Below, one piece after another: positions 1 to 64,000 of a stretch of 64,000 nucleotides of DNA. Location: assembly GCF_003024685.1 (NCBI RefSeq), contig NZ_PYLQ01000010.1:1-64000 (forward strand), given 5' to 3'. Position 1 is the first letter of the stretch, and every line of letters begins with the position of its first letter. A program made the position numbers and the translations under genes. Source of the stretch: Faecalibacillus intestinalis. Lineage in GTDB: Bacteria; Bacillota_I; Bacilli_A; Erysipelotrichales; Coprobacillaceae. The notes under the pieces were generated by a model. That model ran no database searches. It was given only the letters and a program-made list of their open reading frames with translations, and was not told the DNA's origin.

Positions 1-117
<117 letters not shown>

Positions 118-198
118 CTTATTTCTTTCAGACAACTTTGGTCTGTTTAGCTCTTTTTTATTTCTTTAACTTAATTGACGTTGTGTTTTATTCTTTCC

Positions 199-220
199 TG
201 TTCAGTTTTCAATGTCCTCT
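199..220 (-). promoter_or_regulatory. rRNA leader element, boxA-like
   Basis: In the leader between the rRNA promoter and 16S, the minus strand reads AGAGGACATTGAAAACTGAA. TTGAAAACTGAACA-type text is a common conserved element in rRNA leaders and spacers of Firmicutes and is generally linked to antitermination and processing. The first 16 nt recur exactly in the leader of the recombinase operon near 32802-32817. Confidence 0.6.
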
Positions 221-249
221 CACTTGACTCTCTCGTCGAGTGCCCATTT

Positions 250-278
250 ATATTACCATCCCCTCTCCCTTTTGTAAA
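250..278 (-). promoter_or_regulatory. rRNA operon promoter
   Basis: On the minus strand, -35 TTTACA (273-278) and -10 TAATAT (250-255) are separated by exactly 17 nt. Transcription would start near 243 and run through the leader into 16S. The T-rich tract at 281-380 (plus strand) is an A-rich upstream region on the transcribed strand, as expected for a strong rRNA promoter. Confidence 0.75.
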
Positions 279-418
279 GCTTTTTTTCTATCTTTTTTTA
301 TCTTTTTTTATCTTTTTCTCTCTTTCCCTTTCTTTTTTCCCTCTGTATCGATGTTTTTTATCATACTCTTTTTTTGCCTTTTTCCCTTTTTTGAATAATA
401 TACTGTGTTTTTACAGCA

Positions 419-446
419 AAAGAAGACCTTTTTAGTAGCCTTCTTT
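419..446 (-). terminator. Terminator downstream of the ABM-fold gene
   Basis: On the minus strand AAAGAAGGC and GTCTTCTTT form a 9-bp stem with one G-T pair around a 10-nt loop, followed by a short T run. A second hairpin lies at 480-506. Together they separate the ABM gene pair from the rRNA promoter. Confidence 0.55.
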
Positions 447-504
447 CAAACTGTTAACAAATAAAATGTTAATAGTCTGAAGGACCTATTTCCTCAATAG
501 GCCC

Positions 505-849
505 TTATTTTTGAATAAACTTTTGATCTTCTTTTGGTATTCCTGTTTCATCTAAAAAATAACGTTCAACTTTCATATGTAGATGATATTTGATTCTTAG
601 TTCCGTTATTTGATCCATGATACTAGAAGCATGATGTAAATCAATTGCTGCTTGATTATCCCAACTATCCACTAATAAAACCGTTTCTTCATCTTCTACT
701 GAAAAGAAATATTCATAACGTCTATTTCCTTTTTCTTTTCTAATTTCATCAACAAGACCACTTGTTAACATCTCTTTGACAAAAGCTTTCGCACTTCCAT
801 TTTCTCCAGTATAGTAAATATGAACAGTAATTGCGTTATTCTTTTTCAA
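505..849 (-). CDS. Antibiotic biosynthesis monooxygenase (ABM)-fold protein
   Basis: This 114-residue protein resembles the small dimeric ABM/YgiN family: ITVHIYYT at the start, a central FFSVEDEETVLLVDSWDN segment and a helix beginning with AAIDLHHAS. Family members are heme- or quinol-related monooxygenases or small stress proteins, and no substrate can be assigned here. The only usable start is a TTG at 847-849, inside the last codons of the upstream gene, so the two genes overlap by 14 nt and are probably translationally coupled. No strong ribosome binding site is visible, which fits coupling. Confidence 0.75.
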   Translation of the reverse strand: MKKNNAITVHIYYTGENGSAKAFVKEMLTSGLVDEIRKEKGNRRYEYFFSVEDEETVLLVDSWDNQAAIDLHHASSIMDQITELRIKYHLHMKVERYFLDETGIPKEDQKFIQK

Positions 850-1111
850 GGCTTAATTTCAAACTTTCAATACGTTGATTGATTTCATCAATCTTTTGAA
901 CAACTGGAGCAGCTTTTTCATCAAAGACATTGTCCTTGTTTAAAACTTCATAATACAACTTCCCTAATTCAATGAATTGATCATCCAAATCAGCTTCTGC
1001 ACTTTTAATACTTACTTTCGTTTTTGCAGTATCTGCAAGTTCAGAAGATTTTTCAATTGTTTTTTCCGTAAACTTTACCGCTTTTTTTGTTAAGTCATCA
1101 AATAATGCCAT
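836..1111 (-). CDS. Small coiled-coil protein
   Basis: This is a 91-residue, highly charged, helical protein (MALFDDLTKKAVKF...) with no cysteines and no membrane segment. Its heptad-like pattern suggests a coiled coil over most of its length. It resembles the helical N-terminal part of small Firmicute proteins that often end in a zinc ribbon, but no ribbon is present. The start is supported by GAAGGG upstream of the ATG. It is the first gene of a two-gene unit with the ABM-fold protein. Function is not recognised. Confidence 0.7.
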   Translation of the reverse strand: MALFDDLTKKAVKFTEKTIEKSSELADTAKTKVSIKSAEADLDDQFIELGKLYYEVLNKDNVFDEKAAPVVQKIDEINQRIESLKLSLEKE

Positions 1112-1146
1112 ACTTTTCCCTTCTTTCTTTCCATAATTTTATCATA

Positions 1147-1174
1147 TTGACCTTTATAATTAAACATTTATAAT
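1147..1174 (+). promoter_or_regulatory. Promoter of the MATE exporter gene
   Basis: TTGACC (1147-1152) and a perfect TATAAT (1169-1174) are separated by 16 nt on the plus strand. The start codon follows at 1196. Confidence 0.7.
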
Positions 1175-1195
1175 TAAGACTGTTTGGAGGTATTT

Positions 1196-2536
1196 ATGAA
1201 TCATCGATTAGAAAACGAAAAAGTGTCATCACTTTTATTCTCGCTCGCTTTACCATCCATTTTGGCACAGCTTGCAACACTTATTTATAATATGGTTGAT
1301 CGTATTTATATTGGTAGACTTCCCGATGGTGGTTTATCCATTGCAGGAATTGGTTTATGTACATCAATTATTACAATCATTACTGCTTTTAGTAATCTTT
1401 TTGGTCGAGGTGGTGCTCCACTTGCCTCTATTAAATTAGGAGAAAAGAACCCCAAAGAAGCTGAAAGAATTTTAGGAAATGCGTTTAGTAGTTTAATTTT
1501 GACCTCTCTTATAATTATGTTTTGTCTTTTGGTTTGGGGTGATAAAATTCTTATTCTTTTTGGAGCAAGTCAAAAAACACTTCCTTATGCTTTATCTTAT
1601 TTAAGAATTTATACAGTTGGAACTGTGTTTATCCAATTAACGGTCGGTCTTAATTATTTTATCAACACTCAAGGTTATGCGAAGTTTGGCATGATGACTT
1701 TACTTATTGGTGGTATTTTAAATATTATTTTAGATCCTATCTTTATCTATGTTTTACATATGAATGTTGCTGGTGCTGCCCTTGCAACCATTATTTCACA
1801 ATTCGTCTCATGTATTTGGGTGTTATCTTTTTTATTTGGTAAAAAGACAATTATAAAAATAAGAAAAGAATATCTTTTATTTGATAAAAATATTATGAAA
1901 AAGATATTAGGTTTAGGTTTTACTCCTTTCTTTATGTCATCAACAGAAGGAATTTTACAAGTCGCCTTTAATAGACAACTTCTTCTTTATGGTGGAGATT
2001 TATCGGTAAGTGCTATGACAATACTTCTTTCAATGTCACAAATCCTATCTCTTCCTATGGAAGGAATTGCCCAAGGAGCACAACCTATTATTAGTTACAA
2101 TTTTGGCGCAAAAAAATATGATCGTGTAAAAGAGACTATTAAAATTACGATCAAAGTAGCTTTAACCTATTCAATTATTGGTGTTTTATTAATGGAGGCC
2201 TTCCCTCAAGTATTTGTTTCCTTATTTGCTAATAATACTCAGTTAATTCAACTTTCTTATCAATTATTAAGAATCTATATCTTTGGCTTTATTATCATGG
2301 GTGCTTTCTCTACTTTTCAACAAACCTATAATGCATTAGGTTGTGGAAAAAATGCATTTTTCTTTGCATTCTTTAGAAAAATCATTTTATTAATACCTTT
2401 GATTTATCTGTTACCATTTATTTTACCAAGTTATGGAGTTTATGCTGTTGTTCTAGCAGAACCGATTTCGGATTTAATGACAACAATTCTTAATGGTGTT
2501 TATTTCAAGCATTTTGTGAAAAAAACACTTGCTTAA
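1196..2536 (+). CDS. MATE family multidrug efflux transporter
   Basis: This 446-residue integral membrane protein has about 12 hydrophobic segments and MATE-type text near the N-terminus (LENEKVSSLLFSLALPSILAQ, then the GRGGAPLASIKLGE region). The second half repeats the pattern around MEGIAQGAQPIISYNFGA. MATE proteins export cationic drugs or metabolites using Na+ or H+ gradients. The start is the ATG at 1196, because TTTGGAGG lies directly upstream; the TTG at 1184 would overlap that site. The gene stands alone on the plus strand with its own promoter and terminator. Confidence 0.93.
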   Translation: MNHRLENEKVSSLLFSLALPSILAQLATLIYNMVDRIYIGRLPDGGLSIAGIGLCTSIITIITAFSNLFGRGGAPLASIKLGEKNPKEAERILGNAFSSLILTSLIIMFCLLVWGDKILILFGASQKTLPYALSYLRIYTVGTVFIQLTVGLNYFINTQGYAKFGMMTLLIGGILNIILDPIFIYVLHMNVAGAALATIISQFVSCIWVLSFLFGKKTIIKIRKEYLLFDKNIMKKILGLGFTPFFMSSTEGILQVAFNRQLLLYGGDLSVSAMTILLSMSQILSLPMEGIAQGAQPIISYNFGAKKYDRVKETIKITIKVALTYSIIGVLLMEAFPQVFVSLFANNTQLIQLSYQLLRIYIFGFIIMGAFSTFQQTYNALGCGKNAFFFAFFRKIILLIPLIYLLPFILPSYGVYAVVLAEPISDLMTTILNGVYFKHFVKKTLA

Positions 2537-2560
2537 AAAGAGGCTACAAAAGCCTCTTTT
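2537..2560 (+). terminator. Rho-independent terminator of the MATE gene
   Basis: AAAGAGGCT, loop ACAAA and AGCCTCTTT form a perfect 9-bp stem that begins right after the stop codon and ends in a T run. Confidence 0.85.
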
Positions 2561-2601
2561 ACTCTAATTAAAAATATCTTTTTTACCTTTAAGTTCATTA
2601 T

Positions 2602-2856
2602 TTATGATTGAAAGTATTTTTCTATTTCTTTAATTTCTTTTTCTGGTATTTCTAATAAACTAACCGCTTCTTTAAATGACATTTGTAATCTTTCCATTAG
2701 TTTTCTTACATACTCTATATTCTTTTCTTTACGTTCTATTTTTTTGCCTTGGTTGATTCTTTGACTAATTCCTTCATTTCTTGCTTTTCTTTCAAGATAG
2801 TTTGCATAATCACACATTTCTTTGACCTCCCTTTCTGTTTCCTTAAATCCATATCC
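2602..2856 (-). pseudogene. C-terminal remnant of an Rpn-type (PD-(D/E)XK) nuclease
   Basis: The open frame covers a 71-residue tail (MCDYANYLERKARNEGI..., ending KEIEKYFQS). The same frame reads upstream as KETEREVKEMCDY, showing that the apparent ATG is internal. The charged helical tail resembles the C-termini of Rpn family recombination-promoting nucleases. The nuclease core is missing. A stop codon lies in frame upstream near 2885, where the sequence changes into an oppositely oriented LysR fragment. Confidence 0.55.
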
Positions 2857-2871
2857 TTTAATAATAGAAAA

Positions 2872-3404
2872 ATGAAAAGCGATCCTTTAACAGGACCTCT
2901 CTATATTGGAACAGGGCAAACAGATAATTTAAGTGAAATTGTGAAAATGATGAAACTCTTTCAAGAGCGTTATCCTCATGTACAATTTCATTTATTAAGT
3001 GATGATAAAGAAAAATTATTAAAACAATTAGAAAGAAATCTTCTTGATTTTGGTCTTTTTATTCATGATTACGATAGAAATCTTTATGAAGGAATCCCTT
3101 TAAAGAGTACAAATTCTTTAGATATTCTTGCTTTTAAAGTACATCCCTTCGCTTCTAAAAAAATCATTGCAGAAAAAGATCTTAAAGATGAAAAAATAAT
3201 GGTCGCTAGACAAGCCATGCAAAATCAAGAAATACCTGATTTTATTGATAACAAACAAATTGTCGCTATTTTTGATTTACCAGAAAACGTAAAAATAATG
3301 GTTAAAGAAAACATACCTTTATATCATTGGCACCTTATTAAAAAAAGAAACCTACTTCTTTATTACAAAAAAATTTTATAGAAATACTAAAAAGCGAGTA
3401 CTAA
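2872..3404 (+). pseudogene. LysR-type regulator remnant (ligand-binding domain only)
   Basis: From about residue 3 (DPLTGPLYIGTGQ...) the protein matches the start of a LysR substrate-binding domain, and the LLDFGLFI-type strand follows. The N-terminal helix-turn-helix is absent. Near the end the frame shifts: a C-terminus-like string (LLQKNFIEILKS) is found in another frame and runs to 3404. The gene is therefore truncated at its 5' end and frameshifted at its 3' end. It abuts the Rpn remnant head to head, which suggests an old deletion joining two decaying genes. Confidence 0.6.
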
Positions 3405-3419
3405 CCAAGTATTCGCTTT
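3391..3419 (-). terminator. Terminator of the YbaN-like gene
   Basis: On the minus strand AAAGCGAATACT and AGTACTCGCTTT pair with one mismatch and are followed by TTTTT. The hairpin overlaps the last codons of the gene. Confidence 0.7.
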
Positions 3420-3643
3420 AATAATTTCGATTTTTCTATAAATTTTTGACAATGCTTTTTATAAAGGGCATGTTGTTTTACACAATCTCTAATACGATTT
3501 GATGATTTCATTAAACAAATTGCTCCAATAATAAAGAATGGAACTTGAGGAGCAATTGGAAGCAATAAACCAACGAATCCTAATAAAATAAAGAATAGTC
3601 CAATAATAAATAAAACACTTTGGTAGATGTAACGTAACTTCAT
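3401..3643 (-). CDS. YbaN family (DUF454) small membrane protein
   Basis: This 80-residue protein has two adjacent hydrophobic segments (about residues 9-27 and 32-44) with the DUF454-type LLLPIAPQVPFFIIGAICL motif, then a basic cytosolic tail. The family is widespread in bacterial membranes and has no established function. The start is clear, with AAGGAGG 6 nt before the ATG. It is monocistronic with its own terminator. Confidence 0.85.
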   Translation of the reverse strand: MKLRYIYQSVLFIIGLFFILLGFVGLLLPIAPQVPFFIIGAICLMKSSNRIRDCVKQHALYKKHCQKFIEKSKLLKRILG

Positions 3644-3737
3644 AGATGCCTCCTTTTGTTAAAAAAAGCATAAAAAAGTTATATGAACAAGCCGTGAACT
3701 ATTTCTAAAGAAAAACTAAATAATTCTAAAAGAAAAA

Positions 3738-4367
3738 TTATTTTTTTAATAATCGCAATAAGTCCTTTGGTTGTTTGAAAACCAAAGTGGCTGGTATTTC
3801 TTGCGTAGCAACACTACCCCATTTTGCAAGACCAAAATCAATGTGTGCGTTTTTAGATGCTTCATAATCCGATTGTGCATCTCCAATATAAATAACTTCT
3901 TCAGGTTTTAAATTTAATTTTTCAATACATTTTAATAGTGGTTCCGGATGAGGTTTATGAAAAGTAGTATCATCTTGTAAAATAACAGCTTCCATGTATT
4001 GATCAATTCCTTTAGAAACAATATCAATTTCATATTGTTCTCTAAGTTTAGAAGAGACAATTGCTTGTTTGATTTTTTTGTTTTTAAATGTTTCCAAAAC
4101 TTCTTCAAATCCTTCAAATAAAGTAGCACCATCTTCATAGTCATTTACATATTGCACCCATCTAGCATAGGTTTTTTCTTGATCTTTAACACCTAATTCT
4201 TCCATGACCTTCATACCTGGATAGGCTGCAAATTTTAAAACCTGTTCAAAAGTCCAATCTTCTCCTGTTTCTTCTTTAATAATTTTCATAAGGGGGTACA
4301 TATTCATTTTTAAAGTATCTAAAAGTGTACCATCAATATCATAAATAATCGCTTTATATTTTTTCAT
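3738..4367 (-). CDS. HAD family hydrolase (phosphoglycolate phosphatase-like)
   Basis: The N-terminal motif YDIDGTLLDT carries the nucleophilic aspartate of the HAD superfamily. The second motif lies at about residue 105 (AIVSSKL), and the C-terminal acidic motif is YIGDAQSDYEASKNA. The cap domain sits between motifs I and II, as in PpaX/Gph-type phosphatases. The likely activity is dephosphorylation of a small phosphorylated metabolite in the cytosol; the substrate is unknown. I chose the ATG at 4365-4367 over a TTG three codons upstream, because AAAGGA is well placed for it. It overlaps the end of the ROK gene by 14 nt, so the two form an operon. Confidence 0.88.
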   Translation of the reverse strand: MKKYKAIIYDIDGTLLDTLKMNMYPLMKIIKEETGEDWTFEQVLKFAAYPGMKVMEELGVKDQEKTYARWVQYVNDYEDGATLFEGFEEVLETFKNKKIKQAIVSSKLREQYEIDIVSKGIDQYMEAVILQDDTTFHKPHPEPLLKCIEKLNLKPEEVIYIGDAQSDYEASKNAHIDFGLAKWGSVATQEIPATLVFKQPKDLLRLLKK

Positions 4368-5337
4368 CTCTTTCAATCCTTTCTTTCAATAAATAAACAA
4401 TACCTCGATAAGCCAATCCCTCAAATAACATCGAAGAAATATCTTTATGAAAATAAAGATTTTTAAAACAATTTTTATCTATTTTATTTAATATATTTTT
4501 AATGATCTTTTCTTCATAATTCCATTTTAAATCTAATGACAGTTCTAAACGCGTTGGATCAAGCATTGTAAAAATCATACTTACCAATAACCCCAGAAGT
4601 TCATTAAATTCATCTTGACTTTGACATTCACGAATGCGTTGATTAATCGTTTTTCCTTTAAAAGATATCAAGCCTATTTCACCCATGATTCCAGTATTTC
4701 CATATAGCGGTTCATCTTTATAAAAATAAGAGCTTCCTATTCCCACTTCATTTATATATAGATAATAAGTAGTGTCTTGTTGATACGTAAAATAACATCC
4801 TTGATGAATCATCTTGACATCATTTTGGAGTTGAATTGGCAGATCTATTTCTTTTTTGATATCTTTCACCCAATGATGTTTTTTTAGAATATTTTGATGA
4901 TCAGTAACGTATTCATCTTCATAAACAATTCCTTCAACCGCTATTTGACAACAATGAACTTCATTTTTATCTACTAATTGTCTTATTATTTTTTTTAATT
5001 CTTCTTCCCCTTGATAAAATAAAGTATCTTCTTTTTTTATTTCACTAAAACCTCTTACTTGATAAATGATTTTATCCACTTGAATATAAAGACATAGAAT
5101 TAAATAATTTTTTTCATTTAAGGCAAAACGTGTTGGACATCTTCCGCCACTTGATAAGTCATTTCCTACTTCTTGAATCAATTGTTTTTCTTGAAGTATT
5201 CTTACCATATTACGAATACTTGGTTGTGATAATTGAAGATTTCCTACTAATTCGTTCATTGTTGAACTATTATGAAGATAGAGATATTTTAAAATAGCTA
5301 ATAAATGTTTTTTCTTCGTTTCTTTTAATGCATTCAT
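4354..5337 (-). CDS. ROK family transcriptional regulator
   Basis: The first 70 residues form a MarR-like winged helix (TMNELVGNLQLSQPSIRNMVRILQEKQLI), followed by a ROK-type sugar-kinase fold with a recognisable GIGSSYFYKDEPLYGNTG segment and an MGEIG motif. The zinc-binding and kinase residues of classic ROK proteins are poorly conserved, as in many ROK repressors. ROK repressors usually respond to sugars or their phosphates. The start is the ATG at 5335-5337 with GTGAGG upstream. A perfect 25-nt palindrome lies 12 nt upstream of the start codon and is the probable self-operator. Confidence 0.82.
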   Translation of the reverse strand: MNALKETKKKHLLAILKYLYLHNSSTMNELVGNLQLSQPSIRNMVRILQEKQLIQEVGNDLSSGGRCPTRFALNEKNYLILCLYIQVDKIIYQVRGFSEIKKEDTLFYQGEEELKKIIRQLVDKNEVHCCQIAVEGIVYEDEYVTDHQNILKKHHWVKDIKKEIDLPIQLQNDVKMIHQGCYFTYQQDTTYYLYINEVGIGSSYFYKDEPLYGNTGIMGEIGLISFKGKTINQRIRECQSQDEFNELLGLLVSMIFTMLDPTRLELSLDLKWNYEEKIIKNILNKIDKNCFKNLYFHKDISSMLFEGLAYRGIVYLLKERIERDEKI

Positions 5338-5349
5338 TATCCTCACCCG

Positions 5350-5374
5350 ACTTTTATTATACTATAATAAAAGT
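5350..5374 (-). promoter_or_regulatory. Palindromic operator and promoter of the ROK gene
   Basis: The half-site ACTTTTATTATA is repeated as a perfect inverted copy around one central base, giving a 25-nt palindrome. The right half contains TATAAT on the minus strand, a good -10 element. Repressor binding here would block the promoter, consistent with autoregulation by the adjacent ROK protein. Confidence 0.6.
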
Positions 5375-5384
5375 AAAATAAAAG

Positions 5385-5403
5385 AAAAACCAGAATCATC
5401 TGG
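5385..5403 (-). terminator. Terminator of the methyltransferase gene
   Basis: CCAGA, loop TGAT and TCTGG, followed by TTTTTCTTTTATTTT on the minus strand. It overlaps the end of the gene. Confidence 0.6.
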
Positions 5404-5926
5404 CTTTAGGTTTAAAATAACGTGTCATATCCACACCTTCATGTTTTAATAAAGCAATTTTTTTATCAATACCACCTGCATATCCCGTTAAACTGCCACT
5501 TGTACCAACGACACGATGACACGGAATGATAATTGAAATAGGATTATGACCTACCGCATTTCCTACGGCTTGTCCTGACATTTTTTCTTTATGAAGTTTT
5601 TGAGCTACAACTTTAGCAATCTTTCCATAAGTTGTGACTTCACCATAAGGTATTTCACAAAGAAGTTTCCACACTTCTTGTCTAAAAAGACTTCCTTGTG
5701 GTTTTAAAGAAAGCTCTTTAATATCTGGTTTTTCTCCTTTAAAATAACGCTCTAACCAACTTTTGGTTTCTTGGAGTATTTTTATTTGATCGTTAATGAT
5801 GGGCTCTTCTTTTAATGTTGCCTGAAAATATTTTTGTCCTTCAAGCCACAATCCTATTAAATTTTCTTCATCACTTACTAAATATAAAATTCCTAAGGGT
5901 GATTTATATGTTGTTTTATAATACAT
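5396..5926 (-). CDS. ogt: Methylated-DNA--[protein]-cysteine S-methyltransferase
   Basis: The active-site motif PCHRVVG (about residues 137-143) is intact, preceded by the NPISIIIPC strand. The helix-turn-helix region upstream (GSLFRQEVWKLLCEIPYGEVTTYGKIA) is typical of O6-alkylguanine transferases. The protein moves alkyl groups from guanine in DNA to its own cysteine in a single-turnover repair reaction. At 176 residues it is the usual Ogt length. It stands alone between the ROK gene and the IS605 element. Confidence 0.95.
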   Translation of the reverse strand: MYYKTTYKSPLGILYLVSDEENLIGLWLEGQKYFQATLKEEPIINDQIKILQETKSWLERYFKGEKPDIKELSLKPQGSLFRQEVWKLLCEIPYGEVTTYGKIAKVVAQKLHKEKMSGQAVGNAVGHNPISIIIPCHRVVGTSGSLTGYAGGIDKKIALLKHEGVDMTRYFKPKAR

Positions 5927-5997
5927 AATCTTTTCTCCTAAATGTCTTTTAAATTATTTTGACGATGATTAAAAAGTTATTTTTGATAGTGTTTTGG

Positions 5998-6134
5998 TTT
6001 GACACTCCCCATGTCTAAAGACAGGGGATTCTTGCTACCTGCCAACATTGTTGGCTGACCAGTTCATTTCTGATAGGTCGCAGTGCAAGTTAGGGGTATG
6101 CCATTACCCTTCCTAGAGCAGAACCTATAGTTCT
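5998..6134 (-). ncRNA. Probable omega RNA (TnpB guide RNA) region
   Basis: In characterised IS605 elements, the TnpB guide RNA overlaps the 3' end of tnpB and stops at the right end, with its guide taken from the flanking DNA. The corresponding stretch here is a 137-nt non-coding segment with several G/C-rich paired segments after the tnpB stop. The position is inferred from the family, not from a recognised consensus. The guide would begin just below 5998. Confidence 0.35.
6007..6027 (-). repeat. Right-end hairpin of the IS605 element
   Basis: On the minus strand CCCC-TGTCT, loop TT and AGACA-T-GGGG pair with one bulged T. Subterminal hairpins of this kind are recognised by TnpA. Confidence 0.7.
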
Positions 6135-7217
6135 CTAGGCAGTATATCTGTTACCAATATACTCAGTTGAGTTGCATATATTTATAGCTCCTAGCAGATC
6201 CCTGTGTGTTTGATATCCACATCTGCACGTATAATTCCTGTCTTTTGCATGTTGGATTCTTCCACATATCGGACAGATCTGACTTGTATATGCTGGATCT
6301 ACATACTCAACTTCTATGCCTGCCAGTTTTGCTTTGTAGTCTATAAATGTAGCTAGTCTATAGAATGACCATGTATGCAGGCTATGATTGTTTTTTCGAC
6401 TTGTTCTTGTCGTAGAGCGGATGTTTTGAAGTCACTCTAATTTGATTACTGAGACATCATGAGCTTTTGCTGTATTTACGATTTCACGACTTAGCTTATG
6501 ATCTATATCTTTCATGATACGTTGTTCTTTGTTGTTGATCTTAGCAACTGCCTTTGGCTTCTTAGCTTTTTGAAATCTTTTTCTAAGATTATTGTAGTGT
6601 CTTCTTATATATTTGTTTTTTCTACCATTTCCATAAAACTTGACACTTTCATCTGGGCAATAGCTTACCGCAGGACATTTGATTCCAAAATCAACACCCA
6701 TGACATTGTCATTTGAAGAAGCAGCATCTTCTTTGGCATCATAGACGATTTGTGCTACGAGGTCATGTCCTTTTACAACAATACGCATCGTTCCTAATTT
6801 ACTGGATGAAAAAATTGATTTCTGTTTTTTTGATATTTTTGTTTTGACTGATATACGTTTTGACTTTCCATTGATGATTACTGGAAAGTTAATACAGTCA
6901 TCATTGATCCTAAAGTTTTGGTTGTTGATATAACAACACATTTTTTTCAAAACAGGAAGTTTTACTTGAGTATCTGAATTTCTTAAAACCTTATTATATT
7001 TTCTTATGATGGACTTGGCATCTCGAATACATTGATTGCATAAGGCACTTGGAAGAGCAGCATTTACATCTGCTGTTGTTATTTTTGTAATAGCTCTTCC
7101 ATTGATTGCATCAAGAACAAGATGATTGACTGTAGAAATATACTCCGACATCGTTGCCTTGATTAATTCTGTCCGATATTTATTTGGATAAAGCTTGACT
7201 GTTTCTGTTAATTGCAT
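6135..7217 (-). pseudogene. tnpB: TnpB RNA-guided endonuclease, interrupted by an in-frame TGA
   Basis: TnpB is a RuvC nuclease guided by a transposon-end RNA. The first RuvC acidic residue lies in GVDFGIK. The second is the E of VIKLE, directly followed by TGA (6432-6434). Reading on in the same frame gives NIRSTTRTSRKNNHSLHTWS, then a zinc finger (CPICG ... CRCG) and the third acidic motif HRDLLGAINI, ending at 6135. The total length with read-through is about 360 residues, normal for the family. No base is lost, so this is a single nonsense change. Termination at TGA would remove the zinc finger and RuvC-III, leaving an inactive protein. Start: ATG at 7217 with AGGTGA upstream. Confidence 0.85.
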
Positions 7218-7226
7218 AGATATCAC

Positions 7227-7619
7227 CTAAACGTTTTTTTGATCTTCAATATACTGCTTGATTACAGAAAGTGGTGCACCACCTACTGTAGATACAAAAT
7301 AGCTATTGGTCCATAGCGTTGGGATCCTTGATTTCAACCAAGGAAACTCCTGTCTCAACACTCTAGAAGAATAGCCCTTGATTCTTTTAACTGCTTTGTG
7401 AATTCCATATTGTGGATCTACTTCCATAAGCAAATGTACATGATCGGGCATGATTTCCATTTCAATGATTTCGACATTCAATTGATCACAGGTTTCTTTA
7501 ATCAACTCCTTTAAGCGATCATCAACACCATCTACAAGAACGGGACGTCGATATTTTGGACAAAATACAACATGATATTTACAGGAATAGATCACATTAT
7601 TATTTGATTTGTACTTCAT
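7227..7619 (-). CDS. tnpA: IS200/IS605 transposase TnpA (Y1 HUH)
   Basis: This is a 130-residue single-strand transposase with the HUH motif MPDHVHLL and the catalytic tyrosine in VIKQYIEDQK near the C-terminus. The N-terminal CKYHVVFCPKYRR strand is typical of the family. It forms dimers that cut and rejoin at the hairpin ends. The ATG at 7617-7619 is preferred to the GTG two codons upstream. tnpB begins 9 nt after its stop codon. Confidence 0.93.
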   Translation of the reverse strand: MKYKSNNNVIYSCKYHVVFCPKYRRPVLVDGVDDRLKELIKETCDQLNVEIIEMEIMPDHVHLLMEVDPQYGIHKAVKRIKGYSSRVLRQEFPWLKSRIPTLWTNSYFVSTVGGAPLSVIKQYIEDQKNV

Positions 7620-7691
7620 GAACACATTATACTACTAAAAGATATCTAATGATATATGTTATTGATAAAAACTAAAAAAAGTTGCCTATAT

Positions 7692-7712
7692 CTCCACAGC
7701 TAAAGCTGGGAG
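7692..7712 (-). repeat. Left-end hairpin of the IS605 element
   Basis: CTCCCAGCT, loop TT and AGCTGTGGAG on the minus strand form an imperfect stem matching the layout of the right-end hairpin. The stretch 7731-7920 beyond it is AT-rich and I see no gene in it. Confidence 0.65.
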
Positions 7713-7925
7713 CTTTACGGCAACATTTGGTAATGCTCATTCTTTTATGGTAATACAGCAAATTAAATGCTTTCTAACATAAATAACCTAAAGATAAAAC
7801 ATATTTATAACATTTATTCACTTTCATCTGCCTTTCTTTGACAGCTATTATTATACGAATAAATATTTTTATTTATGAAAAGAGCACAAAAAACTTAAAA
7901 AATATTCTTATATAAAAACAATAAA

Positions 7926-7945
7926 AAAGATGCCAAAGCACCTTT
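7926..7945 (-). terminator. Terminator of rubrerythrin
   Basis: AAAGGTGC, loop TTTG and GCATCTTT pair with one G-T, followed by TTTTT on the minus strand. Confidence 0.65.
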
Positions 7946-7949
7946 CTTA

Positions 7950-8489
7950 TTAATAATTTTCTGCATGAACTTCAAAGTACGCTTGTGGATGATCACATAC
8001 TGGACAAACATCAGGTGCTTTTTCCCCAACAACGATATGTCCACAGTTACGACATTCCCAAACCTTTACTTCACTTTTAGCGAAAACTTCTTGCATTTCT
8101 ACATTATGCAATAATGCTCTATAACGTTCTTCATGATGTTTTTCGATTTCTCCAACCATACGGAATTTAGCTGCAAGTTCTGGAAAACCTTCTTCTTCTG
8201 CAGTTTTTGCAAAGCCTTCATACATATCTGTCCATTCGTAGTTTTCACCTTCAGCTGCTGCTACTAGGTTTTCAGCTGTATTTCCAATACCATTTAATTC
8301 TTTAAACCACATTTTAGCATGTTCTTTTTCATTATCTGCTGTTTTTAAGAATAAAGATGAAATTTGTTCAAAACCTTCTTTTTTTGCTTTTGAAGCGAAG
8401 TAAGTATATTTATTTCTTGCTTGTGATTCTCCTGAAAAAGCTTCCATTAAGTTCTTTTCTGTTTGTGTTCCTGCATATTTATTAGCCAT
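7950..8489 (-). CDS. rbr: Rubrerythrin
   Basis: The N-terminal diiron domain has the two ExxH-type ligand motifs (EKEH in the first half, [10 protein letters not shown] in the second). The C-terminal rubredoxin-like domain has paired cysteines in WECRNCGH and DVCPVCDHP. The 179-residue length is standard. Rubrerythrin reduces hydrogen peroxide in anaerobes using NADH-derived electrons. The start has AAAGGAGG 9 nt upstream. The promoter is strong, and a 15-nt palindrome lies just downstream of the -10 box. Confidence 0.96.
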
Positions 8490-8515
8490 GTTTATTTCCT
8501 CCTTTTATTCCTTGC

Positions 8516-8564
8516 TAGGAATAATTCCTATTTATATTTTAATCTTTGTTCTTTCTTTTGTCAA
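8516..8564 (-). promoter_or_regulatory. Rubrerythrin promoter with palindromic operator candidate
   Basis: -35 TTGACA (8559-8564), 17-nt spacer and -10 TAAAAT (8536-8541) on the minus strand. A 7-1-7 palindrome, TAGGAAT-T-ATTCCTA (8516-8530), covers the expected start of transcription. It is not a PerR or Fur consensus, so the regulator is unknown. Confidence 0.7.
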
Positions 8565-8571
8565 TTAAAAA

Positions 8572-8592
8572 AGGAGAAAGAGAATTTCTCCT
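8572..8592 (-). terminator. Terminator downstream of MerR paralogue 1
   Basis: AGGAGAAA, loop TTCTC and TTTCTCCT, followed by TTTTTT on the minus strand. It lies 130 nt beyond the MerR stop codon. Confidence 0.75.
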
Positions 8593-8593
8593 C

Positions 8594-8653
8594 CTATCAC
8601 TAACATGATTGCAATAGAAAATGAACTCATATATGGAGAGGGATTAGTGATAG
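8594..8653 (-). ncRNA. Structured 3' UTR of MerR paralogue 1
   Basis: CTATCACTAA and TTAGTGATAG form a perfect 10-bp inverted repeat that encloses about 40 nt, directly before the terminator. A second small hairpin (GCACAT/ATGTGT) lies next to it. The paralogous gene at 22494 has a CTATCAC/GTGATAG pair in the same place (22379-22422). This suggests a conserved RNA structure or a regulator site, but the role is unknown. Confidence 0.35.
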
Positions 8654-8723
8654 ACACATTTCTATGTGCCTTTTAATCATACTCTCTTTTAGAATCAGCT
8701 TTTTATTTTGGAACAAATTGGTC

Positions 8724-9470
8724 TTATTTGTATCTTCTTATTATACTATCTCTTGGATTATCTAAATGATATTCTTTAGCCCACTTTCTAAAATGTCGAT
8801 TAATATATTGATTAAGTTGAACCATATCTCGTTTATTAAGATAGATGTCAACCAATCCAAGAGGATCTTCTAATGGATAAGCTTTAATTCTTTCCATCAT
8901 TTGATAAACAACTTCATTGTTCATAATTTGAAAAGAATAAGTATCATATTGTGTAATAACATCTAAATCCACATAATAATTCATATGTACTTCCATGAAT
9001 TTCATATATCCAATTGAACTGGACATTGATAGTTTAAAGCATTTGACATCACTGTATTTTATTTCTGTCTGAAAATATTGAAGAAAATCTTTATAAAAAT
9101 ATAAACGATCATAAATCGTTCCATAATCTAAAACATTATCTACTGCTATTTTAACTTTTTTTCTTTTAATATAATTATTAATTTTTTCATCTATATGATC
9201 TAAATCAAGTTGTCGTTGTTTTATCAAATCTTTTTTATTTTCCAAAACATCTCTAATTGATTTCTTTTTATTAATAATCTGTTTGATTTCTTCTATAGTG
9301 ACATCCATCTCTCTTAATAGGAGAATAAACTTAATTTTTGAAACATCATCTTGATTATAACATCGATAATTATTATTATCTCTTAATGGTTTCACTAAAC
9401 CTTCATTTTCATAATAAATCAACATTTTCTTTGTAATATCTAACATTTCTTCTACTTCATGTGTTGTCAT
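8724..9470 (-). CDS. MerR family transcriptional regulator, paralogue 1
   Basis: The first 70 residues are a MerR winged helix (THEVEEMLDITKKMLIYYENEGLVKPLRDNNNYRCYNQDDVSKIKFILLLREM, broken here only by family variation). A long dimerisation helix follows, then a C-terminal domain of about 120 residues of unknown ligand specificity. Start: ATG at 9468-9470 with AGAGGTGAT. A very similar gene lies at 22494. The promoter has the 19-nt spacer typical of MerR-controlled promoters, so it is probably autoregulated. Confidence 0.85.
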   Translation of the reverse strand: MTTHEVEEMLDITKKMLIYYENEGLVKPLRDNNNYRCYNQDDVSKIKFILLLREMDVTIEEIKQIINKKKSIRDVLENKKDLIKQRQLDLDHIDEKINNYIKRKKVKIAVDNVLDYGTIYDRLYFYKDFLQYFQTEIKYSDVKCFKLSMSSSIGYMKFMEVHMNYYVDLDVITQYDTYSFQIMNNEVVYQMMERIKAYPLEDPLGLVDIYLNKRDMVQLNQYINRHFRKWAKEYHLDNPRDSIIRRYK

Positions 9471-9489
9471 AACTATCACCTCTACTTAT

Positions 9490-9520
9490 ATTAAACAGTA
9501 TGACCTTAGGATATAGTCAA
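9490..9520 (-). promoter_or_regulatory. MerR-type promoter with 19-nt spacer (paralogue 1)
   Basis: -35 TTGACT (9515-9520) and -10 TTTAAT (9490-9495) are 19 nt apart. The spacer holds the dyad ATATCCTAAGGTCATAC centred on CCTAAGG. MerR proteins twist such over-long spacers to activate transcription. The same arrangement recurs at 23257-23287. Confidence 0.7.
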
Positions 9521-10225
9521 GTAATTTATTAATTTAAAATGAAAATAGTAGATGTGCTCTACTATTCTAATAATTCTAAAACTCTTTTTTGAATAATTTC
9601 TTCCAACTGGAATATAAGATATGTTTTCATTTGTGAAAAGTAAACATGTTGAACAAAGCTTTCCTTTCCATTTAGAAAGCCCATAATCCACATAATGTAA
9701 ATCCATTATTTTTGCAATCTGTGAAGCATAATATTCACTATAAGGTTCTAAGCCACTATTCGCAAATCCTTCTGTTCCCGATTTATAAAGAAAAATATTA
9801 TTTTTTATTCTTCTCCATGATTTTGCAAGCATCCCATTTGTTGTAAATTCAGGTGATGATTTAAATAAAGTTCTTGTATAACTTCCATATCCTGTAAAAG
9901 CAATAGAAGCAATGTTGGTATTAAAAGAATTATGATAAAGATTTTTATCTTTAAATAAGTCTTTACAATTTTCTTGTACAACCCAATAACTATCATTCAA
10001 TGATAAGCCTTGACATATATCAATAATACCTTTTGTATCTTTCTCATTTAATCCTAATCGTGATAAAAAATTAGAAGCATAGGCTCTATTTCTAGGAATT
10101 GTCCTTTTTTGAAGCCATTTTTTAATCCTTCATTACTTAATTCTAAATCTAATGGTAAAAGATCGTGTAAATTTTGATTAACAGCATCAATAAAAATTTC
10201 TAATCCATTATTTGTATTTTTCTAA
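9506..10225 (-). pseudogene. HipA-like kinase remnant, frameshifted and truncated
   Basis: The main frame (MNDSYWVVQENCKDLF...) contains GMLAKSWRRIKNN, FLYKSGTEGFANSGLEPYSEYYASQ and LCSTCLLFTNENISYIPVGR, which I recognise as the N-terminal half of HipA-like proteins of Firmicutes. Upstream, the frame continues as IKKWLQKRTIPRNRAY...LGLNEKDTKGIIDICQGLSL, but a one-base shift near 10110 moves the start into another frame. The catalytic C-terminal half and the true start are missing. It is a decayed gene next to the MerR promoter. Confidence 0.6.
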
Positions 10226-10257
10226 TAAAAAAATACGAGACAATTTTGTCTCGTATT
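10225..10257 (-). terminator. Terminator of the OYE-family oxidoreductase
   Basis: AATACGAGACAA and TTGTCTCGTATT form a perfect 12-bp stem, followed by TTTTTTTATT on the minus strand. Confidence 0.85.
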
Positions 10258-10260
10258 ATC

Positions 10261-12306
10261 TTAAATTTTTAAAGCTGTTGTATATGCGCCCCAAATAGCA
10301 GTCATTAAGTTACCTGGTTGAATAGCATCTCCTAATAAATAGACATTTTCTCCTTTAATTGAATCATATAATGTTTGATTAGATTTATAACCAACAGATA
10401 CAACAACTGTATCAGCTTCAATTGCTTTTGATGTATGATGTACACCAAATAATGACATCATACGTGCTCTATTATTAATATTTGGTTCGTTTGTTGTTAT
10501 CACATCAATCATCAATTTACCATCTTTATATTCTTTTACTGTTGCATTTTTATAAAGATCAACATGGTAATATTCCATTAATTCAACAAGCATATTATAA
10601 TTTGGAGCTGCAAGACCTTCTACATTCATAATGGTAGGTAAAGCTTCAACAACTGAAACTTTTTTATTCTTTCTAGCAAGGTCATAAGCTAATTCACAAC
10701 CTGTAAGACCTCCACCTATGATGACAACATTTTGATCTTTAATATCTTGTTTATCTAAAACATCAACTGCATATCTTACATTTGGTTGATCAAATCCAGG
10801 AATATTATCTAAACGTTTTTCACTTGCTCCAGTAGCAACAAAAACAACATCATAATTTGCTTTATCTTCTACTTTAAATTCAGTATTAAATTTAACATTA
10901 ACTCCTGCATCTTTGATTTGTTTTTTATACCAAGCTAATAAACGACGATCATCATCTTTAAAATCAAAAGCACTTGCTTCATTAAATACACCACCTAAAC
11001 GATCAGTTTTTTCATATAAGTCAATACTATGTCCTCGAAGAGCAGCCACGCGCGCAGCTTCCATACCAGCGATACCACCTCCGACAACAGCGACTTTCTT
11101 TAAGACATCTGCTTTAGTAATATTATAATGATTTTCCATTCCACAACGTGGATTTAAAGCACATGAAATATCTTTAGAAGACATTGTTTTCATATCAACT
11201 TGGAAAATACGTGCTAAACATCCAAAGTGACAAGAAATACATGGTCTAATATCATCTTCTCTTCCTTCTTTAAACTTATTAGCTAAATCAGGATCTGCAA
11301 GTAACGGACGACCCATACCCATCATATCAATCTTACCAGCCGCAATTTCTTTTTCAGCAAGTTCAGGGTCATCAAAGCGGCCACCACAAATAACAGGAAT
11401 ATTAACCCATTGTTTTACCTTTTCAACATCTTCCAAGTTACATGCTTTTGGCATATATACTGGTGGATGTGGCCAATACCAAGCATCATAAGAACCATTA
11501 TCACAATCAAGCATATCATAACCTGCTTCTTCTAACATCTTAGCTACTTTTTCACTTTCTTCATAATCTCTACCAAATTCTTGATATTCTTCACCTGGTA
11601 AAGCACCTCTGTTAAAATCTTTTGTTTTACTTACAACAGAATATCTTACAGAAACTGGGAAATCTTCCCCACAAGCTTTTTTAATAGCTTTTACAATTTC
11701 ACATGGGAATCTTAAACGATTTTCTAAACTTCCACCATATTCATCATTACGTTTATTCCATGCTGCAATTGTAAATTGATCTAATAAATAACCTTCGTGT
11801 ACAGCATGAATTTCAACTCCATCAATCCCTGCATCTTTAGCAGCTTTTGCTCCTTGAGCAAACCATTCAATATATTGATGAATATCTTCAATACTCATTT
11901 CAGGATTATTTTTAGATGGATCCCATACATTAGGCATTGAACTAGGTGCTGGATCTGTAGGATGAATAGAAGCTCTACCAGACATAGCAGTTAACATGAC
12001 AAATACTTTTGAACCGTATTTATGCACACCATCTGCTAAATATTTCATATTTTCAGTGTAGCTTTTAACATCATTAACAATACTAGGAAGTCCTGCTCCT
12101 TTTGGTACAGGAACTAAACCAGTAATAATTAAACCAGTTCCTCCTTTTGCTCTTTCAATATAATAATCTGCCCCATCTTTTGTATAACTTCCATCATTAT
12201 TCATCATACGTGATGAAAAGACACCCATTGGAAGTAATGCAATACGATTAGGTACTTCTACTGTACCGATTTTAATCGGTGAAAACAAATGTTGATATTT
12301 AGTCAT
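10261..12306 (-). CDS. Old yellow enzyme family NADH:flavin oxidoreductase with FAD domain
   Basis: Residues 1-350 form an FMN-binding TIM barrel (LFSPIKIGTVEVPNRIALLPMG, then GMGRPLLADPDL). An iron-sulfur cluster motif follows (CISCHFGCLARIF ... CALNPRCG). The second half is an FAD/NAD(P)H-binding module with VAVVGGGIAGMEAARVA and VVIIGGGLTGCELAYDLA. The architecture and 681-residue length match the 2,4-dienoyl-CoA reductase/BaiCD-BaiH group, which reduces activated C=C bonds in enoates, steroids or bile acids. The substrate cannot be told. It is transcribed alone and probably controlled by the adjacent TetR protein through a palindrome at the promoter. Confidence 0.9.
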   Translation of the reverse strand: MTKYQHLFSPIKIGTVEVPNRIALLPMGVFSSRMMNNDGSYTKDGADYYIERAKGGTGLIITGLVPVPKGAGLPSIVNDVKSYTENMKYLADGVHKYGSKVFVMLTAMSGRASIHPTDPAPSSMPNVWDPSKNNPEMSIEDIHQYIEWFAQGAKAAKDAGIDGVEIHAVHEGYLLDQFTIAAWNKRNDEYGGSLENRLRFPCEIVKAIKKACGEDFPVSVRYSVVSKTKDFNRGALPGEEYQEFGRDYEESEKVAKMLEEAGYDMLDCDNGSYDAWYWPHPPVYMPKACNLEDVEKVKQWVNIPVICGGRFDDPELAEKEIAAGKIDMMGMGRPLLADPDLANKFKEGREDDIRPCISCHFGCLARIFQVDMKTMSSKDISCALNPRCGMENHYNITKADVLKKVAVVGGGIAGMEAARVAALRGHSIDLYEKTDRLGGVFNEASAFDFKDDDRRLLAWYKKQIKDAGVNVKFNTEFKVEDKANYDVVFVATGASEKRLDNIPGFDQPNVRYAVDVLDKQDIKDQNVVIIGGGLTGCELAYDLARKNKKVSVVEALPTIMNVEGLAAPNYNMLVELMEYYHVDLYKNATVKEYKDGKLMIDVITTNEPNINNRARMMSLFGVHHTSKAIEADTVVVSVGYKSNQTLYDSIKGENVYLLGDAIQPGNLMTAIWGAYTTALKI

Positions 12307-12327
12307 ACCAAATCCCTCCTCGAATTA

Positions 12328-12390
12328 GTTCACTGAATTTATTCAGTTAACTTATATATACATCGTAACCCTTAATAAATTACTTGTCAA
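12328..12390 (-). promoter_or_regulatory. Promoter of the OYE gene with TetR operator candidate
   Basis: -35 TTGACA (12385-12390), 17-nt spacer and -10 TACGAT (12362-12367) on the minus strand. Downstream, at 12328-12351, is a 24-nt dyad with the perfect core ACTGAAT-AA-ATTCAGT flanked by GTT/AAC. One half (AACTGAATA) recurs at 13027-13035 in front of the TetR gene. Confidence 0.65.
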
Positions 12391-12427
12391 TAACTTAATA
12401 ATTTTTTCACATATAAATAAAAAAAAT

Positions 12428-12448
12428 AGAAAGACTTTCGTCTTCCTA
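12428..12448 (-). terminator. Terminator of the TetR gene
   Basis: AGGAAGAC, loop GAAA and GTCTTTCT, followed by ATTTTTTTT on the minus strand. Confidence 0.65.
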
Positions 12449-13009
12449 TAAACCAATATAATCTAATACAATAGAAATCTCTTCATGAACAGCTTCAACT
12501 AAATCATAACTTCCATTATGACAACACCAATCATAAATACTACCTCTACTAATTCTTAAAATCATTTTAGCTGCATGTTCCTTATTCATATGCTGAATAT
12601 GATTAAGATTTTCTAATAACTTTTGATATAAATATCTTTCATCACAATATAAATATGTATTTTCAGCATTTATTTGATTTTTAAAACAAATAGTTGTCAT
12701 CTTTAATCCAATATCTAAAAAGACATCTTTAATTTGAAAATCTATTAAAAATAAAATAGCTTCTCTTTCGTTATCAAAACTTTGCTTTTCGTAAGCTTCT
12801 TTTAACATTTGATCAAATTCATAATAGCCATAATCAATAATTGCTTCTTTATTCTTATAATGATAATACACAGATCCTACAGAAACATTTGCTGCCTTAG
12901 CAATATCACTTACTTTTACCTTATCATATCCAAATTCATCAAATAACTTAAAAGCAACATCATATATTCTCTTTTTCGTTTCTTCTCTTTGTATATCTCT
13001 AGTAGTCAT
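12446..13009 (-). CDS. TetR/AcrR family transcriptional regulator
   Basis: The N-terminal helix-turn-helix is clear: KKRIYDVAFKLFDEFGYDKV, then VSDIAKAANVSVGSVYYHYKN. The C-terminal ligand-binding domain is not assignable to a ligand. Start: ATG at 13007-13009, with GAGG 6 nt upstream. It lies directly upstream of the oxidoreductase gene in the same orientation. Both promoters share an AACTGAATA half-site, so it likely represses itself and the reductase until a substrate is present. Confidence 0.88.
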   Translation of the reverse strand: MTTRDIQREETKKRIYDVAFKLFDEFGYDKVKVSDIAKAANVSVGSVYYHYKNKEAIIDYGYYEFDQMLKEAYEKQSFDNEREAILFLIDFQIKDVFLDIGLKMTTICFKNQINAENTYLYCDERYLYQKLLENLNHIQHMNKEHAAKMILRISRGSIYDWCCHNGSYDLVEAVHEEISIVLDYIGL

Positions 13010-13070
13010 CCTATTCCTCATTTCTAAACTGAATAGATTTTATCAAAACTTATTAAAAAATACAAATAAG

Positions 13071-13664
13071 TTACATATTTCCAGATTCTAATGCTTTAAA
13101 AAAATCATGTGCTTCATCATGGATATTTACTTTCTTTGTTGCCTCAAGAACATACCACGTAAATTCTAAATCTTGAATAATAATAGGAATTCTCTTACCA
13201 CATCTTTGTAGAAAATAATCTTCTTCAATTAATCTTCTAGCAACATCACTAATCACTTCTAATAATTCATAATACCCTACTGGACCTTTTCCTATATATC
13301 TACAATTTTCATCATAACAATCAGGATCTTCATAACCAATATTCTCTATACCTTCTTGTTTATACCACGCAAATAAAGTTTCCATTCCTTTTTCATCAAG
13401 CATATCTTTATCATCTTGCTCTAAATATGCATAATTCCATCTTTCTTCACTATAAAGACCTTCATCATCTCCAGAATATTCACTTTTAAAGAAAGTTTCA
13501 TTATTTAAAGAAATACTAAATTCACAAACATTAGAATATTCTTTATATGTATATGCTTCATTACTATATAGAAAAAAGGTAATAGAATAAGCATCTGACA
13601 TATCCCAATGATCCATTTCATTTTTTATCTTATTATAAAAATATTCTCTTAAATCAATCATCAC
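13071..13664 (-). CDS. Hypothetical acidic protein
   Basis: This is a 197-residue acidic soluble protein (MIDLREYFYNKIKNEMDHWD...). It alternates predicted strands (YSITFFLYSNEAYTY, NVCEFSISLN) with helices and is rich in D, E, Y and W. The style resembles DUF4303 and SUKH-like immunity proteins, but I cannot confirm membership. No signal peptide. It is monocistronic, between TetR and the GH3 gene. Confidence 0.55.
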   Translation of the reverse strand: MMIDLREYFYNKIKNEMDHWDMSDAYSITFFLYSNEAYTYKEYSNVCEFSISLNNETFFKSEYSGDDEGLYSEERWNYAYLEQDDKDMLDEKGMETLFAWYKQEGIENIGYEDPDCYDENCRYIGKGPVGYYELLEVISDVARRLIEEDYFLQRCGKRIPIIIQDLEFTWYVLEATKKVNIHDEAHDFFKALESGNM

Positions 13665-13729
13665 TCTAATCCTTTCTTTGTTTATTTATTTAATTATACT
13701 TGATAATCAAAGTGATTAAAATAAAAAAA

Positions 13730-13757
13730 TCCTCCTCGTTGATTTCAACGAAGAGGA
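13730..13757 (-). terminator. Terminator of the GH3 gene
   Basis: TCCTCTTCGTTGA and TCAACGAGGAGGA form a 13-bp stem with one mismatch, followed by TTTTTTTATTTT on the minus strand. Confidence 0.85.
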
Positions 13758-13765
13758 CATTTTAA

Positions 13766-16171
13766 TTAATCATTTCTTTTTCTTCTTGCTAATACAAATA
13801 CACATCCTGAAATAAACATCATTACTGCAAATGCTGTAATTGCTGTATTATCTCCTGTTTTTACTTTTGATTTTTGTGTGTTTTTCTTTGTTTCTGTTTT
13901 AACTGTTTCGTCTTTTTTATTTGTTGATTCATCTTTTTTATCAGATGGATTTGTTGGTTCTTCTTTTTTGTTTTCTGTTAATGCTTCATATGCTTTATTT
14001 AATGTTGCTAATGCTTCATCAATATCTTCTTGTGAACTTACTTTACTTAATACTTCTTTAGCATCATTTAATGCAATTTCAAATACTGACCATGATGCAT
14101 CAGTATAGTTTCCTTTTTCAAGTTTTTCTAATTCTGCTACTTTATTTTCTAATTCATCTCTATTAATTGTTTTAGCATCGTATGTTATTCCATAACCATT
14201 ACCATATAAAATTTCATCAGAGAATGAACCTGTTTCAGTTCCATTATCAGCTGTTGAAAGAACATATTTAGGAATACTTACTGGTAATTTTCCTGATGAT
14301 CCAAAGACACCGAATGCAACTTCAACACCAGCTGTAATATTTGGCCCAGAAGCTGAAGTAGATCCTGTTGCTCCACCGATTAATTGTTCTGTTGGATCTC
14401 CTTTTGATCCATAAACAGCCATAATTGCATCAGCATTTGGATACATTTGTACATCATAAGGTTTGTTAGCAGAAATAACTACTGTTGTTTTATTAGAATC
14501 TGATTTTTCAACGTAATCTACTAAGTTATAAGGTGTTCCAGTATAATTATTTTCATAATGCGCTTTTTTCACATTTAATCCACTATTATCTGAAACAACA
14601 ACAAGTGTATCACACCAATCTAGTAAATCTGTCATTGCTGATGTATATGTTGAACCATCAGCATTAATAACTGTTGCATCTGAAGCAAGTGTACGGTCCA
14701 TATATCTTGTAACTTTTACTTCAGCTCCATCTGGAATTAATCCAGCTTTTTTAGCACGTTCTACACCATATTTCATTAATGATCTTTGGTTATTTTCAGC
14801 TGCTACTAATAATACTTTACTTTTTTTAGTAACATTTAATGGTAATGTATTATTTTCATTTTTAACAACTGTTACTGCTTTAGCAGCGATTTCTCTTTCT
14901 TTAGCTCTGTTTTCATCACAACCTACTGTTGCTAATGCTTTTTCTAATGAATAGTTAGATTCTTTCCAATCTAAAATTCCTTTATTTTCTTTTAATGTTA
15001 AAACTCTTGTTACTGCATCATCTAATCTAGATTCTTGAATTTCACCATCATTTACTGCTTTTTCTACACCATCGATAATGGCATCTAATTTAGACATATC
15101 TTCTAAACAAGTAATATTTGTTGGCATACAAATTAAATCTACCCCTGCATTAATAGCAAGTTTAACAGCTTGTACTTCATCATAAGTTGCTGCAATACCT
15201 GCCATGTTCATTGCATCAGTAACTACAACACCATTAAATCCCATTTCTCCTTTTAATAAATCAGTTAAGATTTTATGAGATAATGTTGAAGGTAATTTTT
15301 CTTCTTTACCAGTTTTATCTGAATGAACTGTTGTATCATCTAATTGTGGGTAAAGAATATGAGCTGACATGATCATTTCAATACCTTGATCAATTGCTAC
15401 TTGATATGGTTTTAATTCATTATTCAATAATTCTTCTTTTGATTTATTAACCATTGGTAATCCATAATGTGAGTCTGTTGCAGTATCTCCATGACCAGGG
15501 AAATGTTTTGCACATCCAATAACATTATATTCAGCTAATCCTTCAATTTCAGCTGATGCCATTTTTCCAACCATTTCAGCATCTTCACCATAAGATCGTA
15601 ATCCAATAACCGGATTATTAGCATTATTATTTACATCAACAACTGGTGCTAATGTTGTATTAATACCTAAAGAACTTAATTCACTACCAATAATTTCTCC
15701 AGCGATTTTAGCATTATTGACGTCACCTGTTGCTCCTAATGCCATATTACCTGGTAAAGCAGTTCCTGATCCTAAACGATAAACAATTCCACCTTCTTGA
15801 TCAGTTGTAATCAATAATGGAATACCATTATCTTTTGTTGCTGCTTTTTGTAAATCCATTGTTAAATTGAAGCTTTGTTCAGTTTCTTTAATATTATTAG
15901 CAAAGAAAATAACTGATCCAAAATCATAATCTTCTACAATTTTTTGTACTTCTGAATTCATTTTAGTAAAATCAGATTTTGCTTCTTCATCTGCTGTTTT
16001 CCATTGTCTAAAATCAACCATCATCATTTGTGTTATCTTTTGTCTTAATGACATATTGGATAACAAACTATCAACTCTTGAAGTTGTAGCACTTACCCCT
16101 GACATGGCCATTGATGCAACCATTGATAGGGACATAGCAGATGCTAGAACTTTCTTCATTCTTTTTCCCAT
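13766..16171 (-). CDS. Surface glycoside hydrolase family 3 (NagZ-like beta-N-acetylglucosaminidase)
   Basis: Signal peptide (about residues 1-28, ending SGVSA), then a GH3 barrel with the NagZ signature CAKHFPGHGDTATDSHYG, whose D-x-H pair acts in catalysis. Residues about 440-640 form the GH3 C-terminal domain. A FIVAR-like helical module (about 660-720) and a K/T/E-rich spacer follow. The end is a sorting-like signal: KVKTGDN, hydrophobic stretch, then ARRKRND. The sorting motif lacks the usual LPxTG start, so anchoring by sortase is likely but not certain. It probably releases GlcNAc from peptidoglycan fragments outside the cell, feeding the murQ-PTS cluster just upstream. Confidence 0.9.
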   Translation of the reverse strand: MGKRMKKVLASAMSLSMVASMAMSGVSATTSRVDSLLSNMSLRQKITQMMMVDFRQWKTADEEAKSDFTKMNSEVQKIVEDYDFGSVIFFANNIKETEQSFNLTMDLQKAATKDNGIPLLITTDQEGGIVYRLGSGTALPGNMALGATGDVNNAKIAGEIIGSELSSLGINTTLAPVVDVNNNANNPVIGLRSYGEDAEMVGKMASAEIEGLAEYNVIGCAKHFPGHGDTATDSHYGLPMVNKSKEELLNNELKPYQVAIDQGIEMIMSAHILYPQLDDTTVHSDKTGKEEKLPSTLSHKILTDLLKGEMGFNGVVVTDAMNMAGIAATYDEVQAVKLAINAGVDLICMPTNITCLEDMSKLDAIIDGVEKAVNDGEIQESRLDDAVTRVLTLKENKGILDWKESNYSLEKALATVGCDENRAKEREIAAKAVTVVKNENNTLPLNVTKKSKVLLVAAENNQRSLMKYGVERAKKAGLIPDGAEVKVTRYMDRTLASDATVINADGSTYTSAMTDLLDWCDTLVVVSDNSGLNVKKAHYENNYTGTPYNLVDYVEKSDSNKTTVVISANKPYDVQMYPNADAIMAVYGSKGDPTEQLIGGATGSTSASGPNITAGVEVAFGVFGSSGKLPVSIPKYVLSTADNGTETGSFSDEILYGNGYGITYDAKTINRDELENKVAELEKLEKGNYTDASWSVFEIALNDAKEVLSKVSSQEDIDEALATLNKAYEALTENKKEEPTNPSDKKDESTNKKDETVKTETKKNTQKSKVKTGDNTAITAFAVMMFISGCVFVLARRKRND

Positions 16172-16208
16172 ATTTTTATATTTCCTTCCTCAATTTTGCA
16201 CTTAATAT

Positions 16209-16243
16209 TGTCTAGACATGTTGTACAATATGTATTGTAACAA
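16209..16243 (-). promoter_or_regulatory. Palindrome-rich upstream region of the GH3 gene
   Basis: TGTCTAGACA (16209-16218) is a perfect palindrome. TTGTACAAT (16221-16229) and ATTGTAACAA (16234-16243) form a near-perfect inverted repeat. The promoter must lie here, but I cannot fix a single -35/-10 pair. A regulator site is plausible. Confidence 0.35.
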
Positions 16244-16337
16244 AAACAAAATCATTTTGAAAGCCTTTTCATACATAAAATTTCATTTTTTTATTAAAAA
16301 ATTTAAAATATTGTTTTGAAAAAAGAAATGAAATTAA

Positions 16338-17835
<1,498 letters not shown>

Positions 17836-17846
<11 letters not shown>

Positions 17847-18714
17847 TCTTTGCAAGTATATAGGCACCATATTCTGGTGTATGAATAGGTGGAATAAGAT
17901 TAAAACGATTTCCTAATTGATCTTGAAGATGAGGAATAATAAAGGAACCTGCATGTTGAAATACGCCGCCTATATAAGAGACGCTAATGGGAGATTTAAA
18001 ATTTTTAGATAACAAGTTAATAAGTTTATATATTTCTTCTGCAGCTTGTTTATATATTTTTAAAGCATTAGGATCTTTTTCTTTTGCTGCTAAGCCATTG
18101 ATATAAGCTAAAGCAGCTATTTTTGTACGATCATGATTTAAATTATTCATAAAAGTAATAATGTCATAATCATTTACTAAATGACATTCTCTTTTAATTA
18201 AATCATATAAAATCGTCTTTTCTAAACGACCATCAACTTCTTGACAAAAAACATTCAACATCTTTTTAGCAATCCAATAAGCACTTCCTTCATCACCTAA
18301 TTGATAGCCCCAACCACCACAACGTTGTAACATACCTTCCTTCAAAGAAAGCGCAATACTACCCGTTCCAGCAATCACAACAATACCATCTTGACCATCA
18401 AGAGCACCTTCTATTGCTATTTGTACATCACTTTTTAAAACAAATGGTCTATTTTTAAATGCTTTTAAACAAATATCCTCTATTTCTTTTCTTATTTTTT
18501 TATCTTGTCCATATCCTGCTAAACCAATACCAATTTTTGAAACACTTTGTGGATCTAATTGTTCAACTCCAGCTTTTAATATTTCAATACATTTTTTTGG
18601 TGTTTGACTTAGAATATGAACAGTTGGTAAAACTATTTCTTGACATATATTTCCATCATCATCATAAGAAACCATTTTTGTCTTTGTTCCACCACCATCA
18701 ATACCTATATACAT
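17836..18714 (-). CDS. BadF/BadG-type sugar kinase (N-acetylglucosamine/MurNAc kinase-like)
   Basis: The N-terminal phosphate-binding loop IGIDGGGTKTKM and the second ATP motif VVIAGTGSIAL with RCGGWGYQLGDEGSAYWIA are those of the BcrAD/BadFG ATPase fold that includes GlcNAc kinases and MurK. Cytosolic, 293 residues. In clusters with murQ such kinases phosphorylate amino sugars released from peptidoglycan. The start is the ATG at 18712-18714, with AAAAGGTG upstream. It sits 12 nt after the EIIC gene. Confidence 0.85.
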
Positions 18715-18726
18715 AAATTTCACCTT

Positions 18727-20079
18727 TTATCCTTCAATAGCTTCTTTAGCTTTTTCTTCTTCTAATAATTCCTTATCATACATTTTAAAGAATGGATAAT
18801 ATAACACAACAGAGATTACAATTAAAATAATATTCAAAACTGCTGCTCTCCAATCTCCTCCACATGCAAGATAAGCACCAATTGGTCCAGGTAATGTCCA
18901 TGGAGCAATTGTAACAGCACAATTAACTAAATGCATTGCTGTAGCAACCCAAGCAATTGTTGCTAGAACTAAAGGAATAACAATAAAAGGAATTAATAAC
19001 ATCGGATTTAAAACAATTGGTGCCCCAAAAATCATTGGTTCATTAATGTTAAAAATAGATGGTAAGATTGTTGTTCTTCCTAAAGTTTTTCCATATTTAG
19101 ATTTTGCTTTAAAACAGAATAAGATAGCTAATCCAAGTGTTGCTCCTGATCCACCAATATGTACAAACCATTGTAAAAATGGTTCAACACCAATATGTGT
19201 TGCTACTTTTCCAGCAGCTACCGCAGCTGTATTTTGGTCTAATAAAATTAACCAAATTGGTCTTGCAAGAGAACTAACAATAGAATCTCCATGAATACCG
19301 AATGACCAGAAAAACATAATTAAGAAAATAATAATTAATGTTGATGGTAAAGTATCTGTTGCATTTACTAATGGTTTAATAAGTGTTCCGACAATACTAT
19401 GAACATCAATACCTAACCACATTGTAATGGTAGACATTCCTAAAATAATAATAATTGTTGGTGTTAAAGATTCAAAAGATCTTGCTACTGCTGATGGAAC
19501 AGCAGCAGGCATCGTAATTTTTATACCTTTTACTTGTGTAAATCTATAAATTTCAACTCCAATAAATGCAGATAAAATTCCAATAAACATACCTGCTGAT
19601 CCTAAGTTTTCTGCAGGAATAACATATCCTGAAGGAAGTTGTTGTAAAAATGCATTTAATTCTGCATTTTTACTTGCTAATGCAGTAATTGAATCAGTCA
19701 CATCTGGAATAGAGACAGGAACAATCGTTAATAAGAATGTTAACTCTGCCATAATTGCTCCACTTAATCCATCTAAATCATAAGATTTTGCAAGTGAATA
19801 ACCAATTCCAAAAACTGCATATAATGTCATAATATACATTGACATTCTATATGGTAATAAAATAGCTACTGCATTAGCTTTGATAAACTTCGCCAAAGCC
19901 CATGATTCAGGCATTTGATTATATGAAAATGCAACAACCATTAATAATGAACTTACAATAATAATTGGTAAAGTAGCAATGATCCCATCACGAATAGCAC
20001 GTAAATGTCTTTGATTGGAAAGTTTTTCCAAAGGACCAGCAAATTTACCTTCAATAATGTTCGAGAACTTTTCAAACAT
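18727..20079 (-). CDS. PTS EIIC, lactose/cellobiose family
   Basis: This 450-residue membrane permease has about 10 hydrophobic segments. The N-terminal LEKLSNQRHLRAIRDGIIATLPIIIVSSLLM and the later NINEPMIFGAPIVLNP motif are characteristic of the CelB/LacE EIIC family. It moves a sugar (cellobiose, chitobiose or a MurNAc-containing glycoside by context) coupled to phosphorylation. No EIIA or EIIB gene lies in the cluster, so it must borrow them from elsewhere. Operon: 11 nt after the small membrane protein gene, before the kinase. Confidence 0.92.
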   Translation of the reverse strand: MFEKFSNIIEGKFAGPLEKLSNQRHLRAIRDGIIATLPIIIVSSLLMVVAFSYNQMPESWALAKFIKANAVAILLPYRMSMYIMTLYAVFGIGYSLAKSYDLDGLSGAIMAELTFLLTIVPVSIPDVTDSITALASKNAELNAFLQQLPSGYVIPAENLGSAGMFIGILSAFIGVEIYRFTQVKGIKITMPAAVPSAVARSFESLTPTIIIILGMSTITMWLGIDVHSIVGTLIKPLVNATDTLPSTLIIIFLIMFFWSFGIHGDSIVSSLARPIWLILLDQNTAAVAAGKVATHIGVEPFLQWFVHIGGSGATLGLAILFCFKAKSKYGKTLGRTTILPSIFNINEPMIFGAPIVLNPMLLIPFIVIPLVLATIAWVATAMHLVNCAVTIAPWTLPGPIGAYLACGGDWRAAVLNIILIVISVVLYYPFFKMYDKELLEEEKAKEAIEG

Positions 20080-20090
20080 ATTTTCTCCTC

Positions 20091-20423
20091 CTATCTAATC
20101 ATTAATATCATCACAAAAGCCATGATTGTAAATATACCTGCAACAATCCAAAAGCTTTTACACATTCCTTTTTTTCTTTCAATATAAAATTGTGAATAAG
20201 CAACAGATAAACCGCATACAATTGAACTAATAATTGCATTAGGAAGGCGAAAATCAATATGTAAATAATGAAAACCATTTACACAAACAATTAAAGATAA
20301 CATTGTAGCACCTAAAATCAACAATGCACTTTTAAATCCAAACATTGGAATATCATAGTCTGTTACCCCAAACATATTTTTATATGTTTTATTTTTTTCA
20401 TTTTTTACAACATATCTTTTCAT
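20091..20423 (-). CDS. Small three-segment membrane protein in the PTS operon
   Basis: This 110-residue protein has a charged N-terminus and three hydrophobic segments (about 29-48, 59-75 and 86-108). I do not recognise the family. It lies between murQ and EIIC with tight spacing and a good AGGAGG site, so it is probably a permease-associated factor. Confidence 0.65.
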   Translation of the reverse strand: MKRYVVKNEKNKTYKNMFGVTDYDIPMFGFKSALLILGATMLSLIVCVNGFHYLHIDFRLPNAIISSIVCGLSVAYSQFYIERKKGMCKSFWIVAGIFTIMAFVMILMIR

Positions 20424-20435
20424 TGCTTATTCCTC

Positions 20436-21335
20436 CTATAAAAAACTTCTAACTGTTAGGCTAATATTACCTTTATTCTTTTCAAGAGCTTCTTGACATT
20501 CTATTTCATCTTTACCCGTAAGACCCATTAAAATAGCAATCTTAACATTAAACTTGCTTTTATTTAATAGTCTTGTTGCTTCTGCTTCATCACAATCAAC
20601 AGATTGGCAAACAATAGAAACAGCTCTCATTTTTAATTTTTCATTTGTTGGTTGAACATCAACCATTAAGTTTCCAAATACTTTTCCTCTTTTAATCATC
20701 ACTGAAGTTGAAATCATATTTAAAACCATCTTTTGTGCTGTCCCAGCTTTCATTCTTGTTGAGCCAGTGACAACTTCTGGCCCTACAACAACTTCAATAG
20801 GATAATTAGCGTACTTTGAAATCTCTCCATTTTGAACACAACACAATGAAATTGTAGAACAGCCAATTTTGCGCGCATATTGCAATCCTGCAATTACATA
20901 AGGTGTTCTTCCTGAAGCAGCAATTCCACAAACAACATCTTTGTCATTTAAATTTATTTTTTCTAAATCAATTTGCGCTAATTGCTTCGAATCCTCTGCA
21001 CCTTCAACTGCTTGAGTAACAGCTTTAATCCCTCCAGCAATAATTCCTTGGATAAGAGTAGGTTCAACTCCATAAGTTGGTGGACATTCAGAGGCATCTA
21101 GTATTCCTAGCCTTCCAGAAGTTCCAGCACCTACATAAATTAATCTTCCACCTAAACACATTTTTTCATAGATACAATCAACCGCTTGAGCGATTTGTAA
21201 TATGACGTCTTGTACTGCAAATGCTACTTTTTGATCTTCATTATTAATTGTTTTTAAAATATCAATAGTTGACATTTCATCAATATGTAATGAATTTTGG
21301 TTTACTTTTTCTGTATCTAACTGATTTAATTTCAT
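20436..21335 (-). CDS. murQ: N-acetylmuramic acid 6-phosphate etherase
   Basis: It splits the lactyl ether of MurNAc-6-phosphate to give GlcNAc-6-phosphate and lactate. The SIS domain shows GGRLIYVGAGTSGRLGILDASECPPT and a later GPEVVTGSTRMKAGTAQK motif, both diagnostic of MurQ. The 299-residue length is standard. The start is the ATG at 21333-21335, preceded by GAAGGAGGGG. It is the first gene of the operon, and an RpiR-type palindrome lies in front of it. Confidence 0.96.
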   Translation of the reverse strand: MKLNQLDTEKVNQNSLHIDEMSTIDILKTINNEDQKVAFAVQDVILQIAQAVDCIYEKMCLGGRLIYVGAGTSGRLGILDASECPPTYGVEPTLIQGIIAGGIKAVTQAVEGAEDSKQLAQIDLEKINLNDKDVVCGIAASGRTPYVIAGLQYARKIGCSTISLCCVQNGEISKYANYPIEVVVGPEVVTGSTRMKAGTAQKMVLNMISTSVMIKRGKVFGNLMVDVQPTNEKLKMRAVSIVCQSVDCDEAEATRLLNKSKFNVKIAILMGLTGKDEIECQEALEKNKGNISLTVRSFL

Positions 21336-21365
21336 TAATATGGCCCCTCCTTCCAATATCATTAT

Positions 21366-21396
21366 ATTATTATTGAAATATTATTTCAATAATAAT
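21366..21396 (-). promoter_or_regulatory. RpiR/MurR operator in front of murQ
   Basis: TATTATTGAAAT and its exact inverted copy flank three bases (21368-21394); the dyad extends two more bases on each side. TGAAAT-N3-ATTTCA is the form of operator bound by RpiR family proteins. It lies between murQ and the RpiR gene. Confidence 0.7.
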
Positions 21397-21429
21397 TGAT
21401 ATATTTTAAAATATTATTCCTAAAATAAA

Positions 21430-21451
21430 AGATTCATCTTGAAATGAATCT
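21430..21451 (-). terminator. Terminator of the RpiR gene
   Basis: AGATTCAT, loop TTCAAG and ATGAATCT, then TTTATTTT on the minus strand. It separates the regulator from the murQ promoter. Confidence 0.75.
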
Positions 21452-22295
21452 ACTTTTTAAGAATTGAAACATTATTTCTTGAATCAATCAAATTATCTTT
21501 ATTTTTATCAAAGTTCTTTTTAAACACACCATAATACAATAAATCAGTAATTACAAAAGAAGAAATTCTTGATGAAACTGCTCCTATACGTAACTCCTTT
21601 TCCTCGCTTGGTACTCTAAGTGCAACCGTACTATTTTTTGATATAAGATTTTGATTAATTTGTGTAATTGAAATATACGGAATATTTTTTTCAACTAAGA
21701 TTTTAGAAATATCTACCAATCCTGCCGTTGTTCCTGAATAACTGATGATCAATGCCGTATCACCCTTTGTCATACTTTGCGTAAATGTCATTTGAATATG
21801 TAAATCATTATTATAAATAACCTTTTTCCCAATTCTGATTAATTTTTGTTCAATATCATTAGCAATAACTGAAGAGCCACCTACTCCAAACAGATAAATA
21901 GTTGATGCATTGCATAAAAGATTTATAGCATTTTCTAAATCACTAACATTAATCAATTGATATGTTTTCAATACCGTATTCATATTTAAACGACATCCTT
22001 TATCTACTAAAGATGTCATATCATCATTTTCATTAAAAATAATATCTACATCTAAATCATGTTGCTCATTTGAATGAGATTGTGCTAAATTCATTTTTAA
22101 ATCACTAAAACCTTTAAAACCTATTTTTTTAGAAAACCTAATAATAGCTGCGGCAGAAGTATTTGTCTTCTCTCCCAATGTTTGTGCAGAATAATTTAAA
22201 ATCTCATTACCATGTTCAAGAATATATTTCGCTATTAATTTTTCTGTCGATGTATAACTTTCTTCAAATTCTCTAATTCTTACAAAACCATTCAC
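21450..22295 (-). CDS. MurR/RpiR family transcriptional regulator
   Basis: The N-terminal HTH_6 domain (about residues 1-75) has SAQTLGEKTNTSAAAIIRFSKKIGFKGFSDLK. The SIS domain (about 110-250) has IYLFGVGGSSVIANDIEQKL and LIISYSGTTAGLVDI. Such regulators sense sugar phosphates, for example MurNAc-6-phosphate. It lies upstream of murQ in the same direction with a terminator between them, so it is likely a separate unit controlling the operon through the palindrome at 21366-21396. Confidence 0.9.
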   Translation of the reverse strand: MNGFVRIREFEESYTSTEKLIAKYILEHGNEILNYSAQTLGEKTNTSAAAIIRFSKKIGFKGFSDLKMNLAQSHSNEQHDLDVDIIFNENDDMTSLVDKGCRLNMNTVLKTYQLINVSDLENAINLLCNASTIYLFGVGGSSVIANDIEQKLIRIGKKVIYNNDLHIQMTFTQSMTKGDTALIISYSGTTAGLVDISKILVEKNIPYISITQINQNLISKNSTVALRVPSEEKELRIGAVSSRISSFVITDLLYYGVFKKNFDKNKDNLIDSRNNVSILKK

Positions 22296-22353
22296 ACTAT
22301 CATCTCCTTATTTTCATTATATCAATCACCATCAATAAATTCTATCCTAAAAA

Positions 22354-22373
22354 GAAGCTAGTTTCCTAGCTTC
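22354..22373 (-). terminator. Terminator downstream of MerR paralogue 2
   Basis: GAAGCTAG, loop GAAA and CTAGCTTC, then TTTTTAGG on the minus strand. It lies about 120 nt after the stop codon; the CTATCAC/GTGATAG pair at 22379-22422 lies between. Confidence 0.8.
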
Positions 22374-22493
22374 ACAAACTATCACGAAAGGTAAACATAT
22401 GGACAATCATCACCAGTGATAGTACACATTTTATATGCATAATTATTCTATCATTTATAATTAAATAATTTTTATTTAAGAACATTTTGGTCT

Positions 22494-23237
22494 TTATTCT
22501 TTTTTTAGAATACTCTCTCTTGGATTATCTAAATGATATTCTTTTGCCCATTTTCTAAAATGTCTATTAATATATTGATTAAGTTGTACCATGTCTCGTT
22601 TATTAAGATAAATATCAACCAATCCAAGAGGATCTTCTATTGAATAATCTTTAATTCTTTCCATCATTTGATAAACAACTTCATTATTCATAATTTGAAA
22701 AGAATATGTATCATGTTGTGTAACAACATCTAAATCTACATAATAATTCATATGAGCAACTAACACTCTCATTAGACCTATTGAACTAGACATAGATAAT
22801 TTAAAATATTTTACATCACTATAGTTTATTTTTGTTTGTCCATATTGAAGATAATCTTTATAAAAATATAAGCGATCAGAAATCGTTCCATAATCTAAAA
22901 CGTGATCAACTGCTATTTTAACTTTTCTTCTTTTAATATAATTATTAATTCTTTCATCTATATTTTCTAAATCAAGATGTTGTTTTTTAATCATATCTTT
23001 TTTATTTTCTAAAACATCTCTAATCGACTTCTTATCATTTATAATTTGTTTGATTTCTTCAATCGTGACATCCATTTCTCTTAATAATAAAATAAATTTA
23101 ATTCTTGAAACATCCTCTTGATTATAATTTCGATAATTATTGCTATCTCTTGCTGGTTTTACCAAACCTTCATTTTCATAATAAATCAGTGTTTTCTTTG
23201 TTATTGATAACATTTCTTCTACTTCATGTGTTGTCAT
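22494..23237 (-). CDS. MerR family transcriptional regulator, paralogue 2
   Basis: It matches the regulator at 8724-9470 along its whole length: the same winged helix (THEVEEMLSITKKTLIYYENEG), coiled dimerisation helix and C-terminal domain ending HFRKWAKEYHLDNPRESI. Differences are scattered conservative changes, so the pair arose by duplication rather than a recent copy. Start: ATG at 23235-23237 with AGAGGTGAT. The ligand is unknown. A truncated AraC gene lies upstream on the other strand. Confidence 0.85.
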   Translation of the reverse strand: MTTHEVEEMLSITKKTLIYYENEGLVKPARDSNNYRNYNQEDVSRIKFILLLREMDVTIEEIKQIINDKKSIRDVLENKKDMIKKQHLDLENIDERINNYIKRRKVKIAVDHVLDYGTISDRLYFYKDYLQYGQTKINYSDVKYFKLSMSSSIGLMRVLVAHMNYYVDLDVVTQHDTYSFQIMNNEVVYQMMERIKDYSIEDPLGLVDIYLNKRDMVQLNQYINRHFRKWAKEYHLDNPRESILKKE

Positions 23238-23256
23238 ATCCATCACCTCTACCCTT

Positions 23257-23287
23257 ATTAAACAGTATAACCTTAGGATATGGTCAA
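23257..23287 (-). promoter_or_regulatory. MerR-type promoter with 19-nt spacer (paralogue 2)
   Basis: -35 TTGACC (23282-23287) and -10 TTTAAT (23257-23262) are 19 nt apart. The spacer carries ATATCCTAAGGTTATAC, nearly the same dyad as at paralogue 1. Confidence 0.7.
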
Positions 23288-23367
23288 GTACTTTTTATAA
23301 TAAAGACAAATATAAGATATACATATTTGAATAACTACCATCTTTTAACATAAAACCTCCCGGAATC

Positions 23368-23814
23368 ATGCCAACTTCTTTAAAACCTAAAGATTTAGAT
23401 AATACTGATTTACATGCTTATATAATAGCTAATGAATTGATTATTGATCAATTCAAACAAATCATTTCATTATTTAAACAACAAAAGCGTCTACAAAATA
23501 TGTTAAGCTTTATTCATCAAAATTATTATAAAAGTATTTCTTTACAAGATATTGCTGAAAGTGGAAATATGAGCATAGCTCAATGTTATCATTATTTTAA
23601 AATGATTGTTAAAATGTCTCCTTATGATTATTTAATTCACTATCGTTTATTAAAAAGTATTGATTATCTTTTAGATTCTACTTTCAATATTACTGAAATT
23701 TCTGAAAAAGTTGGTTTTCAAAATGTAAATCATTATATCCAAACATTTAATGGGGCATACACTTTATCACCTAAAAAGTATCAAAAAGAACATAGAAAAA
23801 GGAATTTACAATAA
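23368..23814 (+). pseudogene. AraC family regulator, truncated (DNA-binding domain only)
   Basis: The 148-residue frame ends in a complete AraC-type double helix-turn-helix (SLQDIAESGNMSIAQCYHYFK, then FNITEISEKVGFQNVNHYIQTF and LSPKKYQKE). The usual cupin/sensory part is reduced to about 40 residues, and no ribosome binding site precedes the ATG. It is probably the 3' remnant of a normal regulator of about 280 residues, though a short functional protein cannot be excluded. Confidence 0.6.
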
Positions 23815-23825
23815 TGCAAATTCCT
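23801..23825 (+). terminator. Terminator of the truncated AraC gene
   Basis: GGAATTTACA and TGCAAATTCC pair around ATAA, with one looped base, followed by TTTTCATTCTTT. Confidence 0.65.
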
Positions 23826-23835
23826 TTTCATTCTT

Positions 23836-23988
23836 TCATTTGACAATTTCCATCCAACATAAATAATCAGCGATCTTTACCTTCATCCCTTCTAGAATAT
23901 GAACTCTTTGAAGAGGCGTCACTAAAGATTCTAATGTTCTCCAAAACACTTTTTCGCTCATTTCTTTATTATTTATATAGAATTTCAT
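23836..23988 (-). CDS. Small conserved protein, copy A (50 residues)
   Basis: The reading frame MKFYINNKEMSEKVFWRTL ... ADYLCWMEIVK is closely matched by a 49-residue frame at 25866-26015. Most differences are conservative or silent, so both copies look protein-coding. The protein is small, without a signal peptide or obvious motif. It marks the far end of the first of two similarly built modules. Ribosome binding is weak (TAGGGA). Confidence 0.6.
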   Translation of the reverse strand: MKFYINNKEMSEKVFWRTLESLVTPLQRVHILEGMKVKIADYLCWMEIVK

Positions 23989-24126
23989 TTTGATTCCCTA
24001 CCCTTTTTATATTTTTTATAAGACAACCAAAATCAATTTTAGCACAACACTCTTTTCAGTTCTATATTTCAAACAACATCTCTAAGCCGTATATGTCCAT
24101 TACTTCTTTTTTCATTAATACATCCT

Positions 24127-24156
24127 AATATTTAATTTTTAAACATGATTAGTATA
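24127..24156. repeat. 30-bp direct repeat, copy A
   Basis: It starts AATATTTAATTTTTAAACA and matches 26324-26353 at 29 of 30 positions in the same orientation. Weaker similarity continues for about 45 bp further. Both copies lie between the small ORF and the 3' end of a defence-type gene. The rest of 23989-24254 is AT-rich, with no gene seen. Confidence 0.7.
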
Positions 24157-24254
24157 CATATTTAAAAAGTACAAACAAGAATACGAAAATCACATAATTC
24201 TTCAATATTCTTGTTCTATATATTTATTACTACAATTAGCTATCTTTTTTATAT

Positions 24255-25562
24255 TTAGTTACTTTCGTCCTCTGAAGTATCATGAACTTTATATTCTTCT
24301 AAATACTTACTGACTTCTTGATAATCCTCTGAATGTCTAGAACGATAAACGCATTGATTACTACTCATATATATACTCATTACCGATTCTATATCTTCTA
24401 TAGCTAAATCTTGTAAATGTTTCTTAAAAAAGTTCATGAAACCATCAGCATCATTAAATCCATTATAAGGTGGTACTTTATTTATTAAGATTTTAGAAAA
24501 TTCTGCTAAATCGAAATCTACACTTTCTTTTACAGCATCATATAATGTCATTGAATAAAGTGGTTGTTGAACTATACTGTTATCTTTGAAAAATTCATAT
24601 GGAGTTTTATTAGAACGTGGATAAAATAGTCTATAATATTTTATCCCATTTGGGTTCAGTAAAATTTCGTTGCTGATATATTCAAACAATGACACATCTT
24701 CTTTGATTATATCCAATAAAATTGGAAAATTTAAAATAAGTTCTATTAAGGATTGTTTTCTTTCAGAAGAGTTTTCTAAATTTTCAATACTAATACTTAA
24801 TAATTTTTTTCTAACATCTTCTTCTTTAAATAATCTTTCAAACCCATTTTTCCTTATATGATCTGTCATAGCGTAAACAAATGCAAATAATCCATAAGCA
24901 TTTCTTTCTGCATCTTTATCAGTAGTAATAAATAATAATTTTAAAAATGTTTTATACGACATTTTTAGTGAATCATATGTCATACGTTCCAAATAGTTTT
25001 TGGTTATTTCATTTTTTATTCTTTCATCCAGACTATTTTGAGAAATATCATCAATTCTTTGTGAATAAATTTCAACAACTTCTTCTACTATAGAAAATAA
25101 ATCCATAATAAATGGTGCTTTAACAGAAAGTATATTATCATACATTGAACATATCAACATTCTAGCTTGATAATCCTCTGGAACATATAATGTATTATCA
25201 TTGACCTTCAAATGAGCACATTTGTGTCTACACTCTCTTAAATAATTTACGTCCTCTGTAAATCGATTAAAATACAACTTACAATTTTTATTAAAGAATT
25301 CAATTATTTTCTTTTCGACTTCTAAATATTTTTCATTTTTTAAAATTAATTCATTAATTTCTGCTAATTTTTCCTCAGCCTTATTATTCCCCTCACTTGC
25401 CATAGTTTGTAATTTCATAAACAAATCATAAATAACAAATGAATATAACAAAACAATAGTTGCTCTATAATTTTTACTATAGTAACATTGTAAAATTTCT
25501 TCAAAATATTGTCGAGAATCTGGATTGTCGAAAACTCTTAAATCTCTTTCATCAAATAGCAT
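24255..25562 (-). CDS. Uncharacterised HEPN-like protein, probable defence gene
   Basis: This is a 435-residue, mostly helical cytosolic protein. The N-terminal third carries an R-x4-H-type motif in LRECRHKCAHLKVND, like the RNase motif of HEPN domains. The remaining part has no motif I know. The start has AGGAGA upstream of the ATG. Its place between a small ORF/repeat and a recombinase scar mirrors that of AbiH in the next module. It could be an abortive-infection RNase; the assignment rests on one motif and context. Confidence 0.55.
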   Translation of the reverse strand: MLFDERDLRVFDNPDSRQYFEEILQCYYSKNYRATIVLLYSFVIYDLFMKLQTMASEGNNKAEEKLAEINELILKNEKYLEVEKKIIEFFNKNCKLYFNRFTEDVNYLRECRHKCAHLKVNDNTLYVPEDYQARMLICSMYDNILSVKAPFIMDLFSIVEEVVEIYSQRIDDISQNSLDERIKNEITKNYLERMTYDSLKMSYKTFLKLLFITTDKDAERNAYGLFAFVYAMTDHIRKNGFERLFKEEDVRKKLLSISIENLENSSERKQSLIELILNFPILLDIIKEDVSLFEYISNEILLNPNGIKYYRLFYPRSNKTPYEFFKDNSIVQQPLYSMTLYDAVKESVDFDLAEFSKILINKVPPYNGFNDADGFMNFFKKHLQDLAIEDIESVMSIYMSSNQCVYRSRHSEDYQEVSKYLEEYKVHDTSEDESN

Positions 25563-25686
25563 ATTTCTTCTCCTTTACATATTTTTAAATTAAAATAATT
25601 TGATATTATTTATTATTTTAATAATATCAAATATTACATTTTTCAACAAATTTTACTAAATAAACTTGTTTATATTATCATAACAT

Positions 25687-25745
25687 TTATTTTAATTTAC
25701 TCATAGTAAATTCACACCTTTGATTATCTATTGTTTCTATTTAAT
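25687..25745 (-). pseudogene. Scar of a serine recombinase 3' end
   Basis: On the minus strand the text reads ETIDNQRCEFTMSKLK then stop, matching ETIDDQKCELLLNQIS at the end of the recombinase at 27712. Nucleotide identity is high over about 35 bp (around ATAGAAACAATAGAT) and stops abruptly on the upstream side; one base is missing at the break. The rest of the gene is absent. The flanking stretches 25563-25686 and 25746-25865 hold no gene. Confidence 0.65.
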
Positions 25746-25865
25746 AGGGTAAAATATTTTGTGTAAATTATGATTTTTCAATTATAGAAAATGGACATAT
25801 AAATAAAGAAAAATAGTAAATCACTTGATTTACTATCTCATCTGTCATATTCACTTTTAAAAGCA

Positions 25866-26015
25866 TTACACTATTTCAATCCAACATAAATAATCGGCAA
25901 TCTTCACTTTCATCCCATCCAAGATATGTACTCTTTGCATTGGACTTACTAATGATTCTAGTGTTCTCCAAAATACTTTTTCACTTAATTCTTTATTGTT
26001 AATATAAAATTTCAT
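25866..26015 (-). CDS. Small conserved protein, copy B (49 residues)
   Basis: Paralogue of the frame at 23836, beginning MKFYINNKELSEKVFWRTL and ending ADYLCWIEIV. AGGAAA precedes the ATG. About four fifths of residues are identical between copies. It again lies beyond the 30-bp repeat and the defence gene in the direction of transcription. Confidence 0.6.
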   Translation of the reverse strand: MKFYINNKELSEKVFWRTLESLVSPMQRVHILDGMKVKIADYLCWIEIV

Positions 26016-26066
26016 TTGGTTTCCTGCTTTCTTTTAATGACATCCATTTTACCTCATCTTTGAAGT

Positions 26067-26135
26067 AAAAAATAGCGATTTTTTGGTAGTGACACCCTTT
26101 TATATAGGTGACATCCACGTAAATCGCTATTTTTT
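26067..26135. repeat. Long inverted repeat, possible relic of a mobile element end
   Basis: AAAAAATAGCGATTT and its exact inverted copy (15 bp) flank about 40 nt containing TGACACCC and TGACATCC direct motifs. The TGACATCC motif also occurs at 26037-26044. The form resembles paired ends of a deleted insertion sequence or a small MITE, but it could be a bidirectional terminator. No coding region is visible from 26136 to 26323. Confidence 0.45.
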
Positions 26136-26323
26136 GATTCTTTAAAATATCTTAAAAAATATTGATTCCATCTGTGTTTTTTCGATGATATCCATTTTAA
26201 CTCTTAATTTTGAATTTAGGAGTCAATACAGATGTCATTAAATGTATTTTTAGCCTTTCAAAAAAGTAACTTGGCACCATATATAAAATTCTTACAATCA
26301 CTTTTGCCGCATATATCAAATCG

Positions 26324-26353
26324 AATATTTAATTTTTAAACAAGATTAGTATA
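26324..26353. repeat. 30-bp direct repeat, copy B
   Basis: Second copy of the repeat at 24127-24156, one mismatch (A for T in AAACAAGATT). It lies 77 bp beyond the AbiH stop codon. Confidence 0.7.
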
Positions 26354-26430
26354 TCATATTAAAAATATACTAACAAGAATTCAGAACCCACATACTTCTT
26401 TAATTTAACAAGTAGAAATAACTGATTACT

Positions 26431-27630
26431 TTAATCTGCTTCAGGAAGTGTCTGTGGTTTAAATTCAATAGTTTTATATGCTCCACACGTTCTATCTATC
26501 AATTCATCAGCTCCCATAATTTGTACTAGATTTCTTATTAATTTACTTAACTCTTTTTTGTCATCCTTATTTTTTCGATGATAGTATATTTTAGTTTTCA
26601 CATTATTATTACATATTAATAATTTTAAAATATCTTTATCAGTTTTATCTAATGAATGACCAAAAATATAAAGTTCATATGATGAAAATAAATTACGTCT
26701 TATCTTATCTACCCATTCCATGTAAAAACTGTCTGTAGATTTATAAATTCTTTGATAGAATTTCTTAAATGCTAAAAATTCTAACTTTTCATCTCTGTCA
26801 TGACCTTCTAGATACTCATCAATTCCAAGAACCAAATTACAAGTATCTACATTATTATTTATATCCGCTTTACCATGTACATAATCATATTCAATTTTAT
26901 TTGATTGATCATATATTCTTTCATATGTATTAGAATAATTAAATGACAAAACATAATCTGGATTAATATCTTTGATATCATCATTTTTTTGTAACACTTC
27001 TATTTTATTTATAAATTCACAAATATAGATTTCCAATGTCCTTATTAACTTATCCAAATCCAGAGTCATTTTTTCAATATATTCATCAAAAATTTCTAAA
27101 TTTGTATACATATCATCTAGATTTGATTTTTTAAACTTTTTAAGTTTTTTTGAAATATTCACAAAATTCTGTACAACTTCTAATTTTATGACTTTGCTCC
27201 CTTCACCTTGTTGTATACGTTCTCTTCTTTCTATATTATTTCTTATGCATTCAAATGCTTGTATTACATTTGAAATTTCAGATTCAAAATCTATCCAGTT
27301 TTTTCCAAGAGTATATCTAATATTTAAAAAATAATGTATCCAAATATTCTCTTTAATATTATCATATATTTCAATAGCTAATTTATCTGGATTATCATTT
27401 CTTTTTTTATACCACTCTAGTAACTTGTCTTTTATAGAATCATCTACATCCCAAGTATTAAGAGCAGATTTCTCATATGCTTTGTCATCTATATGCATTA
27501 GATATGTAAACATCCTTGATACCTTATCACAAAAATCAAGAAAATAACTATATGATGTTGGTAACCCATGTGCTAAATCGAACCCATTACCAATCAACAA
27601 TATTCTTGTAACTCCTGTGTCTATATTCAT
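26431..27630 (-). CDS. abiH: AbiH family abortive infection protein
   Basis: The N-terminal motif RILLIGNGFDLAHGLPTSYSYFLDF is the signature of bacteriophage abortive infection protein AbiH. The C-terminal region contains YVHGKAD and SYELYIFGHSLDKTDKDIL, also family features. The 399-residue length is typical. AbiH blocks phage multiplication by an unknown mechanism. The start has GGGAGG upstream. It sits immediately downstream of the integrase gene, a common cargo position. Confidence 0.9.
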   Translation of the reverse strand: MNIDTGVTRILLIGNGFDLAHGLPTSYSYFLDFCDKVSRMFTYLMHIDDKAYEKSALNTWDVDDSIKDKLLEWYKKRNDNPDKLAIEIYDNIKENIWIHYFLNIRYTLGKNWIDFESEISNVIQAFECIRNNIERRERIQQGEGSKVIKLEVVQNFVNISKKLKKFKKSNLDDMYTNLEIFDEYIEKMTLDLDKLIRTLEIYICEFINKIEVLQKNDDIKDINPDYVLSFNYSNTYERIYDQSNKIEYDYVHGKADINNNVDTCNLVLGIDEYLEGHDRDEKLEFLAFKKFYQRIYKSTDSFYMEWVDKIRRNLFSSYELYIFGHSLDKTDKDILKLLICNNNVKTKIYYHRKNKDDKKELSKLIRNLVQIMGADELIDRTCGAYKTIEFKPQTLPEAD

Positions 27631-27711
27631 AATGTTCCTCCCATCTATTTAGTAATTATTAAATATATTTTACTATATTTAATAATCATTTGCATTCATC
27701 TAAAAAAATTT

Positions 27712-29379
27712 CTAACTTATCTGATTTAATAGGAGTTCACATTTTTGATCATCTATTGTTTCTATTTCAATCTTGTCTTTTTTTACAATAATTCTATCAA
27801 TAAAAACTGCAAGATCTTCTTGTGTCATAACAGTATGTTCATTGCTATTTTTTTCTAACGTTTTTAATAGTTTTTCCTGTCTGCCTTGCTTTAATGCATT
27901 GTATTTGTCATCAAGCTTTTTCAGTTCTTTTTTAAGCATTTGTTTGGTTTGATAACATTGTGCCAAGTGTTCCTCAATTTGACTTTCGTCTTGAACGCCT
28001 CTGGCAACAAGTAACATTCCTTTATCTAATAATTCATTTATTTGTGAATTCACATTTTCTAATTCACAATTCAGTTTTTGTTTCTTTTCAATAATATCTT
28101 TTGGATTCAAATATTCCGATAATTCTTTAGCAAGTTCAAGTCGTGTTTTTTCTTTTGATTTTGTTTTTCCATTGATCAATGATGTTAAAGCATCCAGTAA
28201 TGGCTTTTCTTTTAAAGTCACACTGTTGGGACAGATTGCATTTCCATTCTTCAACCTGTTTGAACATCTCCATACAGGTTCTTTTTCCTTATTTCTTTTT
28301 GTCCAGACAGCCCTTCTATATAAGGCGCCACACTCTGAACAGATGATTTTATTACTTAAAGGATTTTTAGATGAATAGCGATTCTGATGGTGACTTTCCA
28401 CAACTTCTTTTTCATCATTTGATTTCATATTCCTTTTTGTTCTTTCTACTTGAGCTGCTTTGAATACTTCTTTGGTCACAATCGCAGGATGACTGTTTTC
28501 CACAAAGTACATTTTCTTCTGACCTTCATTTTTATACCGTTTCTTATGAAGAAAATCTATGCTGAATGTCTTCTTTAAAAGAGCATCACCACTGTACTTT
28601 TCATTTTGCAGCATCCTGCCAATTGTTCCTGAATCCCATTTTGTACTCCCGTTCTTCTTGGGAACTTTGTTTTCCGTCAGGTACCTTGCTATTTTGCTTT
28701 CGCTCATTCCTGAAAGATATTTAGAAAAGATCTCTCGAACAACTTCTGCTTCTTCTTCAATAATATCAAGTGTTCCTCTGTTTGACTTATAGCCATACAT
28801 ATTGGCAGCATAAACCTTTCCTTTTTCAAACTGCCTTTGATATCCCCACTTGATACTTTCACTTTTATCTTCACTGCTTTGTTGGGCAACACTTGAAAGG
28901 ATCGTCAGCAACATCTCATTTGCTTCTAGACTGTGAACATTCTCCACTTCAAAGTAGACATCGACATTGTATTCCTTGAGGATTCTTAAATACATCAGCG
29001 AATCAACAGTATTCCTTGCAAATCGTGTAATACTTTTTGTAATGATCATATCTAGTTTTCCTGCTCGAGCATCATCAATCATACGCATAAAATCTGATCT
29101 TTTATTGGTTGATGTACCTGTTATTCCTTCATCTGAATAAATGGCAACAAGTTCCCAGCTTTCATGATTACCTATATAGTTTTCATAATATTCACACTGT
29201 GTTTCATAACTCAGTTCCTGTTCATCAGAATCTGTTGAAACCCTACAGTATGCTCCAACTTTTATTTTCCTGTTTTGCCTGTCATTGTATGATGGCTGGA
29301 ACTTCTTTCTTGGAGCAATCACTTTAACCTTCGGTGCAGTTGTTTCATGTTCTTTGTCATCTCTGATAATATAGTTCAC
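27712..29379 (-). CDS. Large serine recombinase A (site-specific integrase)
   Basis: The resolvase domain begins GAYCRVSTDSDEQELSYETQ, with the catalytic serine in VST, and continues to KSITRFARNTVDSL. A recombinase domain (about 195-300) and a zinc ribbon (CSECGALYRRAVW ... CSNRLKNGNAICPNS) follow, then a coiled coil and DNA-binding end. The 555-residue length fits integrases of the TnpX/TndX type. The start codon is GTG at 29377-29379, after AAAGGGGG. It is the last gene of a coupled recombinase operon and faces the AbiH cargo. Confidence 0.95.
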   Translation of the reverse strand: MNYIIRDDKEHETTAPKVKVIAPRKKFQPSYNDRQNRKIKVGAYCRVSTDSDEQELSYETQCEYYENYIGNHESWELVAIYSDEGITGTSTNKRSDFMRMIDDARAGKLDMIITKSITRFARNTVDSLMYLRILKEYNVDVYFEVENVHSLEANEMLLTILSSVAQQSSEDKSESIKWGYQRQFEKGKVYAANMYGYKSNRGTLDIIEEEAEVVREIFSKYLSGMSESKIARYLTENKVPKKNGSTKWDSGTIGRMLQNEKYSGDALLKKTFSIDFLHKKRYKNEGQKKMYFVENSHPAIVTKEVFKAAQVERTKRNMKSNDEKEVVESHHQNRYSSKNPLSNKIICSECGALYRRAVWTKRNKEKEPVWRCSNRLKNGNAICPNSVTLKEKPLLDALTSLINGKTKSKEKTRLELAKELSEYLNPKDIIEKKQKLNCELENVNSQINELLDKGMLLVARGVQDESQIEEHLAQCYQTKQMLKKELKKLDDKYNALKQGRQEKLLKTLEKNSNEHTVMTQEDLAVFIDRIIVKKDKIEIETIDDQKCELLLNQIS

Positions 29380-29396
29380 AATCTTACCCCCTTTCC

Positions 29397-29909
29397 TTAA
29401 TAATTAATAAAAAGTTCAAGACCATTATTGAAAATACTCAGTATTCCTGTTTCATATACCTCAATCTTTTCAATAATATTCTTGAATTCACATTTTTCTA
29501 TATTACTTTTTAACTTCACATTTTCATATTCCTGTGAATTTTGCTGATTCAAATAGTCACAAATAAAGTTCTTGTAGTCACTTTCTGTATTCATATTTTG
29601 GAGTGCATTTCTATTCAATATTTCAAAATACTGTTCACTTGATTCACTGTTCCATCCTTGTATGTATTTGTCTTTCATATTGATAACTTCTTCCAGCAAC
29701 AAATTCACATTCTTGACCAGAACACTTTCTTCGATTCGATATTTCTGATCTTCACTTACATAGAAGCATTCATTTTTTCGAGATCCATTCTTATCTCTTT
29801 TACCTCTGTAGATTTTTCTTTTTAAAGGAATACTGTCAATTCCCCAAAAGACCTTGTTTTTAAAAAACTGCTGTATCATTCTATTTTCTTTTGCCTTTTC
29901 TTTATCCAT
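29397..29909 (-). CDS. Recombinase C-terminus-like accessory protein
   Basis: This 170-residue protein lacks a resolvase domain. Its end (FKNIIEKIEVYETGILSIFNNGLEL) has the pattern of the last 30 residues of large serine recombinases, and the middle is helical. It starts at the ATG of TAATG, sharing a base with the stop of recombinase B, and ends 17 nt before recombinase A. This position suggests a subunit working with the two enzymes. The resemblance is by eye. Confidence 0.6.
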   Translation of the reverse strand: MDKEKAKENRMIQQFFKNKVFWGIDSIPLKRKIYRGKRDKNGSRKNECFYVSEDQKYRIEESVLVKNVNLLLEEVINMKDKYIQGWNSESSEQYFEILNRNALQNMNTESDYKNFICDYLNQQNSQEYENVKLKSNIEKCEFKNIIEKIEVYETGILSIFNNGLELFINY

Positions 29910-31459
29910 TAGAACTGTTTCCTTTCTACTTTTAACTTAAGATCGTTTTTCAATGTGAACTGGATATCCAATGTTCCCACTTCAATCGAATCAACTAAAG
30001 TATTGAAGATTTCTTCATCCAGTGCAGTGATTTCTTTTACTGATTCCAGACATTCAATGATGATCTGTGTCTGTATCACTTCAAATCTCTGATAGATTTT
30101 TTCATTGAGTTTGCACTTTTGCATTTCAAAAACTGATTTGTCTACCAGCAACTCGTTATGCTTTTTCTTATAATCTTCCAGACTTATAAGATCTTTCTGA
30201 TAATATCGAACAAGTGTATTGATAGAACTGCTTACTTTTTTAAGTTCACGATTAACGAGATCAAGTTCACATTTGTCATCGTCATTTGTCGTAAAATTCA
30301 CAATATGTTTTTTATAGGCTTCCAAAACATGAATATTTTCTTTGAGCTTATAAAAGATTTTTAAAAATGCATCTTCTATTTCATCCGTTCCAATCATTTT
30401 TACTTCACATTTCTTTGCTGAAGTAACATGATTACTGCAACTCCAATATTCTTTATTCCTCAACACACTTCTTTTAAAAGTTCCACCACAATGTTCACAT
30501 TTTATTTTTGATGTCAGCAGATATTCTCTATTTCCATCTGTCTGATTTTTATTGAACTTCAACTTGTTGTTCACAAGTTTTTCATTTGCCTTTTCAAAAA
30601 GTTCACGATCAATGATTTTTGGGAACACATCGTAAACATAATACTGTGCAAGTTCACCTTTATTTGTGACTAACTTATAAGGAAAGACATCAGGTGAATA
30701 CTTTTTTTGAAGAAGCATATCTCCACAATACCTTTCATTTTTAAGCATTGATGAAACTGTGGACTGTGACCACTTTTTCTTTTTGAAATAATGTTTATTC
30801 AGATAATCCACAAGTTTTGTTACCGAAAAATCTTTATTCACATATTTATTAAAGATATCTTCAACAATCTTTGCTTCATCATCTATGACTTTTACTTCAC
30901 CATCTATTCTTTGATAACCAAACGGCAACTTCGGTTGGTTATATCTTCCTTCTTTTGCTCTTGTACGAAATGCCCATTTCTGTGCATTTGAAATTGCTTT
31001 TGATTCAATTTCGGCACAGGCAGCATAGACAGCAAGCATCATTTCACTTCCCATTTTTGCTGTATCGATTTTTTCTGTCATAAAATAAACGGAGACACCT
31101 ATTGATTTCAGTTCTCTTACTACTGAAAGTGTCTCCGTTATATTTCGTGCAAATCGACTGATCGATTTAGTAATTATTCTATTTATAAGACCTTTTCGAC
31201 AGTCTTCAATCATTTGAAGAAAACCATCTCTCTTGTCCATTCTTGTTCCAGTTATTCCTTCATCTGTATAGATCTTAACCAGTTTCGAATTTTCAAGACT
31301 GTTGACATAGGATTCATAGAAGTCAACCTGATTGTTATATGAATTAAGCTGATCTTCACTGTCTGAACTGACTCTTGCATAACAGCCAACAAGATTGATT
31401 CTGTTTACAAATCTTTCCAGTGGTTCGATAATGCGTACTTGTTTTTGAGCATGAGCCAT
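29909..31459 (-). CDS. Large serine recombinase B
   Basis: It carries its own intact resolvase domain (VGCYARVSSDSEDQLNSYNNQ, with the catalytic serine in VSS), the KSISRFARN strand, a recombinase domain and a zinc ribbon (CEHCGGTFKRSVLRNKEYWSCSNHV). A coiled coil follows. The ATG at 31457-31459 has AAGGGGA upstream and is preferred to upstream codons. It is similar in layout but clearly divergent from recombinase A, so both are probably needed or act on different sites. Confidence 0.94.
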   Translation of the reverse strand: MAHAQKQVRIIEPLERFVNRINLVGCYARVSSDSEDQLNSYNNQVDFYESYVNSLENSKLVKIYTDEGITGTRMDKRDGFLQMIEDCRKGLINRIITKSISRFARNITETLSVVRELKSIGVSVYFMTEKIDTAKMGSEMMLAVYAACAEIESKAISNAQKWAFRTRAKEGRYNQPKLPFGYQRIDGEVKVIDDEAKIVEDIFNKYVNKDFSVTKLVDYLNKHYFKKKKWSQSTVSSMLKNERYCGDMLLQKKYSPDVFPYKLVTNKGELAQYYVYDVFPKIIDRELFEKANEKLVNNKLKFNKNQTDGNREYLLTSKIKCEHCGGTFKRSVLRNKEYWSCSNHVTSAKKCEVKMIGTDEIEDAFLKIFYKLKENIHVLEAYKKHIVNFTTNDDDKCELDLVNRELKKVSSSINTLVRYYQKDLISLEDYKKKHNELLVDKSVFEMQKCKLNEKIYQRFEVIQTQIIIECLESVKEITALDEEIFNTLVDSIEVGTLDIQFTLKNDLKLKVERKQF

Positions 31460-31544
31460 TCTAAAAATCCCCTTTCTTATCACCACATACAGTACCACAA
31501 CTTTTTCGATCTATCCATGATATTATTCACTTTATTTTGTGAAT

Positions 31545-31685
31545 TTAAAAATGATATCTGACAAGTGGATTACATTCTTCTTCATACTTTTTCAGAACTT
31601 TATTGGCAACATTTTTAGTGATCTTTTTATAGGTGACAAGTTTCTTCAGGCATGTATATATGTAATAGTAATCAAAGATATCCAT
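31545..31685 (-). CDS. Small basic protein coupled to the recombinase operon
   Basis: A 46-residue frame (MDIFDYYYIYTCLKKLVTYKK ... NPLVRYHF, abridged) starts 4 nt after the stop codon of the 31690 gene, with no ribosome binding site of its own. Termination-reinitiation would explain translation. It is aromatic at the N-terminus and basic afterwards. Not recognised. Confidence 0.4.
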   Translation of the reverse strand: MDIFDYYYIYTCLKKLVTYKKITKNVANKVLKKYEEECNPLVRYHF

Positions 31686-31689
31686 TCAA

Positions 31690-32400
31690 TCAGTTAACCA
31701 TGCCTTTCATCTGTAATGAAATTTCAGCTTCTGGCTGTGCATAGTAACTGTCTACTTTCAGATTATTTTCCAATGCAAAGTCAACAACATCCTGTTGCAT
31801 TTGTTTTGAAAAAGAATCAGGTTCAATAAGTACCAGATGGTCACACTTTTCATTTTTTATGACATCTCCAATCTGTTTTTTAAATTCTTCATTCAGATTT
31901 GAAAGTTGAATAACAACAGCATGATCCAAATCATACTTGGATACATATTCTCGTACACAATCATGAGTGGCTTCACTGTTTGAATTGCTAGTTACAAACA
32001 GTGGCTTATTATTAACAGCTGATTCTAATGCACTGTTAATTACAGCTTTCAAAGTATGAACCTGTCTTTCGTTGAATTCATTGAACACATTCTGAATAAG
32101 ACGACCACTGTCACGTTCATAGACTTCAAAGCCATTATCTTCAAATGCCTTAAGAAGTCTTCCATCATTGAATGCATTAGCAAACACAATACAGTCACCA
32201 TCAGTAACAAATGTCCTGCTTGTTGTAAGATCCTTTATTGTATTCACAAACTTCTCTGGTTCATAAAAAGCATTGGAAAAATGAAAATGCAATTCTCCAG
32301 TAAGTTCATAATTGTTTTTAGCAGCAAACTCCATATATTCCTCTAACTGCTTCGAAGAAAGTTTATTTTCTTCAGGTGTTAAAATATGTACTCTTTTCAT
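31690..32400 (-). CDS. Probable tandem degenerate resolvase-fold protein
   Basis: This 236-residue protein appears to repeat a resolvase-like pattern twice. Part one has QLEEYMEFAAKNNYELTGEL, then DCIVFANAFNDGRLLKAFE and GFEVYERD. Part two has CDHLVLIEPDSFSKQMQQDV and NNLKVDSYY. In real resolvases the same strands carry the catalytic serine and arginines, which are missing here. This is inference from pattern. Start: ATG at 32398-32400, with AGAAAGGA upstream; a strong hairpin precedes it. It opens the recombinase operon, so it may regulate or assist recombination. Confidence 0.5.
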   Translation of the reverse strand: MKRVHILTPEENKLSSKQLEEYMEFAAKNNYELTGELHFHFSNAFYEPEKFVNTIKDLTTSRTFVTDGDCIVFANAFNDGRLLKAFEDNGFEVYERDSGRLIQNVFNEFNERQVHTLKAVINSALESAVNNKPLFVTSNSNSEATHDCVREYVSKYDLDHAVVIQLSNLNEEFKKQIGDVIKNEKCDHLVLIEPDSFSKQMQQDVVDFALENNLKVDSYYAQPEAEISLQMKGMVN

Positions 32401-32432
32401 AAGATCAATCCTTTCTTTTATTAACACAATGA

Positions 32433-32459
32433 TGACACCTGCAAAAAGTACAGGTGTCA
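32433..32459 (-). other. Leader hairpin before the recombinase operon
   Basis: TGACACCTG and CAGGTGTCA form a perfect 9-bp stem around a T-rich 9-nt loop, 33 nt upstream of the first start codon. It ends without a long T run, so it may be an attenuator or a protein site. Confidence 0.5.
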
Positions 32460-32460
32460 C

Positions 32461-32885
32461 GATCTATCAATAAACGTATCGGTTCAAGTCTGTTTTCCAA
32501 TGTCCAAACCAGCTTCTGTATAGGATCATCAAGAACATACGACACACGTGTCAAAGACCACTCCTCAATTGTTGCGACGGTTTGTTCACGCTCGACTATT
32601 GAATAGAGTGAAGTATCATTTACGCTTTCATAACGGCAAAGGTCTATCCCCACCTTTTTATGATCAGTTGTTTCTCGCTCCAATACGAAACAGAGAAGAA
32701 ATTCACATTTTATTGTGACCTTACATTTCTATGTTCACATATTCTCTTGGCGCAACTATCAACGTGCTAGAAAACTTTTTGTTGCTGATTCAGACTATTC
32801 TGTTTTCAATGTCCTCTTGAGAGGAGATGCTTAATAACTCCCCTCATATATAACTGGACATTTTTTTATATCTTGATAACCAAAT
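32461..32885 (-). promoter_or_regulatory. Leader of the recombinase operon with rRNA-leader-like element
   Basis: This 425-nt stretch is less AT-rich than its surroundings. At 32802-32817 the minus strand reads AGAGGACATTGAAAAC, identical to 16 nt of the rRNA leader (205-220), and continues GAATA against the rRNA GAACA. A 6-bp hairpin (TCCTCT/AGAGGA) overlaps its start. A 92-codon frame (32405-32683, TTG start) exists but has no ribosome binding site, so I treat the stretch as a probable untranslated leader. Confidence 0.45.
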
Positions 32886-32914
32886 AAAAAAATAAGTTAC
32901 ATTTTTGACTTATT
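32886..32914 (-). terminator. Terminator of the sigma-like gene
   Basis: AAATAAGT and ACTTATTT pair around the stop codon, followed by a T run on the minus strand. Confidence 0.6.
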
Positions 32915-33355
32915 TTTGATATTTTCTATTATTCTTTTTTTACGTTTATGTATCGCTGGTTGAGAAACTCCCATCAAGGTTGAAAGTTCTCTTTCTGTTT
33001 TATTCTTAATGAGAAGATTTGTAATAAGATCCCTATCTTCTTTTGAAAGCTGATTAATGATATTCATTACATTTTCAACTTCTTCATTAATATTTAAAGT
33101 ATCATATTGATTATTATCATCCGCAACTTTATCAACAAGTGCTGTATTATTATTATCTAACTGATCTAAACTGAATACTTTAAACTCGTTTCTCTTTTCT
33201 TTTTCTCGTTCTTCTTTTTTAAATGAGTTATAACAAATTTTATATACTTCTTCCGATACCTCATGGTATTGACCTTTTATTTTAAAATAATAGTGTTTGT
33301 TTCCTTTAAGATCTCTTTTGATCCAAAAATAGTTTCTTTTATAATCGTTTTCCAT
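32897..33355 (-). CDS. Sigma-70 region 4-like regulator
   Basis: This 152-residue protein has a charged N-terminal half and a C-terminal helix-turn-helix (LSKEDRDLITNLLIKNK, then TERELSTLMGVSQPAIHKRKKRI) of the sigma region 4 type. Similar proteins occur in Tn916/Tn1549-like elements and are thought to control transfer or excision. The leader contains CTCCTCC, which could pair with the GGGAGG ribosome binding site. It lies just upstream of the recombinase operon leader. Confidence 0.8.
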   Translation of the reverse strand: MENDYKRNYFWIKRDLKGNKHYYFKIKGQYHEVSEEVYKICYNSFKKEEREKEKRNEFKVFSLDQLDNNNTALVDKVADDNNQYDTLNINEEVENVMNIINQLSKEDRDLITNLLIKNKTERELSTLMGVSQPAIHKRKKRIIENIKNKSKM

Positions 33356-33456
33356 CCTATCTTCCTCCCGTATTTTTTTGGCTGAAGATAATCAGGAGGA
33401 GATCTGATTTTGTGCACAAATACATCCCCTTAATAGACAATGTCTAAAGCGGGGTA

Positions 33457-33497
33457 TAAAAAAAGTAGTGCTTTAGACTTCGTCTAATTTCACTACC
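33457..33497 (-). terminator. Terminator after the membrane-protein pair
   Basis: GTAGTG and CACTAC enclose a second paired segment (AGAC/GTCT) and are followed by TTTTTTT on the minus strand. Confidence 0.75.
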
Positions 33498-33580
33498 GAT
33501 ACAATTATTAACTTTTTCATAATAAAACTATATATAGAATTGGCTTATCATCATGTTATTGACACCAACTCTCCTATGTT

Positions 33581-34258
33581 TTAATATTCTCCAATATAAC
33601 TAATATTACAAATTGTAATTATTATAGAGATAATAGACGCTATTAGAAGTGCGCCCACTACATAACTATGCCCGCTAATATCACTTTCAGATGCATTCAA
33701 TAACCCTGTTGTACATATAATCATTACAAAAAAGCCTATGTTAGCAATAATATATCGTGCATAATGCATTGGATATTTCATTCTTTTCTTTAATCTTTTA
33801 TACTCTTTTTTTATATTAGATTCCAATTTATACTTTTTATATGATCGCATAGATTGTTCCCACCTTTTTTCACTATCGGCTTCTGTATTGACTGTATGTT
33901 CTGTATTAGTATTATTTGTATGTTTTTCATTAAATATATCTTCGAACAAATTTATGGTACGTCCATCAAGCAGAACTAATTTATCTCTTTCATTTTCTAT
34001 TAAATTTTTATAATAATTTTTTATTATTTCATCTATCTCACTTGCTGATTTATTTAAGCAATGACTTCTTTTTATAAGTACTATTTGCAAATACATATCC
34101 TTATATATTTCAAACTTACTTTTTATCAATTCTTCCCTTTTTGGATCACCTGTTGCTTTTTTCTTAAACCAAACGTTTAATCCTACTCCAATAGCTGCTA
34201 TTACGGTTGTAACAGTTAGTGACATTGAATTTTCAAATATATTTATAATCTCATTCAT
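33581..34258 (-). CDS. Membrane protein of unknown function (pair, second gene)
   Basis: This 225-residue protein has one N-terminal hydrophobic segment (about 10-29), a long charged cytosolic part with a CLNKSASEIDEIIKNYYKNL helix, and two C-terminal segments (about 165-190 and 200-222). The ATG at 34256-34258 follows the upstream stop codon by one base, so the two genes are coupled. No family is recognised. A paired membrane anchor and sensor in a phage-defence setting is possible. Confidence 0.6.
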   Translation of the reverse strand: MNEIINIFENSMSLTVTTVIAAIGVGLNVWFKKKATGDPKREELIKSKFEIYKDMYLQIVLIKRSHCLNKSASEIDEIIKNYYKNLIENERDKLVLLDGRTINLFEDIFNEKHTNNTNTEHTVNTEADSEKRWEQSMRSYKKYKLESNIKKEYKRLKKRMKYPMHYARYIIANIGFFVMIICTTGLLNASESDISGHSYVVGALLIASIISIIITICNISYIGEY

Positions 34259-34259
34259 T

Positions 34260-35489
34260 TTATTTCTCTTTCTCAACCCTGTCTAAAAGACTTGCCATAT
34301 GCCCCATTATTTCATTATTATCAATTTTAGTAACAGATTCTACATAATGTGAAAAATAAACTTCTAAATTTCTTAGTGGATAATCTTTATTTATTTCCTC
34401 ACCACTTATTTTAGCACTTACGTATTCATTAATATAATCATTTAAATAATCTATCATAATTTGTTTGCTATCAACTTTATTTGACATAGCATTTTCAAAT
34501 ATTTTACTGTATTTGTTTCTAAAATTTTCAGTACATATAAGATTACCTATAAAATATCCATACTCCTCTGCGGGTACTTCATTACCTGCTGTTTCATCAG
34601 TATTACTAAGGATATTTTTTGCACTTTGTAACAACCTAATAACTTCATCGCATTTAATATCATTTCTATAATTTCTTATCAAAGTAATAATTAGAGATAA
34701 ATCATTTATATTTCTTTCTTGGAGCTTTATCATAGCTTGTTTAATATCATTAACCAGTGTTTGATCTCTATACACTGATACATCATAATTATCATCTAGA
34801 TACTTAATTATTGAACTAATTTTTTTATTAAATTTTTCTTCACCTATAATATCTCCATTAATATTTTTGAATTGAACAAGTGTTGATTTATTTTTATTTA
34901 TTTCTTTTATAAAATTATATCCTCTTTGTTCAAAGCAATCATTTACAAAATAAACCGATTCATTATAAATAGTCGTTGCTTTTACAGCTATAAATTGAGA
35001 CAAGAAATATTTTTCTTGATCTAATACAATATAATTATCAATTCCTGTATCATTCTCACCACAAGACATATCATGCAATTCATCAATATGAAGTAAACGT
35101 GCATTAAAACCAAAATAAAATACTTTAACATTAATTAATACAATTCCCTCTTGCTTAAGGGATTTAAAATTAATCACCTTTTTGCCCTCGATATTTTTCA
35201 AATGAAAAAAAGGTCTTGATTCTATATATCTCAATTCAATTTCTTTATCCTTATATTTTTTTGAGTCCATATGATGAATTGACCAAGTTGTACCAATTGT
35301 TAAAAATGTTCCAAAAACACTTATACTTTGTCTTATTGCATCTTGATAAAATGTACTAAAGTGATTTTTTATAAATCCATGGCTATTTAAACAATCTAAT
35401 ATAAAAATACCACCTAAATAAATTCCAGTAATTATTAACATACATATTATTATGTTTATTAAATAAGTTAATTTAGATTTTGTTTTCAT
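34260..35489 (-). CDS. Membrane protein of unknown function (pair, first gene)
   Basis: This 409-residue protein has two N-terminal membrane segments (about 10-32 and 50-72 from this start) and a large soluble C-terminal part without known motifs. The ATG at 35487-35489 is preferred, although AGGAGG lies 16 nt upstream, which is far. A GTG 21 codons upstream is an alternative. The two-segment anchor followed by a soluble domain resembles some putative abortive infection proteins, but I cannot assign it. Confidence 0.55.
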   Translation of the reverse strand: MKTKSKLTYLINIIICMLIITGIYLGGIFILDCLNSHGFIKNHFSTFYQDAIRQSISVFGTFLTIGTTWSIHHMDSKKYKDKEIELRYIESRPFFHLKNIEGKKVINFKSLKQEGIVLINVKVFYFGFNARLLHIDELHDMSCGENDTGIDNYIVLDQEKYFLSQFIAVKATTIYNESVYFVNDCFEQRGYNFIKEINKNKSTLVQFKNINGDIIGEEKFNKKISSIIKYLDDNYDVSVYRDQTLVNDIKQAMIKLQERNINDLSLIITLIRNYRNDIKCDEVIRLLQSAKNILSNTDETAGNEVPAEEYGYFIGNLICTENFRNKYSKIFENAMSNKVDSKQIMIDYLNDYINEYVSAKISGEEINKDYPLRNLEVYFSHYVESVTKIDNNEIMGHMASLLDRVEKEK

Positions 35490-35690
35490 TTTATTTATTT
35501 TTCTTCCTCCTAAATATTTAAAAATATTTTTCTTAAAATAAATTTTAATCACATTTAAAAAATTATGAATTACTCATTAATTTTTATAAATGTATTAGAA
35601 ACCGTAATTATTGATTATTATAATTTTTAATTAATTTCTATTATTTGTCCTATTTTAAATTAGTTATAAAAATAATTTTTTGCAAAAGAT

Positions 35691-35720
35691 AAAGTTTATA
35701 GCATTTCTACTATAAACTTT
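35691..35720 (-). terminator. Terminator of the toxin-immunity operon
   Basis: AAAGTTTATAG and CTATAAACTTT form a perfect 11-bp stem around 8 nt, followed by ATCTTTT on the minus strand. The rest of 35490-35793 is very AT-rich and holds no gene. Confidence 0.7.
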
Positions 35721-35793
35721 AGTAATTGTATGTTTCTAAAATTCAAATAAACTAATTTACATATTTATAATCCATTCGCATTTATTGAATTAT

Positions 35794-36204
35794 CTATTCA
35801 CTTGCGGCTTGTTTTATAGCAAGATAAAGCGTATAAAGATTGCTTTCTTCACTAGCTTGATATACTTTCATACAAGAAACAACTGGTAAAAAACTGATTC
35901 CATTGTCTAAGACAACTTGTACATTGATTTCAGCATCTTTTCCATCATCTGTTACCCATTTTCCACCAAATTCTTTAATAAAGACATCTCCTACGTAAGC
36001 ACCTAAAGAAAAGAGAATTTGTCCTACATTCTTACTTAAAATACCATCTGGCCTATTTTCTTCTTTAAAGAAACGATCTATTTCTTTTAAACTTTCTACA
36101 CTATAATCAGCTTGATAATTTGATGAATTTAATGCTTTGGCTACCCATTTAGAAGCTAATTCTAAATCGTCTATTAAATTTCTTTTTTTCTTTTTAAAAA
36201 ACAT
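35794..36204 (-). CDS. Probable immunity protein 1
   Basis: This is a 136-residue cytosolic alpha/beta protein (SLKEIDRFFKEENRPDGILS, then GQILFSLGAYVGDVFIKEFGGKW). The pattern is like small immunity or DUF3806-type proteins found after polymorphic toxins. AGGAGG precedes the ATG. It starts 11 nt after the stop of the 36216 gene and ends in a clear terminator, so it belongs to the toxin operon. Confidence 0.6.
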   Translation of the reverse strand: MFFKKKKRNLIDDLELASKWVAKALNSSNYQADYSVESLKEIDRFFKEENRPDGILSKNVGQILFSLGAYVGDVFIKEFGGKWVTDDGKDAEINVQVVLDNGISFLPVVSCMKVYQASEESNLYTLYLAIKQAASE

Positions 36205-36215
36205 ATGTTTTCCTC

Positions 36216-37517
36216 CTATTTCATTTTTCTTATTTTAGCACTTCTATTCATTCTATCAAATTCCGAAACAACTTCTTTTATTTCAGTTTTATTCAATTTA
36301 TCTTTTCGTATTTCCAGATTTATAACAAATTTAAGATCTTCATCTTCATAGTAATATTGTTTATCAACAATCTTTTCATCTTCTTTTTCTAATAAATACT
36401 TATGTTCATTAATTTTTGAAAACTGATATCCCTTTTGTTTCGCAAATTCATATGGATCATCTTCAAATTGTTCAATTGAAATCATTGCTTCTGTCTCAAA
36501 AATACTTTTTACATCTGACTCTTCATCTTTAATATACAACAACAATCCCAATAAAGACGCATCGACTAAACAGTCTTCATCCATCTTTCTAAAATGAGTT
36601 TTCTTATATTTACTTAATAATATTTCTTTATAAAAAATATCTGCGGGAATAATGTGTTTATTTTTCAATCCTTTTCTTGACTCTTTTTGAACTGAATTAT
36701 TATAAAAATAAATTGGTTTATAAGGTATAAGATTTTCCATACTGTAAAGACAATCCGATCCCTCTAACAGACTTAATTTTGAAGAAATTTCTTTTGCAAT
36801 TTTATCTATTTGATAATAATGCCTAATTTTCCATTCTTTAAAAAGAACTCTTTCCTGCATTAAATCTTCATAGAGTTGTATTTCAATACCATTCTTTGTT
36901 TCTTCTGAATGATAAACATAGGGACATGATAACAATCTTTCTTTATCAAAATACTCAAGCATATAGCGACCAAAATACATTTTCCTGCTGAGGCCAACGT
37001 TGATTCCTAATTCATCATAAATTCGTAATGAATCGCTTCTCAATTTATAATTAGCTTTCATTTTTTTGAAACGATTAAACCATTTATTATATAAATCTTC
37101 TTGAGCTTGCGCTTGATATTCGTATATTTTTTCATCTATCACATGAATCATAAAATAGCGATCTCGAAAAAGAGCCTTTAAAATATCCAAACATTGATTA
37201 ATAATTGATGTATCATTTTTACACTTTAAAAGAATATACGAAATTCCCATAACATGCTCTGTCTGTTCCATTCTAAAATAAAGATCATCATTAAAGGAAA
37301 AAAATGACAAATACCAATACCATAAATTGCCATTATTTAAAACCCATTCCGTTTCTTCATTGGCATTTTTTGAAAGCAATGATGAGAATCTTTCGGAACG
37401 AATATTGCTCCATGTAAGATTTTCTCTTAAATTTAATTGAGCTAATAAGCTTTTCATAAATTCTGTATTGACAAATTCTCTTGTAATAAATGTAATCTTT
37501 ATTGAAATCCTATCCAT
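36216..37517 (-). CDS. Probable immunity protein 2
   Basis: This is a 433-residue soluble acidic protein with no signal peptide and no recognised domain. It directly follows the RHS toxin gene, the normal place for a cognate immunity gene. AAGGAG precedes the ATG. A 13-bp inverted repeat stands between toxin and this gene. It could also be an orphan remnant of another toxin system, but the frame is intact and well started. Confidence 0.55.
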   Translation of the reverse strand: MDRISIKITFITREFVNTEFMKSLLAQLNLRENLTWSNIRSERFSSLLSKNANEETEWVLNNGNLWYWYLSFFSFNDDLYFRMEQTEHVMGISYILLKCKNDTSIINQCLDILKALFRDRYFMIHVIDEKIYEYQAQAQEDLYNKWFNRFKKMKANYKLRSDSLRIYDELGINVGLSRKMYFGRYMLEYFDKERLLSCPYVYHSEETKNGIEIQLYEDLMQERVLFKEWKIRHYYQIDKIAKEISSKLSLLEGSDCLYSMENLIPYKPIYFYNNSVQKESRKGLKNKHIIPADIFYKEILLSKYKKTHFRKMDEDCLVDASLLGLLLYIKDEESDVKSIFETEAMISIEQFEDDPYEFAKQKGYQFSKINEHKYLLEKEDEKIVDKQYYYEDEDLKFVINLEIRKDKLNKTEIKEVVSEFDRMNRSAKIRKMK

Positions 37518-37539
37518 AAAAACTCCTTTTTATCAAATC

Positions 37540-37573
37540 TACTGCATTGCATAATTAATGATGCAATGCAGTA
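37540..37573. repeat. Perfect 13-bp inverted repeat between toxin and immunity genes
   Basis: TACTGCATTGCAT and its exact inverted copy flank AATTAATG. There is no T run on the minus strand, so it is not a simple terminator. It could protect RNA ends, bind a regulator or pause transcription. Confidence 0.7.
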
Positions 37574-37585
37574 ATCATGTTAATA

Positions 37586-40500
37586 TCAGTATTCAAATAT
37601 TCGAATAAGGACATCTCCTATCTGACCCGGTATATCTTTAGTCCTTGAAAGTGATCCTTTTGGAATATAAATATCCAATCTTTTTGTACTAACTTTTCTA
37701 ACCTCATTCAATTTATCACCTAATTCTTTTCCTTTTTTAAAGTTATTTACTTTTCTTAAGATGACATCATCATTTAAATCAGAAGCATACTGTTTAACTT
37801 TTCTTAGTATAGCACTGTCCTTTTCATAACTTGGTAACGTCACATCAATTGTTTTAACGCTGATTCCTTCTCCATTTTTGAAAAAATCAAATACTGGGAA
37901 GAACCCATCTGCTAATTTTCCAACATGCTCATATGCTGCATATTGAATTTTTGCAAGTTTTTCCTCAATTATTGTACCTCGTAATTTTGCAGGTAAGCTC
38001 CACTCTTCAGCAACTTTTGTTGATACTCTTCCAAATAAGTCATCAATATAACTTGAAAGTCTTGAACATAAACTGCTCACTGTTGAATAGCATTTATTAA
38101 CCAAAGGAATTTGTTCTATTTTTCCAGGTACTTTCTTCAAATAAGAAATTGTTCTTTTTGGAAAATCAGGAAGCTTTTCTAAAATACGTTTTGCAAGATC
38201 CGTTGCTTTTCCAGCAGCCCATTTTAATGGTTTTAGTAAGGAATCTGCAACCATTGTAAATACAATACAGCCAATGGAAATAATTGCACTTATAATCATT
38301 CCTCTTGCAAAATATATTAATGCATTAACAGCATCACATACATCCCCTGCTACTGGTAAAAATCCAATAACATCAATTATAAATTGCAGTTGATCTAATA
38401 TCTTATCTGACTTAGGTGATGGACACGGTTGCGGTTCTTTAGCCTTTACTTTTTTTACAGGTTGTATAACTTTTTTTACTGCCTTCGTTGATTCATTAAC
38501 TATTTTTACTGCATTAGAAACTGCCGAAGCAATTGCACCTGTTGTTTTTGATGGCACCGTCGTTGGTTTCTTTACTGTCTTTTTCTTTTCATCTTTCTTA
38601 TTGCTGAAAATACTTCCAACAGCATTTATAACACTATTTGCGGCACTAGCAATGATTGATAAGATGCTTTTGTGTCCACTAGGATCTACATACTTGTATT
38701 GATTATTCAAACAGTATGTGTATCGGTTTTGACTTGTAATGTTATCTTGTGTTCCCTTATAATCATCTATCTGTACGAACTGTCCAATTCTTGGATTGTA
38801 GTATCTTGCTCTTAAATAGATGTTTCCTGTTGTATCAAGCTTTTCTCCATCATAACCATAACCGCTTGTTTTATCATCTGTTTTTCCAAAGTCATCATAT
38901 TCAATCTGTGACATTGTCCCTTTTGATGATATTTCAGCCATTACACTTTGATTGTTTCCACTTAGATAAGTTTGTGTTCCATCTGCACTTTCTGTTGAGA
39001 TTCGTTCTTCTCCATAGATATGAACATCATCATTTTCAGAAAGCACAAGTGTATTTTCAGCTGTCTTATCTAAAAGATAATCTTTGTATTCACATTTTTC
39101 ATTGGATTTTGGATCCTTAATGAGATTACTTGCACACAATCCATTTTTTCTTCTGTATGTAAGCTGATATCTCATTGCATCAAATGATTCATCTGATTTT
39201 TTCGCATCCAACAGTTCTTCTACTTCAGTAAATGGTAATGACTGCATATAGTCGAACCATTCTTCTGTATCCTGTTTGTAATCTAAATCATATGGGCTGT
39301 TGATGATCTTTTCTTCATGAATTCGATCACCTTCACCATCATATTCATAATTGTAAGTTCTGTCTCTGTTTGTTTTTAAAGTAGTCAATTGACCAAATTC
39401 ATCATATTGATAATATTCTTTGTATCCACCAGCATAATAGATATCTCTTACATTTCCATTTTTATCATAATAGATATCAGTAAGTCCATCTTTTGATTTA
39501 ATACTTGTCAACTGATTTTTGTCATTATAGTGATAGATTTTATTTGTTCCATCACTTGATGACTCTACTTTGTTTCCAAAAAGATCATAGCTGTATTCAG
39601 TTATGACTGTTTTTCCATCAATCGTTTTTGTTGAAGCTTTCAATTCATCCGATTCATTGTAGTCATAGCTGTTAACGACACCATTGATTGTTTCTGAAAT
39701 AACATTGTCCTGTCCGTCATACTCATATTTGTATTCTGACAGTGTCTTGTCACCTTTAGTATTGACATAAGCTGTTCTACGATTTAGTTCATCATAACTG
39801 TAATCTGTAGTAATACCATTTCTTTCTAATGATTTTGTATTTCCTCTTACATCATAGCTGTAAGATGCATATTCCTTGTCATTTTTAGAAACCTTGTCTA
39901 TTTTATCAAACTGATTATAGGTATAGCCGATTGTATAATCATTATACTTCACTTCAGTTCTATTTCCATAGATATCCCATTTATATTCAACATTATTGTC
40001 GTTGGCATCTTTAACCTTTGTAATATTGTTGAACTTGTCATAGGTATACTTGACACTCTTATTGTTATAGTCTGCTTCTAAAAGGTTGTCATAGGCATCA
40101 TATTTGAACTGTCTTGTTCCTTCTGAAAGCTTTCTTCCCAATGCATCATATGAATAATCGATCGTTGTTCCATCGTTTTTTGTATAAGATGTCATTTGAC
40201 CGAAATCATCATACTGATAAGTTTCAGTAAGTCCATATTCGCTTACTTCTTTAATAAGATTATCAGCTTCATCATATTCATAAGTTGCTTTTTGATCATT
40301 ATAACTTCTTTCAACAAGATTGTTGTTTCCGTCATAATCGTACTTCATCACTCTTTCAAGAGGACTTTGTACCTTTGTCATGTTATTTAAGCTGTCGTAT
40401 TGATATCTTGTAATAAAGCCATTGCTGTTTGTTTCTGCAATCATATTGCTGTTGGCATCATATTCTCTTTTGATAACATGATCATAGATATCTTTATATT

Positions 40501-43500
40501 GAACAGCGTTGCCTTCTTCATCATAATCAACAGATACAATTGCTTTCATGCTTCCATCTTCCAATGATGGGTAAAGATACTGTACTGGATGTTTTAAAGC
40601 ATCATAGCGATATTGTGTTGTAAGACCCTTTTCAGTTTTTTCAACAACATTGCTTACAGCATCATATTTTTTTGAAATGATTTCCTTGTCGTTTTGTTTT
40701 TGACTTACTTCTCTTCCTAAAGCATCATAGCTGTATGTTGTCACCTTATCCTTATTTTCTGTTTTCTTGATAAGTTGTGAATTGACATCATATTTGTTAA
40801 CTGTTTCATGTTCTTCATAGGTTTCTTTTGTCTTATTTCCATATTTGTCATATTCATAAGTTGAAACATATTTTAAGGCATTTGTTGATTTAACGATTTG
40901 ATTCAAATCATTATATTCATTTTCTTTTGTTGTCTTATCATTTTCTTTGACAGAAACAAGTCTGCCAAGAGAATCATATTTATTGACTGTTGTCTTTCTT
41001 GGTTCAACAGTTTTTACTACCTGACCAAGCAGATCATATTCATTTTCTGTAACATTTTTATTTGGATCTGTTTCTTTGGTCCTTTGACCATAAATATCAT
41101 ATTCATACTCGCTGACAAATCCATTTTGGTTTGTTGCTTTTGATACGAATCCTTGGTCATTATATTCAAATGTTACTTTGTTTCCAAGCTTGTCTGTCAT
41201 TTCAGTAAGATGGAATTTGTCATTGTAAACGTAAGATACTGCAAATCCTCTCTTGTCAACTTCTTTTTCAACAAGTCCAAAGGCATTGTAATGTGTCTGT
41301 GAACTGTTTCCAAGGGCATCCGTTTCCTTAATAACATTGCCATAAATATCATATTCTTTAAGCGTTGCATTTCCAGCAGCATCTGTTTCCTTGATGACTT
41401 GACCCTTGGCATCATAATCTGTCTTGGTTACATTTCCAAGCTTGTCTGTCTTTTCAACAGCCTGTCCTAAAGCATCATATTTGACCGTATCTGTTTTATC
41501 AGTAAATGAATCGTGTGTTGAAACAAGCTGACCTTTGGCATCATAACTGTATGTTAATGTTTTCTTGCCATCTGTTGAATCACTGACTTTTCTGTTTAAC
41601 AGATCATATGTCGAATCAGTTACCGAACCAAGATGATTCGTCGTCTTGACTACATTTCCATATTTGTCGTATTCATAATCTGTTGCTTCATTTGTATTGC
41701 TTACTTCTTTAACAACACGACCATACTTGTCATATGTCTTGCTTGAAACTCTGCCATATGGATCTGTTGAGCTGACTTCCTGACTGAAGTCATCATATTC
41801 ATGAGTTGTTACTTTTCCACCATTATCAGATGTTTTGGTTACATTTCCATTTTTATCATATTCTGTTTCTGTAACAAGTCCTGTTGTCTGATTCGTAGAC
41901 TTGATGACCTGATCAAAACTATCATATTCTTCAACAGTGACCTCACTGATCTTGTTTGTTTTTGTAACACGCCCGTATTCATCATAAGATTTGATTTCTA
42001 CCGGTGTATCATTGATTGTTGTCTTAGTTACATTCCCAAACTTGTCATATTCAAATTTTGTTGTATTTTTATAGGCATCAACCGTTTCGGCTTGTTGACC
42101 CTTGTCATTGTATTTATAAGTTGTAATGTTTCCAAGTTTATCAATATCCTGAACCAGAATACTGTTGATGTCATAAATTTTTCTTTCGCTGTTTCCTTTA
42201 GCATCAATCGTTTCTGTTTCATTGTCCATTGCATCATATTTATGTTGTGTAACATTGCCTAGTTCATCCGTTTCCTTAACAAGTCTGTCGAGCTTATCAT
42301 ATTCACTTGTCTTTGTATTTCCATAGGTATCTGTTTCACTGAGAGTGTTTCCATAAACATCATAGCTGTATGTTGTTGTCTTTTTATCTTCTGTCTTTTT
42401 AATCAGTTGACCATAGACATCATATTTATTTGAAATAGCAACACCTTGCTCATTGACCTCTTTAATGACCCTGTCAAAAATATCATATTCTTTGGTATTG
42501 GCAAGTCCTCTTTGATCTACTGTCTTAATGATATTTCCATTTTTATCATATTCTTTTGTTTCAGTTTTTCCATTAGGTAAAGTTGTTTTTACAATTCTGT
42601 TAAACTCATCATATTCATAGGATGTAACATTTCCTCTTGCATCTGTTGTCTTTACAAGATTATCTCCATCATATTCATTTGATGTTGTATTTCCTTTTCC
42701 ATCAACTGTCTTGATTTCATGACCGACTGCATCATAAGTATGCGTTGTAACCTGACCATAGGCATCTGTTTCCTTTACGATTTGTCCTTTGGCGTCATAC
42801 GTATATTTTTTAATAAGTCCTTGTTCATCTGTTTCACTGATAATACGATCACGATTGTCATACTTCTTAGATGTTTTTAGATTTCCCTTTTGAGTTTGGA
42901 TAGCGTTGTTATTTTTATCATATACTGTAACTGTTTTGCTTCCAAGCTTGTCGATATATTCAACAACGTTTCCATTTCCATCATATTTGTATTCTTCACT
43001 GTTTCCATAGGAATCTGTTTTCTTGATGATCTGATTGCGATTGTCATAGACATATGCTGTTGTACGACCGTTTGAATCAGATTCATTAACAATATTTCCC
43101 ATGGCATCATAGCTGTAGTTTTCTACCAGACCATTGCTGTGAGTAACTGTTACAACCTGATTACCATCGTAGGCATAGCTTTTCCATACACCAAGAGCAT
43201 CTGTTTCTTTGACAAGAAGGTTCTGTTCATTATATTCATAAGTCACACCTTTTCTGTCTTCACTGTTTTCATAAATCAGATTGCTGTTGCTGTCATATTT
43301 ATAGGTTTCTTTCGTACCATCCGCAGATGTTTTTGATGTTACATTATCATTTTCATCATAGGTATATTTTTCACTTGTTCCATCTGGATTGCTTTGCAAT
43401 GTCAGATAGCCTTTTTTATTGTACTCATATGTTGTCTTTTGACCTTTTTCATCTGTTTCACCAATCATATTTCCAGCATCATTATAGCTGTAACTTTTCG

Positions 43501-46432
43501 ATGATCCATCCGCCTTTGTAATTTTTGTTACCTTATAGCTGTCATCAAGAACATACTTTTCTGTTTCCTTATCATTATAGGTAACACTTGTCGTATTTCC
43601 CTTATAGTCAAAAGAGACCTTGTTTCCATTGGCATCCGTTTGTGAAACGACAACTCCGTTATCCTTATAAGTATTTTGTGCCAAAGTATTCCCATTTTTG
43701 TCTGTAATACTTTTTACCTTGCCATTTTTATCATAACTGTATTGTTCACTGTTTCCATTGGCATCAATAAATACTGTAAGCTGTCTGTCTGCGTTATATT
43801 GATATTGTACATTTGTACCATTTGGCAAGTTGATTTTGCTGACAAGATGATAATCATTGTATTCAAACGTTACTTGTTTGTTTCCCATATCAATATTTGT
43901 AATAAATCCATATTCATCATAGTTGATACGTGATTCAAATCCCGTTTTCGTTTTAATAGATGTCAGAATTCCATATTCATCAAAGATATATGTAACATCT
44001 TCTTTATCATCTTTAATAGAAACATAGTCACCATCAACATTGACAGTAAGACGATCAATAAGTTTAGGTACATATTTTCCATCTTTCTTTTCAATTTTTA
44101 AGATCTTTCCATCTCCTCTGTAAAAGATCATGTTATCGTCTTTATCATAGGAAATATACTGTTCAATATTTGATGAATAATTGTTTCCAAAAATCGATGC
44201 ATTATCTTCTCCATAAGAGTTATAGACACGCGTCAAGCTTAATTCATCAAAATCTGTTAAAGTAAAATCTTTTGATTCATGATAGAAGTTTCCAATACTT
44301 GTATTAACTGGATCGGCAACTGCACAGTTTCCGTAGCATGCAGGCCCTCTGTAAACATATTTTGCCTCAAAAGATGAAAGCTTTAATGGTGGTCTGTAGA
44401 CATCCTTAGGTACTTTTGGATTATCTTTTGCAAATCTTAAGAAAAGAACATCTCCCTCTTTGACCTTGTTTGTAGATGTATTATTGTCTTTTTTAATATC
44501 ATCTACCTTCAAGCCATAGTGTGATGCAATAGATTTAAGATTATCTCCAAGTTTTACCTTATAGATAATAAACCCGTCTGTAATCAGTTCTTTTTCTGAC
44601 TCAGTGCCATCCTTTTTAACTTTCATTCGATATTCATAGAACGTATCGTATTTTGGAATATCTCCAATTTTTAGATAGCTTGTCGTATAGTTGACTTCAC
44701 CCTTTTCATATTTTTGGGTTCCATCAATTGGATCAGTTATATAAACTGGATCAATGAAATAAGGTGAACTTTTTTCTTTGGCATGCTGTGATTTTACAAG
44801 TTCAAAATCTGTTTCATTTGTTTTGGCATAAAGATCAAAATCAATATCACTGTTTGGTTTGGCAATACCATCCATGCTGATTGCTTCGAAATATTGACCG
44901 TCTTTACTGTAAACTCTTAATTCATTGTCAAACTCGTTGATGTCCAGATTTGGATCGACATCAAAATCATCACAATGATAAATTTCTACCTTTGGCAGAT
45001 TTCCTGTTGATTCTGAATTAAAAACATTACATTTCCAGTTAGGCGATTCATCCGTAACTTGCAGAATCAATGTTTTCTTTTGCCCATCCTTTAATTCTTG
45101 GACGTGCTTTGTAATATCAAATTCTTTAAATCCTTTTGGTTTAGAAAACTTGGTATTTGAAATAAACTGTTTTTGGTTATCTGCCGGCTGTGTATTCCAT
45201 GTAACCTTACCAGGATCAACATAGCTGGAGTTATAGATATTGATATCATTTAACTCATTGGCACGATCCAGATCCTGTTCCTTATAAAGTTTCAAAACAG
45301 CATTTTCAACTCTTTGATTTTCACCGATATTTGGCATTGCAAAATAGATGAATGTTCTTGCAATTTTAATATTACTGTTTTTACCACCATAGAAGTTATC
45401 ATCATATCCAACAAACAAATCTGAATATTGACTTTGGATATTTGGTCTTCCTGAACGGATATAGCTTGATTCAAGATCAATAACATCCACATTTTCAACT
45501 GCCACATTTGATCTGGCAACAACAGGATAGACTCTGTCTTCTTCACTTAACCAAGATGTTGTTAATGACAATGTAACTTTGATATTGCCATTATCAAGTT
45601 CCTTATAGTCATATCCTACTTCCTGATTTCTGTTTCCATCCTTATCAACAAGATAAGGCGCATTTAATACAAAGACTTCTTTTTTATCTTTTTTAAAAAC
45701 AATAGATCCTGCATCATTTTTACTGACATTATAGTCATCTTTGTAAACTTCAAATGAATAAGTATCTTTATCAAGTTCCCCATTGATATAGATATTTTGT
45801 GAAACCGTATTTGAATTGATTCTATATTCTAAATCTAAATTTTTTTCTACTTCTGAATACAGAATAACATTTTCTTTGATAGCATAATTTGTAAGACTTC
45901 CAGAAGGCATAACTGTAAGCACATTGTCTTTAGGATCTGTAATTTCTAATACGCCTTTTTGAATGTTGATGTCATAAAGACCATCTTTATTTTCATAAGA
46001 GGATGTTGATCTGAATAACGATGCTTTCTTTTCTATATCGTTATCAATCTCAACATATTTTCCATCTTCTTTTTTATGTATCTGCTCGAAATAAAAATCT
46101 GTCACATATTCCCCGCTTGACAGTTTATAAGTTTTTGTGTTTTCCGTTCTTAATTTAACGATTTCCTGATCATTTTGTCTGGAAGTATCTTCTTCGTCTA
46201 CCGAAGGTTCTTTTGTAATAACATCAGGATTTCCTTTTTCTATTATTTGTGCAGATGTCTTATGAACATTATTGATATTTTCATCATAATATTCTCCATA
46301 TGGATCCTGTTCCTTGATTTTTTCAAGTTCTTCTGCATATACTTTTCCAAACAGTTCAAGCTGACCAATTGCCATAGCTAGAACTATCATAGAAATGATG
46401 GCTATCTTTATTTTATTAAGTACAGCTTTCAT
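37586..46432 (-). CDS. WapA-like secreted RHS/YD-repeat toxin with nuclease tip
   Basis: 2948 residues. The signal peptide covers about 1-33 (ends KVYA). A DNRLRE-type wall domain lies at about 320-500, a LysM module (VKLGDNLKSIASHYGLKVDDI) at about 625-670, and a DUF6531-like start of the shell near 700 (DPVNTSIGNFYHESKDFTL). Dozens of YD repeats follow to about 2480. The RHS core motif is DTTGNIYLRARYYNPRIGQF near 2525. The last 145 residues (EEWSLPAKLRGTIIEEKLA, then FPVFDFF and GISVKTIDVTLPSY) resemble the EC869-type endonuclease toxins of contact-dependent systems. It starts one base from the stop of the preceding gene and is the last gene of the agrDB operon; immunity genes follow. Export is by Sec, as for WapA. 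Confidence 0.9.
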   Translation of the reverse strand: MKAVLNKIKIAIISMIVLAMAIGQLELFGKVYAEELEKIKEQDPYGEYYDENINNVHKTSAQIIEKGNPDVITKEPSVDEEDTSRQNDQEIVKLRTENTKTYKLSSGEYVTDFYFEQIHKKEDGKYVEIDNDIEKKASLFRSTSSYENKDGLYDINIQKGVLEITDPKDNVLTVMPSGSLTNYAIKENVILYSEVEKNLDLEYRINSNTVSQNIYINGELDKDTYSFEVYKDDYNVSKNDAGSIVFKKDKKEVFVLNAPYLVDKDGNRNQEVGYDYKELDNGNIKVTLSLTTSWLSEEDRVYPVVARSNVAVENVDVIDLESSYIRSGRPNIQSQYSDLFVGYDDNFYGGKNSNIKIARTFIYFAMPNIGENQRVENAVLKLYKEQDLDRANELNDINIYNSSYVDPGKVTWNTQPADNQKQFISNTKFSKPKGFKEFDITKHVQELKDGQKKTLILQVTDESPNWKCNVFNSESTGNLPKVEIYHCDDFDVDPNLDINEFDNELRVYSKDGQYFEAISMDGIAKPNSDIDFDLYAKTNETDFELVKSQHAKEKSSPYFIDPVYITDPIDGTQKYEKGEVNYTTSYLKIGDIPKYDTFYEYRMKVKKDGTESEKELITDGFIIYKVKLGDNLKSIASHYGLKVDDIKKDNNTSTNKVKEGDVLFLRFAKDNPKVPKDVYRPPLKLSSFEAKYVYRGPACYGNCAVADPVNTSIGNFYHESKDFTLTDFDELSLTRVYNSYGEDNASIFGNNYSSNIEQYISYDKDDNMIFYRGDGKILKIEKKDGKYVPKLIDRLTVNVDGDYVSIKDDKEDVTYIFDEYGILTSIKTKTGFESRINYDEYGFITNIDMGNKQVTFEYNDYHLVSKINLPNGTNVQYQYNADRQLTVFIDANGNSEQYSYDKNGKVKSITDKNGNTLAQNTYKDNGVVVSQTDANGNKVSFDYKGNTTSVTYNDKETEKYVLDDSYKVTKITKADGSSKSYSYNDAGNMIGETDEKGQKTTYEYNKKGYLTLQSNPDGTSEKYTYDENDNVTSKTSADGTKETYKYDSNSNLIYENSEDRKGVTYEYNEQNLLVKETDALGVWKSYAYDGNQVVTVTHSNGLVENYSYDAMGNIVNESDSNGRTTAYVYDNRNQIIKKTDSYGNSEEYKYDGNGNVVEYIDKLGSKTVTVYDKNNNAIQTQKGNLKTSKKYDNRDRIISETDEQGLIKKYTYDAKGQIVKETDAYGQVTTHTYDAVGHEIKTVDGKGNTTSNEYDGDNLVKTTDARGNVTSYEYDEFNRIVKTTLPNGKTETKEYDKNGNIIKTVDQRGLANTKEYDIFDRVIKEVNEQGVAISNKYDVYGQLIKKTEDKKTTTYSYDVYGNTLSETDTYGNTKTSEYDKLDRLVKETDELGNVTQHKYDAMDNETETIDAKGNSERKIYDINSILVQDIDKLGNITTYKYNDKGQQAETVDAYKNTTKFEYDKFGNVTKTTINDTPVEIKSYDEYGRVTKTNKISEVTVEEYDSFDQVIKSTNQTTGLVTETEYDKNGNVTKTSDNGGKVTTHEYDDFSQEVSSTDPYGRVSSKTYDKYGRVVKEVSNTNEATDYEYDKYGNVVKTTNHLGSVTDSTYDLLNRKVSDSTDGKKTLTYSYDAKGQLVSTHDSFTDKTDTVKYDALGQAVEKTDKLGNVTKTDYDAKGQVIKETDAAGNATLKEYDIYGNVIKETDALGNSSQTHYNAFGLVEKEVDKRGFAVSYVYNDKFHLTEMTDKLGNKVTFEYNDQGFVSKATNQNGFVSEYEYDIYGQRTKETDPNKNVTENEYDLLGQVVKTVEPRKTTVNKYDSLGRLVSVKENDKTTKENEYNDLNQIVKSTNALKYVSTYEYDKYGNKTKETYEEHETVNKYDVNSQLIKKTENKDKVTTYSYDALGREVSQKQNDKEIISKKYDAVSNVVEKTEKGLTTQYRYDALKHPVQYLYPSLEDGSMKAIVSVDYDEEGNAVQYKDIYDHVIKREYDANSNMIAETNSNGFITRYQYDSLNNMTKVQSPLERVMKYDYDGNNNLVERSYNDQKATYEYDEADNLIKEVSEYGLTETYQYDDFGQMTSYTKNDGTTIDYSYDALGRKLSEGTRQFKYDAYDNLLEADYNNKSVKYTYDKFNNITKVKDANDNNVEYKWDIYGNRTEVKYNDYTIGYTYNQFDKIDKVSKNDKEYASYSYDVRGNTKSLERNGITTDYSYDELNRRTAYVNTKGDKTLSEYKYEYDGQDNVISETINGVVNSYDYNESDELKASTKTIDGKTVITEYSYDLFGNKVESSSDGTNKIYHYNDKNQLTSIKSKDGLTDIYYDKNGNVRDIYYAGGYKEYYQYDEFGQLTTLKTNRDRTYNYEYDGEGDRIHEEKIINSPYDLDYKQDTEEWFDYMQSLPFTEVEELLDAKKSDESFDAMRYQLTYRRKNGLCASNLIKDPKSNEKCEYKDYLLDKTAENTLVLSENDDVHIYGEERISTESADGTQTYLSGNNQSVMAEISSKGTMSQIEYDDFGKTDDKTSGYGYDGEKLDTTGNIYLRARYYNPRIGQFVQIDDYKGTQDNITSQNRYTYCLNNQYKYVDPSGHKSILSIIASAANSVINAVGSIFSNKKDEKKKTVKKPTTVPSKTTGAIASAVSNAVKIVNESTKAVKKVIQPVKKVKAKEPQPCPSPKSDKILDQLQFIIDVIGFLPVAGDVCDAVNALIYFARGMIISAIISIGCIVFTMVADSLLKPLKWAAGKATDLAKRILEKLPDFPKRTISYLKKVPGKIEQIPLVNKCYSTVSSLCSRLSSYIDDLFGRVSTKVAEEWSLPAKLRGTIIEEKLAKIQYAAYEHVGKLADGFFPVFDFFKNGEGISVKTIDVTLPSYEKDSAILRKVKQYASDLNDDVILRKVNNFKKGKELGDKLNEVRKVSTKRLDIYIPKGSLSRTKDIPGQIGDVLIRIFEY

Positions 46433-46912
46433 CTAAACAGCCTCCTCATTACTATAATGTTGATAATAATAATCATGGTAGGCATTGTATGCTTTTTGAA
46501 GATCATCTACATCTTTTTCACATAACATATCGACCCATGCTTTTGTCGAAAATGAATGAAGCTTCTTTACGATAGCCTGTTGCAGCTCCATCATTTGTCT
46601 GACATAAGGATCTTTACTGTTAGAGTTTTCCTGAATCTGTTTATTTAAAATACTCTGACATTCCTGAACTTCTTGATACCACCCATCGTCACAGAAATTA
46701 CTTCCGTTTATTATTTTCAAAATAATAAGCATATTAGATACAGGTGTCATTTTACTGTCAAATTTCCCACTGCATTCATAATAGCCATTATCCTCAATTG
46801 CCTGTGTTTTTTGACTTGTCTGATAATAAACGACACCACTTACACCAACAACTGATAAAAATACGATGAGTCCAACAATAATATTTCTTGTCGTCCATTT
46901 CTTAAAACGCAT
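46433..46912 (-). CDS. Membrane-anchored protein of the toxin operon
   Basis: 159 residues with one N-terminal hydrophobic segment (about 10-30), then an extracellular helical part with three cysteines (YECSGKF, NFCDDGW, VQECQS). Not recognised. It lies 3 nt after agrB and its stop touches the toxin ATG. It may help toxin export or anchoring, or peptide maturation. Confidence 0.6.
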   Translation of the reverse strand: MRFKKWTTRNIIVGLIVFLSVVGVSGVVYYQTSQKTQAIEDNGYYECSGKFDSKMTPVSNMLIILKIINGSNFCDDGWYQEVQECQSILNKQIQENSNSKDPYVRQMMELQQAIVKKLHSFSTKAWVDMLCEKDVDDLQKAYNAYHDYYYQHYSNEEAV

Positions 46913-46915
46913 AAT

Positions 46916-47509
46916 TTATCCTCCCAATTTAAATTGTTGTTTTCCACATTTATTATCTATTAATCCAATTACTTGCATAAATGCTTCGATAATAATTGAT
47001 AGTGACATACTGATAACTCCTTGATAGAAGTCCTTTATTAGCATCAACACAATTACTATTATTCCAACAATAAGAATAACTTTTGTTTTTCCCTGATAAA
47101 CTTTTTTTTCTTTTTCATCTAATTTTTTTGTACTTGTTTCGACTGGCGATACGAGGAATACAAAAATAAAGCTTGCTACAAAAATAGATAAAAACAACAT
47201 ACTTAGCTTTATTTTAATAGTTATACATAAAACTGCTATTATTAATAAAATTGATAAAATATAGCACACTATAACTGATTTACTATGGTATCCTCCACCG
47301 TAACAACGTAATAAGTAATAAAATACACAAAATAGTAAACCTTCTATATACATATTAAAAAATGAAACAATTACTAAAGTAGTAATTGTATTAAAAATAA
47401 AAGATATCATCTGGTACAAACCAAAATAATAAATTTCTCGATCATCCTTTTGAATAATATGATTTTCAATTAGCAGATTTACTATTTTATTACATACTTT
47501 TGAAAGCAT
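46916..47509 (-). CDS. agrB: AgrB peptide-processing membrane endopeptidase
   Basis: 197 residues with about five membrane segments. The catalytic pair of AgrB, His and Cys seven residues apart, is visible in RCYGGGYHSKSVIVC. AgrB cuts the AgrD precursor and forms the thiolactone ring of the signal peptide. The ATG begins one base after the agrD stop codon. It is followed at once by the anchored protein and the RHS toxin, so all are one transcript. Confidence 0.93.
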   Translation of the reverse strand: MLSKVCNKIVNLLIENHIIQKDDREIYYFGLYQMISFIFNTITTLVIVSFFNMYIEGLLFCVFYYLLRCYGGGYHSKSVIVCYILSILLIIAVLCITIKIKLSMLFLSIFVASFIFVFLVSPVETSTKKLDEKEKKVYQGKTKVILIVGIIVIVLMLIKDFYQGVISMSLSIIIEAFMQVIGLIDNKCGKQQFKLGG

Positions 47510-47510
47510 T

Positions 47511-47645
47511 TTAGAATCTTCTCAATTTTTTTGCTTTTTCAGGTACAGTTGGTTGATTGATCCAATAAAAGCATGTCATGTTTACATTGCATAATGTCAT
47601 CAAAAATGCTGACCCTGCTAATAATTTTAATAGTTTTTTTTTCAT
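47511..47645 (-). CDS. agrD: AgrD autoinducer peptide precursor
   Basis: A 44-residue precursor. An amphipathic leader (MKKKLLKLLAGSAFLM) is followed by the core NMTCFYWI and the charged tail NQPTVPEKAKK. By alignment with AgrD of Staphylococcus, cysteine 25 and isoleucine 29 would close a five-residue thiolactone ring, CFYWI. The ring and exported peptide length are inferred. GGAGGG precedes the ATG. The LytTR-type repeats and a weak -35 lie just upstream. Confidence 0.88.
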   Translation of the reverse strand: MKKKLLKLLAGSAFLMTLCNVNMTCFYWINQPTVPEKAKKLRRF

Positions 47646-47672
47646 ATATATTCTCCCTCCATTCTTTATCAC

Positions 47673-47736
47673 ATAATATCCCATATTATGATTTGCAAAG
47701 TAATATTGCCGAAATTTAAACTTTTTTTGGTGAAAT
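47673..47736 (-). promoter_or_regulatory. agrD-toxin promoter with LytTR-type direct repeats
   Basis: TTGCCGAAAT (47706-47715) and TTGGTGAAAT (47727-47736) are direct repeats with starts 21 bp apart, two helical turns. LytTR regulators such as AgrA bind pairs of 9-bp repeats with this spacing. The -10 is TATTAT (47673-47678). The -35 at 17-nt distance (ACTTTG) is poor, as expected for an activator-dependent promoter. A dyad CATAATAT-N3-ATATTATG overlaps the -10. Confidence 0.6.
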
Positions 47737-47740
47737 CTAC

Positions 47741-47770
47741 AAAAAAAGACAAGATTCTTTGAATCTTGCC
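47741..47770 (-). terminator. Terminator after agrC
   Basis: GGCAAGATTC, loop AAA and GAATCTTGTC pair with one G-T, followed by TTTTTTT on the minus strand. It separates the agrA-agrC unit from agrD. Confidence 0.8.
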
Positions 47771-47790
47771 TGAACCAACACCAACCTTAC

Positions 47791-49081
47791 CTATTTTAAG
47801 TAAAGCATTATATATGTTTTAAAATACCTATCATCGTATATATATTCCATCGTACCATCATATTTATCAACACTATTTTTTATACTTTGAATTCCAATTC
47901 CGTGGTTTCTTTTATCTTTTTTTGTTGTTAGTAAATTCCCATCAATCTTCGTTATTGTGCTATTATATGTATTTTTTACCATGATATATAAGATATTTTT
48001 ATCATATTTCATTTTTATATCTAAATACTTATCATTAGAGCATTTTTCTATTGCCTCTATTGAATTCTGTAAAACATTTATTAGAATTCTACTTATATCA
48101 AACGGCTCAATACTAATTTCTTCTGGAATTTTAATGCTATAATCAACAGAAACTCCCTTTGATAATGCATTTTTTATAAAATAATTTAAAATGCTTGATA
48201 TAACAGTATTTCCTGTATTTACAAAATCATCTTTATTTTTCGAAGAATCATCAATTCTTTTCAAATAAATTAGCGCTTCTTGTATATCAATTATTCTCTA
48301 ATATTTTTCTTAAAGCAAATACATGTCCTTTAATATCATGTTGTATCATTTTTACTTTTTCCCCTGTATCTTGTGCAATTAAAAGTTGATTATAAAAAAC
48401 ATTTCTTTCTTGTAAATAATATCTTGCCTCTAATTCTTTTTTATTTGCTTTTATTTTTTCATCAATGGATTTTATATATTCGCTATTAAGCTTATCAAAT
48501 ATATAAAAAATTAGAATATTAAAAAATAATAAAATCATTACACTTGGTAAAAGCAAATTATTAGAAAAATCACCCTTATCTAAGAGTAAAAAAAGTAGTA
48601 CGGTTCCACATGGAAATACTATTATTGAAATCCATTGTATCTTTGGAATTAGAATCTCTTTTTGTATGAATGTATTTGTATGTAGTATTTGAACTATTAT
48701 CAACAAAATAATTCTGCTTACAATAAGTCCTGTTATTTCCACATTACCCCATTTTAAAAAAATACCAATCAAAACAACAATGCATTCTACTAACATTGAA
48801 ACACCATATACTAAAGCAACCGCAATGCACTTTTTTGATAAACTTGATTTATACAAATTAGTAATCACAAACATACAAATAATATTAGTTACTAATGTCA
48901 AAAGTGAATTATGGCAAAACAAATATACGCTCGTTGTGGTTATATAATATAAAAAATAAACTGCAATTTTGTATTTTTGATATCTTTCTTCATCAAAAAA
49001 TATTTTAAAAAATTTAAAAACAGTATATACAGTCAATAAATTCGTTATAAGATACATATTTAGATGTAAAATATCTTTCAT
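47791..49081 (-). pseudogene. agrC: AgrC sensor histidine kinase, frameshifted
   Basis: The first frame (49081 to 48287, 264 residues) has six to seven membrane segments, the linker helix and the phosphoacceptor box MIQHDIKGHVFALRKILENN. It then stops at TGA. The second frame resumes as DIQEALIYLKRIDDSSKNKDDFVNTGN and continues to the GHKL ATPase domain with an N box (NVLQNSIEAIE) and G box (HGIGIQSIKN), ending at 47791. One extra T at about 48289-48290 explains the break. The ATG overlaps the agrA stop (ATGA). If the shift is real, the receptor lacks its kinase domain. Confidence 0.85.
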
Positions 49082-49794
49082 GAATTATTCTCCCATCTAT
49101 CCATTTGTTTTTTTCTTATATCTTGTCTTCTACTTTGACTTATAGGTAGCAACTCTCCATTTATCATCTTTACTTCATTATATTTAAATTGTGCAATATA
49201 AACAGTATTCACTAAAATAGAACTATGAATTCTTATAAATGAATCATTTAACTTTTGTTCAACATCATTCAACTTGCCATAAAACTTTATAATGTTATTT
49301 ATGCAATGAATTTTAACTATCTTATTTTCACTTTCAAAGTAATAAATATCTTGTACATCTATCCTTTGATAACCTATTTTATTTTTAAATTTAAAAAATT
49401 CTTTCTTTTCTTTATTCAATTTAAGATACTGATCTAAAACATTTCTTAAATCCTCTTTTTTAATAGGTTTAATAAGAAAATCAATAGGACGCGTTTTAAA
49501 TAATGCCATTGCATAAGACGAATTATTTGATATATATACTATATCTATTTTTTGTAGATTAAGCACATTCCTTATGTAACTTCCTAATTCATATCCCAAT
49601 GTTTTTTTTAATTCAATATCTAAAAAAATTAGATCTATGTCATTATTATCTTCTAAGAACTTCTTTAATTTTGTTGTTTCATAAAACATGAAAATCTCAT
49701 ATTTTAAATTCCGTTCTCTACATATTTCTATGACTAAATCTTCAAAACTAGAACAAAATATCTTATCATCATCACAAATTATCATTTTTAACAT
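49078..49794 (-). CDS. agrA: AgrA-type LytTR response regulator
   Basis: The receiver domain (about 1-125) has MIICDDDKIF and the phosphoacceptor strand LIFLDIEL, then the IKPIKKEDL lysine. The LytTR DNA-binding domain (about 140-237) has IYYFESENKIVKIHC and FIRIHSSILVN. The start is the ATG at 49792-49794 with GAAGGTGA. It likely binds the 21-bp-spaced repeats in front of agrD. Phosphorylation by AgrC is expected in the family, but agrC is frameshifted here. Confidence 0.92.
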   Translation of the reverse strand: MLKMIICDDDKIFCSSFEDLVIEICRERNLKYEIFMFYETTKLKKFLEDNNDIDLIFLDIELKKTLGYELGSYIRNVLNLQKIDIVYISNNSSYAMALFKTRPIDFLIKPIKKEDLRNVLDQYLKLNKEKKEFFKFKNKIGYQRIDVQDIYYFESENKIVKIHCINNIIKFYGKLNDVEQKLNDSFIRIHSSILVNTVYIAQFKYNEVKMINGELLPISQSRRQDIRKKQMDRWENNS

Positions 49795-49799
49795 TATGT

Positions 49800-50129
49800 T
49801 CACCTTCTATTTTTATCAAGTAATGCATTAAGGGTTGCAGAAATTACATTTAATTCATAATCATTACATAATCTAATTTTTTGTATAACATTGCTCCTTA
49901 AAAAATCTTCTTTATCATAGTTATCATAAAATAAATAATTTGCATCAATTGAAAACAATTGTATTATATTTCGTAATGTTCCATAACTAGGCAAATTACC
50001 CTCATTTTCTATTTTTTGTAAATATCTAGTAGAAATTCCTAATTTTTCTGCACATTCTTCCGTTGTATAATTATAACTTTCTCTCGCCTCTTTAATTATA
50101 TTTCCTGCTGAGTTCGTATTTTTAGACAT
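49800..50129 (-). CDS. XRE family helix-turn-helix regulator
   Basis: 109 residues with an XRE domain (IIKEARESYNYTTEECAEKLGISTRYLQKIENEGNLP) and a C-terminal helical tail. It is the first gene of the agrA-agrC unit, 5 nt before agrA. It could adjust agr expression to the state of the element. GAGGTGA precedes the ATG. Confidence 0.85.
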   Translation of the reverse strand: MSKNTNSAGNIIKEARESYNYTTEECAEKLGISTRYLQKIENEGNLPSYGTLRNIIQLFSIDANYLFYDNYDKEDFLRSNVIQKIRLCNDYELNVISATLNALLDKNRR

Positions 50130-50161
50130 AATAGTTCACCTCAAATAAGAGTTTATCCATT

Positions 50162-50189
50162 ATTATAAATGCCTAACACGATACGTCAG
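50162..50189 (-). promoter_or_regulatory. Promoter of the XRE-agrA-agrC unit
   Basis: -10 TATAAT (50162-50167) and -35-like CTGACG (50184-50189) with a 16-nt spacer on the minus strand. GTTCGTGATAAAAGAAC just upstream is a candidate XRE site. Confidence 0.5.
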
Positions 50190-50684
50190 TTCTTTTATCA
50201 CGAACAATTGTAACATATATTTTAAATAATACATATTTATGTTTCATTTTTTCCACCTTAAAGCTTTATAATGAGAATTTAATGATCATGTAAACACCAT
50301 ATAATATCAACATCTAGTTTTTAAAATATAATTTATAATTTTCATATTCTCAATTTTATTAACATATTGTGTAATTTGATGGTATATTATTCATAAATAA
50401 ATCAACGAAATTAAACAATTCAAGTTACGTAGCTTTTGAAAAATAACTTAATGAACCATATGACATATCTTTTTGAATAAGATTTTATATTTACAAAATC
50501 CTACAGACAACAATTACCTGTTTCAGATGGTCAATTAAGAAAAATAATATAAGTTTACTTATTCTATTTCTAATATATAAAGCATTTTACTTCCTGTAAT
50601 AATTTTTAGGCAACTAGTTACAGGGATGACATAACTGCACCATCCCTATGTACTTATATAATTACAAATATCCCAAGATAAAGA
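50190..50684. other. AT-rich intergenic stretch
   Basis: About 500 nt without a supported gene. It contains an inverted repeat AGGGATG (50622-50628) / CATCCCT (50641-50647), which could be the end of the conjugation transcript, though no T run follows. The rest shows no clear structure. Confidence 0.5.
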
Positions 50685-50942
50685 TTAATTAAAAAAATAC
50701 ATGTTAGATGTATTTCCATTGTTTTCTCTTTTTCTTGGGATTTTTATTATGAGTTCTTCTTCTACAAGTATCTTTATTTGCTTTCTTACTGTTCTTTCTG
50801 ACAGTCCTGTATCATTGACAATTGTTTTAACTGATGGAAAACAAGACCATGTTTTCCTGTTTGCGTATCGTAGTAATGCTCTATATACCATTCTTCCTGC
50901 TGGAGTTACATTTGCACTTGATACTTTTGTATAAAAATACAT
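50685..50942 (-). CDS. Winged helix-turn-helix protein
   Basis: 85 residues with a replication-initiator-like wHTH: VYRALLRYANRKTWSCFPSVKTI, then NDTGLSERTVRKQIKILVEEELI. The start is the ATG at 50940-50942 with AATAAGGA. It begins 8 nt after the coupling protein gene. Such proteins in conjugative elements act in regulation or replication. Confidence 0.75.
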   Translation of the reverse strand: MYFYTKVSSANVTPAGRMVYRALLRYANRKTWSCFPSVKTIVNDTGLSERTVRKQIKILVEEELIIKIPRKRENNGNTSNMYFFN

Positions 50943-50949
50943 ATAATCC

Positions 50950-52689
50950 TTATTCAACTTTGACACCCGCCTCATTTATTATTTTTTTAAGATCGAATTT
51001 TATATTGTCATCTTTTTCAAATTTATATTTTAAAATTGATGTGATCTTATTTATATCTGCATATTTAACTTCTCTCTGTACTCTTTGGTTGACTTGATAT
51101 TCCTTGTCCAACTTTATCTTCCACTTAATGAATAATCTTAATACTGTTTTCATTGGATGCATTCCAGTCTTCATCAAAATAAAATGACCCTTTGGCATAC
51201 TCTTTAATTCATCTGTTGTCATAAGAGGTCTTTCTATCATTTGTAAAGACTGTGATGGATCATTTTTCCCTTTACTAACTGATCCACTCATGACAGTCTT
51301 TGATCCAAGATTTTCACTCATTACTTTCGCTGTTTCTGAATTAGGTGCAAAACCGCCAAATAGTGTATCCTGACAGTTATCCACAATAATACTCGCTCCT
51401 TCTTTTCCATAATTCTTTTCTAACTGTGCCAATGATTGAATAATTGCCACTATGGAAATATTTCTTGATCTGGATGCCGAAAACATCATTTCTGCTGATT
51501 CAATTTTAGGGATAGTTCCAATTTCATCTAGATACATAATAACCTTTCTTTTTAATCTTCCACCCTGACTATCAGCACAAACCAACATTTCTCGATAATA
51601 CTGTTGAATAAAAAGAGAAATCAAAAAGTGTTTTGTATTATCTTCTTCAGGCATTACCAGAAAGATTGCAGATTTTTCACTGCAAAATTTCTCTATATCA
51701 ACTGTGGTTTCGAAACACAATATCTGTTCAATCTCAGAATCAATAAATGCATTTAAACGAGATAAAACAGTAGAAAGAACAGACATCATTGCCTGTTCTC
51801 CTGTATTCAAAGCAGCTCCAGCAAACCACTTTGCTTTATGATTGTCAGGCAAATAATCAAGCAGGATCTGAAACTGTGTTTTCCCTTTTATTCCAGAAGG
51901 TTTCAACAGATCCTGAACAAGTTTAAATACACTGACAATATGCCTTTCTCCGTCATCACAAAATTCAGAAATAATTAAAATGATACTTGTAAGAAGTCCC
52001 TCTGCTGAATCATAAAAGAATGAGTTTTGACCATAGCTTGATGCGCTTTCTCCATCAGAAAAGATAATTGTTTTAGCAATTATTTTGGCGTACTTTTCTG
52101 TCTTGGCTTTTAAAGACAAATCATTTCTGTTTTGTTTGTACTGATCCATATATTTATTGACCATATGAAGCATATTGTTTCCATCTGAAAAAAGAGGATT
52201 TCTTAAGTCAATAACTGAAATATTGTACCCATAATAGTCATGAGCAATTCCACCATAATTACGATACAGATCACCTTTTGTATCTGTTGTTATAAAAGAG
52301 ACTCCACTGGCACAGGCATATTCTAAATTTGGGTATAAAAAATGGGCTGTTTTTCCAACACCAGCTGCACCAATCATCAACAAATGAATATCATCACAAT
52401 CAACATATCCAAATGTTTTTCCAAAGTTTATTTTACTTCCTACAACCAATCCCTGTGATTTCGGAAGATCAATACCTTTTCTCCACTTCACACTGTCAAA
52501 TTCAATATATTTCAAGCTTTGATGAACCTCTTTATCTGTCGCAAATCGAGCTGTTCCGTATTGTCCATCACCAACTGTTTTCGATTTGATCTTATTCAGA
52601 TTATAGTTTCCATTAAAATACACAGCACATCCTATAAAAAGAAAAAATAAAATACCAAACGCTATAAATATTCCTTGTGATTTTGTCAT
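50950..52689 (-). CDS. VirD4/TraG-type coupling protein
   Basis: 579 residues, one N-terminal membrane segment (about 5-25), then an ATPase with Walker A GAAGVGKTAHFLYPNLE and Walker B VIMYLDEIGTIPKI. The N-terminal GQYGTARFATDKE and later IVAIIQSLAQLE motifs are typical of Firmicute VirD4. It brings the relaxase-DNA complex to the transfer channel. RBS GGTGAG. Operon with the primase-like gene upstream. Confidence 0.95.
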   Translation of the reverse strand: MTKSQGIFIAFGILFFLFIGCAVYFNGNYNLNKIKSKTVGDGQYGTARFATDKEVHQSLKYIEFDSVKWRKGIDLPKSQGLVVGSKINFGKTFGYVDCDDIHLLMIGAAGVGKTAHFLYPNLEYACASGVSFITTDTKGDLYRNYGGIAHDYYGYNISVIDLRNPLFSDGNNMLHMVNKYMDQYKQNRNDLSLKAKTEKYAKIIAKTIIFSDGESASSYGQNSFFYDSAEGLLTSIILIISEFCDDGERHIVSVFKLVQDLLKPSGIKGKTQFQILLDYLPDNHKAKWFAGAALNTGEQAMMSVLSTVLSRLNAFIDSEIEQILCFETTVDIEKFCSEKSAIFLVMPEEDNTKHFLISLFIQQYYREMLVCADSQGGRLKRKVIMYLDEIGTIPKIESAEMMFSASRSRNISIVAIIQSLAQLEKNYGKEGASIIVDNCQDTLFGGFAPNSETAKVMSENLGSKTVMSGSVSKGKNDPSQSLQMIERPLMTTDELKSMPKGHFILMKTGMHPMKTVLRLFIKWKIKLDKEYQVNQRVQREVKYADINKITSILKYKFEKDDNIKFDLKKIINEAGVKVE

Positions 52690-52715
52690 CTTTTTTTCTC
52701 ACCTTCTTCACCTAT

Positions 52716-54341
52716 TCATTCAAATCCTTTCATTTGAAAAGACTCCTCATAATTTTCAACTGGTTCAACATATTCACTGATAATATTCAAAGCCTCATCA
52801 TAGCTTTTCGCATTGAAAGTTATTCTTTCAAACATCTCGTTGGCTTTTTCTTCATACCCTGCACTTTTCAATGTTCTTGAGGCAATACCCATAAGATTAA
52901 AAATATTTCCATCTTCACCTATCATCTTTGCCTTTGGTCGTTCTTCTTCAAGAAGACCATATGCCTGTTTATTTTCCATAGCTTTATAAATCTCCCTTCT
53001 ATAATGAACATCCATATAAAAAAGACCTGTAGATAAATTTCTACACGCCTTTACTAGATTATTTCTGTTATTTTCTTTAACACAGTTTTTATAGTCAGCT
53101 ACTGACTGACAAACATTTTCAAACATCTTTTTTGTATTGCCATTGTCCCTATAACTTCTATAATCCTGTTTCAAATATGACCAGACTGGTGAATCATCTG
53201 ATAATGGGTGAGAGAATCCTAAAAGAGAATGCTCATGAATCATTGTCATTTTTAAAAGTCTATCCAACTGCGTCTGAAACTTAAAATCATCTCGTGGTTC
53301 TTTTCCATTAAAAGAATAATAGAACTTGGCAAAAAGCGAATCAAATTCATCTTCTTGAAATCTGTCTTTTACAATTGTTTTAAAATCACTTTTAATATTT
53401 GAAACATATTTCATTGCTTCCTGATATTTGGGACTGTCCGTTGATTTAATAAATTCAACATTGTTTTGTTCTTTCAGATCTTCATTAAAATCTTTATTTC
53501 TTGCACGAATACATGAAATAGTGTAACTGCCTTTTTCATTTAGAAAATCACTTATTCTCTCTGCTCCTTCGATACCTGCAATATCATGATCCAGACACAA
53601 ATAAATTTCATTAATATTTGGATAAACATCTAAAAAATGATCCAGTCCTATTTTAGAAAGTCCATTCAAAGCAATATAACTGTTTTCCATCCAATTCTCT
53701 TTGTTTAAAGAAATATAGGAAAGCATATCAATCGGTGCTTCAAAAACATAGACCTTGTTGGATGATCCTTTATAATGAAACGGATATAATGGATCAGAGC
53801 CTTCTATATTTCCTCTAAATGACTGATTTTTACCATAAGTTGCAGTACCTCTTTTATGCCCATGACGAGCCACACCATTTTCATCCAAACCAACAAATAC
53901 AGCATTGTGATATTCCTTATCTTCGTAGATCAAACCTTTTCTTACAAATTCATCAATGACTTCCTTATCAAGAAATCTTGTTTTTAAAAGATATCCATAG
54001 ACCCTGTTTAAAGTTTCATTTTTTTCAGGAAGTTTAAACTCTGCCTTCTCTGTTTTTTCATAAGGAACTGACATTTGAAGATCACCCACATTGGATAGAA
54101 GAAATTCCACAGCCTGCTTAAAATTATAGTTAAAATATCTTTGAACAAACGCTATTGGATAACCACCTGCTTCTGCCTTCCAATCATAAAAGCGATTACC
54201 TCTTACAGTAATACTTGTATGCCTTGCCCATCTCATATCCTTTCCTGATTTTATGAGTGCTTCACCTTGCATTTGAAGAAAAGATGCAATATCAACTGAA
54301 TTAGCCATTGCAATCTGTTCTTCACTGAACATTCTTGCCAT
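52716..54341 (-). CDS. DUF3991/Toprim primase-like protein
   Basis: 541 residues. The N-terminal part (about 1-90) resembles the CHC2-like DUF3991 region (FYDWKAEAGGYPIAFVQRYFN). A Toprim core follows at about 200-300 (VFEAPIDMLSYIS, then EIYLCLDHDIAGIEGAERI). The C-terminal half is helical. Proteins of this design occur next to relaxases and probably prime or process transferred DNA. The ATG shares a base with the stop of a 37-codon gene upstream (TAATG). Confidence 0.88.
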   Translation of the reverse strand: MARMFSEEQIAMANSVDIASFLQMQGEALIKSGKDMRWARHTSITVRGNRFYDWKAEAGGYPIAFVQRYFNYNFKQAVEFLLSNVGDLQMSVPYEKTEKAEFKLPEKNETLNRVYGYLLKTRFLDKEVIDEFVRKGLIYEDKEYHNAVFVGLDENGVARHGHKRGTATYGKNQSFRGNIEGSDPLYPFHYKGSSNKVYVFEAPIDMLSYISLNKENWMENSYIALNGLSKIGLDHFLDVYPNINEIYLCLDHDIAGIEGAERISDFLNEKGSYTISCIRARNKDFNEDLKEQNNVEFIKSTDSPKYQEAMKYVSNIKSDFKTIVKDRFQEDEFDSLFAKFYYSFNGKEPRDDFKFQTQLDRLLKMTMIHEHSLLGFSHPLSDDSPVWSYLKQDYRSYRDNGNTKKMFENVCQSVADYKNCVKENNRNNLVKACRNLSTGLFYMDVHYRREIYKAMENKQAYGLLEEERPKAKMIGEDGNIFNLMGIASRTLKSAGYEEKANEMFERITFNAKSYDEALNIISEYVEPVENYEESFQMKGFE

Positions 54342-54454
54342 TACTGATGCCTCCCTGCTTTTTTCTTTTTGTTTTGCTTTTTACCTTTGATTGACTTTAC
54401 TTTCATAGATTCATCTTTTTGTATATGCGTAATGCTTTTAATTTTATCCTTCAT
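54341..54454 (-). CDS. Small basic protein before the primase-like gene
   Basis: A 37-residue, lysine-rich frame (MKDKIKSITHIQKDESMKV ... KKKKAGRHQ) with AAGGTGA before its ATG. Its stop overlaps the primase ATG, and its last codons contain the primase ribosome binding site, so it probably couples translation. It may bind nucleic acid. Confidence 0.5.
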   Translation of the reverse strand: MKDKIKSITHIQKDESMKVKSIKGKKQNKKKKAGRHQ

Positions 54455-54476
54455 ATCTTTCACCTTTTTCTTCAAA

Positions 54477-56420
54477 TTAAAAACGAAATGAATGATCATC
54501 TTCTCTATGACCCGTTGCACTTCGTTTTCTTATTAATTTCTGTTTGAGTTTATGTTCGACTCCTGTAAGAATGGTATTTCTTATTGGCAACTCATTTTCA
54601 ATGATTCTTCCAATATGACGAAACATTCTTGTTGTCATCATACTTAATGGAACTTCTTTTATATCATCTATATGATCTAAAAAATATTGAGCGTATTCAT
54701 TTCCATTTTCAGCGGCCAATGTTAATAGCTTTATAGCTCTTTCTTTATCCTTTTCAACATCTTTTCCTAAAAGGTACATTTTGCCTAAATAATACTGTGC
54801 ATATTCATTTCTATATTCACAGGCTTTATTCAAATAATAAATTCCCTGCTCTACATTCTTTTCAGTAACTTCACCTTCAACAAGAATTTTACCAATTTTA
54901 AATTGTGCTACTGAAAAATTTTCATCTGCCGACTGATAAAGATAATGAACATACAAATCATCATCCCCTAATTCCCTATAGATATTTGCTAGTCGGTTAT
55001 AAGCAAATTTGTTATCACCACTTTGTTTATAACATTCTATTGCCTTATCCAAATCACGATCTATATAGAATCCATCATGATAGATTTTACCAAGTATATA
55101 TTTAGATAATGGAAGTTCACATTTTTCAAGCCATTCTATACTTTCTGGAATCATTTCAAATTCATTGTTTTTAATTGCTAAATTGATATCACCTATTTTT
55201 CTATAGTCCCGCCTTATTTTATATTCTTTCAACAAACTATTTTCTTCATTAAATTCCACACCTAATTCATTAGTCACATCATCCAATTCACTATTGCCGA
55301 AATTATGAATATCTTCAAAATCCTGCATGACCATATTTAAAATCATATTCTTGATGCTTTTAAATTCTTTTTGTTCAAGAAGTGGTAAACGTTCAAGGAC
55401 AGTGTCATTATATGTCTCATTGACTTGTTGTTTATATAGATACCATTGTTCATATAGCTGTGCAATATTTTCATCCTTTTCAAGTTCTCTTAAAATATCA
55501 CTGATGATCTGCTTTGATTCCTTTGGAATATAGGCATACATCATTCTTCCATGATAATCTTTCAAGCTCATTTTGAGTTTTAAAAGGTCATTAAAAATCT
55601 GTGAACTGTCAAAATGTTCATGATCCATTCCATTTAAAATTTCAACGACTTTTTCTTTACTGTATTTTTTTATTTCATCTCGATTGGCAGTTTGATTTTC
55701 ATAAATATGTAAAAGATCATTTTTAAAAATACTTCCAGCATACTGTTTTCTGATTGACTCTATTCCTTTTTTAGTTAAATAACCCTCTTTAGGATTCTTT
55801 GAATAGGCAACCATATGAATATGAGGATGATACCCTTCATTATGAAAAGCAGCAAACCATTTGAGATTGTTCGGATCTATCTTCATTGCCTTTGCCAGAT
55901 CATTTCTTTTTTCCTGACAAAGTGACATCCAGCTTTGAACTGAATCAAAGCCTAAACGGGTAGCATCCTCTCTTTTTATAGAAATGATATGTGTCCAGAC
56001 GTTGCCTTCATGTTCTCCTATTTCTTTGACAACATCATTCAGTTCAAATTGAAGACCTGCATCTGAAAACAAACCATGCTCACCAAGTTTTTCTACTCTA
56101 GGACGATGTGAAATATAATCTATATAATTTTCCTTTGTTGCAATATCATCAAGATTAGTATCTATCACACTCGATATAAATTCACTGGCATTTTCTCTTG
56201 TTGGATTTTCTTTGAAATCATTATATTCAAACATCCCTGTTGCAGTTGGATAATCATTTATAAGCTGCTGAATAAGTTTATGCTGTTTCTTTGTTGCCTT
56301 CATATTTCCATAATCACTTTTGAACTTTTCTACGCCTTCTCTGGTAGCAATATAATTCACATAATATTCTTTATGACTTTTACCTTTCATATATCCTGAC
56401 TTAACAATAATCCTTACCAT
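54477..56420 (-). CDS. MobP-type HUH relaxase with Sel1-like repeats
   Basis: 647 residues. The N-terminal relaxase domain (about 1-260) contains the metal-binding HUH motif in GYHPHIHMVAYS. A middle helical part follows. Residues about 440-590 hold Sel1-like repeats, for example AQFKIGKILVEGE, then AQYYLGKMYLLGKDV and AQYFLDHID. The C-terminus is basic. It nicks oriT and pilots the strand. The ATG at 56418-56420 has a modest ribosome binding site. A terminator hairpin ends 16 nt upstream, so expression may be attenuated. Sel1 repeats in a relaxase are unusual and suggest a protein-binding platform. Confidence 0.88.
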   Translation of the reverse strand: MVRIIVKSGYMKGKSHKEYYVNYIATREGVEKFKSDYGNMKATKKQHKLIQQLINDYPTATGMFEYNDFKENPTRENASEFISSVIDTNLDDIATKENYIDYISHRPRVEKLGEHGLFSDAGLQFELNDVVKEIGEHEGNVWTHIISIKREDATRLGFDSVQSWMSLCQEKRNDLAKAMKIDPNNLKWFAAFHNEGYHPHIHMVAYSKNPKEGYLTKKGIESIRKQYAGSIFKNDLLHIYENQTANRDEIKKYSKEKVVEILNGMDHEHFDSSQIFNDLLKLKMSLKDYHGRMMYAYIPKESKQIISDILRELEKDENIAQLYEQWYLYKQQVNETYNDTVLERLPLLEQKEFKSIKNMILNMVMQDFEDIHNFGNSELDDVTNELGVEFNEENSLLKEYKIRRDYRKIGDINLAIKNNEFEMIPESIEWLEKCELPLSKYILGKIYHDGFYIDRDLDKAIECYKQSGDNKFAYNRLANIYRELGDDDLYVHYLYQSADENFSVAQFKIGKILVEGEVTEKNVEQGIYYLNKACEYRNEYAQYYLGKMYLLGKDVEKDKERAIKLLTLAAENGNEYAQYFLDHIDDIKEVPLSMMTTRMFRHIGRIIENELPIRNTILTGVEHKLKQKLIRKRSATGHREDDHSFRF

Positions 56421-56435
56421 AATCTTTACCAAATA

Positions 56436-56461
56436 AAAAAGGAAACCTTTTTAAAGTTTCC
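56436..56461 (-). terminator. Terminator or attenuator in front of the relaxase
   Basis: GGAAAC and GTTTCC (7 bp with the adjacent pair) around TTTAAAAA on the minus strand, followed by TTTTTT, directly upstream of the relaxase start. Confidence 0.65.
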
Positions 56462-56474
56462 TAACATATACTTC

Positions 56475-56768
56475 CTATCTTCTATTAAAAAATACATCTG
56501 CAAGATCATATCCCAAATACAATGCCTCTTTAAAAATAACTATTTCATTTTCAAGTTCTATTTCTGATGAACATCCTATCCATTCTTCATTTATTTTGCT
56601 TGCTTCTTCCTCACCATATACTTGTATCAATGCCTTCATAATTTTTTTATGAATTTCATCTCTGATTTTATTTAACTCACATTTTTTTGAAGAATCCTTT
56701 CTAGTATTTTCATAGAATAAGTCATCTCCATAATAAAGTTGTTTTATAAATTCATCCTGTTTTGACAT
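56475..56768 (-). CDS. Small helical protein, DUF6809-like
   Basis: 97 residues, helical and acidic, ending EIVIFKEALYLGYDLADVFFNRR. This end resembles the F-x-x-G-x-x-L-x pattern of DUF6809 proteins found in Firmicute mobile elements; the match is by eye. The start is the ATG at 56766-56768 after AAGGAA. It lies between RHH and relaxase genes. Confidence 0.6.
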   Translation of the reverse strand: MSKQDEFIKQLYYGDDLFYENTRKDSSKKCELNKIRDEIHKKIMKALIQVYGEEEASKINEEWIGCSSEIELENEIVIFKEALYLGYDLADVFFNRR

Positions 56769-56828
56769 GTAGATCATTCCTTTCTAGACGACATACTATC
56801 ACAACAGTTTTTATATAGCTATTATGAA

Positions 56829-57227
56829 TCAGGAACCTTTTTGATATTTATTTATTTCTTCAAAACTTATCTTGCCATTGGTTGCTTTAACTTCGTTCAT
56901 ACATTTCACTCTTAATTTTTTAAGAGTGTCATTATCAACATCAGCTATTGCTGAAAGAACATTCATGACCATTGAAAGCTCCACTGTATTTTTATAAAGC
57001 AATTTTGAAATACGATCTTCACTTGACTTAACAGTTCCTTGAACAGCACTTGAAATAGCAACAGGCAAATACTGATTTTCCAACGTTGAACGATTGTACC
57101 CATCATAAAACTTAATTGCTCTTTCAATAAACTCACTTCGACTTTTACTGTCATCCGTTTTTGTCATTTCATCCAGTCTGTCCATCACATCTTGACTTAG
57201 CCAGATCGTTGTTCTTTTCTTATTCAC
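56829..57227 (-). CDS. Ribbon-helix-helix protein, probable relaxosome accessory factor
   Basis: 132 residues. The N-terminal RHH fold shows RTTIWLSQDVMDRLDEM and SRSEFIERAIKFYDGY. The rest is helical. RHH proteins beside relaxases bind oriT and repress their own operon. The start codon is GTG at 57225-57227, with GGAGG upstream. A hairpin with T run precedes the ribosome binding site. An inverted repeat at 57389-57406 is a candidate site. Confidence 0.82.
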   Translation of the reverse strand: MNKKRTTIWLSQDVMDRLDEMTKTDDSKSRSEFIERAIKFYDGYNRSTLENQYLPVAISSAVQGTVKSSEDRISKLLYKNTVELSMVMNVLSAIADVDNDTLKKLRVKCMNEVKATNGKISFEEINKYQKGS

Positions 57228-57245
57228 ATTTTATTTTCCTCCAAC

Positions 57246-57268
57246 AAAAAAAGGATACATCTGCATCC
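57246..57268 (-). terminator. Attenuator-like terminator before the RHH gene
   Basis: GGATGCA and TGTATCC pair with a very short loop, followed by TTTTTTT on the minus strand, immediately upstream of the GGAGG of the RHH gene. Confidence 0.6.
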
Positions 57269-57388
57269 GTTTTTCTCTATTATATATAATTTTAAATTTA
57301 TAAATTTCATCATTCTAATTACAATTTTACATTCATTTTTTCATCAAATATTCTTGAATTTACAAGCAATCATAAATGCCCGTAGCTA

Positions 57389-57406
57389 TACAGTAGATAT
57401 ACTGTA
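57389..57406. promoter_or_regulatory. Inverted repeat, candidate RHH/relaxosome site
   Basis: TACAGTA and TACTGTA flank GATA, upstream of the RHH gene and close to the antitoxin promoter. Such short dyads are typical RHH operators. Confidence 0.4.
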
Positions 57407-57434
57407 GGTATGCATTTACTGACGAACTAGTATA

Positions 57435-57463
57435 TTGACTTTCAGTTTTGTATAAACTATAAT
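57435..57463 (+). promoter_or_regulatory. Promoter of the antisense antitoxin RNA
   Basis: TTGACT (57435-57440), a 17-nt spacer and a perfect TATAAT (57458-57463) on the plus strand, facing the toxin gene on the other strand. No reading frame follows it. Confidence 0.75.
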
Positions 57464-57469
57464 GTAGTT

Positions 57470-57568
57470 GAAAAAAGGAACTGCCAGTAAGCGGTTGTCC
57501 TTGGATTTTGTATTTTTGTTAAAATAACTAACTCATACTTTTCCAGAGGGTGAGGTAGTTATTTTTTT
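57470..57568 (+). ncRNA. Antisense RNA, probable type I antitoxin
   Basis: A transcript of about 100 nt from the promoter at 57435-57463 would end at a long terminator: AAATAACTA and TAGTTATTT with an inner paired segment, followed by TTTTTTT. It overlaps the 3' end of the toxin mRNA, as in RatA/TxpA-type systems. The element GGTTGTCCTTGG in it resembles GGTTATCCTTGG in the toxin leader. No coding capacity is seen. Confidence 0.65.
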
Positions 57569-57675
57569 GCACTTTTATCTATGATGATAAGAAGTAACTT
57601 TACAATGATTCCTATAATAGACACAATAAATGCTAACGCTGTTAGCACCACCATGACTGTTTCATATGTTGTCAT
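57559..57675 (-). CDS. Small membrane toxin, holin-like (type I toxin-antitoxin)
   Basis: 38 residues: MTTYETVMVVLTALAFIVSI, then a hydrophobic stretch and the charged end DKSAKK. The MTTYE start and single membrane helix are those of putative holin-like toxins of Firmicutes. Overproduction of this family damages membranes. A strong GGAGGTGAT precedes the ATG. The convergent RNA on the other strand overlaps its 3' end and shares its terminator. It likely stabilises the element. Confidence 0.8.
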   Translation of the reverse strand: MTTYETVMVVLTALAFIVSIIGIIVKLLLIIIDKSAKK

Positions 57676-57799
57676 TGCGCATCACCTCCGTTTTTCAGAT
57701 TTTCCCAAAACTTCTAGGAATGTGAATTTCGAAGGATTGCGTACCTTCGTCATGACGACCAAGGATAACCACCTACCGTATACGGCTGTTCCATTTATG

Positions 57800-57828
57800 A
57801 TTATAACATATCACATATTTTCAAACTA
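57800..57828 (-). promoter_or_regulatory. Toxin gene promoter
   Basis: TATAAT (57800-57805) with a weak -35 TAGTTT at 17 nt (57823-57828), giving a leader of about 115 nt. The leader contains CCGTATACGG and other paired segments, so the mRNA is probably folded. Confidence 0.5.
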
Positions 57829-57835
57829 CATTTTC

Positions 57836-58116
57836 CGTCAAAATTCTGCTTACGCTGTTTTTGACGACCTGTTATCTCCTGCTGTTTCTAGGAGAACATT
57901 TAATATACAACGCCACTATTGACGCACTGTCTTCAATAATGACGTTGTTTTTCTTTTGTGAACATCTTTGAAACAACGGGCATTGCCCGTTGTTGTAAGG
58001 TGAAGCGACGTCGCTTCTTTAACCTGCACACGCCACATCTTTTAAAAGTTACCCTTATTTTTCAATCCAAATTGGACATTCTATCCATCTGTTTTGAAAA
58101 ATCTTTAAAATAAGGG
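57836..58116. other. Palindrome cluster, oriT candidate
   Basis: In 280 nt without a gene there are five inverted repeats: CGTCAAAA/TTTTGACG (57836-57866), ACAACG/CGTTGT (57907-57948), CAACGGGC-ATT-GCCCGTTG (57974-57992), the perfect GAAGCGACGTCGCTTC (58002-58017), and CCCTTATT/AATAAGGG (58052-58116). It is G/C-richer than its surroundings and lies upstream of the RHH-relaxase genes, where oriT is often found. A nick site is not recognised. It could instead hold an origin or the end of the upstream transcript. Nothing coding is seen up to 58217. Confidence 0.45.
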
Positions 58117-58217
58117 CACACGTTTTTAAACAAATAAAATTGGCATACTTATTCCATATTTCTATAAAAAGCGCACACGATCAAAATTTACCGCCAAACA
58201 CTCCTTGATACATTGAT

Positions 58218-58448
58218 TTACGGATGTTCCTCAATGATTGTTCTAGGCTTTTTACTAACGACAGGTTCATCTCCTTCTAATTCTTCAATGAATTCTCTGA
58301 CTTCTGGTTTGACGTGCTTTTTATAGATTTGATTCAAGCTTTCCATAATTTCTACTTCAATTGTTGTATTTTTCTTTGCAAGATTTGAGTTGATTGCTCG
58401 AACTCTTGCTTCAGGATATTTTATTTTTATCTCTTTTTGTTTAACCAT
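58218..58448 (-). CDS. DUF6103-like protein of conjugative elements
   Basis: 76 residues with a helical centre (EVEIMESLNQIYKKHVKPEVREFIEELE) matching the style of DUF6103 proteins seen in Tn1549-like elements. Role unknown, perhaps DNA binding. It starts 2 nt after the upstream stop codon. Confidence 0.65.
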   Translation of the reverse strand: MVKQKEIKIKYPEARVRAINSNLAKKNTTIEVEIMESLNQIYKKHVKPEVREFIEELEGDEPVVSKKPRTIIEEHP

Positions 58449-58450
58449 TT

Positions 58451-59059
58451 TTAAAACCCCCTTATCGTTATTTCAATTTTTTCAAACACTTCTTGCTGCT
58501 CGATTTCCTCTAATTCATGAAATCTTTCTTTATATTCATTGACCTGTTCATCGGTTAAAGAAACTAGATCTTCTGATCCATCATCTCCTGCAATAAAAAA
58601 AGTGCCAGCAATAACATCTCTGCCAACACGTCTGTTTGCCTGTAAATTCATGAGTTTTCCTTCCTCGTTACAGACAAGAACAGTATTATCATTCAAGTCA
58701 ATTTCTTCAATCAGACCACCAACAACTCTTTGCATATCATCCAATGTATTTTCTATATATTCAACCTTTGGTTCTTTCATTGGCTCAACAACGAGTACAC
58801 GTATTTTTTCATCGGCTTCTCGTATTTTCTCCTGATTTTGAACACTTTCAATAACATAGAAGCTGTCTTCACCTACGATAAGACCTAAACTTTGTCCATT
58901 ATCCCACTTCATATGGATTGTTCCAATATCATCAACTGTTTCTACAGTTCCTAATGTTCCAGTGGGAACAGGATGATGAGGATCGTCCATAGAATTGAGC
59001 ATGATCCTTGTTCCCTTTGGATATTTCTGTTTGATTTCCTTAATTTTATCTTGATTCAT
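58451..59059 (-). CDS. DUF4314/DUF3846 domain protein
   Basis: 202 residues. The N-terminal DUF4314 part reads IMLNSMDDPHHPVPTGTLGT, then IHMKWDNGQSLGLIVGED. The second part (from IRVLVVEPMKEPKVEYI to FFIAGDD and LTDEQ) matches DUF3846. Both occur in conjugative elements of Firmicutes, with no known biochemical role. The start is the ATG at 59057-59059 with AAGGAGGTGA. Confidence 0.8.
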   Translation of the reverse strand: MNQDKIKEIKQKYPKGTRIMLNSMDDPHHPVPTGTLGTVETVDDIGTIHMKWDNGQSLGLIVGEDSFYVIESVQNQEKIREADEKIRVLVVEPMKEPKVEYIENTLDDMQRVVGGLIEEIDLNDNTVLVCNEEGKLMNLQANRRVGRDVIAGTFFIAGDDGSEDLVSLTDEQVNEYKERFHELEEIEQQEVFEKIEITIRGF

Positions 59060-59072
59060 TTTCCTCACCTCC

Positions 59073-59480
59073 TTACATTTGCAAACTAAAATTTATTTTA
59101 TTTTCCTGTTCGATATTCAACAGATCAACTTGAAAATTTTCTTTAATAAACTCATTGACTTTGCCTGTTGGATGTCCTATATCTCCATCATCAAAATCAC
59201 TTTGAAGTTGCATCGCAACAGAATTGATAAGTTCCATAAGATAATCTCTAGAATATTCTGTATTAGGAAACACCTTATTGATATAAATACCATTTGTATC
59301 AAACAGTACCAAGCCATTGTGCTTTATAGAGATTTCAAGATCACCAAACATCCCTGCATTCTGTACAAAGTTTCCAATTTCTTCATACTGAAGATCTATA
59401 CATTTTTCATGATCCGTTTTTAAACAGCCAACATATTCTGTATGCAAGTAGTTCTTTATAAATTCATTTTGTTCATTCAT
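59073..59480 (-). CDS. Uncharacterised conjugation-region protein
   Basis: 135 residues, soluble, acidic, alternating strands and helices (DLEISIKHNGLVLFDTNGIYI). Not recognised. It lies 2 nt after the NlpC/P60 gene, inside the transfer operon. Confidence 0.6.
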   Translation of the reverse strand: MNEQNEFIKNYLHTEYVGCLKTDHEKCIDLQYEEIGNFVQNAGMFGDLEISIKHNGLVLFDTNGIYINKVFPNTEYSRDYLMELINSVAMQLQSDFDDGDIGHPTGKVNEFIKENFQVDLLNIEQENKINFSLQM

Positions 59481-59482
59481 TG

Positions 59483-60556
59483 CTATCGTCCTTCCATCAT
59501 ATTCAGTCTGTAATAACCACTCCAGTAAGACACAGTATTCATGGCAACATTGCTGTCGTTACTGTTTTCATGTATCCACACAGCTTCACCTTTTGCATTC
59601 TTTCCTGCATAGATTCCCACATGAGTTGTCTTTCCTGATTTGTTAATTAAAAAGGCAAGATCACCCGCTTTGAGATCTTGCTTTGCTATTTTTTTGCACA
59701 TTTTTATCTGTCCTGATGTATTTGTATTGCCAAGATTATTGTTCATAACAGTCCAATAGACCCAGTCTACAAAATGTGAACAGTCCAGTCCTTTTTTATT
59801 TCTTCCTTTGCTGTCTGGTGCAACAGTTACTCCAAAATCATTACCATCATATCCTGCACACTTGGCAGAACCACCCCAGTAATAAGGTATCTTTCCAACA
59901 GCATCCGCAGCCTGCATCACTATTTTCTTTCTGATTTCACTTGTATCTTCAGGCATATTTTTTATCAGTTCATCCATCTGCTCTTTGGAAAGTGTTGTGA
60001 CTGTTTTTCCATCATTTCCAATCAATGCACCATAACAGGTTTCCATTGACTTTTTTGTATCTTTCAGTAGTTTTTCATTCAGATTCTTTTCTAGACTGGC
60101 ATAGATGACGGCGTTTACAGAAGTAGGAACTTTGACTTCTTCACCCTCTGTAAAACTGTTGACCCATGCCTCTGCCATTTCATCTGAAAATACTTTATGC
60201 TGTGAAGAAACCATATAACCAATAAAATAGCCTTTGACCTGATAAATATTAAGCGATGATCCATTTGTAAAAGTCTGATTAATTTTGTCAATATGACTGT
60301 CAATCAACACAAGTCCATCCTGTATTTCCTGAACATATTGCTTCATTTCACCTGTAAGTTCACTAATTGGATTGCCTTCAAACAGATCCGTTACAAGATT
60401 GTGATTGAATGAAATACCATCTGAAAAAATAGCACCAATTAAAACAGTAATAGCAACAAAAGGTGAAATAATAACAACAGCTACATTTCTGACAAACTTC
60501 CTGCCATCATCACTGCTAAAAAAAGACAGAGCTAACTTTATAAGTTTTGTTTTCAT
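59483..60556 (-). CDS. NlpC/P60 peptidoglycan hydrolase of the transfer apparatus
   Basis: 357 residues. One N-terminal membrane segment (about 25-45) anchors it. The C-terminal NlpC/P60 domain (about 210-355) has the catalytic cysteine in KKGLDCSHFVDWVYW, the histidine in THVGIYAG and the third residue near VWIHENS. Such enzymes open the cell wall for the conjugation channel. The start overlaps the previous stop (TAATG). Confidence 0.9.
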   Translation of the reverse strand: MKTKLIKLALSFFSSDDGRKFVRNVAVVIISPFVAITVLIGAIFSDGISFNHNLVTDLFEGNPISELTGEMKQYVQEIQDGLVLIDSHIDKINQTFTNGSSLNIYQVKGYFIGYMVSSQHKVFSDEMAEAWVNSFTEGEEVKVPTSVNAVIYASLEKNLNEKLLKDTKKSMETCYGALIGNDGKTVTTLSKEQMDELIKNMPEDTSEIRKKIVMQAADAVGKIPYYWGGSAKCAGYDGNDFGVTVAPDSKGRNKKGLDCSHFVDWVYWTVMNNNLGNTNTSGQIKMCKKIAKQDLKAGDLAFLINKSGKTTHVGIYAGKNAKGEAVWIHENSNDSNVAMNTVSYWSGYYRLNMMEGR

Positions 60557-61047
60557 TACTGTCTGACATCTCTATAACCATAAGGATACATTGCTGCTTC
60601 TGTTTGATTTAAAACAGTTTCTTTCATTTTTTCAACAGCCTCATCTAAATACTTTTCATCAAGGGAACAGTCCTTATATCCTTGCTTGATTATTTCATAG
60701 TATTCCTTACCTGGTACTCCATATTCATAACCATCATTCATCACATAAACCATCGCCTCAGTTGTAATTGTTCCATTAGAAATTCTCAAATTTTTCTTTT
60801 CGTAGAGGTGTGGATAACCTTCATAGCGATCAAGGAAATGCTCATCGTTTTCTGAAATTTCCCAAATACCTACAGGTACTTCCATTCCCTTTTTTGGTTC
60901 TACAGTCGCAACTGCATTACTTTTATTTCCTCTAAACACCATTTCATAATTTGACAACATACCTGTTCCAACCAGTTTAGCCTCTGGACATCTGTGTGCC
61001 ATCTGCTCCCTGTTTAAATTACTGCCATAAGCCACATAATATTTCAT
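60556..61047 (-). CDS. Gamma-glutamylcyclotransferase-like (GGCT/AIG2) protein
   Basis: 163 residues. YVAYGSNLNREQMAHRCPEA is the family start, and the acidic catalytic residue lies in FLDRYEGYP. GGCT-fold enzymes remove or rearrange gamma-glutamyl groups. Beside the amidoligase at 61065 it forms a known genomic pairing in which one enzyme makes and the other breaks gamma-glutamyl amide links. Confidence 0.88.
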   Translation of the reverse strand: MKYYVAYGSNLNREQMAHRCPEAKLVGTGMLSNYEMVFRGNKSNAVATVEPKKGMEVPVGIWEISENDEHFLDRYEGYPHLYEKKNLRISNGTITTEAMVYVMNDGYEYGVPGKEYYEIIKQGYKDCSLDEKYLDEAVEKMKETVLNQTEAAMYPYGYRDVRQ

Positions 61048-61064
61048 TCTTTTCTGTTCCTCCT

Positions 61065-62054
61065 TTACATCTGTTGCATGTGCATTCCAAGTTCTTCTTG
61101 AACATCTTCCAATGATTCATTATTTGTTTCCTGTGCACTTTGCAATCTTTCTCTTTGCATAACTGCCTGTTGTGGATCTTTCCATGCAATACATCCATCT
61201 AGATTTTTTAAAAGATGATGTCGTGCTGTTTTAAATTCATCGCCAATAAGTCCAAGTCGTAAAAGCCAAGTCCTGAACGTATATTTCTCATTAGACGAAT
61301 GTGTCTTAACTCTACTTGCCTTATTTTGAACCAATGCCTGATGAGATATTGCCAAACAAAACTGGATATAGGTCTTGATTTCACCTGCATGAAGTGTTCC
61401 ATTAAACATCCGAAATTCTATTGTTCCCTTTGAAAAAACACTATGAAAATTTAAGGCATGATACCTCGAATCATCATAGTGTTCGTATTTTCTGCTGGTA
61501 TTTCCGTCATACCAGAGATTTTCAACTTCCTCAATATCCTTTGGCTTTTTTCGATTGAGCATTTCTAAAAAATCATCATCTATTTTCTTACAGAATCGTA
61601 CTTCTTTTTGCGGTCTTACCTTTAAAGCTTTAAAGATAAGATCCTCTTTTGAATACATAATATTTGCAATATTTCTTAATGATCTGGCAGTGTGTTTTGA
61701 AGCATCCACATGAATGTGAATTCCACAGCTTTCATTGACTTTAGCATGACCATTTCTTCTTAATTCACGAACAATGCTCTGTATCGTTTCTATATCATCA
61801 TAATGACATATAGGAGAAACGACCTCTACTTTATAATCAGGATCATAGTTAAATCGATTTCCACATTGCGGTGTAATACTTGCATCTCGTACAATTTTCC
61901 ATTTTCTTCCGTCCTGATCACAGACAGAATAGGTATCATATATACCACGTTCATGCTTAATGCCTGTATCAAAATGTTTAGCAATAATCAAAGCAGCGCT
62001 TCTTCTTGTTAAACCTGTCATTTCTATTTCTATTCCAAAACGCTTACTTTTCAT
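61065..62054 (-). CDS. Amidoligase family protein
   Basis: 329 residues of the ATP-grasp-like/COOH-NH2 ligase fold of amidoligases: KRFGIEIEMTGLTRRSAA at the start, then CGIHIHVDASKH and FHSVFSKGTIEFRMFNGTLH. Members are thought to form amide bonds between a carboxylate and an amino group on peptides or the cell wall. It sits between VirB4 and GGCT in the transfer operon, so its product may modify a wall or pilus component. Confidence 0.9.
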   Translation of the reverse strand: MKSKRFGIEIEMTGLTRRSAALIIAKHFDTGIKHERGIYDTYSVCDQDGRKWKIVRDASITPQCGNRFNYDPDYKVEVVSPICHYDDIETIQSIVRELRRNGHAKVNESCGIHIHVDASKHTARSLRNIANIMYSKEDLIFKALKVRPQKEVRFCKKIDDDFLEMLNRKKPKDIEEVENLWYDGNTSRKYEHYDDSRYHALNFHSVFSKGTIEFRMFNGTLHAGEIKTYIQFCLAISHQALVQNKASRVKTHSSNEKYTFRTWLLRLGLIGDEFKTARHHLLKNLDGCIAWKDPQQAVMQRERLQSAQETNNESLEDVQEELGMHMQQM

Positions 62055-62068
62055 GGATATTCATCATC

Positions 62069-63922
62069 CTATCTTCCGCCTTTATCACCAAACAGTTTTG
62101 ATTTATAATCTGGTGCATGAACAATAAGGTTGTATCTTTCACTTCCACATTTATAAAGACAGGCACCTCTTTGCGGATATTTAATAAGTTCATATTCACT
62201 TTCTTCAAGCTGTAACGTATCAATATAAAATCTTGCATCCGTATTTCCTGCATTGAACAGGAACGTATGTGTTGGTATTGAAAACAATGGTTTTGTTAGT
62301 TCTCTGATTCCTTCAATATTGAAATCTTCCAGATTTTGAGAAGCTAAAATAACAGAACTTTCCTTTTTTCGAACACGCTTCATAAAATTTCTAATGTATT
62401 CTACTGCTGTTGTATTTGTTAAAAAAAGATAAAGTTCATCGATTGAAGCTACTGTATACCCTCTTTTCAACAGCTCATTGGACATATAGGAAAGGATATT
62501 AAAAAGCATCGCATCTTTTAAAGACTTATTTGCCTGTAAAAGATCCTTAACACCAAAAGTCACAACCTTTTGTGAATGAATATTGGTATGCCCATTAAAG
62601 AAACGACTGTCACTTCCCACACATATTGAATTTAATAAAAGCAATATTTCACGCAGTGATTCTCTTGTATAAATGTTATTTCTGTTTGTGTTGTAATGTT
62701 TGTATTCTTCATCAATGTAATCATAGAGATCACTCAATATAGGGTAGTCGTCATGTTCTAGAACACTAAGATCCGTCTTTTCATTAATGTTGAATCTTTG
62801 ATAGACTTTAACCAACATAATTTCTAACGTATCGATTTGCTCCTCTGTAAACGCCTTATATGTCTTGAAAAAATCCTTTAAAAAGGAAATATGTTGTGCA
62901 AGAACTGTTGACTGTTTAAATGCAACAGGAACATCATCTTCACCTGAATCTTCTATATCTTCTGACCATTGTTTTGGTTCAAGAACATTAATGATATATC
63001 GTCCTGCCATCATATCAATAAAAACACCGCCAAGATTATAGGTTACTTCTTCATATTCATGTTCAGGATCTAGAGTTATTAAAGACATTCCCTGTTCTCT
63101 TAAATTCAACAGTAAAAGTTTTAAAAGATATGATTTTCCCTGTCCTGAATTTCCAAGAATAAGAGCATTGGCATTTGTTCTGTCATCACTTCTTTCATTG
63201 AAATCAACAATAATATTGCTTCCGAATTTATCGTGACCTATATAAATTCCATGCGGATCTGTCTTACCTGAATAGTTAAATGGGAAAAGATTTGCAACAC
63301 TTGATGCTGGAAGAACACGTTCAAACTGCTCCTTGAATCCATCATATCCCGATGGAGTAACCGCTAGAAATCCTTCTTTCTGTCTTAAAAGAAGACGATC
63401 AACATTCAACTTGCTTCGCACAAGTTCTGTCATCATTTCAGTCTGAATAAGTTTAAGTTCATCATAGCTGTCAGCAATCAACTCAAAATAAACAGCACAG
63501 TGAACAAGTGGTTCTCTGTTTCGATGCATATTGGCAATCAGTTCAATAACATCATTAAGATTGCTTTGAGCAGTTACTGTTTCTTTTAGATCTTGCGTAT
63601 TGCTTTGTCTGAGCCTGTTTTTATTAGCTGCATTCCCAATGATCTTCTTTTCTTCTGCAGAAGTGACCTGTCTGGCATAAATATGCAAGGTGATTCCGTC
63701 TTTTTCACCCATATAACGTAAAAGTGCCTGTTCATCTGTAGAGGTTGGATACTCTCGTAATGCCCAGACACTTCTGTAGCTGTTGCCACAAATAAAATAT
63801 TCTGTATAGAAACGTATTGTTGAAGGTGCAATCATATCAAGATAATCCTGCACCTTGATTTCTTCTTCATCTTCAACTTCAGCCTTTTTGAATTTACCAA
63901 ATAATTTATTGAACACCATCAT
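62069..63922 (-). CDS. VirB4/TraE-type conjugation ATPase
   Basis: About 617 residues. Walker A is ALILGNSGQGKSYLLK and Walker B lies near YTVASIDELYLFL. The N-terminal region (EEIKVQDYLDMIAPSTIRF) is typical of Firmicute VirB4. It powers assembly of the type IV secretion channel. The ATG at 63920-63922 (or the next ATG) follows AGAGGTG; the frame open upstream is shared with the end of the previous gene, so I chose the internal start. Confidence 0.95.
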   Translation of the reverse strand: MMVFNKLFGKFKKAEVEDEEEIKVQDYLDMIAPSTIRFYTEYFICGNSYRSVWALREYPTSTDEQALLRYMGEKDGITLHIYARQVTSAEEKKIIGNAANKNRLRQSNTQDLKETVTAQSNLNDVIELIANMHRNREPLVHCAVYFELIADSYDELKLIQTEMMTELVRSKLNVDRLLLRQKEGFLAVTPSGYDGFKEQFERVLPASSVANLFPFNYSGKTDPHGIYIGHDKFGSNIIVDFNERSDDRTNANALILGNSGQGKSYLLKLLLLNLREQGMSLITLDPEHEYEEVTYNLGGVFIDMMAGRYIINVLEPKQWSEDIEDSGEDDVPVAFKQSTVLAQHISFLKDFFKTYKAFTEEQIDTLEIMLVKVYQRFNINEKTDLSVLEHDDYPILSDLYDYIDEEYKHYNTNRNNIYTRESLREILLLLNSICVGSDSRFFNGHTNIHSQKVVTFGVKDLLQANKSLKDAMLFNILSYMSNELLKRGYTVASIDELYLFLTNTTAVEYIRNFMKRVRKKESSVILASQNLEDFNIEGIRELTKPLFSIPTHTFLFNAGNTDARFYIDTLQLEESEYELIKYPQRGACLYKCGSERYNLIVHAPDYKSKLFGDKGGR

Positions 63923-64000
63923 ACCACCTCTTTCCATCATAATCTTCAAACTGACTTGTCGTAACATTCTGTTCAAAATAGACAGCCAACATTCTTTTAA
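63906..64000 (-). CDS. C-terminus of the gene before virB4 (probable PrgI family)
   Basis: The frame ends KRMLAVYFEQNVTTSQFEDY, then seven to ten more residues and a TAA at 63906-63908, overlapping the virB4 start. The rest is outside the window. In similar elements a PrgI-type membrane protein precedes virB4, so this is the likely identity. Confidence 0.5.
   Translation of the reverse strand, partial: KRMLAVYFEQNVTTSQFEDYDGKRWYDGVQ

Follow-up and report, generated by a model that had tools for sequence, protein, structure and literature searches.

A 50-kb integrative and conjugative element abutting an older remnant at ssrA in Faecalibacillus intestinalis, each with a putative anti-phage gene

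Genes and features at the locus

The window, that is the whole stretch of DNA analysed, comprises 64,000 nucleotides of the Faecalibacillus intestinalis genome (positions 1 to 64,000 of contig NZ_PYLQ01000010.1). Two units abut one another at the ssrA locus of this host: a 50-kb integrative and conjugative element (ICE, 26212-76132) and an older, ~2.1-kb remnant, here called E1 (about 24.1-26.21 kb). The window covers most of the ICE, the remainder of which runs past the window end up to the tmRNA gene ssrA (C53:76132-76481, outside the window). Coordinates written below with two dots denote features on the minus strand.

On the chromosomal side of the array, outside the remnant, lies a 50-aa open reading frame (small ORF 1, 23836..23988). 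The flank to its left holds two MerR-like paralogues (8724-10210 and 22494-23246), a probable AraC-type fragment (23368-23814) and, by eye, an IS200/IS605-type TnpA-like ORF with an adjoining TnpB-like ORF (6432-7625). A truncated HipA-like gene is found 13.6 kb from small ORF 1 in this genome and directly beside it in F. faecis (genome G012), so this flank has been rearranged; in a genome of another genus (G010) the HipA-like gene is longer and matches PADLOC PDC-M03A.

E1 is made up of a right-end remnant (R1, 24127..24206) containing the first copy of a 30-bp repeat, a defence gene, a recombinase scar and a left end (L2, 25803..26210) with an att arm, a hairpin and small ORF 2 (25866-26015, minus strand). 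The scar (25693..25740) is short and consists of just 16 codons from the 3' end of a gene related to that of the 555-aa serine recombinase of the ICE; the 16 codons were covered by tblastn (IETIDNQRCEFTMSKL), and the scar and the 3' end of the ICE recombinase gene share a direct repeat (25711-25742 and 27736-27767, 91%). The defence gene, which is the cargo of E1, was assigned to the PD-T7-3 / 'Dandelion' HEPN-domain type (24255..25562; PADLOC PDLC04108, E 1.8e-32) by a near full-length profile match (residues 13-424 of 435 aligned to 15-415/432). Its translation contains the R-x4-H motif RHKCAH and matches by sequence the solved structures PDB 9wx2 ('Dandelion-hepn', E 3.2e-11) and 9wxf.

The ICE begins with its right end (R2, 26213..26406), which contains the second copy of the 30-bp repeat and is followed by its cargo gene, AbiH (26431..27630; Pfam PF14253, E 3e-42, 145.9 bits against a gathering score of 30.9). 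Next come a 555-aa large serine recombinase with Resolvase, Recombinase and Zn_ribbon_recom domains (27712..29379), which is probably the integrase, a 170-aa protein (29397..29909) and a second large serine recombinase of 529 aa (29909..31498). Farther in, the ICE encodes a VirD4/TraG coupling protein (50950..52689; Pfam T4SS-DNA_transf, E 1.7e-43), a MobL relaxase (54477..56432; Pfam MobL, E 7.5e-23) and a VirB4-like ATPase (62069..63976; AAA_10 / P-loop_TraG). With integrase genes inside it (27712-31498), a relaxase, a coupling protein, a T4SS ATPase and defined att borders, the segment 26212-76132 was classified as an ICE by gene content and borders, and is presumably mobile. It also holds a 2948-aa RHS-repeat protein with a LysM domain (37586-46432), probably a polymorphic toxin or surface protein, and an agr-like cluster with AgrB-like, histidine kinase and LytTR-type regulator pieces (46916-50129).

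Both cargo proteins resemble their named families over most of their length, and we regard each as an ordinary family member and a putative anti-phage protein; the contrast between HEPN-like and AbiH cargo drawn in the preliminary description was borne out by the PADLOC and Pfam matches. The plan it had recognised, namely a small ORF, a 30-bp repeat, a defence gene and a recombinase 3' end, was likewise found twice.

A search of the genome against itself located small ORF 3 on the same contig, 50 kb away (contig position 75790-75936), with ssrA, smpB and rnr immediately adjoining past it. Small ORFs 1 and 2 share a 161-nt repeat (81% identical), and the pattern between them (90% identity in amino acids, 82% in nucleotides, dN 0.056, dS saturated) indicates purifying selection and therefore that both are coding.

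Borders and junctions of the two units

The insertion point of the ICE was placed at the CA within the 3'-terminal CCA of ssrA, since in the alignment of ends the left-end homology stops exactly at this CA. L2 of the remnant is homologous to about 75720-76131 of its own contig and is 93.9% identical to the ssrA-adjoining copy in F. faecis. Where the two units meet, the right end of the ICE is joined to L2 in the sequence GACATCTGTATTGACTCCTAAATT-CA-AAATTAAGAGTTAAAATGGATGTC (26187..26236), in which near-symmetric 24-nt arms surround the core CA at 26211-26212 (the left arm is written here as in the ssrA-adjoining copy; one base differs at the junction itself). Only the CA core is clearly common to attL and the right-end junctions. 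By its sequence, this junction at the boundary of ICE and remnant is read as a reconstituted attP.

The junction forms an imperfect inverted repeat, with 18/24 positions matching in this genome and 21/24 in F. faecis. When both Faecalibacillus loci were scanned (46-54 kb), the expected junction was the best CA-anchored match to the left arm in the whole interval, and it ranked first in 3/3 genomes when G218, which carries a sister ICE, was included. Across 20 shuffles the top score was 18 (once) in this genome, 19 (once) in F. faecis and 16 in G218; the score of 18/24 in this genome alone is not decisive, and the argument is carried by position and by agreement between genomes. The outer att core of R1 has been deleted in this genome and retained in F. 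faecis (G012:C8:2636-2661; arm GATGTTTTTATTGACTCTTAAATT-CA), from which the outer border of E1 was placed.

The 30-bp repeat (24126-24155 and 26323-26352, 93% identical; 0 matches expected in shuffles) was considered as an att site and rejected, as it is set at least ~90 bp into the right end. It is the best-kept part of a ~195-bp right end (26207-26400 against F. faecis 2632-2825, 78%); R2 as delimited here is 78% identical to G012:C8:2632-2825 and 95% identical to G012:C8:4790-4989. The right-end motif had no matches in viral contigs. The left-end hairpin (z -6.6) is a probable terminator behind ssrA. Three spaced GGATGTCA-like motifs are seen in the left end (26030-26206) and recur in left ends of all types; the third resembles the att arm, and they are possibly binding sites for the recombinase or an accessory protein.

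These borders shift the assignment of the small ORFs by one step. The preliminary description had delimited modules at 23836-25745 and 25866-29379; their content stood, and their borders did not, as the remnant contains small ORF 2, the ICE contains small ORF 3 and small ORF 1 is part of the chromosomal flank. This shift is invisible from the window alone because the third small ORF lies 50 kb off, outside it.

F. faecis has the same double structure (at 2.4, 4.5 and 45.2 kb of its contig), and the divergence between the species, with one genome for each, supports the boundaries of the ICE, of E1 and of the chromosome with small ORF 1. Identity is about 97.5% in the ICE, 99% over most of the PD-T7-3 gene and 74-95% in the chromosome past ~77.9 kb; dS rises from 0.07 in PD-T7-3 through 0.11-0.13 in the recombinases and 0.26 in smpB to 0.65 in small ORF 1, whereas small ORFs 2 and 3 have values of 0.08 and 0.12. 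To judge by these values, small ORF 1 evolves like the chromosome and not like the ICE. The 33.5-50.6 kb segment of the ICE, in which the RHS-repeat gene lies, is unaligned with F. faecis; the F. faecis sequence has an ABC-type ATPase and a capP-like peptidase. The two cargo genes appear to have moved together between the species; an alternative route is exchange by homologous recombination at ssrA.

Relatives in the order and origin of the array

Among 316 genomes of the order, a single other close recombinase was found, in G218, which belongs to another family (51% identity to the 555-aa recombinase, compared with 98% in F. faecis). The G218 element has the same gene order, read from ORF order and sequence starts: recombinase, 179-aa protein at the position of the 170-aa protein, recombinase, RHS-size protein, VirD4-like and relaxase-like. 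It too lies at ssrA, with borders 60 kb apart (attL CCTCCAC-CA-AATAAAAGTGCCAGGACGGATGTC and right end GACATCCGTTCTGGCACAGTGTTC-CA) and with the 24+2+24 geometry and GACATC...GATGTC ends of the Faecalibacillus ICE; its right arm, 201 bp past the recombinase stop codon, matches at 18/24 positions, the highest score across 70 kb (maximum in shuffles 16). Also in this element are a 2820-aa protein at the place equivalent to the 2948-aa RHS-repeat protein and, between ssrA and the ICE core and inside the att borders, feoA/feoB-like iron transport genes (G218:C1:3838108-3843900, L125), perhaps left-end cargo. Genes similar to the agr-like cluster occur in the elements of G218, G033 and G005.

The recombinase search of the genome-contig collection returned F. 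faecis as the sole close relative, plasmid, phage and viral matches were 26-48% identical, and a phylum sample of 392 genomes added no close recombinase. Several other recombinase pairs of the order, among those inspected, adjoin phage-type genes. The attL signature CTCCACCA-N17-GGATGTCAT was detected in 9/316 genomes of the order, spread over 7 genera (reversed control 0), and in several of the nine the ICE is decayed or gone: G033 retains coupling-protein and sigma-like fragments, and G005 coupling-protein fragments. A shorter attL pattern gave 43 matches in viral contigs, which, given the size of that collection, we attribute to chance. The ICE relic at ssrA in G033 (L136, G033:C5:319585 onward) is followed by a lanthipeptide-like gene cluster, and the region also has a gene resembling window positions 32897-33355.

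Distant homologues of the small ORF (35-41% identical) were found in five genomes of another family, with no recombinase within 1.5 kb of any of them; no matches were obtained in viral contigs, plasmids or phages. In these distant copies the small ORF thus occurs without a nearby recombinase, which is part of what the preliminary description had named as counter-evidence, and by itself it does not mark a recombinase border. For the same reason a role as recombination directionality factor was unsupported.

The reading that we consider highly probable is that ICEs of a single family form a tandem array at the ssrA 3' end, in which E1 came first and was later reduced by deletion, and a complete ICE with AbiH now stands in front. 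The preliminary description had proposed that related elements inserted successively at a single site and that deletion left only a scar of the older one, and this part is well supported, because a reconstituted attP lies between the elements, attL lies at ssrA, the sister ICE occupies ssrA in another family and the double structure recurs in F. faecis. The two 'modules' of that description are thus leftovers of repeated insertions at one site. In the sequence of events that we propose, a large serine recombinase (probably the 555-aa protein, perhaps with the 529-aa and 170-aa proteins as partners) would recombine attP with the CA of the terminal ssrA CCA, leaving ssrA whole and placing the hairpin, a probable terminator, and a small ORF of the left end behind it. 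E1 would have inserted first, and an internal deletion would later have removed the stretch between its left end and the recombinase terminus, so that left end, 16 recombinase codons, PD-T7-3 gene and right end remain; the defence gene would have been kept because the cargo interval runs from the integrase 3' end to the right end. For the arrival of the second ICE there are two candidate routes, accretion through attP x attL and homologous recombination between a circular ICE and the resident one; either is expected to yield an attP-like junction between the elements, and the array would have moved between Faecalibacillus species.

Two other origins were weighed. The head-to-tail blocks with shared ends could have arisen within one lineage, by unequal crossing-over that copied a block of left end, cargo and right end, with defence genes swapped in afterwards. 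However, the junction is an exact join of right end to left end at the att core, as expected of tandem elements, and the remnant's recombinase terminus has diverged from the ICE copy; moreover, divergence amounts to 5% between left ends 2 and 3 of the same genome and to ~22% between the R1 and R2 copies of F. faecis, which places the separation of the elements long before, and we regard such a duplication as very improbable. Similarly small is the chance that ssrA natively has the left end and its small ORF as its flank and that elements insert downstream of them. Left-end-like sequence does follow ssrA with no full ICE detectable in G010, G028, G032 and G127; these flanks are taken as relics, and could partly be an ancestral ssrA flank. 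In G010, the sequence after ssrA is a left end joined to the C-terminal portion of a small ORF, with the HipA-like gene next, an arrangement suggestive of an array that has collapsed through deletion. Against a native flank, the left arm after ssrA is absent from the congeners G015 and G016, whose flanks are unrelated, left-end types differ between G032 and G033 of one genus but agree between G032 and G218, which belong to different families, and in three elements the initial 24 nt of the left end make up an inverted repeat together with the right end.

The cargo interval and comparison with known systems

Extending the tandem-array reading, the preliminary description had suggested a defined slot that collects anti-phage genes beside the integrase. 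The interval between the recombinase and the right end is not constant among copies and was found in three states: AbiH in the ICE, PD-T7-3 in E1 and empty in G218 (201 bp from stop codon to arm). Two related elements thus hold different defence genes in the same place, which agrees with the suggestion, but one relative is empty and the filled cases are only two, which leaves the slot plausible but thin. The AbiH allele is 77% identical in amino acids in F. faecis, identity breaks sharply at the recombinase stop codon (86-91% for AbiH against 98% for the recombinase) and dN/dS between the species is 0.57 for AbiH against 0.06-0.07 for the recombinases. These values fit exchange or rapid evolution at the slot without establishing a rule; they could also have arisen with no exchange, through drift or diversifying selection, and the ICE has other variable cargo elsewhere (33.5-50.6 kb). 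In F. faecis and G010 the chromosomal small ORF has beside it a HipA-like gene matching the PADLOC candidate PDC-M03A, which also favours the suggestion. On balance, that anti-phage genes are exchanged in the interval bounded by the integrase 3' end and the right end, and that old ICEs leave theirs at ssrA, is a tentative reading, to which we give slightly less than even weight. Rather unlikely, on present cases, is the stronger form, in which this interval would be a genuine site of exchange for anti-phage systems of one gene each and ssrA would work as a ratchet, decayed ICEs leaving defence genes fixed and the next ICE bringing another.

Among known systems, Tn5397-like ICEs have a large serine recombinase, relaxase, VirD4 and VirB4 and integrate without a long direct repeat. 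The present ICE is alike in all of these and differs in its ssrA CCA end, in the two recombinases flanking a 170-aa protein and in the tandem remnant with reconstituted attP. The SCC and SCCmec cassettes of the Ccr recombinases have two serine recombinases and form tandem arrays at one conserved gene, rlmH, with remnants and sometimes defence cargo, and are not known to carry conjugation genes. The array shares with them two serine recombinases, a tandem arrangement at a conserved gene, remnants and defence cargo; unlike them, it lies at ssrA and has conjugation genes, and its matches to the NCBIfam CcrA/B/C models (46-117 bits) fall far under the cut-offs of 700-900, outside Ccr membership. 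CRISPR is reported in SCCmec (PMC10434264).

The nearest precedent found is the ssrA-specific genomic islands of Dehalococcoides (McMurdie et al. 2011, PMC3146451), which use serine recombinases at the 3' end of ssrA, occur several in tandem, in some cases lack the integration module (accretion) and show a cargo history discordant from that of the integration module. They are bounded by a 20-bp direct repeat of ssrA, their integrase gene overlaps attL, conjugation is not encoded and the cargo is dehalogenase (PMC3146451). The Faecalibacillus array resembles them in its serine recombinase, its insertion at ssrA and its tandem islands downstream of ssrA. It differs in that only the CA core is clearly shared, with no 20-bp direct repeat at the borders, in that the integrase is at the far end from ssrA and relaxase and T4SS genes are present, and in its cargo of anti-phage type.

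For this ICE family, borders are now available at base level (a 50-bp attP and the ssrA CCA target), seen in two bacterial families, together with a simple sequence signature for locating its traces and a candidate integrase/att pair. The array provides an example of mobile elements able to deposit putative anti-phage genes in the chromosome.
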